DNA of 64,000 nt from Alcanivorax sp. (lineage in GTDB: Bacteria > Pseudomonadota > Gammaproteobacteria > Pseudomonadales > Alcanivoracaceae), in assembly GCA_022449455.1 (NCBI GenBank), contig JAKUPL010000004.1:186001-250000 (forward strand), read 5' to 3'. Positions 1 through 64,000 of the stretch are shown here, piece after piece; position 1 is the first letter of the stretch, and the number at the start of each line of letters is the position of its first letter. A model generated the notes under the pieces. That model was not told the origin of the DNA. It made no database searches and saw only the letters and a program-made list of their open reading frames with translations. A program made the translations under genes and the position numbers.

Positions 1-91
1 CGGTGACGCCGGCGAACAGGTCCTGGCGAAGGGCACGGCGGGTGGGACGGGGCCAGCTCAAAAACGGCAGCAGGCGCGTCCAGAAGGTCAT
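1..91 (-). CDS. SulP-family anion transporter, N-terminal fragment
   Basis: Only the first 30 codons are inside the window; the gene runs off the left edge on the minus strand. The start is an ATG at 91, preceded by GGAG about six bases upstream. The readable N-terminus begins MTFWTRLLPFLSW and reaches RRALRQDLFAGVT. A short amphipathic lead followed by an R-x-DLxAGxT stretch is typical of SulP/SLC26 permeases just before the first membrane helix. Members carry sulfate, bicarbonate or organic anions. Thirty residues cannot settle the substrate, so the family call is moderate. Confidence 0.5.
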   Translation of the reverse strand, partial: MTFWTRLLPFLSWPRPTRRALRQDLFAGVT

Positions 92-242
92 CACTTACTC
101 CAGAGAATCGACGGCGACGGCGGCCCGGCACCCCGGGACGGGGCGAGGGCGCGGTAAAGGGTAAAGAAAGTGGTTATATGTTAATGCCAAAACATTATGG
201 TCGCCAGGGGTGGGACGATGGCCGTCCCGAGTCGGAGGACCG

Positions 243-734
243 TCAGTCCCCGTTGGTCGCCCAAAACCGCTGGTGCAGGGCCGCCGCCTCGTCCTCCAAC
301 AGCGGGCCGATCACGTCCACTGATCGCTGGCCGGCGTCGAAGACGTGGCGGCAGGGCAGGTCCAGGGTGGGGTTTTCCGGGTGGTCGCCGGTGAGCGCCT
401 TCAGGCGTTTCTCGGACAGGCCGTAGACCACCCGACCGACACCGGTCCAGTAAACGGCGCCGGCGCACATTGCGCAGGGCTCCGCCGAGGTGTACATGGT
501 GCAACCGGCAAGAAACTCCGGCCCCCAGGTGGTGGAGGCGCGGGTCATCAGCACCCGTTCGGCGTGGCCGGTCATATCGTGGTCGGGCAGAAAGGCGTTC
601 TTCTGCTCCATCAGTACCTGGCCGTCCGGCCCCACCAGCAGGGCGCCGAACGGGTGGCCGCCGTCTTCCATGGCCTGCTGGGCCACCCGGAAGGTCCGGC
701 GCAGGTAGTGTTCGTGGTCCAGTGACCCGGACAT
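243..734 (-). CDS. Cytidine-deaminase-fold guanine/nucleobase deaminase
   Basis: This 163-residue protein has the zinc site of the CMP/dCMP deaminase fold: TGHAE in the first half supplies the His ligand and catalytic Glu, and SAEPCAMC supplies the two Cys ligands. Length and layout match bacterial guanine deaminases of the Bacillus GuaD type (guanine to xanthine plus ammonia) rather than tRNA deaminase TadA, but TadA-like nucleoside deaminases are close relatives. It is the last gene of a minus-strand operon behind an ABC importer, with its ATG two bases after the permease stop, which supports a nucleobase substrate. A second, unrelated guanine deaminase lies at 10593-11870. Confidence 0.72.
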   Translation of the reverse strand: MSGSLDHEHYLRRTFRVAQQAMEDGGHPFGALLVGPDGQVLMEQKNAFLPDHDMTGHAERVLMTRASTTWGPEFLAGCTMYTSAEPCAMCAGAVYWTGVGRVVYGLSEKRLKALTGDHPENPTLDLPCRHVFDAGQRSVDVIGPLLEDEAAALHQRFWATNGD

Positions 735-735
735 A

Positions 736-1512
736 TCATTGCTCCGTTTTTGGCAGGCTCCAGGGGAACAGCAGCCGCTGAGTCAGTGCCACCAGCTGGA
801 ACAGCGCCAGGCTCAGGCTGACCAGCACCACCAGGGCGGCGAACGCCTGGGGCACCTTGAAGAAAGAGGTGGAAAAAGCGATGAAGAAGCCCAGGCCGTT
901 TTCCGCCGCCACGAACTCCGCCACCACCGCGCCGATGATCGCCAGGGTCACCGAGATGCGCAGCGCCGAGAAGATGTACGGCACCGCGAACGGCAGCTGG
1001 ATATCGCGCACCGCCCGCAGGCGGCCGGCGCCCAGCGAGCGGGACAGCTCCATCATCGCCGGCGGCGTGGCCAGCAGGCCGGTGACCGTGGACACCACGA
1101 TTGGGAAGAAGGTGATCAGAAAGGTGATCACCACCCGCGGCGCGTCACCGGCGCCCAGCACCACCACGATGATCGGCGCCACCGCCACGATCGGCGTGGA
1201 CTGGATGATCACCAGTTGCGGATACAGCGCGCGCGACAGCAGCCGGCTGTTGGCCAGGGCCACCGCCAGCGGGATGCCGATCAACACCGCCAGCGCGTAG
1301 CCCTGCAGACTCACCCGCAGGGTCGCCCAGGTGTGGTCGAGCCAGCTGCTCAGCGGCACCTGGAAGGCGCTGTGCACGATGGCACTGGGGGTGGGCAGCA
1401 AATAGGCGGGCACCTTGGTCAGCCGGCAGGCCGCTTCCCAGATCAGCAACAGGAGCAGGGCGGCGATCAGCGGCGCGCCCCGGTCGAGGGCGTTCAGCAG
1501 CGTCCGGCGCAT
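736..1512 (-). CDS. ABC importer permease, SsuC/TauC/ThiX type
   Basis: This 258-residue inner-membrane protein has about six hydrophobic helices and the BPD_transp_1 coupling region around SLGAGRLRAVRDIQLP. It forms the transmembrane channel for the ATPase and binding protein encoded just upstream. The ATG at 1512 was chosen because it follows the ATPase TGA (1514-1516) by one base; a longer open frame to 1569 would run into the ATPase gene. The family imports sulfonates, taurine, pyrimidine precursors and nucleobase-like compounds. Its position before a guanine deaminase gene suggests a purine-related substrate (inference). Confidence 0.85.
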   Translation of the reverse strand: MRRTLLNALDRGAPLIAALLLLLIWEAACRLTKVPAYLLPTPSAIVHSAFQVPLSSWLDHTWATLRVSLQGYALAVLIGIPLAVALANSRLLSRALYPQLVIIQSTPIVAVAPIIVVVLGAGDAPRVVITFLITFFPIVVSTVTGLLATPPAMMELSRSLGAGRLRAVRDIQLPFAVPYIFSALRISVTLAIIGAVVAEFVAAENGLGFFIAFSTSFFKVPQAFAALVVLVSLSLALFQLVALTQRLLFPWSLPKTEQ

Positions 1513-1513
1513 C

Positions 1514-2317
1514 TCAGGCGAGCGCCTCGGGCCGGAACACCTGGGCGCGGATCTGGTTGGCGAGGTCATGGAAGCGGGGCTCCGACAGCGTTTGCATGGA
1601 GCGTGGCCGGGCCAGGCCCACGTCGATGATTTCCCGCACCCGGCCGGGGCGCGCCGACATCACCAGAATGCGGTCGGCGAGCAGCAGGGCCTCGGGGATC
1701 GAATGGGTGATGAACAGCACCGTCTTGGGCCGCTCCGCCCAGATGCGCAGCAGCTCGAAACTCATTTCATCGCGGGTCAGCGCGTCCAGCGCCGAGAACG
1801 GTTCGTCCATCAGCAGAATGTCCGGGTCATGCAGCAGGGCCCGGGCGATGCCGACCCGCTGCTGCATGCCGCCGGACAGCTCATCCGGGCGCTTATGGGC
1901 AAAGTCGCGCAGCCCGACCATCTCCAGCAGTTCCTCGGCGCGGGCCTTTTCCGTGGCGCTGACCCGGCCGTGTTTGTGCTTCATGGGAAAGGTCACGTTG
2001 TCACGTACCCTGAGCCACGGCAGCAGGGTCGGCTGCTGGAACACGATGCCCACTTCTTCCCGGGGGCCGGCCACCGGCAGGCCATAGATTTCCGCCTGGC
2101 CGTGGGTGGGTTTCACCAGCCCGGCGATGATCCGCAGCAGGGTGGACTTGCCGCACCCGGAGGGGCCGATCACCGCCACGAACTCGTGGCGGCGCAGGGT
2201 GAAGCTGACGTCGTCCAGCGCGGTCACCCGACTGCCGTCGGAGGAAGTGAACACCTGGCCGACCCGGTCGAAGCGAATCGCCGGGCGTTCGCCGCCGGGC
2301 TCAAGGCGGGTGCTCAT
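1514..2317 (-). CDS. ABC importer ATP-binding protein, SsuB/TauB type
   Basis: The 267-residue cytoplasmic ATPase powers the adjacent permease. It shows Walker A (GPSGCGKST, residues 51-59), a Q-loop in VFQQPTLLPW, the signature LSGGMQQR, Walker B ILLMDEPF with the D-loop SALD, and an H-loop in FITHSIPEA. It lies four bases after the binding-protein stop and one base before the permease start, so the three are almost certainly co-transcribed and translationally coupled. It is distinct from the second importer ATPase at 26697-27572. Confidence 0.9.
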   Translation of the reverse strand: MSTRLEPGGERPAIRFDRVGQVFTSSDGSRVTALDDVSFTLRRHEFVAVIGPSGCGKSTLLRIIAGLVKPTHGQAEIYGLPVAGPREEVGIVFQQPTLLPWLRVRDNVTFPMKHKHGRVSATEKARAEELLEMVGLRDFAHKRPDELSGGMQQRVGIARALLHDPDILLMDEPFSALDALTRDEMSFELLRIWAERPKTVLFITHSIPEALLLADRILVMSARPGRVREIIDVGLARPRSMQTLSEPRFHDLANQIRAQVFRPEALA

Positions 2318-2321
2318 CGGC

Positions 2322-3314
2322 TCACTCCGGAATGAATTCGCGGGTTATGGCGTCTTCCGGATCGAGCGCGTCGGCCGGCAGGTCCTGGGCCTTGGCCACC
2401 CAGGTCCAGGTTTCCTCAAGCAGCTCCGGTTCGAAGGCGCCCAGGCCGTCCTGCTTGGCGATGTCGGTATCGATCAGCTGCGCGGAGACGGCGAATTCCT
2501 CGGCGGCGATGTCCGCGTCGATGTCCGGCACCATCGCCTTGAGGGCGGCGCCGGCCTTGGCCGGGTCGGCCACGGCCATCTCCAGGGCCTGCTTGTAGAC
2601 CGCCACGAACTTCTTCACCAGCGCCGGGTTTTCCTCGATCAGGCGATCGGAGGCGAACATGGAGAGGCCGTAGCCGTTGAAGCCGTATTCCGACCAGGGC
2701 AGCACCTTGACGTCCTTACCGGCGTCCTTGGCCAGGGCCTCGAAGGCCGGCAGCTTGGTGATCCAGTTAATGGTGCCGTCCACACGGCCGGTGGCGAACA
2801 TGGGGCCCATGGCGCCCGGGTCGACCTTCAGCACCTTGACCGCGTCCGGGGCCATGCCGTTGGCTTCCAGCACCAGCGGCCAGGTCACGTTGGAGGCCGA
2901 GAAGGTGGCGGTGGCCAGGGTCTTGCCCTCCAGATCCTTGAGGCTGTCGATGCCGGCGCCTTCCGCCACGAACACCGCGTCCGGCTGCCGGGTATAGATC
3001 GACATCACCGCGGTCACCGGTACCTCGGCGCCGGCCTTGGCCTGCATCAGCGCCGACAGGCCGCCGGAGCCCATGTCGCCGGCGCCGGTGCCCAGTTTGG
3101 TAACCACGTCGCTGGAGCCGCGACCGGTCATGATCTCCACCTCGATGCCGGCGTCCTTGAACAGCCCCTCCTGCACGCCGAGATAGATCACCGCCTTATC
3201 GCCGGCGGGCAGCCAGTCGTTGAGCCAGCGGATTTTGTCGGCGGCCTGGGCGCCGGCCGCCAGCGTGCTTACCCCCAGGGCGAAAAGAATGGATCGCAGG
3301 GTACCAACCTTCAT
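2322..3314 (-). CDS. ABC importer periplasmic binding protein, NMT1/THI5-like
   Basis: The 330-residue protein opens with a Sec signal (MKVGTLRSILFALG..., probable cleavage after AQA near residue 24), followed by an NMT1/SsuA-type fold (RWLNDWLPAGDKAVIYLGVQEGLF). It captures the solute for the importer encoded by the next two genes. A longer open frame reaches 4094, but the signal peptide and the regulatory site at 3337-3356 place the start at 3314. It is clearly different from the three mutually similar binding proteins at 13171, 14383 and 30602, so this importer likely takes another compound. Members bind pyrimidines, sulfonates and related small molecules; the ligand here is unknown. Confidence 0.82.
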   Translation of the reverse strand: MKVGTLRSILFALGVSTLAAGAQAADKIRWLNDWLPAGDKAVIYLGVQEGLFKDAGIEVEIMTGRGSSDVVTKLGTGAGDMGSGGLSALMQAKAGAEVPVTAVMSIYTRQPDAVFVAEGAGIDSLKDLEGKTLATATFSASNVTWPLVLEANGMAPDAVKVLKVDPGAMGPMFATGRVDGTINWITKLPAFEALAKDAGKDVKVLPWSEYGFNGYGLSMFASDRLIEENPALVKKFVAVYKQALEMAVADPAKAGAALKAMVPDIDADIAAEEFAVSAQLIDTDIAKQDGLGAFEPELLEETWTWVAKAQDLPADALDPEDAITREFIPE

Positions 3315-3336
3315 GGCGTCACTCCTCGTTATGTTC

Positions 3337-3356
3337 TGTATACGAGAATGTATGCA
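3337..3356. promoter_or_regulatory. TGTATAC-type double operator before the importer operon
   Basis: TGTATACG (3337-3344) and TGTATGCA (3349-3356) lie 12 bases apart, 23 bases upstream of the binding-protein start. The tandem spacing is about one helical turn. The core GTATAC matches the FadR-type GntR operator pattern GTA-TAC. The proposed regulator is the product of 6603-7343. Confidence 0.65.
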
Positions 3357-3379
3357 AAGCCTGTGCCCATTCGGGCCTT

Positions 3380-4156
3380 TCAGACGCCTTGAGGGCCGGC
3401 GGCGGGGTCGCGGAAAAAGTCGCCCAGCACTTCCGCCAGCGCCGCCGGCGCGGCCACCTGGGGCGCGTGGCCGGTATCCAGGGACACCACTCGGGCACCG
3501 GGCACCAGCGCCTGCATGCGGCGCTGGGCGGCGGGCACCACCGAGCGGTCGCGCAGAGCTTCCACATACAGGCGTGGTACCCGGCCGAACCGTTCCGCGC
3601 TCCACACCGGCACCGCCGCGCGGGCTTTTTCCGGTTGTGGGGTGAGGCGCCCGGCGGCGTGCCGCGCGGCGGCCTCGGGCAGATCCTGGAAAAAGATGTG
3701 CCGGGCGGCGTCCGCGGGCACGCGGCTGGCGCTGCCTGCCTCGTTCCAGAGCAGGTGCGGCACGATGCCGGCGGCGCTCGGATCGTCGGCCTTGATGGCG
3801 GCGGTGATGTCCGCGAAGCCGGTGCCGGAGGGCAGCATCATGCCGGCCACATAGGCCACGCCGGCGATTCGCTCCGGCGCCCGTTCCGCCACGCGCGTGG
3901 CGGTGACGCCGCCGCCGGAGTGGGCCACCAGCCCCACCGGGCCGGGCAGGGTGTCGAGCAGCGCCAGCACCGCGTTCTCGTAATCGTCGAGGCCGGCGTC
4001 CAGGTCGCCGTGCGGGCCGTGGCCGTTGCCGGGCAGTTCCACCGCGTGGGGCCGGAAGCCGGCCTCGCGCAGCGGCGCCAGCAGATCGTCCCACACCCAG
4101 GCGGCGGCCCAGGCGCCGTGGATCAGGATCAGATCGGTTGCCGGGGACTCAGGCAT
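3380..4156 (-). CDS. Alpha/beta-fold hydrolase, HNL/esterase type
   Basis: This 258-residue hydrolase begins with the oxyanion motif HGAWAAAWVWDDL, carries the nucleophile Ser in VAHSGGG, an acid residue near LRDRSVVPA, and the catalytic His in SLDTGHAPQ. The pattern is that of the hydroxynitrile-lyase/salicylate-esterase branch of alpha/beta hydrolases. Its ATG overlaps the preceding 2OG-oxygenase stop by eight bases, so it belongs to the operon led by the 8-oxoguanine deaminase-type gene. It may hydrolyse a ring-opened or esterified product of that pathway, but no substrate can be read from the sequence. Confidence 0.75.
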   Translation of the reverse strand: MPESPATDLILIHGAWAAAWVWDDLLAPLREAGFRPHAVELPGNGHGPHGDLDAGLDDYENAVLALLDTLPGPVGLVAHSGGGVTATRVAERAPERIAGVAYVAGMMLPSGTGFADITAAIKADDPSAAGIVPHLLWNEAGSASRVPADAARHIFFQDLPEAAARHAAGRLTPQPEKARAAVPVWSAERFGRVPRLYVEALRDRSVVPAAQRRMQALVPGARVVSLDTGHAPQVAAPAALAEVLGDFFRDPAAGPQGV

Positions 4157-5129
4157 AGGTCCGCCGGTACATGTCGATGATGTGCTGCTCCACCGTCACC
4201 GGCGGATACTTGGGCTGCTCGCCTTGCGCCAGACAACCGGGCAGACAGCGCACCTCATGGTCCGGGTTACCAGAGTAGAAGAACGGCACCGAATAGCGCT
4301 CGTGGCCGGAAACATTGACCACCCGGTGCACGGTGGAGCGATAGCGGTCGTTGGTCCAGCGGGCGATCATGTCGCCCAGGTTGACCACGTAGGTGCCGGG
4401 AATCGGGTCGGCGTGGAGCCAGCCGCCGCTGGCCTCGTCCCAGACCTGCAGGCCGGCGTTGTCGTCCTGCAGCAGCAGGGTGATGCCGCCGAAGTCGGTG
4501 TGCGCGCCGCAGCCCTTTTCGTTGGGGGCGGGATTGGCCGGCTGCGGCGGGTAATGCAGCAGGCGGACGATGGCCTGGGGCTCCACGCAGAAGTCCGCGA
4601 AGAAGTCCTCCCGCAGATCCAGGGACAGGGCCAGGCCGGCCATGATGCGCTCGCTGAGGGCGGTCATGGCCCGATAGTAAGCCTCGATGGCCGGGCGGAA
4701 ATCCGGCACCTCCGCGGGCCATTGGTTGGGCCCGTGATTGAACTTGCCGGCGCGCACCTTGGGATCGTCCGGGCCGCGCTCCTCGCCGATGTAATAGCTC
4801 TCCTTCAGATCCGGTGGGGCGCCGGCTTCCAGGGTCTGGCCGCGCAGCGGGTCGTAGCCCCGGTTGGCCGGCGAGTGGGCCATGTCCACCCGCCGCTTGT
4901 GCTCCATGGGCAAGGCGAAGAAGGCGCGCGAAGCCTTGAACACCCGCGCCTGCAGCGCCGCATCGATACCGTGCTCGCGGATGTAGAAAAAGCCCTTGTC
5001 GGTGCAGGCGGCGCGCAGGGCCAGACCCACGGCCCGGCGGTCGGCGGCGCGCGGCGAACGCAGGCCGGAGATGTCGATGATCGGCAGGGCGTCCTGGCCG
5101 ACCCGGAGGGCGTCGAAATCGGTGCTCAT
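4149..5129 (-). CDS. 2OG-Fe(II) oxygenase, isopenicillin-N-synthase family
   Basis: The 326-residue enzyme has the N-terminal DIOX_N region (PIIDISGL, GFFYIREHG) and a C-terminal jelly roll with iron ligands His210, Asp212 (GAHTDFGG) and His268 (RSTVHRV), and the 2-oxoglutarate pair Arg278-x-Ser280 (ERYSVPFF). These complete ligands point to an active soluble dioxygenase. A GGAGG lies six bases before the ATG. It sits between a purine-type deaminase and a hydrolase, and two paralogues lie at 15402 and 18911. Hydroxylation or N-demethylation of a purine-like ring is a plausible inference; the substrate is unproven. Confidence 0.85.
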   Translation of the reverse strand: MSTDFDALRVGQDALPIIDISGLRSPRAADRRAVGLALRAACTDKGFFYIREHGIDAALQARVFKASRAFFALPMEHKRRVDMAHSPANRGYDPLRGQTLEAGAPPDLKESYYIGEERGPDDPKVRAGKFNHGPNQWPAEVPDFRPAIEAYYRAMTALSERIMAGLALSLDLREDFFADFCVEPQAIVRLLHYPPQPANPAPNEKGCGAHTDFGGITLLLQDDNAGLQVWDEASGGWLHADPIPGTYVVNLGDMIARWTNDRYRSTVHRVVNVSGHERYSVPFFYSGNPDHEVRCLPGCLAQGEQPKYPPVTVEQHIIDMYRRTYA

Positions 5130-5158
5130 GGGAATCCTCCCGGCGTGGGCCGGCGCCT

Positions 5159-6523
5159 TCAGGCGCCGATCAGTTGCCGTGACAGGCGGTTGTGGTTTTC
5201 CACCAGGCGGGGCAGGTCGACGGTGGCCAGCCGGCCCCGGTCCACCACCTTGCGGCCGTTGATAAAGCTGTAGCTGACCCGGCGCGGCGCCGAGAACAGC
5301 AGCGAGGCCAGCGGGTCGATCTGGCCGCCGGCGTAGGCGATGTCGTTGAGGTCGAAGGCGATCAGGTCGGCGCAGTAACCCGGCGCCAGCCGGCCGATGG
5401 CATGATCCCGGCCGAGCACCCGGGCGCCGCCGCGGGTGGCCAGCCACAGCGCCTCGCGGGCGCTCATGGCGGTGGGATCCTCATGGCGCACCCGGGCCAC
5501 CAGCATCGCCTGGCGGGCTTCGCCGAGCAGGTCGTTGCCGTCGTTGGAGGCGGTGCCGTCCACGCCCAGGCCGACCTTGACGCCCTGGTCGAGCATCTTG
5601 CGGATCGGCGCGATGCCGGAGGCCAGGCGCATATTGGAACAGGGGCAGTGGGCCACGCCGGTGCCGGTGCGGCCGAACAGGTCGATACCGTGGTCGTCCA
5701 GGTGCACGCAGTGGGCGTGCCAGACGTCCTCGCCCACCCAGCCGGTGTGCTCGGCGAACTGCGCCGGGGTCATGCCGTAGCGCTCCTGGCTGAAGGCCAG
5801 GTCCTTGCTGTTCTCGGCGGTGTGGGTGTGCATCAGCACGCCCAGGTCGCGGGCCAGCAGGGCGCTTTGCCGCATCAGGTCGGGGCTCACGGTGAACGGG
5901 GAGGAGGGGCCCAGAGCCACCTGGATCATGGCGTCGTCGGCGCGCTGATGGTGAGTCTCCACCACCCGCTGCATTTCCTTGAGCACCGCGTCCTCGTCCT
6001 GTTCCACCACCTGATCCGGCGGCAGGCCGCCCTGGCTCTGGCCCAGGGTGATCGCCCCGCGCACGCCGTGGTAGCGCAGCCCCACCGCGTGGGCCGCCTC
6101 CAGATTGTCTTCCAGCCGCGAGCCGTTCACGTACAGATAGGCGTGGTCCGCCGCCGTGGTGCAGCCGGACAGTACCAGCTCCGCCATGGAGGTGGTGGCC
6201 GAGGCGGTCATCATCTCCGGGGTTATGTTGCCCCATACCGGAAACAGGGCGCAGAGCCAGTCGAACAGCTCCGCGTTCTGCGCCGCCGGCAGCGCCCGGG
6301 TGAGCGACTGGAACATATGATGGTGGGTGTTCACCAACCCGGGAATCACCACATGGCCGCGCAGGTCGATCACCTCATCGGCGCTTTGCGGCAGATCCGC
6401 GGTGGCGCCCACGGCGCTGATGCGGTTGTCGGTAATCAGCACGGCGCCGTCGGCGATCTCACCGTGGTCGTCGTCCAGGGTGGCGACCAGGGTGGCGTTC
6501 TTCAGCAACAGGGTGCGGGGCAT
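5159..6523 (-). CDS. 8-oxoguanine deaminase-type amidohydrolase
   Basis: The 454-residue TRZ/ATZ-family metal hydrolase has the first metal motif NTHHHMFQS (His67-69), then HTHTAEN, HAHCVHLDD and the metal/catalytic Asp in GVDGTASND. This architecture and length match the Pseudomonas Pa0142 class of 8-oxoguanine deaminases, which turn 8-oxoguanine into urate and ammonia. That would feed the puuD-uraH-uraD genes just beyond. It leads a three-gene minus-strand operon with an oxygenase and a hydrolase, and TGTATACA lies 31 bases before its start. Isoxanthopterin deaminase is the closest alternative; sequence alone does not separate them firmly. Confidence 0.78.
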   Translation of the reverse strand: MPRTLLLKNATLVATLDDDHGEIADGAVLITDNRISAVGATADLPQSADEVIDLRGHVVIPGLVNTHHHMFQSLTRALPAAQNAELFDWLCALFPVWGNITPEMMTASATTSMAELVLSGCTTAADHAYLYVNGSRLEDNLEAAHAVGLRYHGVRGAITLGQSQGGLPPDQVVEQDEDAVLKEMQRVVETHHQRADDAMIQVALGPSSPFTVSPDLMRQSALLARDLGVLMHTHTAENSKDLAFSQERYGMTPAQFAEHTGWVGEDVWHAHCVHLDDHGIDLFGRTGTGVAHCPCSNMRLASGIAPIRKMLDQGVKVGLGVDGTASNDGNDLLGEARQAMLVARVRHEDPTAMSAREALWLATRGGARVLGRDHAIGRLAPGYCADLIAFDLNDIAYAGGQIDPLASLLFSAPRRVSYSFINGRKVVDRGRLATVDLPRLVENHNRLSRQLIGA

Positions 6524-6553
6524 GCGTGGCTCCTTGGGGCGCAGAGATCGGAC

Positions 6554-6561
6554 TGTATACA
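6554..6561. promoter_or_regulatory. TGTATACA operator before the 8-oxoguanine deaminase operon
   Basis: A perfect eight-base palindrome, extended to CTGTATACAG, stands 31 bases upstream of the ATG at 6523. It is the same core as the sites at 7389, 9099 and 12062. Confidence 0.7.
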
Positions 6562-6602
6562 GAAATCGAGATCACTGACGACAAGCAGGAGCCGTGCCGG
6601 AA

Positions 6603-7343
6603 TCAGGAAGGGGGACGCAGAATACTGGCCAGGTCGATGGGACGACTGTCGTCGTTGAGGTCGAGCAGATTCTCCAGCGCCAGCAAGTGGTCGTGGGCCA
6701 GGGCCGCCGCCGCCTGGCCGTCGCCCTTGGCGATCAGGGTCGCCAGCCGGCCGTGGTCGTCGCCCAGAAAACAGGCGGTGATGCCCGGGGATTTGTACAG
6801 GGCAATGACGATGGAGGTGCGCAAAACCAGGTCACGCATCATTCGCCCGAGCACCTGATTGGGGCAGTGCCGGGCCAGGAAACGGTGCACTTCCATGGAG
6901 CAATGCACCCGGTCCTGATCGCGGCCGCTGTCGTGGGCGGCCTTCTCATCCTTCACCAGTTTGCGCAGTTCCTGCACCCGCGCCTTGCTCAGGGTGCCGG
7001 CGGTGAGGCGCATCACCTCGCTTTCCACCAGCCGCCGGGCGGCGAAAATCTGCCGGGTTTCCTCCACGTCCGGACGCGCCACCATGGCCATCTGGTTGGG
7101 CCGCTGCTCGATCACATGGTCGGAGGTCAGGCGGGTCAGCGCCTTGCGCACGATCGAGCGGCTCACGCCGAACATCTCGCTGAGCGCCACTTCCGGCAGT
7201 CGCGACCCGGGCGGCAGCCGCTGGGTGAGCACCGCCTCGTAGATCGAATCGTAGATGGTCTGGTCACTGGCTTTGCGTGCTCCCCGGGCGGGAGCCAGGG
7301 TGGCGGCGGAGGGGAACTTGCCGGAGTCGGGAGCCGTGGCCAT
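6603..7343 (-). CDS. GntR-family regulator with FCD domain, probable island regulator
   Basis: The 246-residue protein has an N-terminal winged helix-turn-helix (about residues 25-95, with QRLPPGSRLPEVALSEMFGV and SRSIVRKALTRL) and a C-terminal all-helical FCD ligand domain with His residues in MEVHRFLARH and AHDHLLALE. This is the FadR/VanR branch, which binds palindromes with a GTA-TAC-like core and releases them when a metabolite binds. The start at 7343 (MATAPDSGKF) is preferred over longer frames because TGTATACA at 7389-7396 then lies in the leader, implying autoregulation. Divergence of targets around it makes it the best candidate regulator of the purine genes. Confidence 0.88.
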   Translation of the reverse strand: MATAPDSGKFPSAATLAPARGARKASDQTIYDSIYEAVLTQRLPPGSRLPEVALSEMFGVSRSIVRKALTRLTSDHVIEQRPNQMAMVARPDVEETRQIFAARRLVESEVMRLTAGTLSKARVQELRKLVKDEKAAHDSGRDQDRVHCSMEVHRFLARHCPNQVLGRMMRDLVLRTSIVIALYKSPGITACFLGDDHGRLATLIAKGDGQAAAALAHDHLLALENLLDLNDDSRPIDLASILRPPS

Positions 7344-7388
7344 GAAAGGAAACCTCTGGGTCGAACCCGAAATGCGTCGAGCCCGAAA

Positions 7389-7396
7389 TGTATACA
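7389..7396. promoter_or_regulatory. TGTATACA operator, autoregulatory for the GntR gene
   Basis: The palindrome ATGTATACAT (7388-7397) is 46 bases upstream of the chosen GntR start. Finding the motif in the leader of the regulator itself is the usual layout for FCD-type GntR autoregulation. Confidence 0.7.
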
Positions 7397-7493
7397 TCTT
7401 GCCCTGGCCACGCAAGGTAACCGGGTGCGGTAACCCGGCAGGGCGACCGCGCCGCCGGCGGCCACCGTCCGCGATGCGCGACACCCGCGCCCG

Positions 7494-8684
7494 TCAGGGT
7501 GCCGTCTGGTTGAGCCAGCGTTCCAGCAGTGCGCGCTCCTGCTCGGTGATGCCGGTGATATTGCCGGGCGGCATGATGTGCGTGCGCACCGCCACCTGAC
7601 CGATCTGCTGGCGGTGCTGCTGGATGGCGTCGTCGTCGTCCAGGAGGATGCCCTTGGGCGGCGCCGCGAAGCCACCGAAGGAGGGCTGGGCCGCGTGGCA
7701 CACTGCGCAACGTTGCTCGATCACCGGGCGCACCTGGGCCAGCGGCACCGCCGGGCCGGCGCTGTCGCCGCCGTCTTTCTGGAAAGCCAGCGGCGCGGTG
7801 GCCGCCACGATCACCACCAGGCCGGCCAGAGCCAGCACCGGCAGCGGCCAATGGCGGCCGGGCAGGTGACGCAGATTGAAGTAATGGCGGATGACGATGC
7901 CCACCGCCGCCAGCGCCACCAGAATCAGCCAGTTCCAACTGCTGCCGTAGGTGCCGGGGAAATGGTTGCTGATCATGATGAACAGCACCGGCAGGGTCAG
8001 ATAGTTGTTGTGCCGGGAGCGCAGGGCGCCGGCCCGGCCCCGGGCGCCGTCCGGCTCGCGACCGGCCTGCATCGCCGCCACCATGGCGCGCTGGCCGGGA
8101 ATGATCACGAAGAACACATTGGCCACCATGCAGGTGCCGATGGCGGCGCCCACGTGGATGTAGGCGCCGCGACCGCTGAACAGCTGGCTCAGCCCCCAGG
8201 CCAGCAGCACCAGCAGCGCGAACAGCACGGCGGCCAGCGCCACCGGTTTGCGTCCCAGCGGCGAGCGGCACAAGCCGTCGTAGACCAGCCAGCTCAGCGC
8301 CAGGGTGGCGAGGCCGATGAGGCTGGCGGTGAGCGGCGACAGGTCCGCCACCGAGGGGTCGATCAGGTTGGTGCGGGCGTTCAGGTAATAGACCACCGCC
8401 AGCAGCAGGAAACCGCTGATCCAGGTGTAGTAGGCCTCCCATTTGAACCAGTGCAGCCGCTCCGGCAGCCGTGCCGGGGCCACCTGGAACTTGCGCAGAT
8501 GGTAGAAGCCGCCGCCGTGGATCGCCCACAGGGTACCTTCCACGCCTTCGGGTTTGTCGCCGTCCCGCTCCAACTGATTCTCCAGCCAGTTGAAGTAAAA
8601 CGAGGCGCCGATCCAGGCCACGCCCACGGTGATGTGCAGCCAGCGGATCAGCAGGTTCGCCCACTCATAGAGGTGCCCTTCCAT
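7494..8684 (-). CDS. puuD: Urate hydroxylase PuuD, membrane cytochrome c type
   Basis: The 396-residue protein has seven to eight hydrophobic helices beginning LLIRWLHITVGVAWIGASFYF and a C-terminal cytochrome c domain with haem motif CAVCH (residues 326-330) and a distal Met in IMPPGN. This is the Agrobacterium-type PuuD, which oxidises urate to 5-hydroxyisourate and passes electrons to cytochromes instead of making hydrogen peroxide. It starts two bases after the uraH stop, so the two are translated together and the unstable product can be handed straight on. The haem and His-rich helices are intact. Confidence 0.93.
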   Translation of the reverse strand: MEGHLYEWANLLIRWLHITVGVAWIGASFYFNWLENQLERDGDKPEGVEGTLWAIHGGGFYHLRKFQVAPARLPERLHWFKWEAYYTWISGFLLLAVVYYLNARTNLIDPSVADLSPLTASLIGLATLALSWLVYDGLCRSPLGRKPVALAAVLFALLVLLAWGLSQLFSGRGAYIHVGAAIGTCMVANVFFVIIPGQRAMVAAMQAGREPDGARGRAGALRSRHNNYLTLPVLFIMISNHFPGTYGSSWNWLILVALAAVGIVIRHYFNLRHLPGRHWPLPVLALAGLVVIVAATAPLAFQKDGGDSAGPAVPLAQVRPVIEQRCAVCHAAQPSFGGFAAPPKGILLDDDDAIQQHRQQIGQVAVRTHIMPPGNITGITEQERALLERWLNQTAP

Positions 8685-8686
8685 GG

Positions 8687-9046
8687 TCAGGACCCCCGGT
8701 AGGTGCTGTAGCCGTAGGGCGACAGCAGCAGCGGCACATGGTAGTGGCGGTCGGCGTCGTCGACCCCGAAGCGCACGATCACTTCGTCCAGGAACGCCGG
8801 CTCCGGCAGGGCATCGCCCGGGCGCTGGCCGCGGAAGTAGTCACCCGCCCGGAACAGCAGCTGATAACGCCCGGCGGTGAACGCCTCGCCCTCCAGCAGC
8901 GGCGACGGGCAGCGACCGTCGGCATCGGTTTTGCATTCTCCGATCAGGGACAGGCGTCCGCCGTCCAGGCGCCACAGTTCCAGGGCCAGGCCGGTGGCGG
9001 GCCGGCCGCGGGCGGTGTCGAGCACGTGAGTGGTGAGACGCCCCAT
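8687..9046 (-). CDS. uraH: 5-hydroxyisourate hydrolase
   Basis: The 119-residue transthyretin-like protein opens with the family motif LTTHVLDTARGRPA and ends with the diagnostic YRGS. It hydrolyses 5-hydroxyisourate to OHCU, the second urate step, as a cytosolic homotetramer. GAGGAG precedes the ATG at 9046; longer open frames upstream run across puuE on the other strand and are not credible. It heads a two-gene operon with puuD and diverges from puuE-uraD over a 99-base shared control region. Confidence 0.95.
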   Translation of the reverse strand: MGRLTTHVLDTARGRPATGLALELWRLDGGRLSLIGECKTDADGRCPSPLLEGEAFTAGRYQLLFRAGDYFRGQRPGDALPEPAFLDEVIVRFGVDDADRHYHVPLLLSPYGYSTYRGS

Positions 9047-9075
9047 GGGTCGCTCCTCGATATTGTGTTTTGCAA

Positions 9076-9088
9076 TGTCGACAATAAA
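9076..9088. promoter_or_regulatory. Second-type palindrome TGTCGACA between uraH and puuE
   Basis: TGTCGACA (9076-9083) is a perfect palindrome followed by ATAAA. Read on the minus strand it gives TTTATTGTCGACA, sharing TTTATTGTC with sites at 36799-36808 and 40319-40328. It lies 15 bases from the TGTATACA site and could be the operator of the second GntR protein (inference). Confidence 0.4.
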
Positions 9089-9098
9089 ACCACAAAGA

Positions 9099-9106
9099 TG
9101 TATACA
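9099..9106. promoter_or_regulatory. TGTATACA operator shared by uraH-puuD and puuE-uraD
   Basis: The palindrome is in the divergent control region, 53 bases from the uraH start and 40 bases from the puuE start, so one bound dimer could govern both urate-pathway operons. Confidence 0.72.
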
Positions 9107-9145
9107 GTTGCAATTCGATCCGGCCAAACGAAAGGAGACAGGCAG

Positions 9146-10063
9146 ATGGCGGAACAGGAGCGGGCGGCCGGTTACCCCCGTGATTTGATCGGCTACGGGC
9201 CGACGCCCCCGGACCCGCGCTGGCCGGACGGCGCCCGGCTGGCGGTGCAGTTCGTGCTCAATTACGAAGAGGGCGGCGAGAATTGCGTGCTGCACGGCGA
9301 TCCGGCTTCGGAATCCTTTCTCTCGGAGATGGCGGGGGTCGAGGCGCGCCCCGACGTGCGCCATATGAGCATGGAATCCCTGTACGAGTACGGCAGCCGC
9401 GCCGGCGTCTGGCGCCTGCTGCGCCTGTTTCGGCGCTATCGGCTGCCGCTCACCGTGTTCGCGGTGGGCATGGCCGCCGAACGCCATCCCGACGTGATTC
9501 GCGCCATGGTCGATGAAGGCCATGAAATCTGTAGCCACGGCTATCGGTGGATCGACTATCAATACGTGCCGGAGGCGGTGGAAGCGGAACACATTGGTCG
9601 CGCGGTGGAAGCGCTGACCCGCGCCGCCGGCCACCGGCCGCTGGGTTGGTACACCGGCCGCACCAGCCCCAACACCCGGCGGCTGGTGGTGGAGCACGGT
9701 GGTTTTCTTTATGACGCTGACGACTACAACGACGATCTGCCGTTCTGGACCCGGGTGGCGGACCAGCGCCATCTGGTGGTGCCGTACACCCTGGATGTGA
9801 ACGACATGCGGTTCGCCTCGCCGGCGGGTTTCGGCGACGGCGAACCGTTCTTCCGCTATCTGCGCGATACCTTCGATTATCTGTACCGGGAGGGCGCGCA
9901 GGCGCCGCGCATGATGTCGGTGGGGCTGCATTGCCGGCTGGCGGGGCGCCCGGGGCGTGCCGCCGCCCTGGAAAAATTTCTGCGCCACGTGCGCGCCCAC
10001 CCGGACGTCTGGGTGGCCCGGCGCCTCGATATCGCCCGGCACTGGATGGCGCACCATGGCTGA
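9146..10063 (+). CDS. puuE: Allantoinase PuuE, polysaccharide-deacetylase fold
   Basis: The 305-residue enzyme belongs to the metal-dependent polysaccharide-deacetylase-like branch that acts as allantoinase, hydrolysing allantoin to allantoate. Family hallmarks are the N-terminal YPRDLIGYG, VQFVLNYEEGGE, the metal-site segment EGHEICSHGYRW and WYTGRTSPNTRR. A strong AAAGGAG precedes the ATG at 9146 by about ten bases. Its stop overlaps the uraD start by eight bases, and such puuE-uraD pairs are common in Pseudomonas and relatives. The longer frame from 8738 crosses the control region and is rejected. Confidence 0.94.
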   Translation: MAEQERAAGYPRDLIGYGPTPPDPRWPDGARLAVQFVLNYEEGGENCVLHGDPASESFLSEMAGVEARPDVRHMSMESLYEYGSRAGVWRLLRLFRRYRLPLTVFAVGMAAERHPDVIRAMVDEGHEICSHGYRWIDYQYVPEAVEAEHIGRAVEALTRAAGHRPLGWYTGRTSPNTRRLVVEHGGFLYDADDYNDDLPFWTRVADQRHLVVPYTLDVNDMRFASPAGFGDGEPFFRYLRDTFDYLYREGAQAPRMMSVGLHCRLAGRPGRAAALEKFLRHVRAHPDVWVARRLDIARHWMAHHG

Positions 10064-10586
10064 TTCCGGTTTGCTGTCGCCGCGCCCCAGCGCATTGGAC
10101 GAGGACGCCTTCGTGGCCCGCTACGGCGACGTCTATGAACACTCCCCCTGGATTGCCCGCCAGGCCCACCGCGCCGGGCTGCGGGCAGGGGACGATACCG
10201 CCGCGGGCCTGGCGGCGCGGCTGGCGGCGGTGTTCGACGCCGCTGACGCGAGCGCCCAGCTGGCGGTGCTGCGCGCCCACCCGGACCTGGCGGGCAAGTT
10301 GGCGGTGGGCGGGGGGCTCACCGCCGATTCCAGCGCCGAGCAGGCCGGCGCCGGGCTGGATCAATGCACGCCAGGGGAGTTCGAACGGTTCCAGGCGCTC
10401 AATGCGGCCTACCGGGCGCGTTTTGATTTTCCGTTTATCGTGGCGGTGCGCGGCCTGCACCGGCGCGAGATTCTCCAAGCTTTCGAAGCGCGCCTGGGCA
10501 ACGACGCGGACACCGAGCGCGCCACCGCGGTGGCGCAGGTCAACCGCATCGCGCGGCTGCGCCTGATCGCCCGCGCCGGCGGCTGA
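10056..10586 (+). CDS. uraD: OHCU decarboxylase
   Basis: The 176-residue protein carries OHCU-decarboxylase hallmarks: YEHSPWIARQA, the LRAHPDLAGKLA segment with the catalytic His, and FERFQALNAAYRARFDFPFIVAV. It converts 2-oxo-4-hydroxy-4-carboxy-5-ureidoimidazoline to S-allantoin. The ATG at 10056 overlaps the puuE stop in the eight-base arrangement ATGGCTGA, so translation is coupled. The order uraH, uraD, then puuE completes urate to allantoate within 3 kb. Confidence 0.94.
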   Translation: MADSGLLSPRPSALDEDAFVARYGDVYEHSPWIARQAHRAGLRAGDDTAAGLAARLAAVFDAADASAQLAVLRAHPDLAGKLAVGGGLTADSSAEQAGAGLDQCTPGEFERFQALNAAYRARFDFPFIVAVRGLHRREILQAFEARLGNDADTERATAVAQVNRIARLRLIARAGG

Positions 10587-10592
10587 GCGCGC

Positions 10593-11870
10593 TCAGTCCC
10601 AGTCCGGGGACGGCCAGTCGTCGTCGTCCTCGTCGTCGAATTCGGTTTCCATGGGGCGCCCCTCGATCCAGGTACGCAGCGGGCGCTCTTCCAGATCGCG
10701 GGCTTCACCGGCCAGCAGGGATTCGAACCAGCGGTCCGGCCCGCCGCCCCGGTCGGGCAGAGGCAGCTCCACGAAGTCGGCGCGCTTGCCCGGGGCGAAA
10801 CTGCCGGCACGATCGCCCCGGCCCAGGCATTCGGCGCCGGCCAGGGTGGCATGGTAAAGCGCTTCCCGGGCGTTCACGTCGACACCGGCGTCGCGATGCT
10901 GGGCCAGGAAACGCTGCATCACGTGCAACATGCTGTGGCTGGGCCCGGCGCCCACGTCGGAGGCCAGCGCATAGCGGATGCCGTGGCGGCGTACCGCCTG
11001 CAGGTCCATGCGGCCGCTGTCCAGTGCCTCGTTGGACGACGGGCAATGGGCGATCCAGGCGCCGCGCCGGGCCAGGGTCTGGTGTTCCCGGGTGCTGAGA
11101 TGAATGCAGTGGCCGAGCACCGAGCGCGGGCCCAGCAGGCCGGCCCGGTCGTACACGTCGGTATAATCCAGCGCTTCGGGAAACGCCTCGCGGATTTCGC
11201 GGACTTCGTTTACCGATTCCGAGAGATGGGTCTGGACCAGGGCGTTTTCCCGCCGCGCCAGATCGCCCAGGTCGCGCATCAGCTCGGCGCTGCAATTGAG
11301 CGCGAAGCGCGGCGTGACCGCGTAGTGTTCCCGGCCCAGTTTCTTCAGCAGCGGCATCACCTGGTCAGCGTTGTCCGGGCTCGCCCGGCACAGCGGTTCC
11401 GGCGCCGCCTTCTCCATGATCGCGTTGCCCAGCACCCAGTCGCCGATGGCTTCGCTGGCGGCGATTTCCAGGGCGCGCACATGGGGACTGGAGTAGGCCA
11501 TGCCCAGGGTGGTGCCGGCGCGTACCGTGTCGTAGAAAAAATTCTGTGCGTGGCGGCGCGCGAACAGTTCGTTGTCGAAGCCCATTTCCTCCGGCCAGAT
11601 GTGGTTGCGCAGCCACTCCATCAGATCCTTTTGAAAGCGGCCGCGCACGTGATGCTGCACCCAATGGATGTGCACGTCCACGAAGCCCGGCACCAGCAGG
11701 CTGTCCAGCTCCAGCATGGCGCCCACCGGCTGCTGGCGGAATTCGCTCATGGCGCCCACGCCGAGGATGCGACCTTCGTGCACCAGCACGCCGCCGTCCC
11801 GGTAGAACACCCAATGGTCGGCGTCCACCGGATTAAGCAGGCTGGCACGGATCAGAACGGGCTGCGCCAT
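10593..11870 (-). CDS. guaD: Guanine deaminase, amidohydrolase type
   Basis: The 425-residue metal-dependent hydrolase matches the E. coli GuaD pattern: PGFVDVHIHWVQ, YAVTPRFA, QTHLSES, LGHCIHLS and the GuaD-specific SDVGAGPSHSML with the metal-binding Asp. It deaminates guanine to xanthine. AGAGG precedes the ATG at 11870; the open frame extends far upstream over another gene and is not used. Two departures are seen: VQHH replaces the usual PQ segment after HIH, and the C-terminus ends in an acidic run (EFDDEDDDDW) unlike the usual end. TGTATACA lies 23 bases before the start. Confidence 0.88.
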   Translation of the reverse strand: MAQPVLIRASLLNPVDADHWVFYRDGGVLVHEGRILGVGAMSEFRQQPVGAMLELDSLLVPGFVDVHIHWVQHHVRGRFQKDLMEWLRNHIWPEEMGFDNELFARRHAQNFFYDTVRAGTTLGMAYSSPHVRALEIAASEAIGDWVLGNAIMEKAAPEPLCRASPDNADQVMPLLKKLGREHYAVTPRFALNCSAELMRDLGDLARRENALVQTHLSESVNEVREIREAFPEALDYTDVYDRAGLLGPRSVLGHCIHLSTREHQTLARRGAWIAHCPSSNEALDSGRMDLQAVRRHGIRYALASDVGAGPSHSMLHVMQRFLAQHRDAGVDVNAREALYHATLAGAECLGRGDRAGSFAPGKRADFVELPLPDRGGGPDRWFESLLAGEARDLEERPLRTWIEGRPMETEFDDEDDDDWPSPDWD

Positions 11871-11892
11871 CGCGACCTCTTGTTTAGGTGAA

Positions 11893-11900
11893 TGTATACA
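11893..11900. promoter_or_regulatory. TGTATACA operator before guaD
   Basis: The palindrome lies 23 bases upstream of the guaD ATG, in the 249-base divergent region shared with the quinone reductase gene; a second copy is at 12062-12069. Confidence 0.7.
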
Positions 11901-12061
11901 CCTTTTTAGTCGCTCTGCCGGCGTGCGGCAAGCCTTGCCGGGCACGGGCCGGCGTGGTGCGAAACGGCGTTTCAATGCGCCGGGGCGGTGCGCGGGGCGG
12001 CGGTGTGCGCGGTGCTGATGAGGCGGTGCTTTCCGCGCTTCGGCGTGGCACGGCGCTTGCC

Positions 12062-12069
12062 TGTATACA
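12062..12069. promoter_or_regulatory. TGTATACA operator before the flavodoxin-fold gene
   Basis: CTGTATACAG (12061-12070) is a ten-base perfect palindrome 51 bases upstream of the ATG at 12120. With the guaD copy it brackets the divergent region, each gene having its own site. Confidence 0.7.
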
Positions 12070-12119
12070 GCGTCTGGCTCCAATTCGGGGCATCTTTTAT
12101 CGAACCACGGGAGACGCTT

Positions 12120-12791
12120 ATGTCCAAGCCGCCACTTACCGAACCGCAACGTGTCTGTGTGATCTGTGATTCCCGCTATGGCAGCACTCTGGAACTGGCC
12201 CGCGCGGTGGTGCGCGGTGCCGAAGCGGCGGGGGCGGAGGTGCGCTTGCGGCGTGTGGAGATTGAGCCGCCGGAGTACAGCGTCGATGCCCAGCGCGAGG
12301 ATTTCCAGGCGGCGCAGGCGGAGTACCGGGCGCTGCCGCGGGCCAGCCAGGAGGACCTGATCTGGGCGCGCGGGATCGTCTGGGGTTCGCCGACCCGGTA
12401 TGGGTTGATGAGTACGCCGTTGCGGGCCTTTATCGATGAGGTGGCGCCGTTGTGGCGGCAGGGGGCGTTGATCGGCAAGTTGGGTGCGGCCTTTACCTCC
12501 ACCGGAGGCATGCATTCCGGTAATGAGGTGACCTTGATTACGTTGCTTTTGCCGTTTTTTCAGCACGGCATGATTCTGGTTGGGGTGCCGCATAGCGTGC
12601 CGGCGTTGGTGCGGACGACCAAGGGTGGGTCGCCGTACGGGGCGTCGGCGGTGACCGGGTTCGATGGGACGCGGGGGGTGGACGATAACGAGCGGGCGAT
12701 TGCGTTTGCGTTGGGGGCGCGGGTGGGGCGGTTGGTGGGGCAGGTGGTGCCGGAGCCCGGGTCGGTGGAGTTGGCGGCTTATGGGGAGTGA
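12120..12791 (+). CDS. WrbA-like flavodoxin-fold NAD(P)H:quinone oxidoreductase
   Basis: The 223-residue protein has the FMN phosphate loop in DSRYGSTLELAR, the WGSPTRYGLMSTPLRAFID motif and AAFTSTGGMHSGNE, as in WrbA and flavodoxin-like reductases. It probably reduces quinones with NAD(P)H, or could serve as an electron donor. GGGAG precedes the start. The island contains two Rieske oxygenases without a classical reductase, so an electron-transfer role is worth considering but not shown. The 3' half uses many G- and T-ending codons (GGG, CGG, TTG), unlike the C-rich neighbours. Confidence 0.8.
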   Translation: MSKPPLTEPQRVCVICDSRYGSTLELARAVVRGAEAAGAEVRLRRVEIEPPEYSVDAQREDFQAAQAEYRALPRASQEDLIWARGIVWGSPTRYGLMSTPLRAFIDEVAPLWRQGALIGKLGAAFTSTGGMHSGNEVTLITLLLPFFQHGMILVGVPHSVPALVRTTKGGSPYGASAVTGFDGTRGVDDNERAIAFALGARVGRLVGQVVPEPGSVELAAYGE

Positions 12792-13170
12792 AGGTGGGTT
12801 TTCTATCGGGGCCCACTCCCGCTCCTGCTCGGACTTTAGCGTTTCGCGCTTCGCTTTGGATCGGGTCTTCACCGCTTGGGAAACGGGTGATGTTGAGAGG
12901 TGGGTTCTCCATCGGCGCGCCGTGTGACCGGTGTCGCCCTCCCCGGACACGCCGTGAATACGTCCTTGCTAGGCTCGCGTTGGCCATCCATGGCCAACGA
13001 CGGTCCGGGGAGGGCGACACCGGTCACACGGCTCCGGGGTGGCAACGTCACGGTTTTGGGGTGTGTGCACCGGTTTGGTGAGAGGGTGGTGTCGGTGGGT
13101 GGGCATGAAGGTTGCTTGTATGCGAAAGGAGAGTCCGAAGCGAACGCAAGCAATCTGACGGAGAACACCG
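12792..13170. repeat. Intergenic element with a 30-bp perfect inverted repeat
   Basis: This 379-base stretch holds no convincing gene. Arms at 12919-12948 and 13003-13032 are exact reverse complements over 30 bases, separated by 54 bases. Inside the loop is a smaller palindrome, GTTGGCCAT and ATGGCCAAC (12979-12987 and 12990-12998). Two imperfect direct copies of about 22 bases (near 12791 and 12897, beginning AGGTGGGTT) flank the left side. The form suits a REP/MITE-type element; no transposase is present. Confidence 0.6.
13117..13124. promoter_or_regulatory. Weak TGTATGCG operator copy before the first binding-protein gene
   Basis: TGTATGCG differs from TGTATACA at two positions and lies 54 bases upstream of the ATG at 13171. 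Its position fits the regulon pattern, but the match is imperfect. Confidence 0.35.
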
Positions 13171-14169
13171 ATGCGCGTGATGTTGAAGAGTGGTGTGTGC
13201 CGGCGCCTGGGGGCGGCGGTTGTGGCGGTGCTGGGTTTGGCCGGCGCGGGTGCGGCGGGGGCCGTGGAGAAGGTCACGGTGGGGACCAGTTGGTATGCCC
13301 AGGCCGAGCATGGTGGGTTTTATCAGGCCAAGGCCACCGGGATTTATAAGAAGTACGGATTGGATGTGACCATCAAGATGGGCGGGCCGCAGGTGAATGG
13401 TCTGCAGTTGCTGGTGGCCGGTCAGTACGATTTCACCATGGGGTATCCGCTGCGCAATATCAAAGCGGTGGGCGAGGGGTTGCCGGTGGTGAGTGTGGCG
13501 GCGTGTTTCCAGAAGGATCCGCAAGGTTTGATCGCCCATCCGCATGTGAAGGATCTCAAGGACGTGGGGGATCGCACGGTGCTGATTTCCACGTCGGCGC
13601 GGTCCACGTACTGGCCCTGGTTGCAGGCGGAATACGGGTTCAAGGATTCCCAGGCCAAGCCGTATACGTTCAGTCTGGGGCCGTTCCTGGCGGACAAGGA
13701 GCTGGTGCAGCAGGCCTATGTGAGTTCCGAGCCGTTCGCCGCCGAGAAGGGCGGGGTGACGCCGAATTTCTTCCTGTTCGCGGATTACGGTTATCCGCCG
13801 TACGCGGCCACCCTGGAAACCCGCCGTGAGCTGGTGGAGGAAAAGCCGGAGATGGTGCGTAAGTTCGTACAGGCCACGGTGGAAGGTTGGAAGAGCTATC
13901 TGGACGATCCGGCGCCGGGCAATGCGTTGATCCAGAAGGACAACCCGGAGATGACCGATGAGCAGTTGGCCTATGGCCTGGCCAAGCTCAAGGAGTACGG
14001 CATCGTCACCGGCGGTGATGCCGGCGAGGAGGGCATCGGTTATATGAATGACGCGCGCTGGGAGAAGACTTTCGAGTTCATGGTCAAGGCGGGTCTGGTG
14101 TCCGACGACGTGGATTACCAGGAAGCCTATACCCTGGACTTCCTGCCCGAGGAGCCGGTACTGCCCTGA
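13171..14169 (+). CDS. ABC periplasmic binding protein, NMT1 family, paralogue A
   Basis: The 332-residue protein has a Sec signal ending about residue 31 (AGAAGA) and an NMT1/THI5-like body beginning VTVGTSWYAQAEHGGFYQAKATGIY and IKMGGPQVN. It is strongly similar over its whole length to the next gene product and more distantly to the one at 30602; both also share the C-terminal segment LDFLPEEPVLP. No ATPase or permease is adjacent, so it probably delivers ligand to the importer at 26697-28372. An ATG nine bases downstream is an alternative start. The ligand is likely a heterocycle from this pathway (inference). Confidence 0.85.
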   Translation: MRVMLKSGVCRRLGAAVVAVLGLAGAGAAGAVEKVTVGTSWYAQAEHGGFYQAKATGIYKKYGLDVTIKMGGPQVNGLQLLVAGQYDFTMGYPLRNIKAVGEGLPVVSVAACFQKDPQGLIAHPHVKDLKDVGDRTVLISTSARSTYWPWLQAEYGFKDSQAKPYTFSLGPFLADKELVQQAYVSSEPFAAEKGGVTPNFFLFADYGYPPYAATLETRRELVEEKPEMVRKFVQATVEGWKSYLDDPAPGNALIQKDNPEMTDEQLAYGLAKLKEYGIVTGGDAGEEGIGYMNDARWEKTFEFMVKAGLVSDDVDYQEAYTLDFLPEEPVLP

Positions 14170-14356
14170 ACCGGCCCGCCGTGCACGGGTTCTTGTGCAC
14201 AAAAGCGGCACGGGCGCGCCACCCCGGTGCGTCCTTGCCCCCGCCAGCGCCCTTCCTTTTCTGCCGCGAGGCCCCGTGCCGCAAGGCTTCCGGCAATACC
14301 CACAAAGCTGGCACAGCCTTTGCGTCTTTTCCGTCATCTGAGTCTGGATACCAAGC

Positions 14357-14364
14357 TGTATACA
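14357..14364. promoter_or_regulatory. TGTATACA operator before the oxygenase operon
   Basis: The palindrome lies 19 bases before the ATG at 14383, followed by TTTTATACGGAGC. Its closeness to the ribosome binding site suggests it overlaps the transcription start or promoter core, consistent with repression. Confidence 0.7.
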
Positions 14365-14382
14365 TTTTATACGGAGCACACC

Positions 14383-15405
14383 ATGACAAAGGCACGGGGA
14401 AAGCAATTCGAAGGGTTGTGGAAACGGGGTCGGCGTTTTGTGACCGGTCTGGCGCTGGGGGCCGGGTTGCTGTCGGCGGCGGTGGCCGGGGCCGCGGAGC
14501 TCGATAAGGTGGTGTTCGGCACCAACTGGTTCGCCCAGGCGGAGCACGGCGGTTTCTATCAGGCCAAGGCCACCGGCATTTACAAGAAGTACGGCCTGGA
14601 CGTGGACATCGAGATGGGCGGGCCGCAGGTCAACAACGTTCAGCTGCTGCTGGCCGGCAAGCAGAACATCACCATGGGCTACCCGATCCGCAACATCAAA
14701 TCCCTGGTGCAGGATCTGCCAGTGGTGACCATCGCCGCGCCGTTCCAGAGCGATCCGCAGGCGCTGCTGGCGCATCCGCACGTGAAATCCCTGGAAGAGA
14801 TCAAGGGCAAACCGGTGTACGTGTTCTCCGGCGCCAAGCAGACCTTCTGGCCCTGGCTGGAAGCCAACTACGGCTACACCGACGACATGATCCGACCCTA
14901 TACCTTCAGCGTGCAGCCGTTTCTGGCCGACAAGTCGGTGGTGCAGCAAGGCTATGTGACTTCCGAGCCGTTCGCCATGGAGAAGGGCGGGGTGACGCCG
15001 TCGGTCTTCCTGTTCGCGGAGTACGGCTACCCGCCCTATGCGCAGACCCTGGAAACCACCCGGGAGTGGGTGGAGGAGAAACCCGAGGTGCTGCGCCGCT
15101 TCGTGCAGGCGTCCATGGAAGGCTGGAAAAGCTATTTCGAGAATCCGGCGCCGGCCAATGAGCTGATCAAGCAGGACAACCCGCAGATGACCGATGAGCA
15201 GATCGCCTTCGGCATCGAAAAAATGAAGGAATACGGCCTGGTGGCCGGCGGTGACGCCAAGACCGAAGGGCTCGGTGTGATGACCGACGCGCGCTGGAAA
15301 GCCACCTTCGATTTCATGGCCGAGGCCGGCATGGTGCCCAAGGACCTGGACTACAAAAAGGCCTACACCCTGGAATTCCTGCCCGAGGAGCCGGTGCTGC
15401 CATGA
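14383..15405 (+). CDS. ABC periplasmic binding protein, NMT1 family, paralogue B
   Basis: The 340-residue protein carries a long basic lead and signal peptide (cleavage near AVAGAA, residues 34-38) followed by FGTNWFAQAEHGGFYQAKATGIY and MGGPQVNNVQLLL. It is a close paralogue of the preceding gene, evidently a tandem duplication. ACGGAGC precedes the ATG at 14383; the frame is open further upstream to 14227, but the operator and ribosome site fix the start. Its stop overlaps the oxygenase start at 15402 (ATGA), tying uptake to the oxygenase operon. It probably supplies the importer at 26697-28372 with the oxygenase substrate. Confidence 0.87.
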   Translation: MTKARGKQFEGLWKRGRRFVTGLALGAGLLSAAVAGAAELDKVVFGTNWFAQAEHGGFYQAKATGIYKKYGLDVDIEMGGPQVNNVQLLLAGKQNITMGYPIRNIKSLVQDLPVVTIAAPFQSDPQALLAHPHVKSLEEIKGKPVYVFSGAKQTFWPWLEANYGYTDDMIRPYTFSVQPFLADKSVVQQGYVTSEPFAMEKGGVTPSVFLFAEYGYPPYAQTLETTREWVEEKPEVLRRFVQASMEGWKSYFENPAPANELIKQDNPQMTDEQIAFGIEKMKEYGLVAGGDAKTEGLGVMTDARWKATFDFMAEAGMVPKDLDYKKAYTLEFLPEEPVLP

Positions 15406-16340
15406 GCGCGTCCCGGGTCCCGGTGATCGATTTCGCGCCTTTCCTGCATGGCGATGCCGAGGCGCGCGCCACGGTGGTCACCGCCATCGACCGCGCCGCC
15501 CGCGAGGTGGGCTTTATGTGTCTGGTGGGCCATGGCCTGCCTGACACCCGGCTGGAAGAGCTGTTCCAGGCCCAGCGGGACTTCTTCGCGCTGCCGGACA
15601 CGGTCAAGGCGCAAGCCGCCTTCGCCTATGACGACACCGATGCCAACACCGGCTATGTGGCGGTGGGCAAGGAGCGCCTGGATGTGAAGCGCGCGCCGGA
15701 CCTGAAGGAAAGTTTTCAGATCCGGGAGCCGGCTCTGTACGGACAGGTGAATCGCTGGCCGCCGGGCCAGGAGGCGTTCCGCGCCACCGCGGAAGATTTC
15801 TTCGCGGCGGTGTCGGATCTGTCCATGCGGGTGCTGGAGGCATTCGAACTGGGGCTGGGTACCGAACCCGGCTACTTCCGCGATCGTCATCGCACCCACA
15901 GCCAGATTCTGCGGCTGCTGCATTATCCGCCGCTGCCGCCGGCGTTCCAGGCCGAGCGTGGCCAGGCGCGGGCCGGTGGGCACACCGATTACGGCAGCGT
16001 GACGCTGCTGTTCCAGGATGACATCGGTGGCCTGGAGGTGCGTGACGCCGACGGCAAATGGGTGCCGGTGGACCCGGTGCCCGGCGGCGTGGTGATCAAT
16101 ACCGGCGACATCATGGCCCGCTGGACCAACGATGTGTATCGCTCCACCTTGCACCGCGTGCGGCTGCCCGAGCAGAGCGGCGTCGGACGTGCGCGCTACT
16201 CGGTGGCTTTTTTCAACGACCCGGACAACGACGCGGAGATCCGCGTGCTCGATCAGTGCGTGAGCGCCGATAACGGCTGCCGTTATCCGCCGATTCTCAC
16301 CGGCGACTACCTGGTGAGCCGGCGCGCGGCGTCCTATTGA
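15402..16340 (+). CDS. 2OG-Fe(II) oxygenase, isopenicillin-N-synthase family, copy 2
   Basis: The 312-residue dioxygenase has DIOX_N hallmarks (VPVIDFAPFLHG, GHGLPDTRLE) and complete iron ligands His194, Asp196 (GGHTDYGS) and His251 (RSTLHRV), with Arg265 and a following Ser for 2-oxoglutarate (RARYSVAFF). It overlaps the preceding binding-protein gene by four bases. It resembles the copy at 18911 most (both have PVIDFxPFLHGDA and GYVAV). The family hydroxylates or demethylates diverse small molecules; the neighbours make a purine or pterin substrate reasonable but unproven. Confidence 0.87.
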   Translation: MSASRVPVIDFAPFLHGDAEARATVVTAIDRAAREVGFMCLVGHGLPDTRLEELFQAQRDFFALPDTVKAQAAFAYDDTDANTGYVAVGKERLDVKRAPDLKESFQIREPALYGQVNRWPPGQEAFRATAEDFFAAVSDLSMRVLEAFELGLGTEPGYFRDRHRTHSQILRLLHYPPLPPAFQAERGQARAGGHTDYGSVTLLFQDDIGGLEVRDADGKWVPVDPVPGGVVINTGDIMARWTNDVYRSTLHRVRLPEQSGVGRARYSVAFFNDPDNDAEIRVLDQCVSADNGCRYPPILTGDYLVSRRAASY

Positions 16341-16470
16341 TGTCCGGCGCGGGTCCGAATGGCGGAGGCCCGCGCCGCGTTCAACCTTCCGCCAACAGTG
16401 AGGAAAAGCCGGCCTTAAAGAGCGCGAACAGGCTCTCGGCGGGGGCTGCCTCGTCCATAGGAGATGAGCC

Positions 16471-17520
16471 ATGCTAGTAACCCAACAACCCGTCCTGCGC
16501 CGCTTCTGGTATCCCGTGATTCCGATGGCGCAACTCAACGACGGCCCGAAACCGTTCCGTTTGCTCAATCAGGATCTGGTGCTGTGGCTGGACAGCCAGG
16601 GCAAGCCGCAGGCCGCCGAAGACCGCTGTGCTCACCGCAGCGCCAAACTGTCCCTGGGCTGGGTGGAGGGCGACAACATTGTCTGCCCTTACCACGGCTG
16701 GAACTACGACGGCACCGGCGCCTGCAAGAAAATTCCGCAAACCCCGGACCGCCCCGCCGGCCGCGCCAAGGTACCGGCGTTCAAGGCCGACGAGCGTTAC
16801 GGCTACGTCTGGGTGTGCCTGGGCGAACCGCTCACCGGTATCCCCGAGATGCCGGAAGCCAAGGAGCCGGGCTATCGCATGTTCCACCAGTTCCATGAGG
16901 TGTGGCGCACCGCCGGCCTGCGTTTGATGGAGAACTCCTTCGACAACGCCCACTTCAGCTTCGTGCACCGGGAAAGCTTCGGCCAGTTCGACAAGCCGAT
17001 TCCCGCCGACCTGAACATCAAGGAAGGCGACTACGGTTTCCACTTCGAAACCAAGGCGCCGGTGAACAACCCGGAATCCCAGAAAAAGCTGCTGCAGATG
17101 GACAGCGACACCACCGTTCGCCACATGACCAGTAACTGGTACATGCCGTTCGGGCGCCGCCTGAATATCCGTTACCCCAATGGCCTGGTGCACTCCATCG
17201 TCACCTATGCCACGCCCATCGACGACGAGTATTCGATGATTTGCCAGTGGGCGTTCCGCAGCGACAGCGAGCAGGAGGCGCCGGAGGCGGAGATCATCGC
17301 CTTTGATCGCCAGGTCACCGAGGAAGACAAACGGGTGCTGGAAAGCACCGATTACGACGTGCCCCTGGACACCGCCAGCGGCGAGGAAAAACACATGCCC
17401 TCGGACCAGCCCGGCATGGTGATGCGCAAGATGATGAAGGCGTTGCTGGAACGCTTCGGCGAAAGCGAAGCGCGCAGCGACCACGCGCGCATTCCGGTGA
17501 AGCAGGAGAAGGCGTCGTGA
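16471..17520 (+). CDS. Rieske non-haem iron oxygenase, NdmA/VanA-like, copy 1
   Basis: The 349-residue oxygenase component has a Rieske [2Fe-2S] site, Cys53-x-His55 and Cys72-x2-His75 (CAHRSAKL, CPYHGW), and a mononuclear iron site with Asp158, His161 and His166 (NSFDNAHFSFVH). Its length and layout match the vanillate- and caffeine-demethylase group; Klebsiella HpxD, a Rieske protein linked to hypoxanthine oxidation, is a relevant comparison. GGAGATGAGCC precedes the ATG. Its stop overlaps the next deaminase gene as GTGA. No cognate ferredoxin-reductase is in the window. Purine hydroxylation or N-demethylation is inferred from context. Confidence 0.85.
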   Translation: MLVTQQPVLRRFWYPVIPMAQLNDGPKPFRLLNQDLVLWLDSQGKPQAAEDRCAHRSAKLSLGWVEGDNIVCPYHGWNYDGTGACKKIPQTPDRPAGRAKVPAFKADERYGYVWVCLGEPLTGIPEMPEAKEPGYRMFHQFHEVWRTAGLRLMENSFDNAHFSFVHRESFGQFDKPIPADLNIKEGDYGFHFETKAPVNNPESQKKLLQMDSDTTVRHMTSNWYMPFGRRLNIRYPNGLVHSIVTYATPIDDEYSMICQWAFRSDSEQEAPEAEIIAFDRQVTEEDKRVLESTDYDVPLDTASGEEKHMPSDQPGMVMRKMMKALLERFGESEARSDHARIPVKQEKAS

Positions 17521-18878
17521 CCGACCTGCTGATCCAGGGCGCGGACGCGGTGATGACCGGCCGGGCGGGCGACGCCGCCCGCGCCGGCGCGGTGGACATC
17601 CGCGTGCGTGACGGTCTGATCACGGAAATGGCCGCCGGGTTGACCCCGGCGGCCGGCGAGGACGTGCTGGACGCGCGCGGCTGCGTGGTCTATCCGGGCT
17701 GGGTGAACACCCACCACCACCTGTTCCAAAGTGTGCTCAAGGCGGTGCCGGAGGGCATCAACGAGCCGCTGTTCGGCTGGCTGGGGGCGGTGCCCTATCC
17801 GCGCCTGACGCGCATCCGCGACCGCCATCTGGAAGTGGCGGCGGAAGTGGGGCTGGCGGAGCTGCTGTTGTCCGGCACCAGCACCTGCGCCGATCACCAT
17901 TACATCTACTACGGCGGTCTCGACAGCGAGATGGGCGAGGTGCTGTTCGAGGTGGCCGAGCGGCTGGGGCTGCGCTTCACCCTGTGCCGGGGCGGCGCCA
18001 CCGAACAGGGCCGGCATCCCGGCTACCCCAACGACCTGAGTCCGGAGACGCTGGATCAGTACGTGGCGGACGTGGAACGGCTGACGGCGCGCTACCACCA
18101 GAGCGGTCCCCGGGCCATGCGCCAGGTGGTGATGGCGCCGACCACGCCCACTTTTTCCGTGGACCCCGCGACCCTGCGCGAGCTGGCCCGGGCCGGGCGG
18201 GCCCTGGGGCTGCGCCTGCACAGCCATCTTTCGGAAACCTTCAACTACGTGGAGTACTGCCGGGACGTGCACAACATGACGCCGGTGGAATTCTGCGGCG
18301 AGAACGAATGGCTGGGCGAGGACGTGTGGTTCGCGCACATGGTGCACGTGGCCGATTCGGAACTGCCGATTCTGGCGGAAACCGGCACCGGTATCGCCCA
18401 CTGCCCGCAAAGCAATTGCCGCCTGGGCAGCGGCATCGCCCGGGTGCCGGAGATGGCCGCCCGCGGCATTCCGGTTTCCCTGGCGGTGGACGGCGCCGCC
18501 TCCAACGAAGCCGCCGACATGATCCAGGAAGCGCACACCACCTGGATGATCCATCGCGCTCTGGGCGGCGCCGACGCGGTCACCGTGGAAGACGTGATCC
18601 ATTGGGGCACGTCCGGTGGCGCCCGGGTGCTCGGCCTCGATCAGGTGGGCGAACTGGCGCCGGGCAAGGCCGCCGACCTGGCGGTTTACGATCTGAATCA
18701 GCCGCGCTATTTCGGCATGCACGATCCGGCCATCGCGCCGGTGGCCGGCGGCGGCAACGCCTCCGTGCGCCACCTGTTGGTGGACGGTCGGGCACGGGTG
18801 CGCGATGGCGCCATCCCGGGTCTGGACCTGGCCGGCCTGCGTGCCCGCGCCGCCGAAACGGTGGCGGAACTTCATTGA
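17517..18878 (+). CDS. Deaminase-type amidohydrolase, 8-oxoguanine/isoxanthopterin deaminase-like
   Basis: The 453-residue metal hydrolase starts at GTG 17517, overlapping the Rieske stop. It has NTHHHLFQS, LHSHLSETF, FAHMVHVAD and the metal Asp in AVDGAASNEA. It is clearly related to the enzyme at 5159-6523 but differs throughout (for example DHHYIYYGGLDSEMG in the second beta-strand region). Within this subgroup 8-oxoguanine deaminase and isoxanthopterin deaminase are the two defined functions, and having two divergent copies suggests each takes one of these or a methylated analogue. It likely acts directly on the product of the adjacent oxygenases. Confidence 0.8.
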   Translation: MTDLLIQGADAVMTGRAGDAARAGAVDIRVRDGLITEMAAGLTPAAGEDVLDARGCVVYPGWVNTHHHLFQSVLKAVPEGINEPLFGWLGAVPYPRLTRIRDRHLEVAAEVGLAELLLSGTSTCADHHYIYYGGLDSEMGEVLFEVAERLGLRFTLCRGGATEQGRHPGYPNDLSPETLDQYVADVERLTARYHQSGPRAMRQVVMAPTTPTFSVDPATLRELARAGRALGLRLHSHLSETFNYVEYCRDVHNMTPVEFCGENEWLGEDVWFAHMVHVADSELPILAETGTGIAHCPQSNCRLGSGIARVPEMAARGIPVSLAVDGAASNEAADMIQEAHTTWMIHRALGGADAVTVEDVIHWGTSGGARVLGLDQVGELAPGKAADLAVYDLNQPRYFGMHDPAIAPVAGGGNASVRHLLVDGRARVRDGAIPGLDLAGLRARAAETVAELH

Positions 18879-18910
18879 GGACGGGGCCCCGTGCCCCTGG
18901 GAGCTGCCCC

Positions 18911-19900
18911 ATGGCAACATTCGAAGAATCCACCGCCCGGCAGACCGACGCCGGCGCGATTCCGGTGATCGATTTCGGCCCCTTTCTGCATGGCGACGCC
19001 GACGAGCGCAAGGCGGTGGCCGCCGCCATGCGCCAGGCCAGCGCCGACTGGGGCTTTTTCTATCTGGCCAATCACGGTGTACCGGAATCCCTTCTGGATC
19101 GTTCCTTCCAGGCATCGCGGCGCTTCTTCGCCTTGCCCTATGAAGAGAAGATGGGCGTCGCCTGGCAAAGCGCCAGCAGCAACCGGGGCTATGTGGCGGT
19201 GCGCCGGGAGCGGCTCGACGCCAGCAAGCCCGGCGATCTGAAAGAGGCGTTCAACGCCGGGCCGGAGCCGGCGGCGGACAGCCTCGCCGAGGAAGAACGG
19301 CCCTACCGGGAAAACCGCTGGCCGGCCCGGCCCTCGGACTTTCGCGATACGGTGCTGGATTTGATGGACGGCTGCGTGGCCGCCGCCAATCGGGTGCTGG
19401 AGGCGTTCGCGGTGGCCCTGGAGCTGCCCGACGGTTTCTTTATCGACACCCATGATCAGCTGCATCACACCTTGCGGCTGCTGCATTACCCGCCGCTGCC
19501 CAAGGGCTATACGCCCCAGGCCGGCGAGAAGCGCGCCGGCGCGCACACCGATTACGGCAGCATCACCTTGCTGTTCCAGCACGGCGTGGCCGGCCTGGAG
19601 GTGCGTACCCGCGCTGGCGAGTGGATCACCGCGCCGCCGATCCCCGGCACCGTGGTGGTCAACACCGGTGATCTGATGCAGCGCTGGACCAACGACGTGT
19701 TCTGTTCCACGCCGCACCGGGTTTCGCCGTTCGTCAGTGGCGATTCGCCGGGCCGCTATTCCATCGCCTTTTTTTGTCATCCCAACCCGGACGCCGAAAT
19801 CCGCTGCATTGAAAGCTGCGCGGGCGCCGACCGACCGCGGCGCTATCCGCCGATTCTGGCCGGCGAGCACTTGATGGAAAAACTCAATGCCACCTACTGA
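18911..19900 (+). CDS. 2OG-Fe(II) oxygenase, isopenicillin-N-synthase family, copy 3
   Basis: The 329-residue dioxygenase has iron ligands His212, Asp214 (GAHTDYGS) and His269 (CSTPHRV), and the 2-oxoglutarate residues Arg282 and Ser284 (GRYSIAFF). The N-terminal IPVIDFGPFLHGDAD and SNRGYVAVRRERLD closely resemble copy 2, pointing to duplication within the operon. The ATG at 18911 is 32 bases after the deaminase stop; longer frames cross that gene. Its TGA shares one base with the MFS start. All catalytic residues are intact, so three active paralogues are expected in the island. Confidence 0.87.
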   Translation: MATFEESTARQTDAGAIPVIDFGPFLHGDADERKAVAAAMRQASADWGFFYLANHGVPESLLDRSFQASRRFFALPYEEKMGVAWQSASSNRGYVAVRRERLDASKPGDLKEAFNAGPEPAADSLAEEERPYRENRWPARPSDFRDTVLDLMDGCVAAANRVLEAFAVALELPDGFFIDTHDQLHHTLRLLHYPPLPKGYTPQAGEKRAGAHTDYGSITLLFQHGVAGLEVRTRAGEWITAPPIPGTVVVNTGDLMQRWTNDVFCSTPHRVSPFVSGDSPGRYSIAFFCHPNPDAEIRCIESCAGADRPRRYPPILAGEHLMEKLNATY

Positions 19901-21117
19901 TGGCCGGTGAACCCTCGCCGGTGGCGCCGCTGAGCGCCACCCCGGCGCGCCCGGCCGCGCTGGGATTGGGCGGCATCGCGGTGATGATCGCCGTGGCCGG
20001 GCTCAATCTGCGACCGCTGCTGACCTCCCTGGGCGTGAGCCTGGAAGCGGTGCGTCTGGATCTGGGCCTGAGCAGCGCCGCCGCCGGCCTGCTGGCGGCG
20101 GTGCCCACCTTCTGCATGGGCGCGGTGGCGCTGGTGGGCGGCTGGCTGATCGGCCGTTTCGGCACCGGGCAGGGGTTGCGCGTGGCGCTGCTGTTGGTGG
20201 CGGCGGGTTGCGCCGCCCGCTGGGCGGGTCTGCATCCCACGGTAATGTTTGCCGCCACCCTGGTGGGCGGGCTGGGCATCGCCTGCGGGCAGGTGCTGAT
20301 CCCGGTGGTGATCAAGCAGTACTTTCCGGACCGGGCGGCGCTGATGATGGGCATGTTCACCACCGCGATGAATCTGGGCGCGGCCCTCGGCGCCGCCGCC
20401 ACGCCGGCGCTGATGGACGGCGCCGGCGGCGACTGGCGCCTGGCGCTGGGCATCTGGGCGGTGCCGGCGCTGGTGGCCGCCCTGCTGTGGCCGGTGAACC
20501 TGGAACGGCCGCGCGGCGACGACGCCCGCGCCTTGCCGTGGCGCGATGCCCGGGCCTGGCGCATGGCCCTGTTTCTGGGCTCCGGCTCCATCGCCTATAT
20601 GTCCCTGCTGGCCTGGCTGGTGCCGTTCTATGTGGCCCAGGGGCACAGTCAGGCCCAGGGCGCGGCGCTGCTCACCGTGTTCACCGGCGCGCAGATCGCC
20701 GCCGCCCTGCTGGTGCCGCCGCTGGCCGGCTTTTCCCGGGACCGGCGGCCGGCGCTGGCGGTGACGCTGCTGCTGTTGATGGTGGGGGTGGCCGGGCTGT
20801 GGTGGTCGCCGGAACCCGGCGGCGTACTGTGGGCGGTGATCGCCGGGATCGGTCTGGGCGGCTCCTTTCCGCTGGCGCTGACCCTGCCGCTGGACTACAG
20901 CGCCACGCCCACCGAGGCCGGCCGTCTGTCGGCGCTGGTGCAGGGTCTGGCCATGTTGATGGGCGCGTTGGGACCGCTGGTGTTCGGGGTGCTGCGCGAC
21001 GGCTTCGGATTCTCCGCGGCCATGTTGTTTCTGTTGCTGGCGGTGGCGGTGTCGTTCCTGCTGGGGCTGACCTTCCGCCCGCCGCCGCTGAGTCCGTTCG
21101 AGGAGGACGCCCGATGA
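19900..21117 (+). CDS. MFS transporter, CynX/NimT (cyanate permease) type
   Basis: The 405-residue inner-membrane protein has about twelve hydrophobic helices in two halves. The first helix region (VMIAVAGLNLRPLLTSLG) with its NLRP motif is typical of the CynX/NimT group. A basic interdomain loop (VNLERPRGDDARALPWRDARAW) separates the halves. The start shares a base with the preceding stop (TGATG), and its own stop overlaps the next Rieske gene as ATGA. Members carry cyanate, nitroimidazoles and other small nitrogen compounds. It could import a substrate or export an intermediate; direction is not decidable here. Confidence 0.85.
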   Translation: MAGEPSPVAPLSATPARPAALGLGGIAVMIAVAGLNLRPLLTSLGVSLEAVRLDLGLSSAAAGLLAAVPTFCMGAVALVGGWLIGRFGTGQGLRVALLLVAAGCAARWAGLHPTVMFAATLVGGLGIACGQVLIPVVIKQYFPDRAALMMGMFTTAMNLGAALGAAATPALMDGAGGDWRLALGIWAVPALVAALLWPVNLERPRGDDARALPWRDARAWRMALFLGSGSIAYMSLLAWLVPFYVAQGHSQAQGAALLTVFTGAQIAAALLVPPLAGFSRDRRPALAVTLLLLMVGVAGLWWSPEPGGVLWAVIAGIGLGGSFPLALTLPLDYSATPTEAGRLSALVQGLAMLMGALGPLVFGVLRDGFGFSAAMLFLLLAVAVSFLLGLTFRPPPLSPFEEDAR

Positions 21118-22100
21118 ATGTGATGGATCATGCCGTGTTTCGCCGCTTCTGGTACCCGGTAATGCCGCTGGACCTGCTGCGCGAGGGGCCACGCGGTTTC
21201 GTGCTGCTGGGCCAGCCGCTGGTGCTGTTTCTGGACGATGACGGCGCGCCGGCGGCCCTGGAGGACCGTTGCTGCCACCGCACCGCGCAACTGTCCCTGG
21301 GCGATGTGTGTGACGGCAAGGTGGCCTGTCCCTACCACGGTTGGCAATACGACCGGGCCGGCCAGTGCGTGCACATTCCGCAGATGCCGGACCGTGACCC
21401 GGGCCCGCGCCGCCGGGTGGCCGCTTACCACTGCACCAGCCGCTACGGCTATGCCTGGGTGGCGCTGGACACACCGCTGTTTGATATCCCCGCCATCCCG
21501 GAGGCCGCCGAACCGGACTTCGAACTGATTCAGGAATTCTACGAAGAGTGGCGGGTGGCCGGTCTGCGCGTGATGGAAAACGAACTGGATATGGCGCACC
21601 CCAGCTATGTGCACCTGGGGACCTTCGGCAGCCCGGAACACCTGGTGGCCGAGGACGCGGAGATCACCGAATTCGAAGGCGGCTTCCATTACACCGGCCG
21701 CCTGGGCGTGACTCAGGCGCATCACGCCCAGCAGGACCGCAACGAACGGTTTCTGGATTGCTCCTGGTACGCGCCCTTCGTGTGCCGGCTGCGTATCAAT
21801 TACGCCGACGGTGGCCCCGCCCATGTGATCGTCAATTGCCAGGTGCCCATCGACCAGGGACGTTCCCAGGTGGTGCAGTTCTGCTTGCAGCAGGACGACG
21901 GCGGCGGCTTCGACCGTGAGGCGCTGCTGGCGTTCGATCGCAAGGTCACCCTGGAAGACAAACGGGTGCTGGAAAGCACCGACCCGGACATGCCGCTGGA
22001 TCCACGAGGAGAAAAGCATATGGAGTCGGATAAACCGGGCCTGGTGATGCGCCGCATGATGCAGCGCCTGCTTGATGAGCACGCGCCCGCCGACGCCTGA
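21114..22100 (+). CDS. Rieske non-haem iron oxygenase, NdmA/VanA-like, copy 2
   Basis: The 328-residue oxygenase has the Rieske ligands Cys53, His55, Cys72 and His75 (CCHRTAQL, CPYHGW) and iron ligands Asp159, His162 and His167 (NELDMAHPSYVH). It is a paralogue of the enzyme at 16471 but differs in the iron-site helix (ELDMAHPS against SFDNAHFS), suggesting a different substrate or ring position. Both end with a shared KRVLEST / EKHM.SD.PG...R.MM stretch. It is the last gene of the operon, 23 bases before the terminator. No reductase is encoded nearby. Confidence 0.85.
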   Translation: MNVMDHAVFRRFWYPVMPLDLLREGPRGFVLLGQPLVLFLDDDGAPAALEDRCCHRTAQLSLGDVCDGKVACPYHGWQYDRAGQCVHIPQMPDRDPGPRRRVAAYHCTSRYGYAWVALDTPLFDIPAIPEAAEPDFELIQEFYEEWRVAGLRVMENELDMAHPSYVHLGTFGSPEHLVAEDAEITEFEGGFHYTGRLGVTQAHHAQQDRNERFLDCSWYAPFVCRLRINYADGGPAHVIVNCQVPIDQGRSQVVQFCLQQDDGGGFDREALLAFDRKVTLEDKRVLESTDPDMPLDPRGEKHMESDKPGLVMRRMMQRLLDEHAPADA

Positions 22101-22106
22101 ACGAGG

Positions 22107-22120
22107 TTTTGTATACAAAA
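22107..22120. promoter_or_regulatory. TTTTGTATACAAAA palindrome abutting the operon terminator
   Basis: The 14-base perfect palindrome contains the operator core TGTATACA (22110-22117). It is directly upstream of the terminator stem and 563 bases before the porin start, so it may be a silent or roadblock site rather than a promoter operator. Confidence 0.45.
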
Positions 22121-22123
22121 AAG

Positions 22124-22158
22124 GCGGCGGGCCGTGATCACGGCTCGCCGCTTTTTTT
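22124..22158 (+). terminator. Strong intrinsic terminator of the oxygenase operon
   Basis: Fourteen-base arms at 22124-22137 and 22138-22151 pair with one G-U and are followed by seven T residues. The A-rich run before the stem would also allow termination on the other strand. Confidence 0.9.
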
Positions 22159-22683
22159 ATCCGTCCCATCGCACTGATTTCCCCGTTTTCGGAGCGACCA
22201 GAGAGAACATCGGCGCCGGCCCGCGCGCCACTTTTGCCGCTGTCGCGCGCTATTCTTGTATTACCGTCGCGCCCGGATAGGGCGATCGAGCCCGGTCTGC
22301 CCCAAAACCGGGCAGCATGCTCCGGGCCCGATCCGCCAGTGCGGGTTTCTTTGATGCCCCTTTCACCTGTTTCCCGCCTTTCACGCCGCTGTTGGCGCCT
22401 CTGGCACGCATCTTGAAAGTGTAACCGTACCGTGTATGCAAGGCCGGCGATTGCCGGTCCGGTGCACAGGACCACGAACGGGACGTTTGCCTGATCGCCC
22501 CGTTCGAACAGCCGCCGTCGCGGGATGCGTCGGCGACGTATTTAAAGAGGGTTTCGTGACCGGTCGGGATGACGGAGCGAATCCGGGGGACACCGGCTGT
22601 ACCGGTGGCACGGGCACTCGAAGGCGGACGCGACTGAAGGCGCCGCCGGCGGACTGCCCCCCACTTTTCAGAGAGGAAAACCT
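22159..22683. other. 525-base leader region of the porin operon
   Basis: No credible gene is seen here. TTGAAA (22413-22418) followed by TGTATGCA (22433-22440) suggests the promoter, the latter overlapping the expected -10 position; the remainder would be a long untranslated leader of about 240 bases. Imperfect inverted sequences (GCGATCGAGCCCGG near 22284 and its near-complement near 22324) may form a stem. Confidence 0.4.
22433..22440. promoter_or_regulatory. TGTATGCA operator-like site in the porin promoter region
   Basis: One mismatch from TGTATACA and identical to the second half-site at 3349-3356. It sits 14 bases after TTGAAA, where a repressor would block the -10 region. Confidence 0.45.
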
Positions 22684-23766
22684 GTGAAACTGAACAGAAA
22701 GGTTGCGATGACTTTGGGGGCCGCCACGCTGATGGGCGCGAGCGGCGTGGCCAGCGCGGATGTGAATGTGGACTTCTACGGTCTGCTCGACGTGTTCGCC
22801 GGCAGCCGGGAAGCCCCGGGCGCCGCCGACGATTCCAAGGTACTGGATGCCGGTGGCATGACCACCTCCTTCGTGGGCTTCACCGCCACCGCCGACATCA
22901 ATGAAAGCACCACCGCTTTCGCCAAGGCGGAGATGTTCCTGCGTCCCGACACCGGTGACGACGGCCGCTACAACGGCGACGAGTTCTTCGCTCGTGCCGC
23001 CCAGGTCGGCATCAACGGTGACCTGGGTCAGATCGCCGCCGGTCGTGTTGGCGCGCCCATGTTCCTGCCGGTGATCTTCTCCAACCCGTTCGGCGGTTCC
23101 TTCGTGTTCTCCCCGGCGATCCTGCATTCCTTCCAGGGCGGTAACTACGGCGCCACCGTGGGTGACTCCGGTTGGAGCAACGGTATCTCCTACACCTCGC
23201 CGAAAATGGGTGGTCTCACCGCCAATGTGGTGTACGCCTTCGGCGAGGAATCCGGTGAGGATTCCGAAAACAAATTCGGGGGCAACCTGGTGTACCGCGC
23301 CGGCGGTCTGATGCTGACCGCGGCCGCTCACTCCGTGAAGCAGGGCGCGCTGAACAGCGGCGACAGCCCGGGCTTCGGTGAAGGCGGCGGTCTCGCGGCC
23401 ATCGGTGGCGGCGTGTTCTCCGTGACCGACCAGGACGCCTACCTGGTGGGCGTCAGCTACGACTTCCAGGTGGTCAAGGTGTACGGCATGTACCACAGCC
23501 TGGACACCGACACCACCGTCGGCGACGTGGACGTGGACACCTACCAGGGTGGCGTCAGCGTACCGGCGGGCCCGGGTTCCATTCTGGCCGCCTACGCCAA
23601 GTCCGAGTTTGACGGTGAAGTCGATGCCGAGCGTAAAACCTGGACCGTGGGCTACGACTGGGTGATCAACGACCAGCTCGACGTTTACGCCAACTACATG
23701 AACGACGACATCGACACCCTCGGTGACGGCGACAGCTACGGCGTGGGTACCCGCCTGAAGTTCTGA
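22684..23766 (+). CDS. Outer-membrane general porin
   Basis: The 360-residue protein has a Sec signal with cleavage after residue 25 (ASGVASA), then an aromatic- and Gly-rich alternating beta-strand pattern and the C-terminal Phe required for outer-membrane insertion (YGVGTRLKF). It resembles the proteobacterial Gram_neg_porins trimer family with 16 strands. Translation starts at GTG behind AGAGAGGAAAA. It opens the second catabolic operon, so it probably lets the polar substrate into the periplasm for the binding proteins. Codon use is strongly biased, as in highly expressed porins. Confidence 0.9.
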   Translation: MKLNRKVAMTLGAATLMGASGVASADVNVDFYGLLDVFAGSREAPGAADDSKVLDAGGMTTSFVGFTATADINESTTAFAKAEMFLRPDTGDDGRYNGDEFFARAAQVGINGDLGQIAAGRVGAPMFLPVIFSNPFGGSFVFSPAILHSFQGGNYGATVGDSGWSNGISYTSPKMGGLTANVVYAFGEESGEDSENKFGGNLVYRAGGLMLTAAAHSVKQGALNSGDSPGFGEGGGLAAIGGGVFSVTDQDAYLVGVSYDFQVVKVYGMYHSLDTDTTVGDVDVDTYQGGVSVPAGPGSILAAYAKSEFDGEVDAERKTWTVGYDWVINDQLDVYANYMNDDIDTLGDGDSYGVGTRLKF

Positions 23767-23849
23767 TTGATCCACCGGCCCCGGCGGCGGCGCCCCTCTG
23801 CGCCGTCGCCCGGAGGCCGCCCTGATTCCGGAAGAGGCCGAGCCGAACC

Positions 23850-24647
23850 ATGACGGACCGTTTCTCCGACCCGAATGCCGCCCTGCACCCGATGGGCACC
23901 CGCCCCGGCAGTCAGTGGGGCGTCAACGGCGAGCTCGCCGATCTCAGCCGCCCGACACCGGCTCCCCGTGTCGTCTCTTTTCCGGCGCAGCCGAAAGCGC
24001 TGCGTCTTGATCTCAATCGTCTGGCCGTGATCGTGGTGGATATGCAGAACGACTTCTGCACCCCCGGCGGCTGGCTCGATCATATCGGCGTGGACACCAC
24101 GCCGGCGCGTCGCCCTCTGGCGCCGCTGCAAACCCTGTTGCCCGCGCTGCGCGCCGCCGACGTGCCGGTGGTGTGGGTGAACTGGGGCAACCGCCGGGAC
24201 CTGATGAACATTTCCCCGGCCCTGCGCCATGTTTACAACGGCAGCGGCGAGGACGTGGGGCTGGGCGATCCGGTGCCCGCCTCCGGCGCGCCGGTGCTGG
24301 AAAAAGACAGCTGGGGCGCCGCCGTCATCGATGAACTGACGGTGGCCGACGCCGATGTGCGCGTGGACAAATTCCGCATGAGCGGCTTCTGGGACACGCC
24401 CCTGGATTCCATTCTCCGCAACCTGGGTGTCAGCACCTGCCTGTTCGCCGGCGTCAACACCGACCAGTGCGTGTTGCACACCCTGGCGGACGCCAACTTC
24501 CTCGGCTACGACACCGTGCTGCTGGAAGACTGCACCGCCACCACCTCGCCGGCGTTCTGTTGGGACGCGACGCTTTACAACGCGCGGCAGATCTTCGGGT
24601 TCACCGCCTTGTCCACCGATCTGATCGCCGCCCTGGAGGCCCGTTGA
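23850..24647 (+). CDS. Isochorismatase-fold amidohydrolase, RutB/biuret-hydrolase-like
   Basis: The 265-residue cysteine hydrolase has the fold triad: Asp in VVDMQNDFCTPGG, Lys in LEKDSWGAAV and nucleophile Cys in GVNTDQCVLHT. The central SGFWDTPLDSILRNLGV and the N-terminal extension are typical of the RutB (ureidoacrylate) and biuret/N-carbamoyl amide hydrolase branch, not of true isochorismatases. It is expected to release ammonia or carbamate from a linear ureido compound. Its TGA overlaps the cupin start by one base. No other rut gene is nearby, so RutB itself is unlikely. Confidence 0.82.
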   Translation: MTDRFSDPNAALHPMGTRPGSQWGVNGELADLSRPTPAPRVVSFPAQPKALRLDLNRLAVIVVDMQNDFCTPGGWLDHIGVDTTPARRPLAPLQTLLPALRAADVPVVWVNWGNRRDLMNISPALRHVYNGSGEDVGLGDPVPASGAPVLEKDSWGAAVIDELTVADADVRVDKFRMSGFWDTPLDSILRNLGVSTCLFAGVNTDQCVLHTLADANFLGYDTVLLEDCTATTSPAFCWDATLYNARQIFGFTALSTDLIAALEAR

Positions 24648-25072
24648 TGCTGCCCTTCTTTAAACGCCCCGATCAGTTCGAAGCCTTTCGCATCAAGGCG
24701 GGGGAAAGCAACCGTCTGGTGGTGATGTTCGATTCCATCAAGGAAAAACTGGATTTCATCGCCTGCGTGGAAATTTTCGACGAGGGTGGCCTGACGCCGC
24801 CCAACACCCACAAGGCCGCCGACGAGTTGTTCTTCGTGCTGGAAGGCGAAGGCCGCGCCCGCTGCGACGACAGCTGGGTGGAACTGCGCAAGGGCGACGC
24901 CATGGTGGTGCCCGCCGGCGCCGAGCACGTGGTGGAGAACACCGGCGCCGGGCGCCTCTACACCCTTACCGTGATGGTGCCGGACGAACACTTCGCCGAG
25001 CTGATCCGCAACGGTGTTCCGGACCGGCTCGATGCGGAAGACCTGCGTGTGCTGCAGGGGGTGGGCGCATGA
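24647..25072 (+). CDS. Small single-domain cupin protein
   Basis: The 141-residue protein is one cupin barrel: PPNTHKAADELFFVLEGEG holds the first metal motif (His, Glu), and GDAMVVPAGAEHVVENTG holds the second (His). It could be a small metalloenzyme or an isomerase-like helper. It is half the size of the bicupin ureidoglycine aminohydrolase, so that function is not assigned. The ATG shares a base with the upstream stop and the stop overlaps the next gene by four bases, so it is an integral operon member. Confidence 0.78.
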   Translation: MLPFFKRPDQFEAFRIKAGESNRLVVMFDSIKEKLDFIACVEIFDEGGLTPPNTHKAADELFFVLEGEGRARCDDSWVELRKGDAMVVPAGAEHVVENTGAGRLYTLTVMVPDEHFAELIRNGVPDRLDAEDLRVLQGVGA

Positions 25073-26700
25073 AAACGCCGATGCCGGAAGTGGTGTCCAT
25101 GCGCACCCGCGACGGCGTGCGGCTGGACGCGGACCTCTATGTGCCCGAGGGCGAGGGTCCGTTCCCGGCGCTGCTGATGCGCCAGCCCTACGGTCGGCGC
25201 ATCGCCTCCACGGTCACCTACGCCCATCCGTCCTGGTACGCGGCCCAGGGTTACCTGGTGGTGATCCAGGACGTGCGTGGGCGCGGCACCTCCGAAGGGC
25301 GCTTCGAGCCGTTTATCAATGAACAACGGGACGGCGAGGACACCCTGGAATGGCTGGCCGCGCTGCCCGCCTGCAACGGCCGGGTCGGCATGTACGGTTT
25401 CTCCTACCAGGGGGTTACCCAGCTGTTCGCCGCCGCCAGCGGCCACCCGGCCTTGAAAGCCATCGCGCCGGCGATGACCGGTTTCCGTCTGGACCAGGAC
25501 TGGGCCTACGAAGGCGGCGCCTTCCGTCTGCAGAACAGCCTCTCCTGGGCGGCCCAGCTGGGCGCCGAAAGCGACCGCCGCGACGGCAACCACGAACGTT
25601 TCGCGCAGCGCTACCGCCTGGGCCATGGGCCCGCCGCCGATGAACTGATCGACCCGGCCTCGCCGGCGGTGCGCGAGCTGCTCGGCGGCACCTTCTACGG
25701 GGACTGGTTGGACCGCTCCCTGGACAGCGATTACTGGGAAGAGCGCTCGGTGGCCGGCTGCCTGCCGGTGGTGGACCTGCCGGCCCTGCACGTGGGCGGC
25801 TGGTTCGACAGCTTTCTCACCGGCACCTTCGCCACCTTCGACCATCTGCGCGCCGGCGCCGGCCAGCAGCGGCTGGTGATCGGGCCCTGGACGCACCTGC
25901 CGTGGACCCCGGCGGTGGGCCAGGCGTGGCTGGGCGACGCCGCCCAATCCACCATCGATACCCTGCAATTGCGCTGGTTCGATCATTTTCTCAAAGGCCA
26001 CGACACCGGCGTGGACCGCGACCCGACGGTGCAGCTCTACGACCTGCGCGCCAATCGCTGGCGCGCCTACGCCGACTATCCGCCGGCACCGGGCACGCGC
26101 TTGCCACTGGCCAGTGACGGCAGCGCCGGCTTCGACATCGGCGGTGGCCGTCTGGGCGAAACCGGTGAACCGGTGGTGGACACCTTTATCCACGATCCGT
26201 GGCGGCCGGTGCCGGCGGTGGGCGGTCATCTGGCACCGTCCCCGGGGATCCACGATCGCACCGTGGTGGATGCCCGTCCGGACGTGCTCACCTACACCGG
26301 CGCGCCGCTGGCGGAGGATCACCAATTGGCCGGCCCGGTGAGCGTGACGCTCAACGCCGCCGCCGACGCGGACAGCTTCGACCTGTGCGCGGTGCTGTCG
26401 GTGGTGGATGCCGACGGCCGCGCCCGCAACCTGACCCAGGGCTACGTCCGCGTTCGCGGCAACGGCCCGGTGACCGTGGACCTGCGCGGCACCTGCGCGC
26501 TACTGCGCGCCGGCGAGCGGCTGCGCCTCAGTGTCAGCGGCGCCTGCTACCCCGCCTATGCGCTTAACGACGGCAGCGGCCGTGCCCCCGGCGCGATACG
26601 CGCCGCCGACCTTCGCATTCTGACCCTCAGCGTGAACACCCAGGGGTCCTGGATTGAGCTACCCGCTCAATCCCTGGCCATGAAGGAGGAAAATCCGTGA
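25069..26700 (+). CDS. CocE/NonD-family alpha/beta hydrolase
   Basis: The 543-residue protein has an N-terminal alpha/beta hydrolase domain (SMRTRDGVRLDADLYVPEG), nucleophile Ser in GFSYQG, an acidic residue near LHVGGWFDSFL, and a catalytic His in GPWTHLPW. A C-terminal jelly roll (VSVTLNAAADADSFDLCAVLSVVD) is typical of the X-Pro dipeptidyl-peptidase S15/cocaine-esterase family. It cleaves esters or amides. No signal peptide is seen, so it is cytoplasmic. ATGA and GTGA overlaps at both ends bind it to the operon. The scissile substrate is unknown. Confidence 0.85.
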   Translation: MKTPMPEVVSMRTRDGVRLDADLYVPEGEGPFPALLMRQPYGRRIASTVTYAHPSWYAAQGYLVVIQDVRGRGTSEGRFEPFINEQRDGEDTLEWLAALPACNGRVGMYGFSYQGVTQLFAAASGHPALKAIAPAMTGFRLDQDWAYEGGAFRLQNSLSWAAQLGAESDRRDGNHERFAQRYRLGHGPAADELIDPASPAVRELLGGTFYGDWLDRSLDSDYWEERSVAGCLPVVDLPALHVGGWFDSFLTGTFATFDHLRAGAGQQRLVIGPWTHLPWTPAVGQAWLGDAAQSTIDTLQLRWFDHFLKGHDTGVDRDPTVQLYDLRANRWRAYADYPPAPGTRLPLASDGSAGFDIGGGRLGETGEPVVDTFIHDPWRPVPAVGGHLAPSPGIHDRTVVDARPDVLTYTGAPLAEDHQLAGPVSVTLNAAADADSFDLCAVLSVVDADGRARNLTQGYVRVRGNGPVTVDLRGTCALLRAGERLRLSVSGACYPAYALNDGSGRAPGAIRAADLRILTLSVNTQGSWIELPAQSLAMKEENP

Positions 26701-27572
26701 CACACGTGAAAGCAATCCGCCCCGAGGTGGTCGTGGCCGGGCAGGACCCGGACACCGCCGGCACGCCGCAAAGCAGCAGCCGGGCAGGCCGTCCCATCGT
26801 CGATGTGCATGGCGTGGACAAGGTCTACAACAACGGCACCGTGGCCCTCAAGGACGTGGAATTGACCGTCAAGGAAGGCGAGTTCGTCAGCCTGCTGGGG
26901 CCCAGCGGCTGCGGCAAATCCACCCTGCTGCGGCTGATGGCCGGTCTCGGCGACGTCACCCGCGGTGAAGTGAAATGGTGGGAACAGGGCTACGACGTGG
27001 TCGGCCAGAAAGGCCGCAAGCTGGCCTTCGTGTTCCAGAACGCCACCCTGATGCCGTGGGCGCGGGTGCGCAAGAACGTGCGCCTGCCCCTGGACCTGAA
27101 CCGCGAGAAAGGTCCGGACACCGAGCAGCGCATCGACCAGGCCCTGGACATGGTGGGCCTGAACAAATTCGGCGACGCCTACCCCCGGGAGCTGTCCGGC
27201 GGCATGCAGATGCGGGTATCGATTGCCCGCGCCATGGTCACCGAGCCCAACCTGCTGTTGATGGACGAGCCGTTCGGCGCCCTCGACGAAATGACCCGCA
27301 ACAAACTCAACGACGATCTGCTGCGGTTGTGGAAAGCCAACGGCTGGACCGTGGTCTTCGTGACCCACTCGGTGTACGAGGCGGTCTATCTGTCCAACCG
27401 GGTGGTGGTGATGGCGGCGCGGCCGGGCCGGGTGATCGAGGACGTGCCCATCGAGGCGCCCTATCCGCGCGGTCAGGAATTCCGGGTATCCACTGAATTC
27501 GCCGGTTACTGCCGGCGCGTGTCCGAGGCGCTGGAAGTGGCCAGCCGCCAGGGCGAGGAGGCCGACTCATGA
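26697..27572 (+). CDS. ABC importer ATP-binding protein, second system
   Basis: The 291-residue ATPase has Walker A GPSGCGKST, signature ELSGGMQMR, Walker B LLLMDEPF, D-loop GALDEMTR and H-loop VFVTHSVYEA. A 35-residue N-terminal lead precedes the core. Translation begins at GTG overlapping the CocE stop (GTGA), and the stop overlaps the permease start (ATGA). It energises the permease at 27569 and is probably shared by the three related binding proteins at 13171, 14383 and 30602, which lack their own ATPases. Confidence 0.9.
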   Translation: MTHVKAIRPEVVVAGQDPDTAGTPQSSSRAGRPIVDVHGVDKVYNNGTVALKDVELTVKEGEFVSLLGPSGCGKSTLLRLMAGLGDVTRGEVKWWEQGYDVVGQKGRKLAFVFQNATLMPWARVRKNVRLPLDLNREKGPDTEQRIDQALDMVGLNKFGDAYPRELSGGMQMRVSIARAMVTEPNLLLMDEPFGALDEMTRNKLNDDLLRLWKANGWTVVFVTHSVYEAVYLSNRVVVMAARPGRVIEDVPIEAPYPRGQEFRVSTEFAGYCRRVSEALEVASRQGEEADS

Positions 27573-28372
27573 AATCCCCGTTGCTGGAAAACGAACGTTT
27601 CGTGCAGATCGCCGCGCCGCTGTTCGTGGGCGTGGTGTTCCTGCTGCTCTGGGAAGCGGTGGTGCGCGCCACCGGCACGCCGGTGTACATCCTGCCCGGA
27701 CCGGTGGACATCGGTAAGGCGTTCGTGGAGGACTGGGGCGTGCTGTTCCACAGCCTGCTGATGACGCTCAAGGTCACGCTGATGGCGTTCGCCATCTCGG
27801 TGGTGCTGGGCACCGCCGCCTCGTTGCTGTTCGTGCAGAGCCGCTGGATCGAGGTGAGCCTGTTCCCCTACGCGGTGCTGATGCAGGTAACGCCGATCGT
27901 GGCGATCGCGCCACTGATCATCATCTGGGTGGACGACACCACCTGGGCGCTCACCGTGTGCGCGGTGATCATCGCCATCTTCCCGATCATTTCCAACACC
28001 ACCCTGGGGCTGCGCAGCGTCGACCCGAATCTGCTCAGCATGTTCCGCATGTACCGCACCGGGCGGCTGCAACAGCTGATCCGCCTGCGTATTCCCAGCG
28101 CCTTGCCGTACTTCTTCGGCGGCATGCGCATCAGCACCGGTCTGGCGCTGATTGGCGCGGTGGTGGCCGAGTTCGTGGCCGGCACCGGCGGCACCCAGGC
28201 CGGCCTGGCTTATTTGATTCTGCAGTCCGGCTACAACCTGGACATTCCCCGTATGTTCGCCGCCCTGGGGCTGATCACGCTGACCGGTATCACCCTGTTC
28301 GCGCTGATGGTGTGGCTGTCCGACCGGGTGCTGCGCAACTGGCACGAAAGCGCGCTCAAGGTCGAGCAGTAA
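27569..28372 (+). CDS. ABC importer permease, second system
   Basis: The 267-residue permease has about six helices and a BPD_transp_1 coupling loop (FRMYRTGRLQQLIRLRIPSALPYFF). The run MQVTPIVAIAPLIIIWVDD is typical of the SsuC/TauC/ThiX class. It pairs with the ATPase directly upstream and differs from the permease at 736-1512. Downstream comes a short repeat-rich leader and the FAD oxidase gene. Confidence 0.88.
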   Translation: MKSPLLENERFVQIAAPLFVGVVFLLLWEAVVRATGTPVYILPGPVDIGKAFVEDWGVLFHSLLMTLKVTLMAFAISVVLGTAASLLFVQSRWIEVSLFPYAVLMQVTPIVAIAPLIIIWVDDTTWALTVCAVIIAIFPIISNTTLGLRSVDPNLLSMFRMYRTGRLQQLIRLRIPSALPYFFGGMRISTGLALIGAVVAEFVAGTGGTQAGLAYLILQSGYNLDIPRMFAALGLITLTGITLFALMVWLSDRVLRNWHESALKVEQ

Positions 28373-28375
28373 GTG

Positions 28376-28417
28376 GAGAACAGACGAATGGAGAGCACAC
28401 GAATGGAGAGCACCATG
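28376..28417 (+). repeat. 15-base tandem repeat over the FAD oxidase start
   Basis: Three near-copies of GAGA(A/G)CA(G/C)ACGAATG follow each other, the last shortened. Each offers GGAG and an in-frame ATG, so copy-number changes would keep frame while altering ribosome loading. Confidence 0.6.
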
Positions 28418-29767
28418 ACCGACAACGAGACTTTGCAACAGCTGTGCGCCGATCTGGAGGGGATCGAGATGAGCACCGAGGACCGGGCTCTGCAGCGCTA
28501 CTCCAAGGACTTTTCCTGGTTCAGCCCGGTGCTGGTGGAACAGCTGCGCGGCAAGCAGGCGGAGCTGGTGGTCAAGCCCGCCAGCGAAGAGGAAGTGAAG
28601 CGGGTGGCGGCGGCCTGCAGCCGGCACCGGATTCCGCTCACCCTGCGCGGCAGCGGCACCGGCAACTACGGCCAGAGCACGCCGCTGCACGGCGGCGTGC
28701 TGATGGACATGAGCGGCCTCAACGAGATTCTCTGGATCAAGGACGGCGTGGCCCGGGTGCAGGCCGGCGCCCGGCTGGTGGACATCGACAAAGCCGCCCG
28801 CGAGCACGGCTGGGAACTGCGTCTGATGCCGTCCACCTACCGGCTGGCCACCGCCGGCGGTTTCTTCTGCGGCGGCTTCGGTGGCGTCGGCTCGATCACC
28901 TACGGCTCCATCGGCGACCCGGGCAATGTACTGGGCGTGCGTGCCCTGAGCATGGCGGAGCAGCCCGAGGCCGAGGAACTGCGCGGCGCCGAGGCCCGCG
29001 ACCTTTACCACGCCTATGGCGTCAATGGCCTGATTACCGAACTGGAGTTCGCCCTGGCACCGGCTCTGGACTGGCGCGAGAACCTGCTCAGCTTCCCGGA
29101 TTTCATGCAGGCGGTGAAGTTCTGTCAGGCCCTGGGCAGCACCTGCGGGACCATGAAAAAACTGCTGACCCTGCTGGCGGACCCGCTGCCGCAAATGTGT
29201 GGCCTGGAAGGCAAGATTCCCGCCGGTCACACCGCGGTGGTGGCCATCGTCAACCGGCCGGGCATGGACGCGCTCCATGAGCTGCGCGAAAAATTCGGCG
29301 GCGAGCAGGTCGAAGAACAGTCCCACGCCGAGGTGTTCGGCACCACCAAAAGCATGATCGAGCACAGCTGGAACCACACCACCCTGCACATCTTCCGCAA
29401 GCACAAGGACATCACCTATCTGCAAAGCGGCTTCCGGCCCTGGGAGAACGTGGAGCGGGTGGAACAGATGCACAAACACTTCGGCGAGGAAGTGATGATG
29501 CATCTGGAATTCCTGCGTGCCGATGGCGCCGTCACCTGTAGCGGCATTCAGGTGGTGCGTTACACCAGCGAGGAGCGGCTCAACGACATCATCCAGTACC
29601 ACCGCGACCAGAACGTGCACATCAGCAACCCGCACACCTACATCCTGGAAGACGGTGGCAAGCTCAGCGTCGATCCGGGGCAGCTCGCCATGAAGCGCCG
29701 GCTCGATCCCCGCGGGCTGCTCAACCCCGGCAAGATGCGCACCTGGGACGAGGAGGCGGCGGCATGA
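28415..29767 (+). CDS. GlcD-type FAD-linked oxidase
   Basis: The protein (450 residues from ATG 28415) has an N-terminal FAD-PCMH domain (ELVVKPASEEEVKRVAAACS, PLTLRGSGTGNYGQ, ATAGGFFCGGFGGVGSI) and a C-terminal FAD-oxidase domain ending RLDPRGLLNPGKM, as in GlcD and D-lactate dehydrogenases. It oxidises a 2-hydroxy acid, passing electrons onward. Ureidoglycolate to oxalurate would fit the HpxZ/HpxW genes downstream; this is inference. In-frame starts also exist at 28373, 28388 and 28403 within a 15-base repeat, so the N-terminus is uncertain by up to 14 residues. Confidence 0.82.
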   Translation: MTDNETLQQLCADLEGIEMSTEDRALQRYSKDFSWFSPVLVEQLRGKQAELVVKPASEEEVKRVAAACSRHRIPLTLRGSGTGNYGQSTPLHGGVLMDMSGLNEILWIKDGVARVQAGARLVDIDKAAREHGWELRLMPSTYRLATAGGFFCGGFGGVGSITYGSIGDPGNVLGVRALSMAEQPEAEELRGAEARDLYHAYGVNGLITELEFALAPALDWRENLLSFPDFMQAVKFCQALGSTCGTMKKLLTLLADPLPQMCGLEGKIPAGHTAVVAIVNRPGMDALHELREKFGGEQVEEQSHAEVFGTTKSMIEHSWNHTTLHIFRKHKDITYLQSGFRPWENVERVEQMHKHFGEEVMMHLEFLRADGAVTCSGIQVVRYTSEERLNDIIQYHRDQNVHISNPHTYILEDGGKLSVDPGQLAMKRRLDPRGLLNPGKMRTWDEEAAA

Positions 29768-30576
29768 CCCAGCTTCACGGCGCGGTGCCGCCGTCCCGTT
29801 TTCTGCCGTACTTCACCGCCCCGGCCATCGACGCCTTGCCGGACAAGGAAAACACGGTGATCGTGCTGCCCATCGGCGCCATCGAACAGCACGGCCCGCA
29901 CCTGCCGGTGTGCACCGATACCGCCATCGCCACGGAACTGACCGGCCGCGCCCTGGCGGCGCTGCCGCCGTCGATTCCGGCGTTTGCGTTGCCCCCGGTG
30001 TGGTGCGGCAAATCCAACGAGCACATCAATTTCTCCGGCACCGTGATCCTCAAGGCGGAAACGCTGATGCGGATTCTGTGGGACATCGGCGAAAGCGTTT
30101 ACCGCATGGGCTTCCGCAAGCTGGTGTTGCTCAACGGCCACGGTGGCCAGCCCCAGGTGGTGGAAATCATTGCCCGGGACCTGCGCGCCGAGTATCAGGA
30201 CTTCTGTCTGTTCCCGGTGTTTTCCTGGGCGGTGCCCCATTGCGCCAGCGACTTTTTGTCCACCAAGGAGTTGGAAGAAGGCATCCATGCCGGCCGTTCC
30301 GAGACCAGCCTGATGATGGCGCTGGCCGAGGAGCATGTGCACCCGGACAAGGCGGTGGGCGAGTACCCGCCGCCGCACCAGGGCCTGCTGACGCCGGAAG
30401 GGCGCTTCCGCTATGCCTGGCTGACCCATGATCTGAGTAAAAGCGGCGTGGTCGGCGATCCGGCCGGTTCCTGCCGGGAAGAGGGCGACAAGATGCTCGC
30501 CTCGCTGATCGAGGGCTGGGTGCGGGCCTTCGAGGAAATCCATCACTTCCGGATGCCCGGCCAGGTGGCCGGCTGA
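29764..30576 (+). CDS. Creatininase-family amidohydrolase
   Basis: The 270-residue enzyme has the metal-binding hallmark LPIGAIEQHGPHLPVCTD, then LNGHGGQPQVVEI, HAGRSETSLMM and a His-rich tail. Creatininase-family enzymes hydrolyse cyclic or linear amides (creatinine, formamidopyrimidines) using two metals. Members act on riboflavin and purine-derived formamides, which suits this operon, but the reaction cannot be named. ATGA overlap with the FAD oxidase stop shows coupling. Confidence 0.83.
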   Translation: MTQLHGAVPPSRFLPYFTAPAIDALPDKENTVIVLPIGAIEQHGPHLPVCTDTAIATELTGRALAALPPSIPAFALPPVWCGKSNEHINFSGTVILKAETLMRILWDIGESVYRMGFRKLVLLNGHGGQPQVVEIIARDLRAEYQDFCLFPVFSWAVPHCASDFLSTKELEEGIHAGRSETSLMMALAEEHVHPDKAVGEYPPPHQGLLTPEGRFRYAWLTHDLSKSGVVGDPAGSCREEGDKMLASLIEGWVRAFEEIHHFRMPGQVAG

Positions 30577-30601
30577 TCCTTTTTTGACCGTGGAGGTCGC
30601 G

Positions 30602-31591
30602 ATGAAACGTTGGAAGCATGCGCGCGGGGCGCTGGCCGGGGTACTGATGGGCGGCGTGGTCGCCGTCGGTCAGGCCGCCGAGCTGACGCCGGTGACGGTG
30701 AGCACCACCTGGTACGCCCAGGCGGAACACGGCGGCATCTACGCCGCCAAGGCCCTGGGTCTTTATGAGCAGGAAGGGCTGGACGTGACCATCAAGATGG
30801 GCGGCCCGCAGGTCAACAACGTGCAGCTGCTGCTGGGCGGCGCCACCGATTTCAGCATGGGCTACAGCCTGCAGTCGCTGAACGCGGTGAAACAGGGCCT
30901 GCCGCTGGTGACGGTGGCGGCCTTTTTCCAGAAGGACCCGCAGTCGCTGATGGTCCATGAAGGGCAGGGCTACGACGACATCGCCGACCTCAAGGGCGCC
31001 GGCATCCGCATCCCCACCGCCGGTCGGGTGGCCTACTGGCCCTGGCTGAAAGCGCAATACGGTTTCACCGACGATCAGCTGCGCCCCTACGATTACACCA
31101 TCGGGCCCTTTATCGCCGACAAACGCATCGCCCAGCAGGGCTACATCACCAACGACGGTTATTTCCTGGGCAAGGAGAACGTGGCCGCCAAAAGCCTGTT
31201 GCTGGCGGACGCCGGCTGGGGCGCCTACGCGGGCACCCTCGATACCACCCGGGAGATGATCGACGAACATCCGGAGGTGGTGCAGGCCATGGTGGACGCC
31301 ACCGCCAAGGGGTGGGCGGCCTACTTCGAGAATCCCGGGCCCGCCAATAAGCTGATCCAGGCCCACAACCCGGAGATGGCGGACGCCCTCATCGCCTACA
31401 GCATCGAGGAAATGCAGGCGCAGAATCTGCTGCTGGCCTCCGACGCGGAAGGTGGCCGCTACGGCATGATGAGTGATGAGCGCTGGCGGGACTTCTACCA
31501 GGATATGGTCGAGGCCGGCACCCTGCCCGAGGGGCTGGACTACCGGAAAGCCTACGACCTGAGGTTCATTCAGGAAACCTGGGACGACTGA
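30602..31591 (+). CDS. ABC periplasmic binding protein, NMT1 family, paralogue C
   Basis: The 329-residue protein has a signal peptide cleaved near VGQA (residue 25) and the same opening as the two earlier paralogues (TTWYAQAEHGGIYAAKALGLY, IKMGGPQVNNVQLLLGG), but a different C-terminus. GGAGGTC precedes the ATG at 30602, ruling out a TTG at 30584. It completes the importer at 26697-28372. Its last 22 bases overlap the 3' end of the opposing GntR gene, and no terminator is visible between them. Confidence 0.88.
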   Translation: MKRWKHARGALAGVLMGGVVAVGQAAELTPVTVSTTWYAQAEHGGIYAAKALGLYEQEGLDVTIKMGGPQVNNVQLLLGGATDFSMGYSLQSLNAVKQGLPLVTVAAFFQKDPQSLMVHEGQGYDDIADLKGAGIRIPTAGRVAYWPWLKAQYGFTDDQLRPYDYTIGPFIADKRIAQQGYITNDGYFLGKENVAAKSLLLADAGWGAYAGTLDTTREMIDEHPEVVQAMVDATAKGWAAYFENPGPANKLIQAHNPEMADALIAYSIEEMQAQNLLLASDAEGGRYGMMSDERWRDFYQDMVEAGTLPEGLDYRKAYDLRFIQETWDD

Positions 31592-32298
31592 TCGTCCTCT
31601 TCCCGGGGCGCCCGGCGCCCCAGGTAGTTCTGGGAGGTGCGGTGGGCGCTGAGCACGTGGTCGCGGATCTGTTCCGCGGCGTGCTCGCTCTCGCCGCGCA
31701 CGATGGCCATGACGATGCCGCTGTGCTCGGCGAACGAGGTGGAAAGCCGATCACCCACGGTGAACTGCACGCGCCGGTAGGCCAGCACCCGGGAACGGGC
31801 GGCCATGGCGGCCTCGAACAAATAGCTGTTGTGGCAGCCGCTGAACAGCCGCTCGTGGAAACGCAGGTTGGCGGCGTCGTAGGCGTCCACGTCCTCATTG
31901 ACCACGTGCACATGGCTGTCCAGATGCACGGCCAGCAGTTCCTCGCGCTCCGCCCGGGTCATCTTCACCGCCGCCATGCGCGCGCATACCGCTTCCATTT
32001 CCGCGGCGTACTCGAACATTTCGGTGAGTCGCTGGTCGGGGATCTCGATCACGAACACGCCGCGCCGGTGCTGGTGTTCCACCAGCCCGGCGGAGGCCAT
32101 CTCCCGCAACGCCTCGCGCACCGGCGTGCGCGACACGTCGAAGCGGCGCGCCAGGGCGATCTCGTCCAGCCGGGTGCCCGGCGGCAGGGCGCCGCCGAGA
32201 ATCTCATCGGACAGTGCCCGACGGATCTGCTCCGCCAGGGGGCGGTCGGTGTCCACCGGCAACGGTACGGCGGACACGGGAGATGACTGCTCGCTCAT
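31570..32298 (-). CDS. GntR-family regulator with FCD domain, second copy
   Basis: The 242-residue protein has a winged helix-turn-helix (about residues 18-85: GALPPGTRLDEIALARRFDVSRTPV) and an FCD domain with candidate metal ligands in AANLRFHERL and AEQIRDHVL. It ends the minus-strand TRAP-amidase-HpxZ operon, so it probably senses a late intermediate such as oxalurate or the TRAP substrate. The start at 32298 leaves five bases after the HpxZ stop. The TTTATTGTC palindromes at 9076, 36791 and 40319 are candidate targets. It is less central than the GntR gene at 6603. Confidence 0.85.
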   Translation of the reverse strand: MSEQSSPVSAVPLPVDTDRPLAEQIRRALSDEILGGALPPGTRLDEIALARRFDVSRTPVREALREMASAGLVEHQHRRGVFVIEIPDQRLTEMFEYAAEMEAVCARMAAVKMTRAEREELLAVHLDSHVHVVNEDVDAYDAANLRFHERLFSGCHNSYLFEAAMAARSRVLAYRRVQFTVGDRLSTSFAEHSGIVMAIVRGESEHAAEQIRDHVLSAHRTSQNYLGRRAPREEDDQSSQVS

Positions 32299-32303
32299 TG
32301 TTT

Positions 32304-32690
32304 TTAGCCCTCGTCCATGAACGATACATGGGCGGCCACGACACGCCAGCCCTCGGGGCGGCGCGCCCATACCTGGCTCTGGCGCCCGGTGCGGGGATTC
32401 CCCGGCCGGGTGAACTCGGTCCAGACCGTGGCCAGGTCGCGACCATGGGTGGTGATACGGGTGTTATGCAGGGTGCGGGCCAGATTACTGCCTGGCCGGG
32501 CGGCACGGAACGCCTGAATCTGGTCGTAGCCGTACAGGTTTTCGCCGGCGCCGTAGCGCACCACCCTGGAATCTTCCCAGAATAACCGATCCAGCACCGC
32601 CACGTCGTTATTGACCAGTGCGTTTTCGTACTCCTCGAAGGCGGCGCGCACTTCCGCCACCACTTCCGGCAGATCCAGTTCTTCGTTCAT
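32304..32690 (-). CDS. hpxZ: HpxZ/AtzH-like DUF3225 protein
   Basis: The 128-residue SnoaL-like protein has the DUF3225 pattern: ENALVNNDVAVLDRLFWED, RYGAGENLYGYDQIQAFRAARP and WTEFTRPGNPRTGRQSQVW. Homologues are HpxZ of the Klebsiella oxalurate cluster and AtzH of the cyanuric acid pathway, where AtzH hydrolyses 1,3-dicarboxyurea. Its ATG overlaps the amidase stop (ATGA), the same pairing as in hpx and atz clusters. Here it most likely works with the amidase on oxalurate or a similar carboxylated urea. The family call is firm; the exact reaction is inferred. Confidence 0.82.
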   Translation of the reverse strand: MNEELDLPEVVAEVRAAFEEYENALVNNDVAVLDRLFWEDSRVVRYGAGENLYGYDQIQAFRAARPGSNLARTLHNTRITTHGRDLATVWTEFTRPGNPRTGRQSQVWARRPEGWRVVAAHVSFMDEG

Positions 32691-33862
32691 TGTGACTGCT
32701 CCCACTTCACCGCCAGGTCAAGAAGCGCCCGGTCGCTGCCCGGCGGGCCGATCAGCGACAGGCCCACCGGACCGCGCGCGTCGCGCAGCAGTGGCAGGCT
32801 CAGTTGCGGCAGGCCGGCGGTGCCGGCCACGGCGGTCATGCACAGGGTGCGAAAACGCACTTCGTCCACTTCCTCGTCGCTGGCGTCCAGCGGAATCGCC
32901 GAGGTGGGCGTGGTGGGCAGGCACAGCACGGTGGTCTCGCCCACCAGTTGGCGGACCCGCCGGCGCAGGGCGTCGCAGGTGGCGCGGGCCTCGGCGGCCT
33001 GCTCCGGGGTGATGGCGGCGGCGGCGGCGAAGCGCTCGCGGATGCCGGGGCCGAATTCCGGCTGGTGAGCGGTGATCCACTCGCCGAAGTACTGCCAGGC
33101 CTCGAACGCCTGGGCCGGGCGGAACGCCTGGAAAAAGGCGTCCAGCGGGCCCACCGTGGCGTCCTCGTCCAGGCGCAGCCCGGCGAAACCGCCGGCGGTG
33201 AGGTCTCGCAGCTGGTCCACCACGGTCTCGTCGGCCATGTCCAGGCCCTCGCGCAGCAGCCGCAGTTCCACCGGGGCGGGGCCGGCGTCCGGCGTCAGCA
33301 GCACCTTGCCCACCGCCGCCATGGTGGCGGCGTCGCCGGCGAACCAGCCCAGCGTGTCGAAGCTCTTCGCCAGGTGCGCGGTGTGCCGGTCGTCCACCCG
33401 CCCGTGGGTGGGGCGCAGGCCGTACACGCCGCAGTAGCTGGCCGGTACCCGCACCGAGCCGCCGGTGTCGCTGCCCAGGGCGAAGTCCACCAGGCCGGCG
33501 GCCACCACCGAAGCGGAGCCGCTGGACGAGCCGCCGGGGATGCCGTCCGGCACCGCCGGGTTGGGCGGCGTGCCGTAGTGCACGTTCTGGCCGGCCAGGC
33601 TGTAGGTGAGCTCGTCGGTGTGGGTTTTGCCCACCAGCTCGGCGCCGGCGGCCAGCAGCGTTTCCACCAGCGGCGAGGTATGGTCGGCGGGCGAGTGGGT
33701 TTCACGATAAAGAGGATGACCGATGCCGGTAACGGTGCCGGCGATGTCGTACACGTCCTTCACCGCGAACCGCCGGCCGTCCAGCGTGCCGCGGCCGGTG
33801 GGGTGAAGATGGACCGGGTCGAAGTCCAGAAAGCCGTTTTCCAGTTTCACGAACGTCTCCAT
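32687..33862 (-). CDS. Amidase-signature hydrolase, AMI1-like, possible oxalurate amidase
   Basis: The 391-residue enzyme has the Ser-cisSer-Lys triad: Lys35 in FAVKDVYD, the GGSSSGSA loop with cis-Ser near 112-114 and nucleophile Ser136 in DTGGSVRVPAS. The compact length and HYGTPPNP resemble plant AMI1 indole-acetamide hydrolases more than the longer AtzE/HpxY. Operon position next to an HpxZ-like gene points to a ureido-acid amide substrate. No AtzG/HpxX-type small subunit gene is visible. The ATG at 33862 was chosen; the frame extends to 33937 without support. Confidence 0.82.
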   Translation of the reverse strand: METFVKLENGFLDFDPVHLHPTGRGTLDGRRFAVKDVYDIAGTVTGIGHPLYRETHSPADHTSPLVETLLAAGAELVGKTHTDELTYSLAGQNVHYGTPPNPAVPDGIPGGSSSGSASVVAAGLVDFALGSDTGGSVRVPASYCGVYGLRPTHGRVDDRHTAHLAKSFDTLGWFAGDAATMAAVGKVLLTPDAGPAPVELRLLREGLDMADETVVDQLRDLTAGGFAGLRLDEDATVGPLDAFFQAFRPAQAFEAWQYFGEWITAHQPEFGPGIRERFAAAAAITPEQAAEARATCDALRRRVRQLVGETTVLCLPTTPTSAIPLDASDEEVDEVRFRTLCMTAVAGTAGLPQLSLPLLRDARGPVGLSLIGPPGSDRALLDLAVKWEQSQ

Positions 33863-33881
33863 TTCCGATGACGTGGCCCGG

Positions 33882-35165
33882 CTACATGCCCGAGACCACG
33901 GTGCGGGGCAGCCACAGGCTGATTTCAGGGAACACATTGACGATCAGCAGCGCCAGCATCGCCAGCCACACCAGTGGCAGGGCGCCGCGCACCGCCTCGG
34001 AGTAACGCACATTGCCGAGGCCGCTGGCGACGAACAGGTTCATGCCGAACGGTGGCGTGAACATGCCGATGGCGCAGTTCACGCACAGGATCACGCCCAG
34101 ATGCACCAGGTCGATGCCCACCGCCCGGGCCACATTGACGATCAACGGCACCAGGATAATGACAATGGAGTTGGGGTCCAGGAACATGCCCGCGATCAGC
34201 ACCACCACATTGATCAGCAGCAGCAGGGTCCAGGGGCTGTCGCTGAGCGCCAGCAGGCCGCCGGCGATGGTTTCGGTGATGCCGGTGGAGGTCAGGTACC
34301 AGGAGAACGCCGCCGCCGCCGAGATGATGATCATCACCTGGGCGGTGATCACGGCGCTGTCCACGCACACCTTCCACAGCGATGCCAGGTCCAGCTCCCG
34401 GTACACGAACAGGCCGACGAAGGCGGCGTAAGCCACCGCCACCGCCGCCGCCTCGGTGGGCGTGAACACGCCGCCGTAGATGCCGCCCAGGATCAGCACC
34501 GGAATCGCCAGCCCCCAGATCGCCTCGCGCACCGCCGCCAGCAGCTCGCCCAGGCCCGGCCAGGGCTGCGGCTCCAGCCCGTCGCGGCGGGCCCGGTACC
34601 AGCAATAGCCGAAGAACACCGCGCCGTAGACCAGGCCGGCGCCGATGCCGGCCATGAACAGGGCGCCGATGGACACCCCGGCCACGGCGCCGTACACGAT
34701 CATGAAGATGCTGGGCGGAATGATGATGCCCAGGGCGCCGGTGGCCATCAGCAGGCCCAGGGTGAACTTCTTGTCGTAGCCCTGCTCGGTCATGGTGGGC
34801 AGCATCATGCGGCCGATGGAGACCACGGTGGCCGGGCTGGAGCCGGAGATGGCGCCGAAGAACATGGAGCCGGTGACCGTGGTCATGGCCAGCCCGCCAC
34901 GCATCGGGCCCACCAGCAGCATGGCCACGCGCAGGATGCGCTGGGACAGGCCGCCGGTGCTCATCAGGTTGCCGGCCAGGATGAACAGCGGAATCGCCAT
35001 CAGCGGAAAGCTGTCCAGGCCGGAGAACATGCGCTGAATGATCAGCATCAGCGGCGTGCCGTTTTCCAGATGCAGGCCGATGAACACCGCCAGGGTCAGT
35101 GCCACGAAAATCGGCAGGCCCACGGTCAGCAGGCCGGACACCATCACGAAGAAACCCGCGCCCAT
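33882..35165 (-). CDS. TRAP transporter large permease, DctM family
   Basis: The 427-residue membrane protein has about eleven to twelve hydrophobic helices and family motifs GLDSFPLMAIPLFILAGNLM, MLPTMTEQGYDKKFTLGLLMATG and IIPPSIFMIVYG. It is the ion-coupled translocation subunit of a TRAP importer with the DctQ and DctP products upstream, spaced four bases after DctQ. TRAP systems take up carboxylates and related anions using a sodium gradient. Near amidase and HpxZ genes a ureido acid is plausible. Confidence 0.92.
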   Translation of the reverse strand: MGAGFFVMVSGLLTVGLPIFVALTLAVFIGLHLENGTPLMLIIQRMFSGLDSFPLMAIPLFILAGNLMSTGGLSQRILRVAMLLVGPMRGGLAMTTVTGSMFFGAISGSSPATVVSIGRMMLPTMTEQGYDKKFTLGLLMATGALGIIIPPSIFMIVYGAVAGVSIGALFMAGIGAGLVYGAVFFGYCWYRARRDGLEPQPWPGLGELLAAVREAIWGLAIPVLILGGIYGGVFTPTEAAAVAVAYAAFVGLFVYRELDLASLWKVCVDSAVITAQVMIIISAAAAFSWYLTSTGITETIAGGLLALSDSPWTLLLLINVVVLIAGMFLDPNSIVIILVPLIVNVARAVGIDLVHLGVILCVNCAIGMFTPPFGMNLFVASGLGNVRYSEAVRGALPLVWLAMLALLIVNVFPEISLWLPRTVVSGM

Positions 35166-35169
35166 ATCG

Positions 35170-35676
35170 TTACCCCGCCAGAACCGGGGCCGGCTCTTGG
35201 ACCGGCCGAGGGTGCAGTATGCGCACCAGGGATTCCGCCAGGCGGATCAGCATCAGCACGCCGCTGACCGGGATCGCCAGGTAGAACCAATACATGGGGG
35301 CCTCCATGGCCGGTGACACCTGCCCGAAACGGAACAGGGTCTGGACCATGGCGCCGCCGTACCACACCAGCAGGCCGGCGAGCGCCATGCAGGCCAGGGT
35401 GATCAGCACTTCCAGGGTCTTGCGGGCCGGGCCGGGGAGAATCTGGCGCAGCACGTCGATGCTGATGTGCGCGTCCTTGCGAAACGCCAGGCCGCAGGAC
35501 AGAAACACCATCCAGATGATGGCGTAGCGCACGCTTTCCTCCGCCCAACTGAACGAGGTGTTGAACAGAGCGCGGGCGCTGATCTGCACGCACAGCATCA
35601 GGGCGGCGAACAGGATCAGACTGCCCACCGCCGCGGCCTCAAGCTTGGCGAGACCGTTGCTGATTCGTTGCCACAT
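35170..35676 (-). CDS. TRAP transporter small permease, DctQ family
   Basis: The 168-residue protein has four hydrophobic helices and the DctQ signature FSWAEESVRYAIIWMVFLSCGLAFRKDAHISID. It forms the membrane complex with DctM. It begins 22 bases after the DctP stop and ends four bases before the DctM start. Confidence 0.92.
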   Translation of the reverse strand: MWQRISNGLAKLEAAAVGSLILFAALMLCVQISARALFNTSFSWAEESVRYAIIWMVFLSCGLAFRKDAHISIDVLRQILPGPARKTLEVLITLACMALAGLLVWYGGAMVQTLFRFGQVSPAMEAPMYWFYLAIPVSGVLMLIRLAESLVRILHPRPVQEPAPVLAG

Positions 35677-35698
35677 GATGATTGCTCCCCAGCCGCCG

Positions 35699-36697
35699 TT
35701 ACTGGCCGGCGCTCAGACGGTCGAGTTCCTGGCGGGTGGCCTGCATCAGGTCCTCGCCGAGAATGCCGCCGAATTCTTCGTAGACCGGGTCCATGGCGTC
35801 GCGGAAGTCTTGCTTCTGCGCGTCGCTGAGCTCGATCACTTCGGTGCCGCCGGCGGCCTTGATGCCGTCCAGGTAGCCCTGTTCGCGGGCGGCGGAGCGC
35901 TCGCGCTGGTACTCACCGGCTTCGCGGGCGGCGGCCATCAGGATGTCCTGCTGGTCCTTGGGCAGGCCGTCGAACCACACCTTGCTGAAGATGAAGGCGG
36001 TGCCCAGGTAGCCGTGGTTGGAGAGCATCAGGTAGTCCTGCACCTCGTAGAACTTCATCTGCGAGATCGACACCAGCGGGTTCTCCTGGCAGTCCACCAC
36101 GCCCTGCTGCAGAGCGGTGTAGGTTTCCGAGAAGGCGATCGGCACCGGGTTGGCGCCCACCGCTTTGTATTGGGCGATCAGCAGCGGACTTTCCATGACC
36201 CGGAACTTGGTGCCTTTCAGGTCGGCGGGCTCGTGCACCGCCCGGTCGCAGGTCATCTGCTTGAAGCCGCTTTCCCAGAACATGGCGGGTTCGAAGCCGG
36301 CGTCACGCAGACCGCTCAGAACCCGATCGCCCACGGGGCCGTCCAGGAACTGGTAGGCCACCTCCCGGGACGGGAACAGGAACGGCAGATCGATCAGCTG
36401 CAGCTGCTTGTTGAAACCGCTCAGTTTGGCGGTGGGAATGGGCGCCGCCTGCACCGCGCCGAACTGCATCTGCTGGGCCACCTGCACGTCGTCGCCGAGG
36501 GCGTTGTTGGGGTAGATCTTCACCTCGATGGCGCCGCCGCTGCGGTCTTCCACCAATTCCTTGAAGCGCACCGCGCCCTCCTGCTGGGCGCTGTCCTCGG
36601 TGAGGTCGTGGTGCAGTTTGACGACGGTGGCCGCCTGGGCGCCCAGGCCGAGCAGGCACAGGGCCACAAGAGTGAGCGAACGGGTAATACGGATCAT
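35699..36697 (-). CDS. TRAP transporter periplasmic binding protein, DctP family
   Basis: The 332-residue protein has a signal peptide ending LGAQA (residue 22) and DctP-fold motifs VKIYPNNALGDD, GTKFRVMESPLLIAQYKAVGANPVPI and GVVDCQENPL. The conserved Arg in KFRVM normally binds a ligand carboxylate, so the substrate is probably an organic acid. It heads the minus-strand operon running to the second GntR gene. The promoter region carries both palindrome types found in the island. Confidence 0.92.
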   Translation of the reverse strand: MIRITRSLTLVALCLLGLGAQAATVVKLHHDLTEDSAQQEGAVRFKELVEDRSGGAIEVKIYPNNALGDDVQVAQQMQFGAVQAAPIPTAKLSGFNKQLQLIDLPFLFPSREVAYQFLDGPVGDRVLSGLRDAGFEPAMFWESGFKQMTCDRAVHEPADLKGTKFRVMESPLLIAQYKAVGANPVPIAFSETYTALQQGVVDCQENPLVSISQMKFYEVQDYLMLSNHGYLGTAFIFSKVWFDGLPKDQQDILMAAAREAGEYQRERSAAREQGYLDGIKAAGGTEVIELSDAQKQDFRDAMDPVYEEFGGILGEDLMQATRQELDRLSAGQ

Positions 36698-36790
36698 GGA
36701 AGCTCTCCTGCCGAAAGGGAGTAAGGACAGGGAAGACAGAGCAGACTTTGTGCCAAAAACAGTTTTTCTTATTCAACAAGGAGTTAGGTA

Positions 36791-36808
36791 TTTATTGAGG
36801 ACAATAAA
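36791..36808. promoter_or_regulatory. TTTATTG-N4-CAATAAA palindrome before the TRAP operon
   Basis: Seven-base arms separated by AGGA lie 94 bases upstream of the DctP start. On the minus strand it reads TTTATTGTCC then TCAATAAA; TTTATTGTCC also occurs at 40319-40328. It is a candidate operator for the second GntR protein. Confidence 0.5.
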
Positions 36809-36837
36809 TGTCTCTCGATGGTGCACGGTGCCCTGAA

Positions 36838-36845
36838 TGTATACA
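36838..36845. promoter_or_regulatory. TGTATACA operator before the TRAP operon
   Basis: The palindrome lies 141 bases upstream of the DctP start, 42 bases centre to centre from the TTTATTG palindrome and just beyond the terminator of the gene upstream. Confidence 0.65.
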
Positions 36846-36874
36846 CGGGCGGGGCGTGGCCAATAAACGAGGAT

Positions 36875-36910
36875 AAAAAAAGGCGACGGCCGGGGGGCCG
36901 GTCCGTCGCC
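36875..36910 (-). terminator. Intrinsic terminator after the HpxW-like gene
   Basis: Read on the minus strand, a GC-rich stem GGCGACGG.CCGG / CCGGCCGTCGCC (one bulged base) is followed by seven T residues. It separates the hpxW-type gene from the TRAP operon. Confidence 0.88.
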
Positions 36911-36957
36911 GAGGGGGTTGCTCCTTTCTCCGTGTCGATGGGGCGGAGCGGGGCGCG

Positions 36958-38550
36958 TCAGAGCGTCGCCACCACGCCATCGCTACGCGGATCGCTGGCG
37001 CCTTCGATCACGCCATCCGGGTGCCGCACCACGGCGCCGGCATGGCCCATGGTGTCGCTGAAGTCCTGATCCAGCACTTCCACCTGGTGGCCGGCGTCGC
37101 GCAGTTGTTGAACCAGTTGCGCCTCGAAGCGGGCCTCCAGCTTCAGGCTGGTGCTTTCCTCGCCCCAGGTGCGGCCCAGCAGCCAGCGCGGCGCGGTGAC
37201 GGCCTGCTGCAGCGGCTGGTTGAACAGGCCGTAGCGGCTGAACACCGCCGCCTGGGTTTGCGGTTGCCCCTCGCCGCCCATGGTGCCGTACACCATGGTG
37301 CGGCCGTCGTCGAAGCGGGCCATGGCCGGGTTCAGGGTGTGGAACGGCTTGCGGCCCGGCTTCAGCGCCTGGGGCGCCTGCGGGTCCAGCGAGAAGCTGA
37401 TGCCCCGGTTCTGCCACAGCACGCCGGACGAGGGCAGCACCACGCCGCTGCCGAATTCCCAGTAGATGCTCTGGATAAAGCTGGCGCTGCGGCCTTCCCG
37501 GTCGATGCAGCCCATCCAGATGGTGTCGCCGGGCAGCGCCGGTTGCGGCCAGGGCAGCGCCTTGTGCGGGTCGATGCGGGCGGCCCGTTCGGCCAGATCG
37601 GCGTCGGTGAGGAAATCCGCCGGGTCCACGTCCATGTAGGCCGGGTCGGTGCAGTGCCGGTCGCGGATCAGGAACGCCTGCTTGGTGGCTTCCACCAGAC
37701 CGTGCAGGTGCTCGAAGCCCTCCGCCTCGGTGACGCCGAGCCGGTCGAACAGGCCCAGAATCATCAGCGACGCCATGCCCTGGGTGGGCGGCGGCTGGTT
37801 GTAGAGGGTGGCGTTGCGCAGCTGGGTGGAGAGCGGCTCCACCACCCGGGCCTGGTAGGCGGCCAGGTCGTCCCGGTTCACCGGGCTGCCGACCCGGGCC
37901 AGGTCCTCGGCCATGGCGGCGGCCAGCTCGCCGCGATAGAAATCGTCCAGCCCGGCCTGGCCCAGGCGCTCCAGGGTATCGGCCAGCCGCGCCTGGCGCA
38001 GGATGCGGCCTTCGGCGGGTACCTGGCCGTCCAGCAAGTAGGTGTCGGCGAAGCCGGGCACCTCGCCCAGTTCCGGCAGTTTGGCGGCGGTCAGGGCGGC
38101 CTGGCTCGGGGTCACGGCGATGCCGTCGCGGGCATGGCGCTGCGCGTCTTCCAGCAGCCGCGGCAGGGGCAGGCGGCCGCCCCATTGGCCGGCGATCTCC
38201 CGGGCCCGCTCCCAACCGTTGATGGTGCCGGCCACGGTGAGGGCGGCCAGGGGACCCCGGGAAGGAATCACGTCGTGGCCCCGGCTCCGGTAGAAGTCCG
38301 CGTCGGCGGCGGCCGCCGCCGGCCCGCAGGCCTCGATGGCGCGCGGCGCCTGGCCGGGCTCGGCCAGCAGCCAGAAGCCGTCGCCGCCGATGGCGTTCAT
38401 GTGCGGGTAGACCACGGCGATGGCGGCGGCGGCGGCGATCATCGCCTCGGCGGCGTTACCGCCCTCGCGGAGCACGTCCCGGCCGGCCTGGGCGGCCAGA
38501 TGATGGGGGGCGACGAAGACGCCGCCCAGGGCGCGTTTGGTGTGCAGCAT
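36958..38550 (-). CDS. hpxW: Oxamate amidohydrolase HpxW-like, gamma-glutamyltransferase family
   Basis: The 530-residue Ntn-hydrolase has the GGT fold, with autocleavage expected before Thr343 in PGDTIWMGCID, and the pattern SFIQSIYWEFGSG, GVLWQNRG and GTMGGEGQPQTQAA seen in HpxW of Klebsiella. HpxW splits oxamate to oxalate and ammonia at the end of the uric acid route. No signal peptide is visible, unlike periplasmic glutathione hydrolases, which supports a cytoplasmic catabolic enzyme. It follows a TauE-type permease by nine bases and is in turn followed by a strong terminator. Confidence 0.8.
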   Translation of the reverse strand: MLHTKRALGGVFVAPHHLAAQAGRDVLREGGNAAEAMIAAAAAIAVVYPHMNAIGGDGFWLLAEPGQAPRAIEACGPAAAAADADFYRSRGHDVIPSRGPLAALTVAGTINGWERAREIAGQWGGRLPLPRLLEDAQRHARDGIAVTPSQAALTAAKLPELGEVPGFADTYLLDGQVPAEGRILRQARLADTLERLGQAGLDDFYRGELAAAMAEDLARVGSPVNRDDLAAYQARVVEPLSTQLRNATLYNQPPPTQGMASLMILGLFDRLGVTEAEGFEHLHGLVEATKQAFLIRDRHCTDPAYMDVDPADFLTDADLAERAARIDPHKALPWPQPALPGDTIWMGCIDREGRSASFIQSIYWEFGSGVVLPSSGVLWQNRGISFSLDPQAPQALKPGRKPFHTLNPAMARFDDGRTMVYGTMGGEGQPQTQAAVFSRYGLFNQPLQQAVTAPRWLLGRTWGEESTSLKLEARFEAQLVQQLRDAGHQVEVLDQDFSDTMGHAGAVVRHPDGVIEGASDPRSDGVVATL

Positions 38551-38559
38551 GTCGTTTCC

Positions 38560-39393
38560 TCAGAGCAGCCCGTAGAACATCCGCAGGGACGTGATGAACA
38601 GGAACAGCGCGAACGCCTGACGCAGGCGGGTGGCGTTGATGGCATGGGCGAGCCGCGCGCCCACCGGGGCCATCAGCATGGTCATCGGCACGATCAGGAT
38701 AAAGCCGATCAGGTTCACGTAGCCCACCGTGAACGGCGGCCGGCCCGGGTCGTCCATGCCGTGCAGCAGAAAGCCGATGGCGCCGGGCACGCTGATGAAC
38801 AGGCCGATGGCCGCGGCGGTGCCCACCGCCTTGTGAATCGGGTAGTTGAACAGGGTCAGGATCGGCACCGTCAGGGTGCCGCCGCCGATGCCCATCAGGG
38901 TGGAGAAGCCGCCGATCACGGTGCCGATCAGCTGCTTGAACGGGGTCGGGGGCAGCGATTCCGCCAGGGCGCCGCCCTGGGTGCGGAACGCCATGTTGGC
39001 GGCCACCAGCAGCGCCACGGCGGCGAAAATGGCGGTCAGGGCGGTGCCGCCCAGGTAGCCGCTCAGCCAGGTGCCGATCAGCACGCCGATCACCAGCGCC
39101 GGGCCCAGGGTCTTGAGCAGCGAGGCGTCCAGGTTGCCCTTGGCCGCATGGGCCCGGGCCGACATGATCGAGGTGGGAATGATGGTGGCCAGGGAGGTGC
39201 CCACCGCCACGTGCATCTTCACCGACTCGTCCACCCCCAGCAGCGTGAACAAATGATAGAGCACCGGCACGATGACGATGCCGCCGCCGACCCCCAGCAA
39301 ACCGGCCATGATGCCGGCGATGACACCGGTGGCCAGCAGGGCGACCACCAGGCCCGCCAGCCAGGCGGCGCTGTATTGATCCAGGAATTCCAA
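38560..39393 (-). CDS. TauE/SafE-family membrane permease
   Basis: The 277-residue protein has about eight hydrophobic helices in two repeats, with paired motifs GLLGVGGGIVIVPVL and TLMGIGGGTLTVPIL that define TauE/SafE (DUF81) carriers. Members export sulfite or sulfoacetate or move other small anions. Standing nine bases before the oxamate amidohydrolase gene, it may export the dead-end product oxalate or import oxamate (inference). A TGTATACA site lies 89 bases before the start. Confidence 0.88.
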   Translation of the reverse strand: MEFLDQYSAAWLAGLVVALLATGVIAGIMAGLLGVGGGIVIVPVLYHLFTLLGVDESVKMHVAVGTSLATIIPTSIMSARAHAAKGNLDASLLKTLGPALVIGVLIGTWLSGYLGGTALTAIFAAVALLVAANMAFRTQGGALAESLPPTPFKQLIGTVIGGFSTLMGIGGGTLTVPILTLFNYPIHKAVGTAAAIGLFISVPGAIGFLLHGMDDPGRPPFTVGYVNLIGFILIVPMTMLMAPVGARLAHAINATRLRQAFALFLFITSLRMFYGLL

Positions 39394-39481
39394 GAGGTGA
39401 CTCCTCTGACTGCGTGTTGTAGTGCCGCCCGAGCAGCGTCGTGGGCGGTTTTAGGGCTTGGAGCAAGTTATGTGCCGTTCT

Positions 39482-39489
39482 TGTATACA
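39482..39489. promoter_or_regulatory. TGTATACA operator before the TauE-hpxW operon
   Basis: TTGTATACAC stands 89 bases upstream of the ATG at 39393. It is the rightmost copy of the motif that I found and marks the end of the island regulon. Confidence 0.68.
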
Positions 39490-39632
39490 CGGGAATTGGC
39501 AGGAAAGTGAAGGGTTTAGGGGTATTCAGGTGGTGAATGTTGGGATTTCATGAGATTGATGCACTTTTTTGGTGCGGTTTAGGTGGGGTGGTGGGTGGTT
39601 TGGGGGCAGTGGTTTCGTGGGGGGATAAGGCG

Positions 39633-39764
39633 CTGGCCTTTGGCCAGGCTCTTTATGCGGCGGCGGGAGGGTGGCCGGATCGCTTTTGGCGATTCGGCCA
39701 TCCCGGCCTTTGGCCGGGACCGTCCCCGCGGGGCGGGGACGTCCTGCGCGAAGCGGTGCTTCGC
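39633..39764. repeat. Array of five consecutive hairpins
   Basis: Stems follow one another: 39633-39647 (CTGGCC-TTT-GGCCAG), 39672-39700 (12-bp stem with one G-U), 39702-39718 (CCCGGCC-TTT-GGCCGGG), 39722-39740 (8-bp) and 39748-39764 (GCGAAGC-GGT-GCTTCGC). No gene fits; frames here give low-complexity peptides. Stems 1 and 3 share GGCCTTTGGCC. The rest of 39394-39855 holds only the operator and the tmRNA terminator. Confidence 0.75.
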
Positions 39765-39807
39765 TTGTCGAACCCGGACTTCTGATCTCATCCGACCACC
39801 TCAACCG

Positions 39808-39854
39808 CGCAAAGAAAAAGGGGCACCCCATCGGGGTGCCCCTTTTTCTTTGCG
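39808..39854 (-). terminator. Bidirectional intrinsic terminator of ssrA
   Basis: GGGGCACCCC (39820-39829) and GGGGTGCCCC (39833-39842) pair perfectly around ATC, flanked by AAAGAAAAA and TTTTTCTTT which extend the stem. It begins two bases after the tmRNA CCA end. Confidence 0.93.
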
Positions 39855-39855
39855 T

Positions 39856-40213
39856 TGGTGGAGGCGGCGGGAATCGAACCCGCGTCCGCCAGCAATCCGC
39901 CTGTGGATCTACATGTTTAGTCAGGTCTATTGATTTAAGTGGCTGCGGCCCGACAGACAGGGCGCAGTCACCGAGTCCCTTAAGGTTTTAACAGCGCCGT
40001 CCGGGACGGACTTTGCTGCGAGCCTGTGTAGCGATGCTCGCCGCACTTCCCCACAGGCTGGGTCGTTTGGCGATAAGCGGGGTTTAAGCCGCTAGTGCGT
40101 AAGTATCGTCGTTTGCGATTACTTTAGTATGCCACAAGGGATTTACGAGCATTGCGACGCTACTCGACATGCACCACAGGTTTCTTTACCGGCGTCGAAG
40201 CCATGTCGCCCCC
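39856..40213 (-). ncRNA. ssrA: tmRNA (ssrA)
   Basis: The 358-base RNA rescues stalled ribosomes with SmpB. On the minus strand the 5' end GGGGGCGACATGG and the 3' end ...CCGCCTCCACCA pair into a seven-base acceptor stem with one G-U; the T-arm reads GGGTTCGATTCCCGCC. CCA is genome-encoded. The tag reading frame is at 40116-40084: resume codon GCA, then the peptide ANDDTYALAA and TAA. A -10-like TACAAT lies at 40231-40226, giving a short 5' leader for RNase P. smpB is encoded 0.6 kb away. Confidence 0.96.
40084..40116 (-). other. tmRNA proteolysis-tag reading frame (ANDDTYALAA)
   Basis: Ten codons GCA-AAC-GAC-GAT-ACT-TAC-GCA-CTA-GCG-GCT followed by TAA. The terminal ALAA is the ClpXP and FtsH degradation signal; the variant DDTY replaces the E. 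coli DENY. Confidence 0.93.
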
Positions 40214-40318
40214 TGTGATCGGGCTATTGTAGGAGATGGGGGCGGTGCGGGGAAAGGCAAGGGGGCGGTTCCGCGAAGAAAAAGTGCCGGCAAAAGAGCG
40301 GCTTAACGGCCTTTTGCA

Positions 40319-40334
40319 TTTATTGTCCGACAAT
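40319..40334. promoter_or_regulatory. TTTATTGTCCGACAAT palindrome before the small membrane gene
   Basis: ATTGTC-C-GACAAT (40322-40334) is a perfect inverted repeat about 117 bases upstream of the ATG at 40451. It shares TTTATTGTCC with the TRAP operon site. It is the clearest copy of the second motif. Confidence 0.45.
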
Positions 40335-40450
40335 CAGACTCGATTGCCATCGAATGGTCACCGCCCGCGCGCATCATGGTCCTTACAGCGTGCCCCCGAA
40401 TTCCGATGATAAAGCCGGCCGCTGATCCCGATCGTTTAATGAGGAGCAAG

Positions 40451-40744
40451 ATGATGAAAGCGATCCTTCGATCAGCTGGAGAGGTTGCCGAGAACATTCT
40501 GGCGCCGGTGACGGCCCGTCCGCTGCTGGCCCGGACCCTGGGTCTGCTGCTGACGGTGGCCTTGTACGCCGGCGGCATCGCCGCGGTGGTGGCGGTCAGC
40601 GGCGAGGCGCGGATTCCCGTGCTGCTGTTCGCCGTGTACTTCCTGCCGGCGGTGCTGCGTGCCTGGCTGCAGTTGTACTGGCTGGTGCGCGATGACGTGC
40701 GCGGCTGGCGCCGGCGGCACGGGCGCACCGGCAAGGCGTTCTAG
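40451..40744 (+). CDS. Small membrane protein of unknown function
   Basis: The 97-residue protein has two predicted membrane helices (TLGLLLTVALYAGGIAAVVAV and IPVLLFAVYFLPAVLRAWLQLYW) and a basic C-terminal tail (RGWRRRHGRTGKAF), so the tail probably faces the cytoplasm. GAGGAGCAAG precedes the ATG at 40451. It stands alone between tmRNA and the smpB terminator. I do not recognise the family. The palindrome at 40319-40334 suggests regulated expression. Confidence 0.7.
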   Translation: MMKAILRSAGEVAENILAPVTARPLLARTLGLLLTVALYAGGIAAVVAVSGEARIPVLLFAVYFLPAVLRAWLQLYWLVRDDVRGWRRRHGRTGKAF

Positions 40745-40772
40745 CGGACCATCGGCATCACGGTGGAAACGG

Positions 40773-40799
40773 AAAGGGCCACCCTCGGGCGGCCCTTTT
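40773..40799. terminator. Bidirectional terminator between the small membrane gene and smpB
   Basis: AAAGGGCC (40773-40780) pairs with GGCCCTTT (40791-40798) around ACCCTCGGGC, which adds inner pairs. T-runs on both sides serve the convergent genes. Confidence 0.78.
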
Positions 40800-40839
40800 C
40801 CTTGGCCGGGCGGGCGTCATGGAGCGCGGGCAGCCTGGC

Positions 40840-41316
40840 TCAGTTCTGGCGCAGGATGCGCTGCTTCTGACGGTTCCAGTCCCGTTCGCGCTCGGTGGCG
40901 CGTTTGTCGTGCTTCTGCTTGCCCTTGGCCAGGGCGATGTCCAGTTTCACCAGGCCCCGTTTCCAGTGCAGGTTCACCGGCACGCAGGTGAAGCCCTGCT
41001 TCTGTACGCCGCTGAACACCTTGGCCAGCTCCTTGCGGTGCAGCAATAGCTTGCGGCTGCGCTGGGGGTCCGGCACGAAGTGGGTGCTGGCGGTGGGCAG
41101 GGGTTCGAAGCGGGCGCCGAACAGAAACGCCTCGCCGTCCTTGAGCAGGATATAGGACTCCGTCAGGTTGGCTTTGCCGGCGCGCAGGGATTTCACTTCC
41201 CAGCCTTCCAGCGCCAGACCGGCTTCGAAGAACTCTTCCAGGTGATAGTCGAAGCGCGCCTTGCGGTTTTGCGCAATGGCGTTGCTGCCCGACGTCTGTT
41301 TTTTCGCTTTGCCCAT
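40840..41316 (-). CDS. smpB: SsrA-binding protein SmpB
   Basis: The 158-residue RNA-binding protein begins with the short basic MGKAKKQ and contains [29 protein letters not shown] and the C-terminal basic helix [19 protein letters not shown] that enters the ribosomal mRNA channel. It carries tmRNA to stalled ribosomes. The ATG at 41316 fits family length; an upstream frame to 41349 is unlikely. It is convergent with the small membrane gene. Confidence 0.96.
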
Positions 41317-41429
41317 GGGGCGGCGATTATAGAGAGTGGCCGGCTCCATGGCGAGCCCGGTCGGCTTCCCTTGAGAGGCCCCGGGAAAATCAAGACAATG
41401 GCGGCACTGCGTCGAGGGGTTGTTATCCG

Positions 41430-42830
41430 ATGAACGAAACGAACAAGCCGGTCCACGGCATGTGGACCAGCCGGTGGGTGTTTATTCTTGCGGCCACCGG
41501 GTCCGCGGTGGGGCTGGGCAACATCTGGCGGTTTCCCTACATCACCGGGGAGTACGGCGGCGGCGCTTTCGTGTTGCTGTACCTGGCGTGCATCGCCCTG
41601 ATCGGCGTACCGATCATGATCGCCGAGGTGACCCTGGGACGGCGCGGCGGGCTCAGCCCGATCCACTCCATGGCGCGATTGGCGGAGCAGAGCAAGGTGA
41701 GCCGGCGCTGGAAGGGCATCGGTTATTTGGGCGCGCTGTCCGGCTTTCTGATTCTGTCGTTCTATTCGGTGGTGGCCAGTTGGGCGCTGATCTATGTGTG
41801 GGAGGCGGTGAGCGGCCTGTTCCAGGGCATGACCGCGGTGCAGTCCCAGGCCAACTTCGAGGCCATGCAGGCCAACCCCTGGCTGATGCTGGGCTCCCAC
41901 AGCCTGTTCATGGTGCTGACCATGGGCGTGGTGGCGCTGGGCGTGAAGCGCGGCCTGGAGCGGGCGGTGGAAGTGCTGATGCCGCTGCTGTTCGTGCTGC
42001 TGCTGGTGCTGATCGGCTACGCCGCCACCACGCCGGGCTTCGCCGACGGGGTCGGCTTCCTGTTCGCGTTCGACTTTTCCAAGCTGTCCGGCGAGGCGGT
42101 GATCATCGCCCTGGGCCAGGCGTTCTTTACCCTGAGCCTGGGGATGGGCGCGATCATGGCCTACGGTGCCTACATGCCCCGCGAGATCAAGGATAAGCAG
42201 ACCGGACGTGCCCGTCCGGTATCGATCGGCTCGTCGGTGGTGATCATCGCCGCCCTGGATACGCTGGTGGCGCTGGGCGCCGGCCTGGCCATGTTCCCGC
42301 TGCTGTTCACCGGCAATCTGGAGCCGGCCCAGGGCCCGGGCATGATGTTCGTGACCCTGCCGCTGGCGTTCGGGCAGATGCCCGGCGGCGTGCTGTTCGG
42401 TTCTCTGTTCTTCGTGCTGGTGGTGTGTGCCGCCTGGACCTCCTCAATCTCCCTGGGCGAGCCGATGGTGGCCTGGCTGGTGGAGCGTGGTCGGAGCCGG
42501 GGCACGGCGGCGATTCTGGTGGGCGGCGCCGCCTGGGTGCTGGGGATCGGGTCGGTGCTGTCGTTCAACCTCTGGAAGGAGCACACCTTCCTGATGGGCA
42601 CCTTCTTCGAGAATATCGAGTTCCTGTCCACCAGCATTCTGTTGCCCCTGGGCGGGCTGCTGATCGCGCTGTTCGCCGGCTGGGTGATGAAGGAGACCCA
42701 GGTGCGCAAGGAACTGGCCATGAAGAGCTTCGCGCTGTACATGGTGTGGCGGGCGCTGGTACGGATCTTCTCGCCGCTGGCGATGATCGCGGTGATCGCC
42801 TATGCGATCTGGTCCGCCGCCCATGGCTGA
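41430..42830 (+). CDS. Sodium-dependent transporter, NSS (SNF) family
   Basis: The 466-residue membrane protein has the signature [26 protein letters not shown], which forms the sodium and substrate site in LeuT-type carriers, and about eleven to twelve helices. Members import amino acids with sodium. Its ATG is 113 bases from divergent smpB and its stop overlaps rnfH by eight bases. In many gammaproteobacteria ratA occupies this place between smpB and rnfH, so the carrier appears to replace or displace it. Confidence 0.92.
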
Positions 42831-43122
42831 CGCGATCCGCGTGGAAGTGGTGTACGCGCTGCCGGATCGGCAGCGCCTGATCGCCCTGGACGTGGCGCCG
42901 GGCACCACCATGCTGGAGGCCGCCCGCCAATCCGGCATCGCCGGGCAGTTCGAGGGCCTGGAGCTGGAGACGGCGTCGATGGGCGTGTTCGGCAAGGCGG
43001 AACCGCACCCGGCGGAGCGGGTGCTGGTGGACGGGGAGCGGGTGGAAATCTACCGGCCGCTGCAGGTGGACCCGAAGGCGGCGCGGCGGGCCCGTGCCGA
43101 GCGGGGGCGCCGGGACGGCTGA
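42823..43122 (+). CDS. rnfH: RnfH/RatB family protein
   Basis: The 99-residue ubiquitin-like protein (UPF0125) has IRVEVVYALPDRQRLIALDVAPGTTMLEAA and RVEIYRPLQVDPKAARRARAERGR. It is the usual neighbour of smpB and bamE; its biochemical role remains unclear. The ATG at 42823 overlaps the transporter stop as ATGGCTGA. It converges on bamE over a 115-base repeat-containing gap. Confidence 0.9.
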   Translation: MADAIRVEVVYALPDRQRLIALDVAPGTTMLEAARQSGIAGQFEGLELETASMGVFGKAEPHPAERVLVDGERVEIYRPLQVDPKAARRARAERGRRDG

Positions 43123-43165
43123 GCGTCCGGCGCGGTCGCGGGGCGCGGTCCATGGCCAGTTGGAG

Positions 43166-43237
43166 CCGCGGCGCTCTCTGTGACCGGGCTGCGGCGCTGT
43201 GACCGGGCCGCGGCGTCTGTGACCAGGGCCGCGGTGC
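43166..43237. repeat. Imperfect tandem repeats of about 20 bases between rnfH and bamE
   Basis: Three to four copies of a unit like GCGGCGCTGTGACCGGGCC run through the convergent gap and end at the bamE stop codon. No T-run terminator is visible. Confidence 0.6.
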
Positions 43238-43735
43238 TTATGAGCGGGGCAGCGGCACCGTGGTCGCTTCCGGGGTGCTCTGCGGCGCGCCCGGATCCGG
43301 CTCGGGATCGTTGAGCGGTTCCTGGTCGACGGTGCCGCCGTCGCGGCGGCGGTCCTCGGCGCGCAGCTCCAGTTCGCGGTCGCGGCGGCCGGAGGTGCGT
43401 GCACGCACGTCGGCCAGTGCCTGGCCCTCGTAGTGGCTGTAGCGGCCCCCTTCGAAATGCACCACCACCCGCTGTTCCACGGTGTCCGCCTTGCCGGGCT
43501 GGTAATGCAGCAGGTAGAACCAGGTATCCGGGGTGAACGGGTCGGTGAGGGTAGGCGGCCCCAGTACGAAACGCACCTGTTCGGGGGTCATGCCGGGCTC
43601 CAGCTCGGCCAGCATGTCCTGGGAGACCACATTCCCCTGAGGGATATCAATGCGGTACACCCCGGGGAATCGCAGGGAACTGCAGCCGGCCAGCAGGGCG
43701 GCGAACAACAGGGAAACGAGAATGGTCCTTGGCAT
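43238..43735 (-). CDS. bamE: Outer-membrane assembly lipoprotein BamE
   Basis: The 165-residue lipoprotein has a lipobox LLAGC (lipidated Cys about residue 18) and the SmpA/OmlA fold: YRIDIPQGNVVSQDMLAELEPGMTPEQVRFVLGPP and DTWFYLLHYQPG. It stabilises the BAM complex that folds porins. It is longer than E. coli BamE (113 residues) because of a Pro/Glu/Arg-rich tail after residue 115. Starts at 43735 and 43753 are both possible, each reading ATGCCAAG; 43735 gives the better signal peptide. It diverges from fur. Confidence 0.93.
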   Translation of the reverse strand: MPRTILVSLLFAALLAGCSSLRFPGVYRIDIPQGNVVSQDMLAELEPGMTPEQVRFVLGPPTLTDPFTPDTWFYLLHYQPGKADTVEQRVVVHFEGGRYSHYEGQALADVRARTSGRRDRELELRAEDRRRDGGTVDQEPLNDPEPDPGAPQSTPEATTVPLPRS

Positions 43736-43844
43736 GATGTTTCGACTTGGCATAATGTCCGGGCGATAATACAGACTTGTCTAAGGGGAACAAGGTTCCT
43801 CACGGAATCGGGAATCCCCGCTGGCGGCATACGGAGCAATTATT

Positions 43845-44255
43845 TTGGATAATCAGGATCTTAGGAAAGCGGGCTTGAAGGTGACCCTGCCGCGGATGAA
43901 AATTCTGCAGCAGCTGGAATCCTCCAAGGAGCGGCATCTCAGCGCCGAGGACATCTACAAATCGCTGATGGACGCCGGCGAGGACGTGGGTCTGGCCACC
44001 GTTTATCGGGTGCTCACCCAGTTCGAGCAGGCCGGCATCGTGCTGCGCCACAACTTCGAAGGCGGGTCGGCGGTGTTCGAGCTGGCCGACGAGGAACACC
44101 ATGATCATATGGTGTGCATGGAGTCCGGCGAGGTGATCGAATTCCTCGACGAGGAAATCGAGAAGCGTCAGCACCGCATCGCCGAGCAGCACGGTTACGA
44201 GATCGTCGACCACTCCCTGGTGCTGTACGTCCGGCCCAAAGCCGGTAAGAAGTAA
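43845..44255 (+). CDS. fur: Ferric uptake regulator Fur
   Basis: The 136-residue regulator starts at TTG (43845) behind GGAG, with MDNQDLRKAGLKVTLPRMKIL matching the Fur N-terminus. The winged helix (GLATVYRVLTQFEQAGIV) and the metal site EEHHDHMVCMESGEVIEF are present. The CxxC zinc motifs of E. coli Fur are absent, as in Pseudomonas. With ferrous iron it represses iron-uptake genes. The divergent bamE arrangement is conserved in gammaproteobacteria. Confidence 0.95.
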   Translation: MDNQDLRKAGLKVTLPRMKILQQLESSKERHLSAEDIYKSLMDAGEDVGLATVYRVLTQFEQAGIVLRHNFEGGSAVFELADEEHHDHMVCMESGEVIEFLDEEIEKRQHRIAEQHGYEIVDHSLVLYVRPKAGKK

Positions 44256-44362
44256 GCCTCGCCTCAGCCCCGCCAGCCTGTGCCGCGGCGTTCGCCGTGG
44301 CGCGCCGCCAGCCTTGCCCTGAATCTCCCGACCCGCCCGCCGGCGGGCCGGGCGTTGCTGTT

Positions 44363-46033
44363 TCAGGCCACGCGCTGGCCCTTGTCCAGCATTTCCCGGG
44401 CATGGGCGCGGGTGGAGGCGGTGATTTCCACGCCGCCGAGCATGCGCGCCACTTCCTCCACCCGGGCGCCCTCGTCCAGGGGCTGAATGCGGGTGTGGGT
44501 GGTGTCCTTGCCCTGCAGCTTGTGCACCTGCCAGTGCTGGTGACCCTGGGCGGCCACCTGGGGCTGGTGGGTGATGCACAGCACCTGGGCGTGGCCACCC
44601 AGTTCGCGCAGCAGGCGTCCGACGATTTCCGCCACGCCGCCGCCCACGCCCACGTCCACCTCGTCGAACACCAGGCTGGGCACCGTCAGGTTGCGCGCAC
44701 AGATCACCTGGATCGCCAGGCTTACCCGTGACAGCTCGCCGCCGGAGGCGACCTTGGCCAGCGCCCGTGGCGGCTGGCCCGGGTTGGCGGAGAAGCGGAA
44801 TTCCACCTCTTCCAGGCCGTCCGGCCCGGGTTTGCCTTCCTCGACCACGGTTTCCAGACGGGCGGCTTTCATGCCCAGGGCCTTGAGCTGCTTCTGCACC
44901 TCCCGGGTCAGGGTGGTGGCGGCGTCCCGGCGGCGCCGTCCCAGCGCCTGGGCGTGGCCCAGGTAGGTGTCGTGGGCGGCCCGCTCGGCGGCGGCCAGGG
45001 CCTCCAGGTGCTCGTCGAAATGCTCCAGCGTGTCGGCTTCGCCGGCCAGCTTGCGGTGATGCTCCACCAGTTCTTCCGGGCGCAGCCGGTGCTTGCGGGC
45101 CAGGCTGTAGGCCTGGCCCAGGCGCTCTTCCACCTGATTGAGGCGTTCCGGGTCCAGGTCCAGTTTTTCCAGATAATGGCGCAGGTCCTCGGCGGCCGCT
45201 TCCACCTGCAGACGGGCGGATTCCACCGTGTCGAACACCCCGGCCAGGGCGTCGTCGCTGGCGCGCGCTTCCTCCACCCAGTGGCTGACCTGGCCCAGGT
45301 GGTCGTTGACGGTGCCGTCCTCGCCGTCGTACAGGGCGGTGACCGCCTGCTGGCACAGACGGATCAGGGCGTCGGCGTTGCCCAGGCGCTGCTGCTCCTG
45401 TTCCAGTTCGGCCAGTTCCCCTTCCGCCAGAGCCAGGGCGTCCAGCTCTTCCAACTGAAACCGCAGCAGTTCCTGGCGCTCGGTCTGCTCGCGGGCGCTG
45501 GCCAGGGCGTCGTCGTGGTCGCGCCGGGCGCGCTGCCAGTGGCGCCAGGCCTCGCGCACCTGGGCGGCCAGATCGCCGGCCTCCGCCAGGCTGTCCAGCA
45601 GGGCGCGATGGGTGTCCTTGCGCAGCAGCGCCTGGTGCTCGTGCTGGCTGTGAATGCTGATCAGATGCTCGCCCAGCTCGCGCACCTCGGTGAGGGGCGT
45701 GGGGGTGCCGTTGATGTAGGCCCGCGAGCGGCCGTCGGCGCGCACCGTGCGGCGCAGCAGGCATTCGTCGCCGTCGTCCAGCTCCCGTTCGGCGAGCCAG
45801 GCGCGGGCGGACGGGTTGTCGCCCAGATGGAAGGTGGCCAGCACCTCGGCGCGCTCGCAGCCCGGGCGCACCACGGCGCTGTCCGCCCGTTCGCCAAGGG
45901 TCAGCGACAGGGCATCGATGATCACCGATTTGCCGGCGCCGGTTTCGCCGCTGATCACGGTCAGGCCGGTCTCCGGCTCCAGCTCCAGCTGGTCCACGGT
46001 GGCGAAATGGCGAACACTGAGATGGGTCAGCAT
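44363..46033 (-). CDS. recN: DNA repair protein RecN
   Basis: The 556-residue SMC-like ATPase has Walker A GETGAGKS near residue 30, long coiled coils through residues 150-350 (rich in Glu, Arg and Leu) and a C-terminal signature SGGELSRVSLAIQV with Walker B SLVFDEVDVGVGG. It acts in double-strand break repair. AAGGAC precedes the ATG at 46033. It is convergent with fur and divergent from hrcA, a common order. Confidence 0.95.
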   Translation of the reverse strand: MLTHLSVRHFATVDQLELEPETGLTVISGETGAGKSVIIDALSLTLGERADSAVVRPGCERAEVLATFHLGDNPSARAWLAERELDDGDECLLRRTVRADGRSRAYINGTPTPLTEVRELGEHLISIHSQHEHQALLRKDTHRALLDSLAEAGDLAAQVREAWRHWQRARRDHDDALASAREQTERQELLRFQLEELDALALAEGELAELEQEQQRLGNADALIRLCQQAVTALYDGEDGTVNDHLGQVSHWVEEARASDDALAGVFDTVESARLQVEAAAEDLRHYLEKLDLDPERLNQVEERLGQAYSLARKHRLRPEELVEHHRKLAGEADTLEHFDEHLEALAAAERAAHDTYLGHAQALGRRRRDAATTLTREVQKQLKALGMKAARLETVVEEGKPGPDGLEEVEFRFSANPGQPPRALAKVASGGELSRVSLAIQVICARNLTVPSLVFDEVDVGVGGGVAEIVGRLLRELGGHAQVLCITHQPQVAAQGHQHWQVHKLQGKDTTHTRIQPLDEGARVEEVARMLGGVEITASTRAHAREMLDKGQRVA

Positions 46034-46193
46034 GGGCTGTCCTTCTGGCCAGTATTGCCGCGATGTTAGGCGATTCCCGGCGCCAGTGTAAGCCCCCGCC
46101 GACGAGCGGCCCGCGCCGGGTGCGCAAACCGTGCCGGATGGGTAGACTGGGGGCCGCGTTACATTGAGATGTCTTCTCTGGTACTCGAAGCAC

Positions 46194-47243
46194 ATGACCC
46201 GGCTGGAACTGAACGAACGCAAGCAACGATTGTTGATGGCCCTGGTGGAGCGGCACATCCGTCACGGCCAGCCCGTGGGCTCCAAGAGCCTGGCCGGCGG
46301 CGGTGGTCTGCAGGTCAGCCCGGCGACCATCCGCAACATCATGGCCGAGCTCGAGGACATGGGCCTGCTGACCAGCCCGCACACCTCCGCCGGGCGCATT
46401 CCCACCGAGCGCGGCTACCGCCTGTACGTGGACACCCTGCTGGCCTCCACCGCCATGGAAAACCCGGACAACGCCCGCCTGCGCGACGAACTGCGCCAGC
46501 TGCTGGCGCCGGACCAGTCGCCCCAGGCTCTGGTGTCCCAGGCCTCCAAGACCCTGGCCGAACTGACCCGCATGGCCGGGCTGGTGGCGGTGCCGCGCCG
46601 CGAGGTGACCACCCTGCGCCAGGTGGAGTTTTTGCCGCTGTCCGGCCAGCGAGTGCTGGTGGTGCTGGTGGTGAACCGCTCGGAGGTGCAGAACCGCATC
46701 ATCCAGACCGGCCGCGAGTACGGCGAGGTGGAGCTGCGTCAGGCCGCCAATTACATCAACCACACCTACGCCGGCTGCGACCTGGACAGCATCTGCGAAG
46801 GGCTGCTCAGCACCATGGACGCGGACCGCGCCCAGCTCGACGAACTGATGCAGACCACCGTGGACATCGCCGGCAAGGCGTTGCGGCCGGAGAACAAGGA
46901 CTCCGATTACGTGGTGTCCGGCGAATCCAATCTGCTCGACAGCGCCGAGGCCGGCGGCATCGGGAAGCTGCGTGATCTGTTCGACGCCTTCAACCGCAAG
47001 CGCGACATCCTTCATTTGCTCGAACGCAGCGTCAAAGCCGACGGCGTGCAGATCTTCATCGGCCGGGAATCCGGCTATCAGCCGTTCGAGGAATACTCCC
47101 TGGTGTCCGCCCCCTACAAGGTCGACAACGGCCCCATGGGGGTGCTGGCGGTGGTCGGCCCCACCCGCATGGACTACGAACGGGTGATCCCCACCGTGGA
47201 CATCACCGCCCGCATTCTGTCCGCCGCCCTGACCCAGCTGTAG
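46194..47243 (+). CDS. hrcA: Heat-inducible repressor HrcA
   Basis: The 349-residue repressor has a winged helix (VGSKSLAGGGGLQVSPATIRNIMAELEDMGLL) and the GAF-like HrcA domain. It normally binds CIRCE (TTAGCACTC-N9-GAGTGCTAA) before groESL or dnaK operons. No CIRCE copy is visible before hrcA, grpE or dnaK here. The ATG at 46194 follows ACTCGAAGCAC; the frame opens earlier at 46164, but family alignment supports MTRLELNERKQRLL. Confidence 0.94.
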   Translation: MTRLELNERKQRLLMALVERHIRHGQPVGSKSLAGGGGLQVSPATIRNIMAELEDMGLLTSPHTSAGRIPTERGYRLYVDTLLASTAMENPDNARLRDELRQLLAPDQSPQALVSQASKTLAELTRMAGLVAVPRREVTTLRQVEFLPLSGQRVLVVLVVNRSEVQNRIIQTGREYGEVELRQAANYINHTYAGCDLDSICEGLLSTMDADRAQLDELMQTTVDIAGKALRPENKDSDYVVSGESNLLDSAEAGGIGKLRDLFDAFNRKRDILHLLERSVKADGVQIFIGRESGYQPFEEYSLVSAPYKVDNGPMGVLAVVGPTRMDYERVIPTVDITARILSAALTQL

Positions 47244-47275
47244 CGCCCGCGCCACCTTCCTTGCCCACCACGGCC

Positions 47276-47303
47276 CTTGAATCCCGCCGTCACGTTCCCA
47301 TAT
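47276..47303 (+). promoter_or_regulatory. Sigma-32-type promoter of grpE
   Basis: CTTGAAT (47276-47282), a 14-base spacer and CCCATAT (47297-47303) match the heat-shock sigma factor consensus. The grpE start follows 40 bases later. Confidence 0.75.
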
Positions 47304-47343
47304 CTTTGCCCGCTTTCCCGGAATTGGGGACTTTGGAGTGGAT

Positions 47344-47919
47344 ATGAGCGAACAGGACAAACCACAGCAGGCCCACGACGAGGCCGAGGTCAACGAGCAG
47401 GCTCCGCGCCAGGAGCCGGAGCTGATCGATGAGAACGCCGAGGCGCCGGACGATGAGCTGGCCCAGGCCCGCGAGCGGCTGGCCAAGCTGGAGAAGGCGC
47501 TGGCCGAAGCCGATCTGCGGGCCCAGGCGGAAATGCAGAACGTGCGTCGCCGCGCCGAGCGGGACGTGGAGAGCGCCCACAAGTTCGCGCTGGAGAAGTT
47601 CGCCGGCGATTTGCTGCCGGTGGCCGACAGCCTGGAGCGGGGCCTGTCCACCCTGGACGCCGACGATCCGTCGCTGAAGCCGGCCCGCGAGGGCCTGGAG
47701 CTGACCCTGAAGGTGCTGCTCGATGTGTTCGCCAGGTACAACCTGGAACAGATCGATCCCCAGGGCCAGCCGTTCAATCCGGAACACCACGAAGCGATGA
47801 CCATGGTGCCGGCGCCGAACGCCGAGCCCAACAGCGTGATCGAGGTGCTGGAGAAGGGCTATCTGCTTAACGGCCGTCTGATTCGCCCGGCCCGGGTCGT
47901 GGTCAGCAAGGCCGGTTGA
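47344..47919 (+). CDS. grpE: Nucleotide exchange factor GrpE
   Basis: The 191-residue co-chaperone has an acidic N-terminal tail, a long helix ([31 protein letters not shown]) and a C-terminal beta domain ([25 protein letters not shown]). It releases ADP from DnaK. ATG 47344 follows GGAG by five bases; a GTG two codons earlier is possible. Order grpE-dnaK-dnaJ is conserved. Confidence 0.95.
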
Positions 47920-47969
47920 ACGCCTCGCGGCGCCGCGCCATCAGGCTCCGTGGAGCCGGTCGCGGCACT

Positions 47970-47998
47970 CTTGAAAAGCGCAAGCCAGCCGCCATATA
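47970..47998 (+). promoter_or_regulatory. Sigma-32-type promoter of dnaK
   Basis: CTTGAAA (47970-47976), 14 bases, then GCCATATA (47991-47998). The -35 element is a perfect match, the -10 a good one. It gives a leader of about 70 bases. Confidence 0.78.
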
Positions 47999-48073
47999 GC
48001 TGGCAAGTCAATAAGGTTCAGCTGTCCGGGCGGCCTGAAGGGGTCCGGACCGTGTGAAGGAGAATGGAGCATT

Positions 48074-49999
<1,926 letters not shown>

Positions 50000-50004
50000 G
50001 CCTG

Positions 50005-50119
50005 CACGCTGGCACGCGGCACGCTGACACGCTGGTCTGCCGCGTTCCCAAGCGCTCACCGCGCTTCGCGTGAGTGCGCTTCGCGTTTTTTAGCGTGTAG
50101 CGTGCAAGCGTGAAGCGTG
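50005..50119. repeat. CACGCT/AGCGTG short repeats around the dnaK terminator
   Basis: CACGCT occurs at 50005, 50020 and 50028, and its complement AGCGTG at 50092, 50099, 50107 and 50114, so the two clusters can pair over the hairpin between them. The same words fill nearly all of the dnaK-dnaJ spacer. Confidence 0.65.
50052..50091 (+). terminator. Probable intrinsic terminator between dnaK and dnaJ
   Basis: GCGCTCACCGCG can pair with the following CGCGTGAGTGCGC with bulges, and six T residues follow at 50086-50091. A partial terminator here would lower dnaJ relative to dnaK. Confidence 0.5.
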
Positions 50120-50145
50120 TTTGCGTTTTCGAACAGAGAATTTTT

Positions 50146-51273
50146 ATGTCCAAACGCGATTATTACGAAGTGCTGGGGGTGGGTAAGGACGCCAGCCAGC
50201 AGGATCTGAAAAAGGCCTACCGGCGTCTGGCCATGAAGTACCATCCGGACCGCAACCCGGATGACCAGGAGGCGGTGGCCAAGTTCAAGGAGGCCAAGGA
50301 AGCCTACGAGGTGCTCTCCGACGAGCAGAAGCGCGCCGCCTACGACCAGTTCGGCCATGCCGGGGTCAACGGCCAGGGCGGCTTCGGCGGCGGTGGTGCC
50401 GGTGGCTTTGGCGGTGGCGGCTTCGGCGATATCTTCGGTGACATCTTCGGCGATATCTTCGGCGGCGGTGGCCGTCGCGGCCCGGCCCGCGGCGCCGACC
50501 TGCGCTATACCCTGGAGCTGACCCTGGAACAGGCGGTGCGCGGCTGCGAGGAAAAGATCCGCGTGCCCAGCTGGGACACCTGCGAGGTCTGTGACGGCAG
50601 CGGCGCCCAGGCCGGCGAGCAGCCGGTAACCTGCCCGACCTGTAACGGCATGGGCCAGGTACGCATGCAGCAGGGCTTCTTCACGGTGCAGCAGGCCTGC
50701 CCCACCTGCCACGGCGAAGGCAAGGTGGTGGAGAATCCCTGTGGTCATTGCGGTGGCCAGGGTCGGGTGCAGACCACCCGCACCCTGTCGGTGAAAATCC
50801 CCGCCGGCGTCGACACCGGCGACCGCATCCGTCTGGCCGGCAAAGGCGAGGCGGGCATGAACGGGGCGCCCCCTGGCGATCTGTACGTGCAGGTGGCGGT
50901 CCGTGAGCACGACATCTTCAAGCGCGACGGCGAGAACCTGCACGTGGAAGTGCCGCTCAGCTTCGTGGACGCGGCCCTGGGCGGCGAGCTGGATGTGCCG
51001 ACCCTGAACGGCCAGGTCAAATTGAAGGTGCCGCCGGAGACCCAGACCGGCAAACTGTTCCGGCTGCGTGGCAAGGGCGTCACCCCGGTACGCGGCGGGC
51101 CGCCCGGCGACCTGTTGTGCAAGGTGGTGGTGGAAACCCCGGTGAAGCTGTCCGGGGACCAGAAAGACCTGCTGCGCCAGTTCCAGGATTCCCTGGAAAA
51201 GGGCGGTGAGCGTCACAACCCGCGCCGCACCAGTTGGTTCGAGGGCGTCAAGCGGTTCTTCGACGGGCTCTGA
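50146..51273 (+). CDS. dnaJ: Chaperone DnaJ (Hsp40)
   Basis: The 375-residue co-chaperone has the J-domain with HPD ([11 protein letters not shown]), a Gly/Phe-rich linker with repeated FGDIFG, and four CxxCxGxG zinc repeats ([32 protein letters not shown]). It delivers clients to DnaK and stimulates its ATPase. ATG 50146 is the family start; the frame opens earlier at 50110. It is ten bases before dapB. Confidence 0.97.
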
Positions 51274-52107
<834 letters not shown>

Positions 52108-52138
52108 GCGGCTTCAGCCGCGAATCCGGGCGTGTGAC

Positions 52139-52167
52139 GTGACACCAGGGCGGTTACGTCCTAAAAT
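52139..52167 (+). promoter_or_regulatory. Sigma-70-type promoter of carAB
   Basis: GTGACA (52139-52144), a 17-base spacer and TAAAAT (52162-52167) lie downstream of dapB. Transcription would start near 52174, giving a leader of about 168 bases that contains the stem at 52243-52266. Confidence 0.6.
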
Positions 52168-52242
52168 ACCGCCTGCCCAAGATGGGCGAGCGGGTGGCCG
52201 TGTGAAACCGGGTGTTTTTCCCTCAGAACGCGTTTCCTGAAA

Positions 52243-52272
52243 GCGAGGTGGAGCAATCCATCTCGCTTTTTT
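52243..52272 (+). terminator. Intrinsic terminator in the carA leader (possible attenuator)
   Basis: GCGAGGTGGA (52243-52252), tetraloop GCAA and TCCATCTCGC (52257-52266) form a ten-base stem with one G-U, followed by six T residues. It lies after the proposed carA promoter and 70 bases before the start codon, so it may attenuate carAB, or simply end dapB read-through. Confidence 0.85.
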
Positions 52273-52341
52273 GCGAACCTCGCAAGGGGTTCCGGCCCCC
52301 GCCACCGATCTCCACAAGTCCCTATCCGCCAGGAGGTTGCG

Positions 52342-53478
52342 TTGACGGTACCCGCCATACTTGCTCTGGAAGACGGTAGTCTCTTTCGGGGTGTCGCCAT
52401 TGGCGCCACGGGTGAAACCGTGGGTGAAGTGGTGTTCAACACCGCCATGACCGGCTATCAGGAAATTCTCACCGATCCGTCCTATGCCAAGCAGATCGTG
52501 ACCCTGACCTATCCGCATATCGGCAATACCGGGGTGAACCCGGAGGACGAAGAGTCCGCGCGCGTCTGGGCCGCCGGCCTGGTGATCCGCGATCTGACCC
52601 TGACGGTGAGCAGCTGGCGCGCCCGGCAGTCCCTGCCGGACTACCTGAAGGAGCGCGGCATCGTCGCCATCGCCGACATCGATACCCGCCGCCTGACCCG
52701 CATTCTGCGCGACAAAGGCGCGCAGAACGGCTGCATCCTGGCCGGCGACGATATCGATGAGGAGAAAGCGCTGGCCGCCGCCCGCGCCTTCCCCGGCCTT
52801 AAAGGTATGGACCTGGCCCGGGAAGTGAGCGTCAAGGAACGTTACCAGTGGTCCGAGGGCACCTGGGAACGCGCCACTGGCCACCGCCCCGGCGGTGAGC
52901 CGCGCTTCAAGGTGGTGGCCTACGATTACGGCTGCAAGCGCAATATTCTGCGCATGCTCGCCGATCGCGGCTGCGACCTTACCGTGGTGCCGGCGCAGAC
53001 CCCGGCCGCCGAGGTGCTGGCCATGCAGCCGGACGGTGTGTTCCTGGCCAACGGCCCCGGCGACCCGGAGCCTTGCGACTACGCCATCGACGCGATCCGC
53101 GAGATCGTCGCCACCGGCCTGCCCACCTTCGGCATCTGCCTGGGGCACCAGCTGCTCGGCCTGGCCAGCGGCGCGCGCACCGTGAAGATGAAGAACGGCC
53201 ACCACGGCGCCAACCACCCGGTCAAGAACCTGGATGACGGCACCGTGATGATCACCAGCCAGAACCACGGTTTCGCGGTGGACGCCGAGACCCTGCCGGA
53301 CAACGTCAAGGTGACCCATGTGTCCCTGTTCGACGGCACTCTGCAGGGGATTCACCGCACCGACGTGCCGGCCTTCAGCTTCCAGGGGCACCCGGAAGCG
53401 AGCCCGGGCCCGCACGACTGCGCGCCGCTGTTCGATCATTTCATCGAGCTGATGGAGGCCCACGGGGCCGATCGCTGA
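52342..53478 (+). CDS. carA: Carbamoyl-phosphate synthase small subunit
   Basis: The 378-residue glutaminase subunit has a class I amidotransferase triad (nucleophile Cys in [11 protein letters not shown], His-Glu in [10 protein letters not shown]). It supplies ammonia to CarB for carbamoyl phosphate, used for pyrimidines and arginine. TTG at 52342 is the start, five bases after a perfect AGGAGG; the weak codon with strong ribosome site suggests tuned translation. Confidence 0.97.
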
Positions 53479-53509
53479 ACACCGAATTCACGCCTGACGG
53501 TTAGCACCT

Positions 53510-56500
53510 ATGCCCAAGAGAACCGACATACAGAGCATCCTCATCATCGGCGCCGGCCCGATCGTTATCGGTCAGGCCTGCGAGTTTGATTATTCCGGCG
53601 CCCAGGCCTGCAAGGCGCTGCGCGAGGAAGGTTTCCGGGTGATCCTGGTGAACTCCAACCCGGCCACCATCATGACCGACCCGGCCATGGCGGACGCCAC
53701 CTACATCGAGCCCATCACCTGGGAAACGGTGGCCAAGATCATCGAGAAGGAGCGCCCGGACGCACTGCTGCCCACCATGGGTGGCCAGACCGCGCTCAAC
53801 TGCGCCCTGGATCTGGAACGCCACGGCGTGCTCGAAAAATTCGGCGTCGAGATGATCGGCGCCAACGCCGACACCATCGACAAGGCCGAGAACCGCGACC
53901 GCTTCGATAAGGCGATGCGCAACATCGGCCTGGAGTGCCCGCGCGCCAAGGTGGCCCGCACCATGGAGCAGGCCTGGGAAATCCAGGCCGAGCTGGGCTT
54001 TCCCTCGATCATCCGGCCGTCGTTCACCATGGGCGGCTCCGGCGGCGGCGTGGCGTACAACAAGGAAGAGTTCGAGGAAATCTGCACCCGCGGTTTCGAT
54101 CTCTCGCCGACCCATGAGCTGCTGATCGACGAATCGCTGCTGGGCTGGAAGGAATACGAGATGGAGGTCGTTCGCGACAAGAACGACAACTGCATCATCG
54201 TCTGCGCCATCGAGAACTTTGATCCGATGGGTGTGCACACCGGCGATTCCATCACCGTGGCCCCGGCGCAAACGCTCACCGACAAGGAATACCAGGTGAT
54301 GCGCGATGCCTCCCTGGCGGTGCTGCGCGAAATCGGCGTGGAAACCGGCGGCTCCAACGTGCAGTTCGGCATGTGCCCGGACACCGGTCGCATGGTGGTG
54401 ATCGAGATGAACCCGCGGGTATCGCGGTCCTCGGCGCTGGCCTCCAAGGCCACCGGCTTCCCGATCGCCAAGGTGGCCGCCAAGCTGGCGGTGGGCTACA
54501 CCCTGGACGAGCTGCAGAACGAGATCACCGGTGGTGCCACCCCGGCGTCCTTCGAGCCGTCCATCGATTACGTGGTCACCAAGATTCCGCGCTTCAACTT
54601 CGAGAAGTTCGCCGCCGCCGATCCGGTGCTCACCACCCAGATGAAGTCCGTGGGCGAGGTGATGTCCATCGGCCGCAACTTCCAGGAATCCCTGCACAAG
54701 GCCCTGCGCGGCCTGGAAACCGATTCCGTCGGTTTCGACCCGCACATCGATCTGGACGCGCCGGACGCCGCCGAGCGCATTGCCCAGCTGCTGTCCACGC
54801 CCGGGCCGGAGCGGATCTGGATCGTCGGCGACGCCTTCCGCAGCGGGATGAGCGTCGACGACGTGTTCAACATCACCCAGATAGATCGCTGGTTCCTGGT
54901 GCAGATCGCCGACCTGATCAACGAAGAGAAGGCGGTGGCCGCCGGGACCTTCAGCGATCTCGGCAAAACGCGGCTCTATCAGCTCAAGCGCAAGGGCTTT
55001 TCCGACGCGCGTCTGGCACAGCTGCTTGGCGTCAAGGAAGTGGACGTGCGCCTCAAGCGCCGCGAGCTGGACGTGATGCCGGTGTTCAAGCGGGTCGATA
55101 CCTGCGCGGCGGAATTCGCCACCAGCACCGCCTACCTGTATTCCAGCTACGACGAAGAGTGCGAGTCGAACCCCTCCGACCGTGACAAGATCATGGTGAT
55201 CGGCGGCGGGCCGAACCGTATCGGCCAGGGCATCGAGTTCGATTATTGTTGTGTCCACGCCGCCTTCGCCATGAAGGACGACGGCTACGAGACCATCATG
55301 GTCAACTGCAACCCGGAAACCGTGTCCACCGACTACGACACGTCCGACCGGCTCTACTTCGAGCCGATCACCCTGGAAGACGTGCTGGCCATCGTCGACA
55401 AGGAAAAGCCCAAGGGCGTGATTGTCCAGTATGGCGGCCAGACGCCGCTGAAACTGGCTCGCGACCTGCAGGCGTTCGGCGTGCCGATCATCGGCACCAG
55501 CCCGGACGCCATTGACGAGGCCGAGGACCGCGAGCGCTTCCAGCAGATGGTCAACAAGCTTGCCCTCAAGCAGCCGCCCAACCGTACCGCGCGCTCCATG
55601 GACGAGGGCATCAAGCTGGCCGAGGAAATCGGCTATCCGCTGGTGGTGCGGCCTTCCTACGTGCTCGGTGGCCGGGCCATGGAAATCGTCTACAACGAGG
55701 CGGAACTGCGCAGCTACATGAACAACGCGGTGAGCGTGTCCAACGATTCACCGGTGCTGTTGGACCGTTTCCTGGACGACGCCATCGAGGTGGACGTGGA
55801 CGCCATCTGCGACGGCAAGCAGGTGGTGATCGGCGGCATCATGCAGCACATCGAGCAGGCCGGCGTGCATTCCGGCGACTCGGCCTGTTCCCTGCCGCCC
55901 TATTCCCTGGACGCGGCGGTGCAGGACGTGATGCGCGAGCAGGCCGCCGCCATGGCCCTGGAACTGGGCGTGATCGGCCTGATGAACGTGCAGTTCGCGG
56001 TCAAGGGCGACGAAGTCTATGTGCTGGAAGTGAACCCGCGTGCCTCGCGCACGGTCCCTTATGTGTCCAAGTGCATCGGTGTGTCCCTGGCCAAGGTGGC
56101 GGCCCGCTGCATGGCCGGCACCTCGCTGGCCGAGCAGGGCTTCACCGAGGAAGTGGCGCCGCGCCATTACTTCGTCAAGGAGGCGGTGTTCCCGTTCGCC
56201 AAGTTCCCGAAGGTGGACCCGATCCTCGGCCCGGAAATGAAATCCACCGGTGAGGTGATGGGTGTCGGGTCAACGTTCGCGGAAGCCTTCGGCAAGGCCT
56301 CCCTGGGCGCCGGCGAGCGCCTGCCGGAGGGCGGCACCGCCTTTATTTCCGTGCGCGACGCCGACAAGGCGGTGGCGGTGGAAGTGGCGCGCTCGCTGAT
56401 TGAGCTGGGCTTCGAACTGGTGGCTACCCGCGGCACCGCCGCTCACCTGACCGAGGCCGGGCTGACGGTGAAGCCGGTGAACAAGGTGCTGGAAGGCCGG

Positions 56501-56728
56501 CCGCACATCGTCGATATGATCAAGAACGACGAGGTGAAGCTGATCGTGAACACCACCGAGGGCAAGCAGGCGATTCGCGATTCCTTCGCCATCCGCCGTT
56601 CCGCCCTGCAGCACAAGGTGTTCTACACCACCACCATCACCGCGGCCTACGCGGTCTGCCAGGCCATGGCGATCAGCGGTGAGCCGCAGGTTCGTCGTCT
56701 GCAGGACCTGCACGCCGAAATGAATTAA
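53510..56728 (+). CDS. carB: Carbamoyl-phosphate synthase large subunit
   Basis: The 1072-residue enzyme has duplicated ATP-grasp halves, each with GxGPxxIGQxxEFDY ([15 protein letters not shown] near residue 16, [15 protein letters not shown] near 565), ammonia-handling segments and a C-terminal MGS-like allosteric domain ([24 protein letters not shown]). It joins bicarbonate, ammonia and two ATP. It follows carA by 31 bases. Confidence 0.98.
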
Positions 56729-56733
56729 CCGAA

Positions 56734-56762
56734 GGTCGTCCCGGGTTGCCCCCGGGGCGACC
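56734..56762 (+). other. 12-bp hairpin in the carB-greA gap
   Basis: GGTCGTCCCGGG (56734-56745) pairs fully with CCCGGGGCGACC (56751-56762) including one G-U, loop TTGCC. No T-run follows, so it is more likely a processing or stability element than a terminator. Confidence 0.6.
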
Positions 56763-56788
56763 CTGGGATGACCAAAGAGGTTAGATCT

Positions 56789-57265
56789 ATGCAACGCGTT
56801 CCCATGACGGTCGCCGGCGCCGATGCCCTGCGCAAGGAACTGGACCAGCTTAAGAAGGTGGACCGCCCGCGGATTTCCGCCGCCATCGCCGAGGCCCGCG
56901 AGCACGGCGATCTGAAGGAAAACGCCGAATACCATGCCGCCCGCGAGCAGCAGGGGTTCTGCGAAGGGCGCATCCAGGAAATCGAGGGCAAGCTTTCCAA
57001 CGCCCAAATCATCGACGTCACCAGCCTGGAGAACACCGGTAAGGTGATTTTCGGGGTCACGGTGACCATCCTGGACGTGGACACCGACGAAGAGAAGGTC
57101 TACCAGATCGTTGGTGACGACGAGTCGGACATCAAGAACGGCAAGCTGAGCGTCAACTCACCCATCGCCCGGGGCCTGATCGGCCGCGAGGAAGGCGACG
57201 TGGTGCAGATCGAAACGCCGGGCGGCGTCAAGGAATACGAAGTGGACAAGGTGGAGCACCTCTGA
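56789..57265 (+). CDS. greA: Transcription elongation factor GreA
   Basis: The 158-residue factor has the N-terminal coiled coil ([41 protein letters not shown]) with acidic tip residues, and the FKBP-like C-terminal domain ([23 protein letters not shown]). It rescues backtracked RNA polymerase by stimulating cleavage. ATG 56789 (MQRVPMT) matches family starts; the ORF opens earlier at 56768. Confidence 0.96.
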
Positions 57266-57280
57266 GGCGCTCCCCGTGAA

Positions 57281-57595
57281 TCACTGATCCTGGGCGCGCA
57301 GGATATTGGACAGCTTGGGGTTGGGTTTGGCGGCGGCGCGGTAGAGCAGGGCGATATTGCCGATGCGCTGCACCAGCTCGGCGCCGCTGCGCTCGCACAG
57401 CTCGTCGATCATGCGGGCCCGCTCGTCGCGGGTGGGCGCGCTGATCTTCACCTTGATCAACTCATGATCTTCCAGCCGCGCCTGAAGCTCTTCCACGAAG
57501 GTGTCGCTGAGGCCCTTGTCACCGGACAGCAGCACCGGCTTGAGGTGGTGGCCGATGCGGCGCAGGCGTTTCTTGTCCAACGGGCTCAGGGGCAT
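57281..57595 (-). CDS. yhbY: YhbY-family ribosome assembly RNA-binding protein
   Basis: The 104-residue CRS1-YhbY domain protein has LDKKRLRRIGHHLKPVLLSGDKGLSDTFVEEL and the GxxG-like loop near RIGNIALLYR. It binds pre-50S particles. ATG 57595 follows GGAG by six bases. The divergent position next to rlmE is conserved, as both act on the large subunit. Confidence 0.93.
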   Translation of the reverse strand: MPLSPLDKKRLRRIGHHLKPVLLSGDKGLSDTFVEELQARLEDHELIKVKISAPTRDERARMIDELCERSGAELVQRIGNIALLYRAAAKPNPKLSNILRAQDQ

Positions 57596-57662
57596 GATCT
57601 TCTCCAAAAACGGGGGCGCTATTCTAGACCCCGAAACCCACCGATGCGAGGGGCGCTGACCG

Positions 57663-58280
57663 ATGGCGCGATCAAAAAGCAGCCAGCGCTGGCTCCGCGA
57701 GCACTTCGACGACCACTGGGTGGCGAAGGCTCAGGCGGAAGGGTACCGCTCCCGGGCCAGTTTCAAGCTGCTGGAAATCCACGACAAGGACAAACTGTTC
57801 CGGCCCGGCATGCGGGTGCTGGACCTGGGCGCCGCGCCCGGCGGCTGGTCCCAGGTGGCGGCCCGGCTGGTGGGTTCACGGGGCACTATCGTGGCCAGTG
57901 ACATTCTGGCCATGGACGCCATCCCGGACGTGACCTTCGTGCAGGGGGATTTCCGGGAAGAAGCGGTCTATGAGCAAATAACCGCATTGCTCGGTGAGCA
58001 GAAGGTCGACCTTGTAATGTCGGACATGGCCCCCAATATGAGTGGGAACCGGGCCGTGGATCTGCCACGGGCCATGTATCTGGCCGAACTGGCGCTGGAT
58101 ATGGCGGTCAATGTGTTGCAGCCGCGCGGCCAGTTCCTGGTCAAGGTGTTTCAGGGCGAGGGGTTCGACGAGTATCGACGTTCCCTGCAGGGCGCCTTCA
58201 AGAAGGTGGTCAGCCGTAAACCGGCGGCCAGCCGGCCGCGCTCCACCGAGGTGTACCAATTGGGGTCACACCTGAAGTAG
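57663..58280 (+). CDS. rlmE: 23S rRNA 2'-O-methyltransferase RlmE (FtsJ)
   Basis: The 205-residue methyltransferase has the SAM motif [13 protein letters not shown] and the K-D-K-E tetrad (Lys in SFKLLEI, Asp in VMSDMAPN, Lys in LVKVF, Glu near STEVY). It methylates U2552 of 23S rRNA. It lies 57 bases before ftsH, the standard operon. Confidence 0.96.
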
Positions 58281-58337
58281 TGTAGAGTTGCAAGTCTGTC
58301 AGTACGCGCTATTGCGCTCAGTAAGTCGAGGTCTCCC

Positions 58338-60272
58338 TTGAACGACATGACCAAGAATATCGTGCTGTGGCTGGTGATTGCCGGGGTGCTCTATGTAGTG
58401 GCTTCCAGCATCAACCCGCAGCCTTCCCAGCAAATGCTGAACTACTCCTCGTTCATCCATAACGTGGAGAGTGGCAATGTGGACCAGGTCACCATCGGCG
58501 ATACCCGTATCTCCGGGGAGATGAAGGACGGCAGCCGCTTCGAGACCGTCAAGCCGCCGGCCATGGACACCAACCTGATCCCCACGCTGATCCAGAACAA
58601 CGTTCAGGTCACCGGTAAGGAGCCGGAGCGTCAGGGCTTCCTGACCCAGCTGTTCCTGTCGGTGCTGCCGATTCTGCTGATCCTGGCGATCTTTATCTTC
58701 TTCATGCGGCAGATGCAGGGCGGCGGCAAAGGCGGCGGTGGCCCGATGACGTTCGGCAAGTCCAAGGCCCGCTTGATGGGCGAGGACCAGATCAAGACCA
58801 CCTTCGCCGACGTGGCTGGTGTGGAAGAGGCCAAGGAAGAAGTGCAGGAACTGGTGGAGTTCCTGCGTGATCCGGCCAAATTCCAGCGTCTGGGCGGCAA
58901 GATTCCCCGTGGCGTGCTGATGGTGGGCTCGCCGGGTACCGGTAAAACCCTGCTTGCCAAGGCCATCGCCGGCGAAGCCAAGGTGCCGTTCTTCAGCATT
59001 TCCGGCTCCGACTTCGTGGAAATGTTCGTCGGCGTGGGCGCGTCCCGCGTACGCGACATGTTCGATCAGGCCAAAAAGCACGCGCCCTGCATCATCTTTA
59101 TCGACGAGATCGACGCGGTGGGCCGCTCCCGGGGCGCCGGTCTCGGCGGTGGGCACGACGAGCGCGAGCAGACCCTGAACCAGCTGCTGGTGGAAATGGA
59201 CGGCTTCGATGCCAACGACGGCATCATCGTGATCGCCGCCACCAACCGTCCGGACGTGCTCGACCCGGCGCTGCTGCGCCCTGGCCGCTTCGACCGTCAG
59301 GTGACGGTGCCGCTGCCGGACATCCGTGGCCGCGAGCAGGTGCTCAAGGTGCACATGCGCCCGGTGCCGGTGGCCGAGGACGTGGATCCCAGCGTCATTG
59401 CCCGCGGTACCCCGGGCTTCTCCGGCGCCGACCTGGCCAACCTGGTCAATGAAGCCGCCCTGTTCGCCGCCCGCGCCAACAAGCGCATGGTGGGCATGGA
59501 GGAGTTCGAGAAGGCCAAGGACAAGATCCTGATGGGCGCGGAACGCCGCTCCATGGTGATGAGCGAGAAAGAAAAGCTGAACACCGCCTACCACGAATCG
59601 GGCCACGCCATCGTCGGCCGGCTGGTGCCGGACCACGACCCGGTCTACAAGGTCAGCATCATTCCCCGTGGCCGTGCCCTGGGCGTGACCATGTACCTCC
59701 CCGAGGAGGACAAGTACTCCCAGTCCAAGCGGGCCCTGGAATCGGCGATCTGCTCGCTGTACGGCGGTCGTCTGGCGGAGGAAATGACCCTGGGCTTTGA
59801 TGGGGTCACCACCGGCGCCTCCAACGACATCGAACGGGCCACCAAAATGGCCCGGGCCATGGTCACCAAGTGGGGCCTCAGCGAGAAAATGGGTCCGCTG
59901 GCCTACGAGGAGGACGAAGGTGAGGTGTTCCTGGGCAAACAGATGTCCCAGCGCAAGCACGTCTCCGAGCAGACCTCCGAGGAGATCGACCGGGAGGTGC
60001 GCGCCATCATCGACAGCTGCTACTCACGGGCCAAGACCATCCTGGAGGAAAACCGGGACAAGCTGGACCTGATGGCGGAAGCGCTGATGCAGTACGAAAC
60101 CATCGACGCCGAGCAGATCAACGACATCATGGCCGGCCACAAACCCCGGCCGCCCCGTGACTGGCGCGATCAGGGCCCGGGCAGCGGTGCCTCCTCGTCC
60201 CGCGACGAGGACGCCGCCGGCGATGCCAAGCCCGGCGACGACGCCATCGGCGGACCGGCGAACACGCACTGA
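58338..60272 (+). CDS. ftsH: ATP-dependent zinc metalloprotease FtsH
   Basis: The 644-residue membrane AAA protease has two N-terminal helices (residues about 8-25 and 105-125), Walker A GSPGTGKT, Walker [12 protein letters not shown], and the zinc site HESGH. It degrades sigma-32, SecY and tagged proteins. TTG 58338 is the best-spaced start behind GAGG; an ATG three codons later (MTKNIVLW) is the alternative. Confidence 0.97.
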
Positions 60273-60282
60273 TCCAGCGTCG

Positions 60283-61137
60283 ATGAGCGAAACAACCAGC
60301 CTGAGCTGTGGGGCGCGGACACTGAACCTGTCCGCGCCCCTCGTTATGGGGATCCTGAACGTGACCCCCGATTCCTTCTCCGACGGCGGCCGCTACACCA
60401 CGCGGGACGCCGCTCTGCGTCAGGCGCGACGGCTGCTCGACGAGGGCGCGGCGATCATCGACGTGGGCGGCGAATCCACCCGCCCCGGCGCCGAGCCGGT
60501 GGCCGAGCAGGAGGAGCTGGACCGGGTGGTGCCGGTGGTCGAGGCCCTGGCCCGGGAGTTGGGCGCGGTGGTGTCGGTGGACACCAGCACGCCGGCGGTA
60601 ATCCGCGAAACCGCCGCCGCCGGCGCCGGGCTGATCAATGACGTGCGCTCCCTGCGCCGCCCCGGCGCCCTGGAGGCGGCGGCCCATGCCGGCCTGCCGG
60701 TGTGTGTGATGCATATGGTCGGCGAGCCCGGCAACATGCAGGATAATCCCCGCTACCAGAATGTGACCGCCGAGGTGGTGGCCTTTCTGCGCGAGCGGGT
60801 GGCGGCCTGCGTGGCCGCCGGTATTCCCCGGGAGCGGCTGTTGGTGGACCCGGGCTTCGGTTTCGCCAAGACCCTGGACCACAATCTGCAGCTGCTGGCG
60901 GAGCTGGAACAGCTGAAGGCGCTGGGTCTGCCGATGCTGGTGGGGCTGTCGCGCAAGGGCATGATCGGCAAGGTACTGGATCGCCCGGTGGACGAGCGCA
61001 TGCCCGGTTCCCTGGCGGCGGCGGTGATGTGCGTGGAGCGTGGCGCCCGCATCGTGCGCGCCCACGACGTCAAGGCCACGGTGGACGGCGTGCGTTTCGC
61101 CCACGCGGTCCTCAATCACAAAAATCGCCGCCCCTGA
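60283..61137 (+). CDS. folP: Dihydropteroate synthase
   Basis: The 284-residue TIM-barrel enzyme has the two PROSITE-type motifs [15 protein letters not shown] and [14 protein letters not shown], with the sulfonamide-target site DPGFGFAKT. It joins pABA to the pterin pyrophosphate in folate synthesis. It starts ten bases after ftsH; a longer frame at 60157 overlaps ftsH and is not used. Confidence 0.97.
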
Positions 61138-61205
61138 CCGGCTCTCGGCCAGGGCCATGCGGCGCGGGACGACCCGATAGAGTCGTCCGAGCAAGGAGAC
61201 AACGG

Positions 61206-62540
61206 ATGAGTCGCAAGTATTTTGGTACCGACGGCATTCGCGGTACCGTCGGCGAGCCGCCGATCACCCCGGATTTCGTGCTGAAGCTGGGCTGGGCCGC
61301 CGGCCGCGTGCTGGCCGCCCACGGCGGCAGCAAGATCCTGATCGGCAAGGACACGCGCATTTCCGGCTATATGTTCGAGTCCGCCCTGGAGGCCGGCATT
61401 TCCGCCGCCGGCGTGGATGTGCGTTTGCTGGGGCCGATGCCGACACCGGCCATCGCCTACCTTACCCGCACCCTGCACGCCCAGGCCGGCATCGTCATCT
61501 CCGCCTCTCACAACGCCTATACCGACAACGGCATCAAGTTCTTCGGCGGTGATGGTCGCAAACTCAACGACCAGATCGAGCTGGAGATCGAGCGCATGCT
61601 CGACGAGCCGATCTCGGTGGTGGCCACCGACCGGCTCGGCAAGGTACGGCGCATCGACGACGCCCGCGGCCGCTATATCGAATTCTGCAAGAGCACCGCG
61701 CCGGGGCTGGCCCTGCACGGCCTCAAGATCGTGGTCGATACCGCCAACGGGGCCGCGTACCACATCACGCCGGATGTGCTGGAGGAGCTGGGCGCCAACG
61801 TGGTGCCGATGTCCAACCGGCCGGACGGTTTCAATATCAACCGGGAATGCGGCTCCACCAAACCCGACGCGCTGTGCCGGCGTGTGCTGGAGGAGAAGGC
61901 GGACCTGGGTCTGGCTCTGGACGGCGACGCCGACCGGCTGATCATGGTGGACGACCGGGGGCAGGTGGTGGACGGCGACCAGCTGCTTTATATCATTGCC
62001 CGCGACCGCCACCGCCGCGGCCGGCTGGACGGCGGCGTGGTCGGCACCCTGATGTCCAACCTGGGCCTGGAGCTGGCCCTGGGCGCCCTGGGTATTCCGT
62101 TTGCCCGCGCCAAGGTCGGTGACCGCTACGTGATGGAGCAGCTCGACGATCGGGGCTGGCTGCTGGGCGGCGAAAACTCCGGCCACCTGGTGTGTCTGGA
62201 CCGCACCTCCACCGGTGACGGGACCGTGGCCGCCCTGCAGGTGCTGGACGCGCTGCGCCGCGAACAGCGCTCCCTGCGCGAGGTGGCGGCGGAAGCGCCG
62301 TTGTTGCCGCAGACGCTGATCAATGTGCGCGGCGCCCGCCGCGACGGCTATCAGGACGACCCCCACCTGCGCGACGAGCTGGCCGCGGTGGAGCAGGAGC
62401 TGGGTAAGAACGGTCGGGTATTGTTGCGCCCGTCCGGCACCGAGCCGCTGGTGCGGGTAATGGTGGAAGGCAAGGACGGCGAGCAGGTAGAGCGGCTGTG
62501 CCGCCGGCTGGCCGAGGCCGTCGAGGCAGCGATCGCCTGA
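61206..62540 (+). CDS. glmM: Phosphoglucosamine mutase
   Basis: The 444-residue mutase has the phospho-Ser loop [17 protein letters not shown], the metal loop [11 protein letters not shown], the sugar loop GGENSGH and the phosphate-binding [12 protein letters not shown]. It forms glucosamine-1-phosphate for peptidoglycan and LPS. AAGGAGAC precedes the ATG at 61206. Confidence 0.98.
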
Positions 62541-62591
62541 GATGGGCGCATCGCCGCGAACGACGCGGATGCAGAGAAGGGGAAACCGGGA

Positions 62592-63341
62592 ATGACAAGA
62601 ACACCGCTGGTGGCGGGTAACTGGAAAATGAACGGCAGCCTGGCCCTGGTCCGGGAACTGGCCGCGGCGCTGCGGGACGCGAAACCGGAAGGCGTGGAGG
62701 TGGCGTTGTGCCCGCCCTATCCCTATCTGCCGGCGCTGGGAGAGGCCCTGGCCGGCTCCGGGCTGGATCTGGGGGCTCAGAATCTGGCGGACCACGGCGA
62801 CGGCGCCTTCACCGGCGAGGTGTCCGCGGAGATGCTGCTCGAGTTCGGCTGCCGCTTCGCCATCGTCGGCCATTCCGAGCGTCGTGAGTTGTACGGCGAG
62901 GACGACGATCAGGTGGCGAGTAAGTTTCTGCGCGCCCGGGAAGCGGGGCTCACGCCGATCCTGTGCGTGGGCGAGACGCTGCGTCAGCGCGAAGCGGAAG
63001 AGACCGACCAGGTGGTGGTGCGGCAATTGATGGCGGTGGTGGAAGCCGCCGGCGTCGAGGCCCTGGAGCGCGCGGTGCTGGCCTATGAGCCGGTCTGGGC
63101 CATCGGCACCGGCCTCACCGCCACGCCGGAACAGGCCCAGGCGGTGCACGCCGGCCTGCGCGCGGCGGTGGCGGATCGCGACGCGGACATCGCCGCGCGG
63201 CTGCGTATCCTTTACGGCGGCAGTGTAAAGGCGGATAATGCCGCCCCTCTGTTTGCCCAGCTGGACATCGACGGTGGTCTGATTGGCGGGGCATCCCTGA
63301 AAGCAGAAGAATTTATCGCCATTTGTCGGGCGGCAGGTTGA
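62592..63341 (+). CDS. tpiA: Triosephosphate isomerase
   Basis: The 249-residue enzyme has NWKMNGS (catalytic Lys), [12 protein letters not shown] (His) and [11 protein letters not shown] (Glu). It interconverts DHAP and glyceraldehyde-3-phosphate. It lies between glmM and secG, as in Pseudomonas. Confidence 0.98.
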
Positions 63342-63343
63342 TT

Positions 63344-63859
63344 ATGGATATTGTGCTTCATGTGGTGCACGTGCTGGCGGCGTTGGGTCTTATCGGCCTG
63401 ATCCTGATTCAGCACGGCAAGGGTGCCGACGCCGGTGCCTCTTTTGGTGGTGGCGGTTCGCAGACCGTGTTCGGCAGCGCCGGCTCCGCCAATTTCCTGA
63501 CCCGTTCCACGGCCATTCTGGCGGTGGTGTTCTTCATCACCAGCCTGGGCCTGGCCTGGATGGCCCGCCAGGAAGTCTCCGGTGGTGGCAGCATCCTGCC
63601 GGCGCTGGAATCGGTGGACGAGCAGGACGTGCCGGCCATGGACCAGCAGGGCGGTGATGTGCCCGGTGCCGGGCAGTCCGGTGGCGACGTGCCGGCCATG
63701 GAATCCGGTGACGTGCCCGCGGCGGAAACTGAAAATGCGCCTTCAGCGGGCTCTGAAAATCAGCCGTCAGCGAATTCTCAAAATGAGGCTTTAGATGTGC
63801 CGGCGGCTGAGTTAGAATCCCCGGCCCCGGATGAGACACCGTCTCAGCCGGCGCAGTAA
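63344..63859 (+). CDS. secG: Preprotein translocase subunit SecG
   Basis: The 171-residue protein has two membrane helices ([20 protein letters not shown] and [22 protein letters not shown]) joined by the SecG loop [30 protein letters not shown]. It aids the SecYEG channel. The C-terminal 90 residues are a low-complexity Ala/Pro/Glu/Gln tail with repeated GDVPA words, longer than the E. coli protein (110 residues). ATG 63344 follows the tpiA stop by two bases. Confidence 0.95.
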
Positions 63860-63870
63860 ACGTGTTCTTT

Positions 63871-63957
63871 GCCGAAGTGGTGGAATTGGTAGACACGCTA
63901 TCTTGAGGGGGTAGTGACCTTACGGTCGTGCCGGTTCAAGTCCGGCCTTCGGCACCA
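63871..63957 (+). tRNA. tRNA-Leu (anticodon GAG)
   Basis: The 87-base class II tRNA has acceptor GCCGAAG pairing with CTTCGGC, discriminator A, encoded CCA, anticodon loop TTGAGGG (GAG), a long variable arm and T-arm GGTTCAAGTCC. It decodes CUC/CUU. It lies just after secG, where it usually precedes rimP-nusA; the remaining 43 bases to the window end hold no visible gene. Confidence 0.97.
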
Positions 63958-64000
63958 AATACGGAATGGCTTTGCCGCTCCTTAAGATTCGGAAAAATAA

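Follow-up and report, generated by a model that had tools for sequence, protein, structure and literature searches.

Iron oxygenases and deaminases in a purine island of Alcanivorax sp. suggest a route to urate without a molybdenum hydroxylase

Results

Gene content of the operon and the surrounding island

The window, i.e. the whole stretch of 64,000 nucleotides of DNA analysed here from Alcanivorax sp., an Alloalcanivorax of marine type, contains an operon at 13171-22100. Pfam and NCBIfam profiles assign its products as NMT1 binding proteins, 2OG-Fe(II) oxygenases and Rieske oxygenases (two of each kind) along with a PRK12393 deaminase and a CynX-like carrier, every gene kind listed for it in the initial annotation being found in its place. 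On the plus strand, the NMT1/THI5-like periplasmic binding protein SBP1 (13171-14169; PF09084, 103 bits) is followed by the second NMT1-like binding protein SBP2 (14383-15405; PF09084, 97 bits), for which the ATG at 14383 was chosen over 14227 by eye from the translation and the upstream bases, by the DIOX_N/2OG-Fe(II) oxygenase OG1 (15402-16340; PF03171, PF14226) and by the Rieske oxygenase Rie1 (16471-17520; PF00355 and PF19112, Rieske/VanA_C). Downstream lie the PRK12393-family amidohydrolase, resembling 8-oxoguanine/isoxanthopterin deaminases (17517-18878; NF009059, 717 bits, cut-off 543), the second DIOX_N/2OG-Fe(II) oxygenase OG2 (18911-19900, inside the ORF 17984-19900; PF14226, PF03171), a CynX/NimT-like MFS carrier (19900-21117; PF07690; TIGR00896 at 282 bits, not reaching the cut-off of 406) and the second Rieske oxygenase Rie2 (21114-22100; PF00355, PF19112). 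The intergenic spacing ranges from -4 to +32 nt, except for 213 nt between SBP1 and SBP2 and 130 nt between OG1 and Rie1, and this tight spacing is consistent with one operon. Alloalcanivorax xenomutans-type genomes carry the operon without OG1 and OG2. A perfect inverted repeat lies upstream of the operon; we tie no function to it.

The third 2OG enzyme paired with a deaminase, previously claimed at 4149-6523, is real according to the profile matches and lies on the minus strand. It consists of the DIOX_N/2OG-Fe(II) oxygenase OG3 (4149-5129; PF14226, PF03171) and an 8-oxoguanine deaminase (5159-6523; PRK08203/NF006055, 650 bits, cut-off 532; 587 bits against PDB 7ww2). OG3 is adjoined by an alpha/beta hydrolase (3380-4156, minus strand; PF12697), a pair recurring in loci L063, L065 and L184-L187, and shows 59% and 55% identity to enzymes in purine clusters of the plasmids pPp1290 and pTol5, both of which hold a nucleobase symporter and HpxO, pTol5 also allantoicase and ureidoglycolate lyase. 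Of 14 loci opened, 5 have homologs of the 8-oxoguanine deaminase (40-68% identity) close to OG3-type genes.

The urate branch described in the initial annotation is present: a PuuD-type membrane urate oxidase (Urate_ox_N; 7494-8684, minus strand; PF06181, 446 bits) is accompanied by 5-hydroxyisourate hydrolase (HIUase; 8687-9031, minus strand; PF00576; TIGR02962, 125 bits, cut-off 87), PuuE allantoinase (ORF 8738-10063, plus strand, true start at about 9100; TIGR03212, 505 bits, cut-off 425, matching from ORF residue 146) and OHCU decarboxylase (9957-10586, plus strand; PF09349; TIGR03164, 197 bits, cut-off 96), the latter three passing their NCBIfam cut-offs as members of the PuuD urate pathway. 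The guanine deaminase claimed along with it is likely, of the amidohydrolase type, and falls slightly short of the cut-offs (10593-11864, minus strand; PRK09228 at 325 bits, cut-off 351; TIGR02967 at 310 bits, cut-off 375). Also on the minus strand are a GntR/FCD regulator (6603-7484; PF00392, PF07729), an ABC permease, an ATPase and the NMT1 binding protein SBP3 (736-3392, start approximate; PF00528, PF00005, PF09084), and a TadA/guanine-deaminase-like protein with cytidine-deaminase fold (243-734; PF00383).

After a gap of 583 nt from the operon, a second plus-strand gene run (22684-31591; Pfam) encodes a porin, an isochorismatase-family amidase, a cupin, an S15 hydrolase, an ABC ATPase, an ABC permease, an FAD_binding_4 oxidase, a creatininase-family protein and an NMT1 binding protein. 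This run holds ABC parts that adjoin the Rieske gene in other genomes, and the operon bounds drawn initially are too narrow. Further minus-strand genes encode HpxZ of oxalurate catabolism and an amidase (32304-33937; NF033625, 195 bits, cut-off 135; NF006169, 460 bits, cut-off 391) and a gamma-glutamyltranspeptidase-family protein (36958-38550; PF01019, 429 bits; TIGR00066 at 321 bits, not reaching the cut-off of 358), which is possibly HpxW-like, the HpxW model being absent among its NCBIfam matches. The operon is part of a wider purine island spanning at least 243-38550.

Motifs and relatives of the oxygenases

Inspection of motifs showed the HxD...H iron triad and the RxS 2OG site to be intact in OG1, OG2 and OG3 (HTDYG, STLHRV and RYS in OG1), as are the CxH and CxxH Rieske ligands and the D-x2-H-x4-H iron site in Rie1 and Rie2; the Rieske ligand and iron-site residues are invariant across a 30-row Rieske alignment. 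The nearest solved relative of OG1 is thymine dioxygenase (5c3p), those of Rie1 are NdmA and the SxtT group. In a structure comparison, NdmA and SxtT are tied as closest to Rie1 by fold, and the comparison does not discriminate between substrates. Among the Pfam-scanned genes of the operon there is no reductase partner for Rie1 or Rie2.

The Rieske oxygenases of the window and the riboswitch-linked ones form one clade of 35 rows in the tree (support 100/99). Rie2 groups with cyanobacterial Rieske proteins, without starred support, and one of these sits between HIUase and OHCU decarboxylase. In Tychonema, where XdhB gave no match at 1e-40, a Rieske gene lies between those for HIUase and OHCU decarboxylase, with the gene for an FAD_binding_3 protein preceding HIUase. 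Relatives of the Rieske and 2OG enzymes have urate genes as neighbours in two phyla. HIUase is found up to about 10 kb away from Rie1 homologs in 8 of 46 loci and OHCU decarboxylase in 6 of 46, our own genus counted once in each. Other frequent neighbours in the 46 loci, two of them from our own genus, are abcA2 (24), abcP2 (23), FAD4 (18), isochorismatase (17) and creatininase (14). The isochorismatase, creatininase, FAD oxidase and S15 proteins recurring beside Rie1 are unaccounted for by a plain urate route.

Homologs follow xanthine riboswitches

We located xanthine riboswitches with the RNA model RF03054 and counted as window proteins Rie1, OG1, OG2, SBP1, SBP3 and the deaminase-fold protein. 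For 16 of 17 riboswitches over the cut-off, the next gene, within 800 nt, encodes a homolog of one of these, compared to a mean of 1.9 and a maximum of 7 upon random placement within the same regions (2000 trials). SBP3-like genes follow 6 of the 17; SBP1 homologs with 53-57% identity lie downstream of riboswitches in loci L140, L141 and L048; one homolog of the deaminase-fold protein comes directly after a riboswitch, others being found within riboswitch loci. In Herbaspirillum, the riboswitch heads the order SBP1-Rie1-ABC-ABC-PRK12393. The window itself has no RF03054 match at the gathering score, positions 1-32000 have none at E up to 5, and a filtered search, which loses some weak matches, gave none in the own genome. 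The placement of homologs behind riboswitches, together with the Rieske and 2OG relatives beside urate genes, is the strongest new evidence suggesting a role in purine metabolism, and it is comparative. The ligands of this riboswitch class are xanthine and urate (PMC7373994, section 6). Yu and Breaker (2020) already tied these gene families to purine oxidation, section 8 stating that the precise functions of the linked oxygenases are not established and reporting genes for degradation of oxidised purines to be absent from the linked genes.

Xanthine dehydrogenase and other molybdenum hydroxylases

None of the window ORFs scanned encodes a molybdopterin xanthine dehydrogenase, in agreement with the initial annotation. 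The search of the full genome for xdhAB, which had been proposed as a check, likewise gave no XdhB over the TIGR02965 cut-off of 849.5 bits, the best scores being 197.9 bits in the genome search and 235 for a single ORF, and there is none over the cut-off in 46 genomes of the family. The own genome encodes five MoCoBD_1 proteins, i.e. molybdenum hydroxylases: for two, the top-scoring models are those of glyceraldehyde/CO dehydrogenase, one is PaoC, passing its cut-off, and two divergent ones score best on xanthine dehydrogenase models, far under the cut-off (XdhA 196 of 780, PucD 165 of 784), so that an atypical xanthine oxidiser might be among them. Across all five, no xanthine dehydrogenase cut-off is reached, the best values being 388 of 780 for XdhA, 235 of 849.5 for XdhB and 291 of 784 for PucD.

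This absence is not a general rule. XdhB over the cut-off is present in 16 of 41 Rie1-bearing genomes, a set that is not independent as it includes nine Alloalcanivorax-type genomes (G418 and G028 seemingly being the same genome) and nine of Bradyrhizobium, and in Salinisphaera a molybdenum hydroxylase (744 bits, under the cut-off) lies within the same cluster as the Rie1 homolog. The phylogenetic profile thus does not support a strict replacement of XdhB; the oxygenases are not strict substitutes. In Bradyrhizobium, XdhB over the cut-off (2 of 146 genomes) and Rie1 (15 of 146) show zero overlap, numbers too small to weigh in a genus mostly without canonical XdhB. Within the family, Urate_ox_N is present in all eight operon-bearing genomes and, as fragments, in only one of the other 38. 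Because operon and uricase lie in one island of one genus, their co-occurrence counts as one event, and we rejected it as independent evidence.

Discussion

The route from purine bases to urate normally needs a molybdenum enzyme. Our data support a model according to which the iron oxygenases and deaminases of the island probably convert purine bases to urate without a molybdenum hydroxylase, followed by urate breakdown. The operon would form the first part of an island for the catabolism of purine nitrogen: purines may be taken up via the porin and NMT1-type ABC importers with predicted purine cargo, the Rieske and 2OG non-heme iron oxygenases would act as C8 and/or C2 hydroxylases of the purine ring, and the amidohydrolases, including the PRK12393 enzyme with its putative substrate, would strip the exocyclic amine, yielding urate. 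Two branches are likely. In one, guanine deaminase would convert guanine to xanthine, which a 2OG or Rieske enzyme would hydroxylate at C8 to urate; in the other, a 2OG or Rieske enzyme would convert guanine to 8-oxoguanine, which the 8-oxoguanine deaminase or PRK12393 enzyme would convert to urate. Breakdown of the urate then falls to PuuD, HIUase, OHCU decarboxylase and PuuE, plus a HpxZ-type oxalurate branch. A tentative and rather doubtful variant is a molybdenum-free bacterial purine route with oxidation before deamination, with OG3, OG2 or Rie1 hydroxylating free guanine at C8 and the 8-oxoguanine deaminase yielding urate, xanthine being bypassed. If true, 8-oxoguanine would be a normal catabolic intermediate, explaining why bacteria retain 8-oxoguanine deaminases, and these would gain a substrate source besides DNA damage. 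A recognisable report of a bacterial guanine 8-hydroxylase or of a 2OG urate route did not appear in the open-access literature, judged mostly from listings.

The initial annotation had left open whether the operon oxidises or demethylates purines or pterins to feed urate. Purine substrates and urate as product are supported by the linkage to riboswitches and urate genes, pterin oxidation and N-demethylation being less likely. In a pterin pathway, a Rieske or 2OG enzyme would make isoxanthopterin by oxidation at pterin C7, PRK12393 would deaminate it, and the urate genes would be neighbours for another reason. This fits the nearest solved relative of the PRK12393 enzyme, 2paj (504 bits; 3hpa 313, 8-oxoguanine deaminase 7ww2 267), deposited as a putative cytosine/guanine deaminase and taken by us to be isoxanthopterin deaminase. 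However, PRK12393 homologs occur in operons of the xanthine- and urate-binding riboswitch, HIUase and OHCU decarboxylase are neighbours of Rie1 homologs, and the second deaminase (5159-6523) passes the 8-oxoguanine deaminase cut-off, making pterin catabolism decidedly unlikely. Both isoxanthopterin and 8-hydroxyguanine were obtained for testing by Yu and Breaker (PMC7373994).

Methylxanthine N-demethylation, with Rie1 and Rie2 acting like NdmA/NdmB, would be compatible with the riboswitch linkage, xanthine being its end product too; we consider it highly improbable, as the Pfam-scanned window ORFs, a part of all ORFs, include neither an NdmD-type reductase nor an NdmE GST. Unlikely as well is that a molybdenum hydroxylase encoded elsewhere makes urate while the oxygenases process different N-heterocycles that the same importers bring in. 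The two MoCoBD_1 proteins scoring best, if weakly, on xanthine dehydrogenase models and the hydrolases beside Rie1, suggestive of ring-opening of another substrate, speak for it; against it stand the failure of every MoCoBD_1 protein to reach a xanthine dehydrogenase cut-off and the link of the oxygenase families to xanthine riboswitches and urate genes. The purine reading of the initial proposal is largely borne out. Replacement of xanthine dehydrogenase in every Rie1-bearing genome is not supported. A genome without recognisable xanthine dehydrogenase yet with uricase and the remaining pathway genes is suited to asking whether oxygenases make urate.

Comparison with known systems

The caffeine demethylases NdmA/NdmB are like Rie1 in being its closest solved Rieske relatives by sequence, besides the tie by fold, and differ in a pocket residue and in gene context, which here is one of unmethylated purines; the partners NdmD and NdmE of the NdmABCDE system have no counterpart among the Pfam-scanned window ORFs. 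Fungal XanA is a 2OG-Fe(II) xanthine hydroxylase carrying out the xanthine dehydrogenase reaction; it is TauD-type, whereas OG1-3 are DIOX_N/IPNS-type. The Klebsiella hpx system includes hpxWXYZ, and it shares with the island a Rieske oxygenase, HpxD being likened by function only, and a urate branch with HpxZ over its cut-off. In contrast to it, the uricase here is PuuD-type rather than HpxO, the island has three 2OG enzymes and two deaminases in addition, and no reductase lies beside the Rieske genes in the operon by Pfam. Klebsiella hpxDE is described as oxidising hypoxanthine/xanthine in PMC7373994. With the riboswitch gene sets of Yu and Breaker (2020; PMC7373994) the island has in common NMT1 proteins, IPNS-like 2OG enzymes, Rieske oxygenases, PRK12393 and a TadA-like deaminase. 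Unlike in those sets, no riboswitch was found in the genome, GntR/FCD regulators lying beside the genes instead, and here, in a genome without XdhB over the cut-off, the shared gene kinds are joined to a full urate pathway.

Results

Organisation and distribution of the purine island

The initial annotation described an operon at 13171-22100 encoding two binding proteins, two 2OG-Fe(II) oxygenases, two Rieske oxygenases, an 8-oxoguanine/isoxanthopterin deaminase-like enzyme and an MFS carrier; verification of each individual gene confirmed this content, and the genes, all on the (+) strand, are tightly spaced. The operon is the beginning of a longer block, the next run starting 583 nt on and comprising a porin, an isochorismatase-family protein, a cupin, an S15 hydrolase, an ABC ATPase and permease, an FAD oxidase, a member of the creatininase family and one more binding protein of the NMT1 type. 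Downstream of this second run lie HpxZ and an amidase (32304-33937), and beside them a TRAP transporter and a gamma-glutamyltranspeptidase-family protein (33882-38550), all of which possibly constitute an oxalurate/oxamate branch. On the opposite side of the operon, the (-) strand encodes a deaminase-fold protein (243..734), an ABC importer with an NMT1 binding protein, an alpha/beta hydrolase, the third 2OG oxygenase OG3 (4149..5129), an 8-oxoguanine deaminase above its cut-off (5159..6523), a GntR regulator, PuuD uricase, HIUase and a guanine deaminase slightly below its cut-off, with PuuE and OHCU decarboxylase being encoded on the (+) strand of the same side.

The island stops beside a tmRNA gene (39856-40213), and the genes scanned farther on are mostly housekeeping genes; tmRNA genes are frequent insertion sites of islands. 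Upstream of the operon we identified a perfect 30-nt inverted repeat (arms 12919-12948 and 13003-13032, loop 54 nt), of which no exact copy was found elsewhere in 197 loci and of which an 18-nt part has no second copy in the window with up to 3 mismatches allowed. A composition-based gene pick chose no gene within the approximately 1.3 kb between the guanine deaminase and the binding protein SBP1 (11865-13170), where a minority of the ORFs was scanned.

The genome (4.22 Mb, completeness 100; window on contig C34) belongs to Alloalcanivorax or a near relative, the Rieske gene Rie1 (16471..17520) being 97% identical to its counterpart in A. profundimaris and 83% to that in A. xenomutans. Of the 46 family genomes, 8 carry Rie1, every one from the own genus, and the uricase family is found in the same 8, with fragments in one other; we count this co-occurrence as one event, i.e. 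a single island.

Xanthine dehydrogenase and molybdenum hydroxylases

The absence of xanthine dehydrogenase noted for the window extends to the whole genome, in which the XdhB model TIGR02965 gave nothing above its cut-off, as in all 46 family genomes (0/46), while a Caulobacter control genome gave a match above it. Judged by these models, a standard xanthine dehydrogenase is missing. The genome encodes five MoCoBD_1 proteins, two with glyceraldehyde/CO dehydrogenase models as top match, one PaoC above its cut-off and two divergent proteins with xanthine dehydrogenase models on top, far below the cut-offs (XdhA 196/780; PucD 165/784). XdhB above cut-off is present in 16 of 41 Rie1-bearing genomes; in Bradyrhizobium, canonical XdhB (2/146 genomes) and Rie1 (15/146) show no overlap.

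Association with xanthine riboswitches

NMT1-motif RNAs bind xanthine and urate and precede genes for NMT1, IPNS-like, Rieske, PRK12393 and TadA-like proteins; functions of the riboswitch-linked dioxygenases were not established in that study (Yu and Breaker, PMC7373994). The corresponding model RF03054 has no match in the window or its genome. Above cut-off it was found in two of 41 Rie1-bearing genomes, i.e. in Herbaspirillum sp. alder98 (48.6 bits), upstream of SBP1-Rie1-ABC-ABC-PRK12393, and in Mangrovicoccus, at loci distant from its Rie1, and furthermore in 10 of 300 genomes of the Burkholderiales, the order of Herbaspirillum. For 16 of 17 riboswitches tested the next gene is a homolog of a window protein (SBP3-like 6, OG1-like 3, OG2-like 2, Rie1-like 2, SBP1-like 2, deaminase-fold 1), compared to a mean of 1.9 and a maximum of 7 for random points in the same regions (2000 trials). 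The 17th is followed by one unassigned gene and then by an operon with SBP1, OG3, Rie1, ABC genes and PRK12393. These sites were chosen by the RNA model, not by window proteins, the Burkholderiales and Mangrovicoccus having been reached via Rie1. Identities to the window proteins are strong for Rie1, SBP1 and PRK12393 (45-57%) and modest for OG1/OG2 (34-36%) and SBP3 (28-40%).

Neighbourhoods of Rie1 homologs

Among the best 46 of at least 80 Rie1 matches, the weaker 34 being excluded, HIUase lies within approximately 10 kb at 8 loci and OHCU decarboxylase at 6, both lower bounds because several loci sit on short contigs. The linked loci include, beyond those of the own genus, representatives from Salinisphaera and Bradyrhizobium as well as from an alphaproteobacterial MAG and from cyanobacteria. 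Tychonema, in whose genome nothing matches XdhB at 1e-40, shows the order FAD_binding_3 protein, HIUase, Rieske, OHCU decarboxylase. In Salinisphaera, the Rieske gene and an 8-oxoguanine-deaminase-like gene (41%) adjoin uricase, HIUase and a xanthine dehydrogenase-type molybdenum hydroxylase (744 bits, below cut-off); iron and molybdenum oxidation types can therefore coexist in one cluster.

Recurrent in the 46 loci, own genus included, are genes for isochorismatase (17), FAD (18), creatininase (14) and S15 (7) proteins. Between the Rieske-deaminase and uricase genes of Salinisphaera lies a cyanuric acid hydrolase/barbiturase-like ring-opening enzyme (L031:12531-13649; PF09663, 480 bits). Together, these genes may indicate an additional N-heterocycle. 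A reductase for the Rieske enzymes was not found within the window.

2OG oxygenases and deaminase pairing

OG3 matches 57 of 390 genomes of the order to which the window's genome belongs at 1e-55 and 188 plasmid records at 1e-40. Homologs of 59% and 55% identity are part of gene clusters on plasmids of P. putida 1290 (pPp1290, L181) and Acinetobacter sp. Tol 5 (pTol5, L182), both with Rieske genes, more 2OG enzymes, a nucleobase symporter and the urate hydroxylase HpxO, pTol5 additionally with allantoicase and ureidoglycolate lyase. No xanthine dehydrogenase and no purine deaminase appears in the gene table of either plasmid cluster, though these tables may be incomplete.

Of 14 opened loci, 5 have a homolog of the 8-oxoguanine deaminase (40-68%) close to an OG3-type gene, a sixth at 26% being left out; in three of the five, the 2OG enzyme resembles a plasmid 2OG more than OG3. 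One locus (L186) groups OG3, alpha/beta hydrolase, 8-oxoguanine deaminase, deaminase-fold protein and SBP3 and SBP2 with their ABC genes, and another (L185) has most of this group, supporting that both window strands serve one common pathway. OG1 and OG2 are missing from the operon of A. xenomutans-type genomes, and three genomes (G018, G019, G028) carry another 2OG homolog (38-39% to OG3) on the same contigs, approximately 15-20 kb from the operon.

Discussion

We consider it probable that the operon supplies urate from purine bases via iron oxygenases and deaminases. Our confidence is slightly reduced by the two divergent MoCoBD_1 proteins, for which xanthine dehydrogenase models are the top match, albeit far below the cut-offs; judged by sequence, an unusual molybdenum xanthine oxidiser may be present. 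Within the iron-oxygenase route, guanine would either be deaminated to xanthine followed by hydroxylation at C8, or be oxidised to 8-oxoguanine followed by deamination to urate. The recurrent pairing of a 2OG enzyme with an 8-oxoguanine deaminase suggests the latter, as does the product logic, the riboswitch class repressing homologous genes binding xanthine and urate, i.e. the expected products of the two deaminase kinds. The deaminase-less plasmid clusters suggest OG3-type enzymes oxidising xanthine or hypoxanthine directly. On balance, the data do not decide between these options.

pPp1290 also carries GST, reductase and Rieske genes, which are reminiscent of NdmCDE. According to PMC7373994, and hpxDE cited therein, the gene families and their purine link are already known. 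As far as our searches of the open-access literature show, new are the union of these families with a complete urate pathway within a genus lacking a recognisable xanthine dehydrogenase, the quantification of their association with riboswitches and urate genes, and the oxidise-first branch as a specific, testable proposal.
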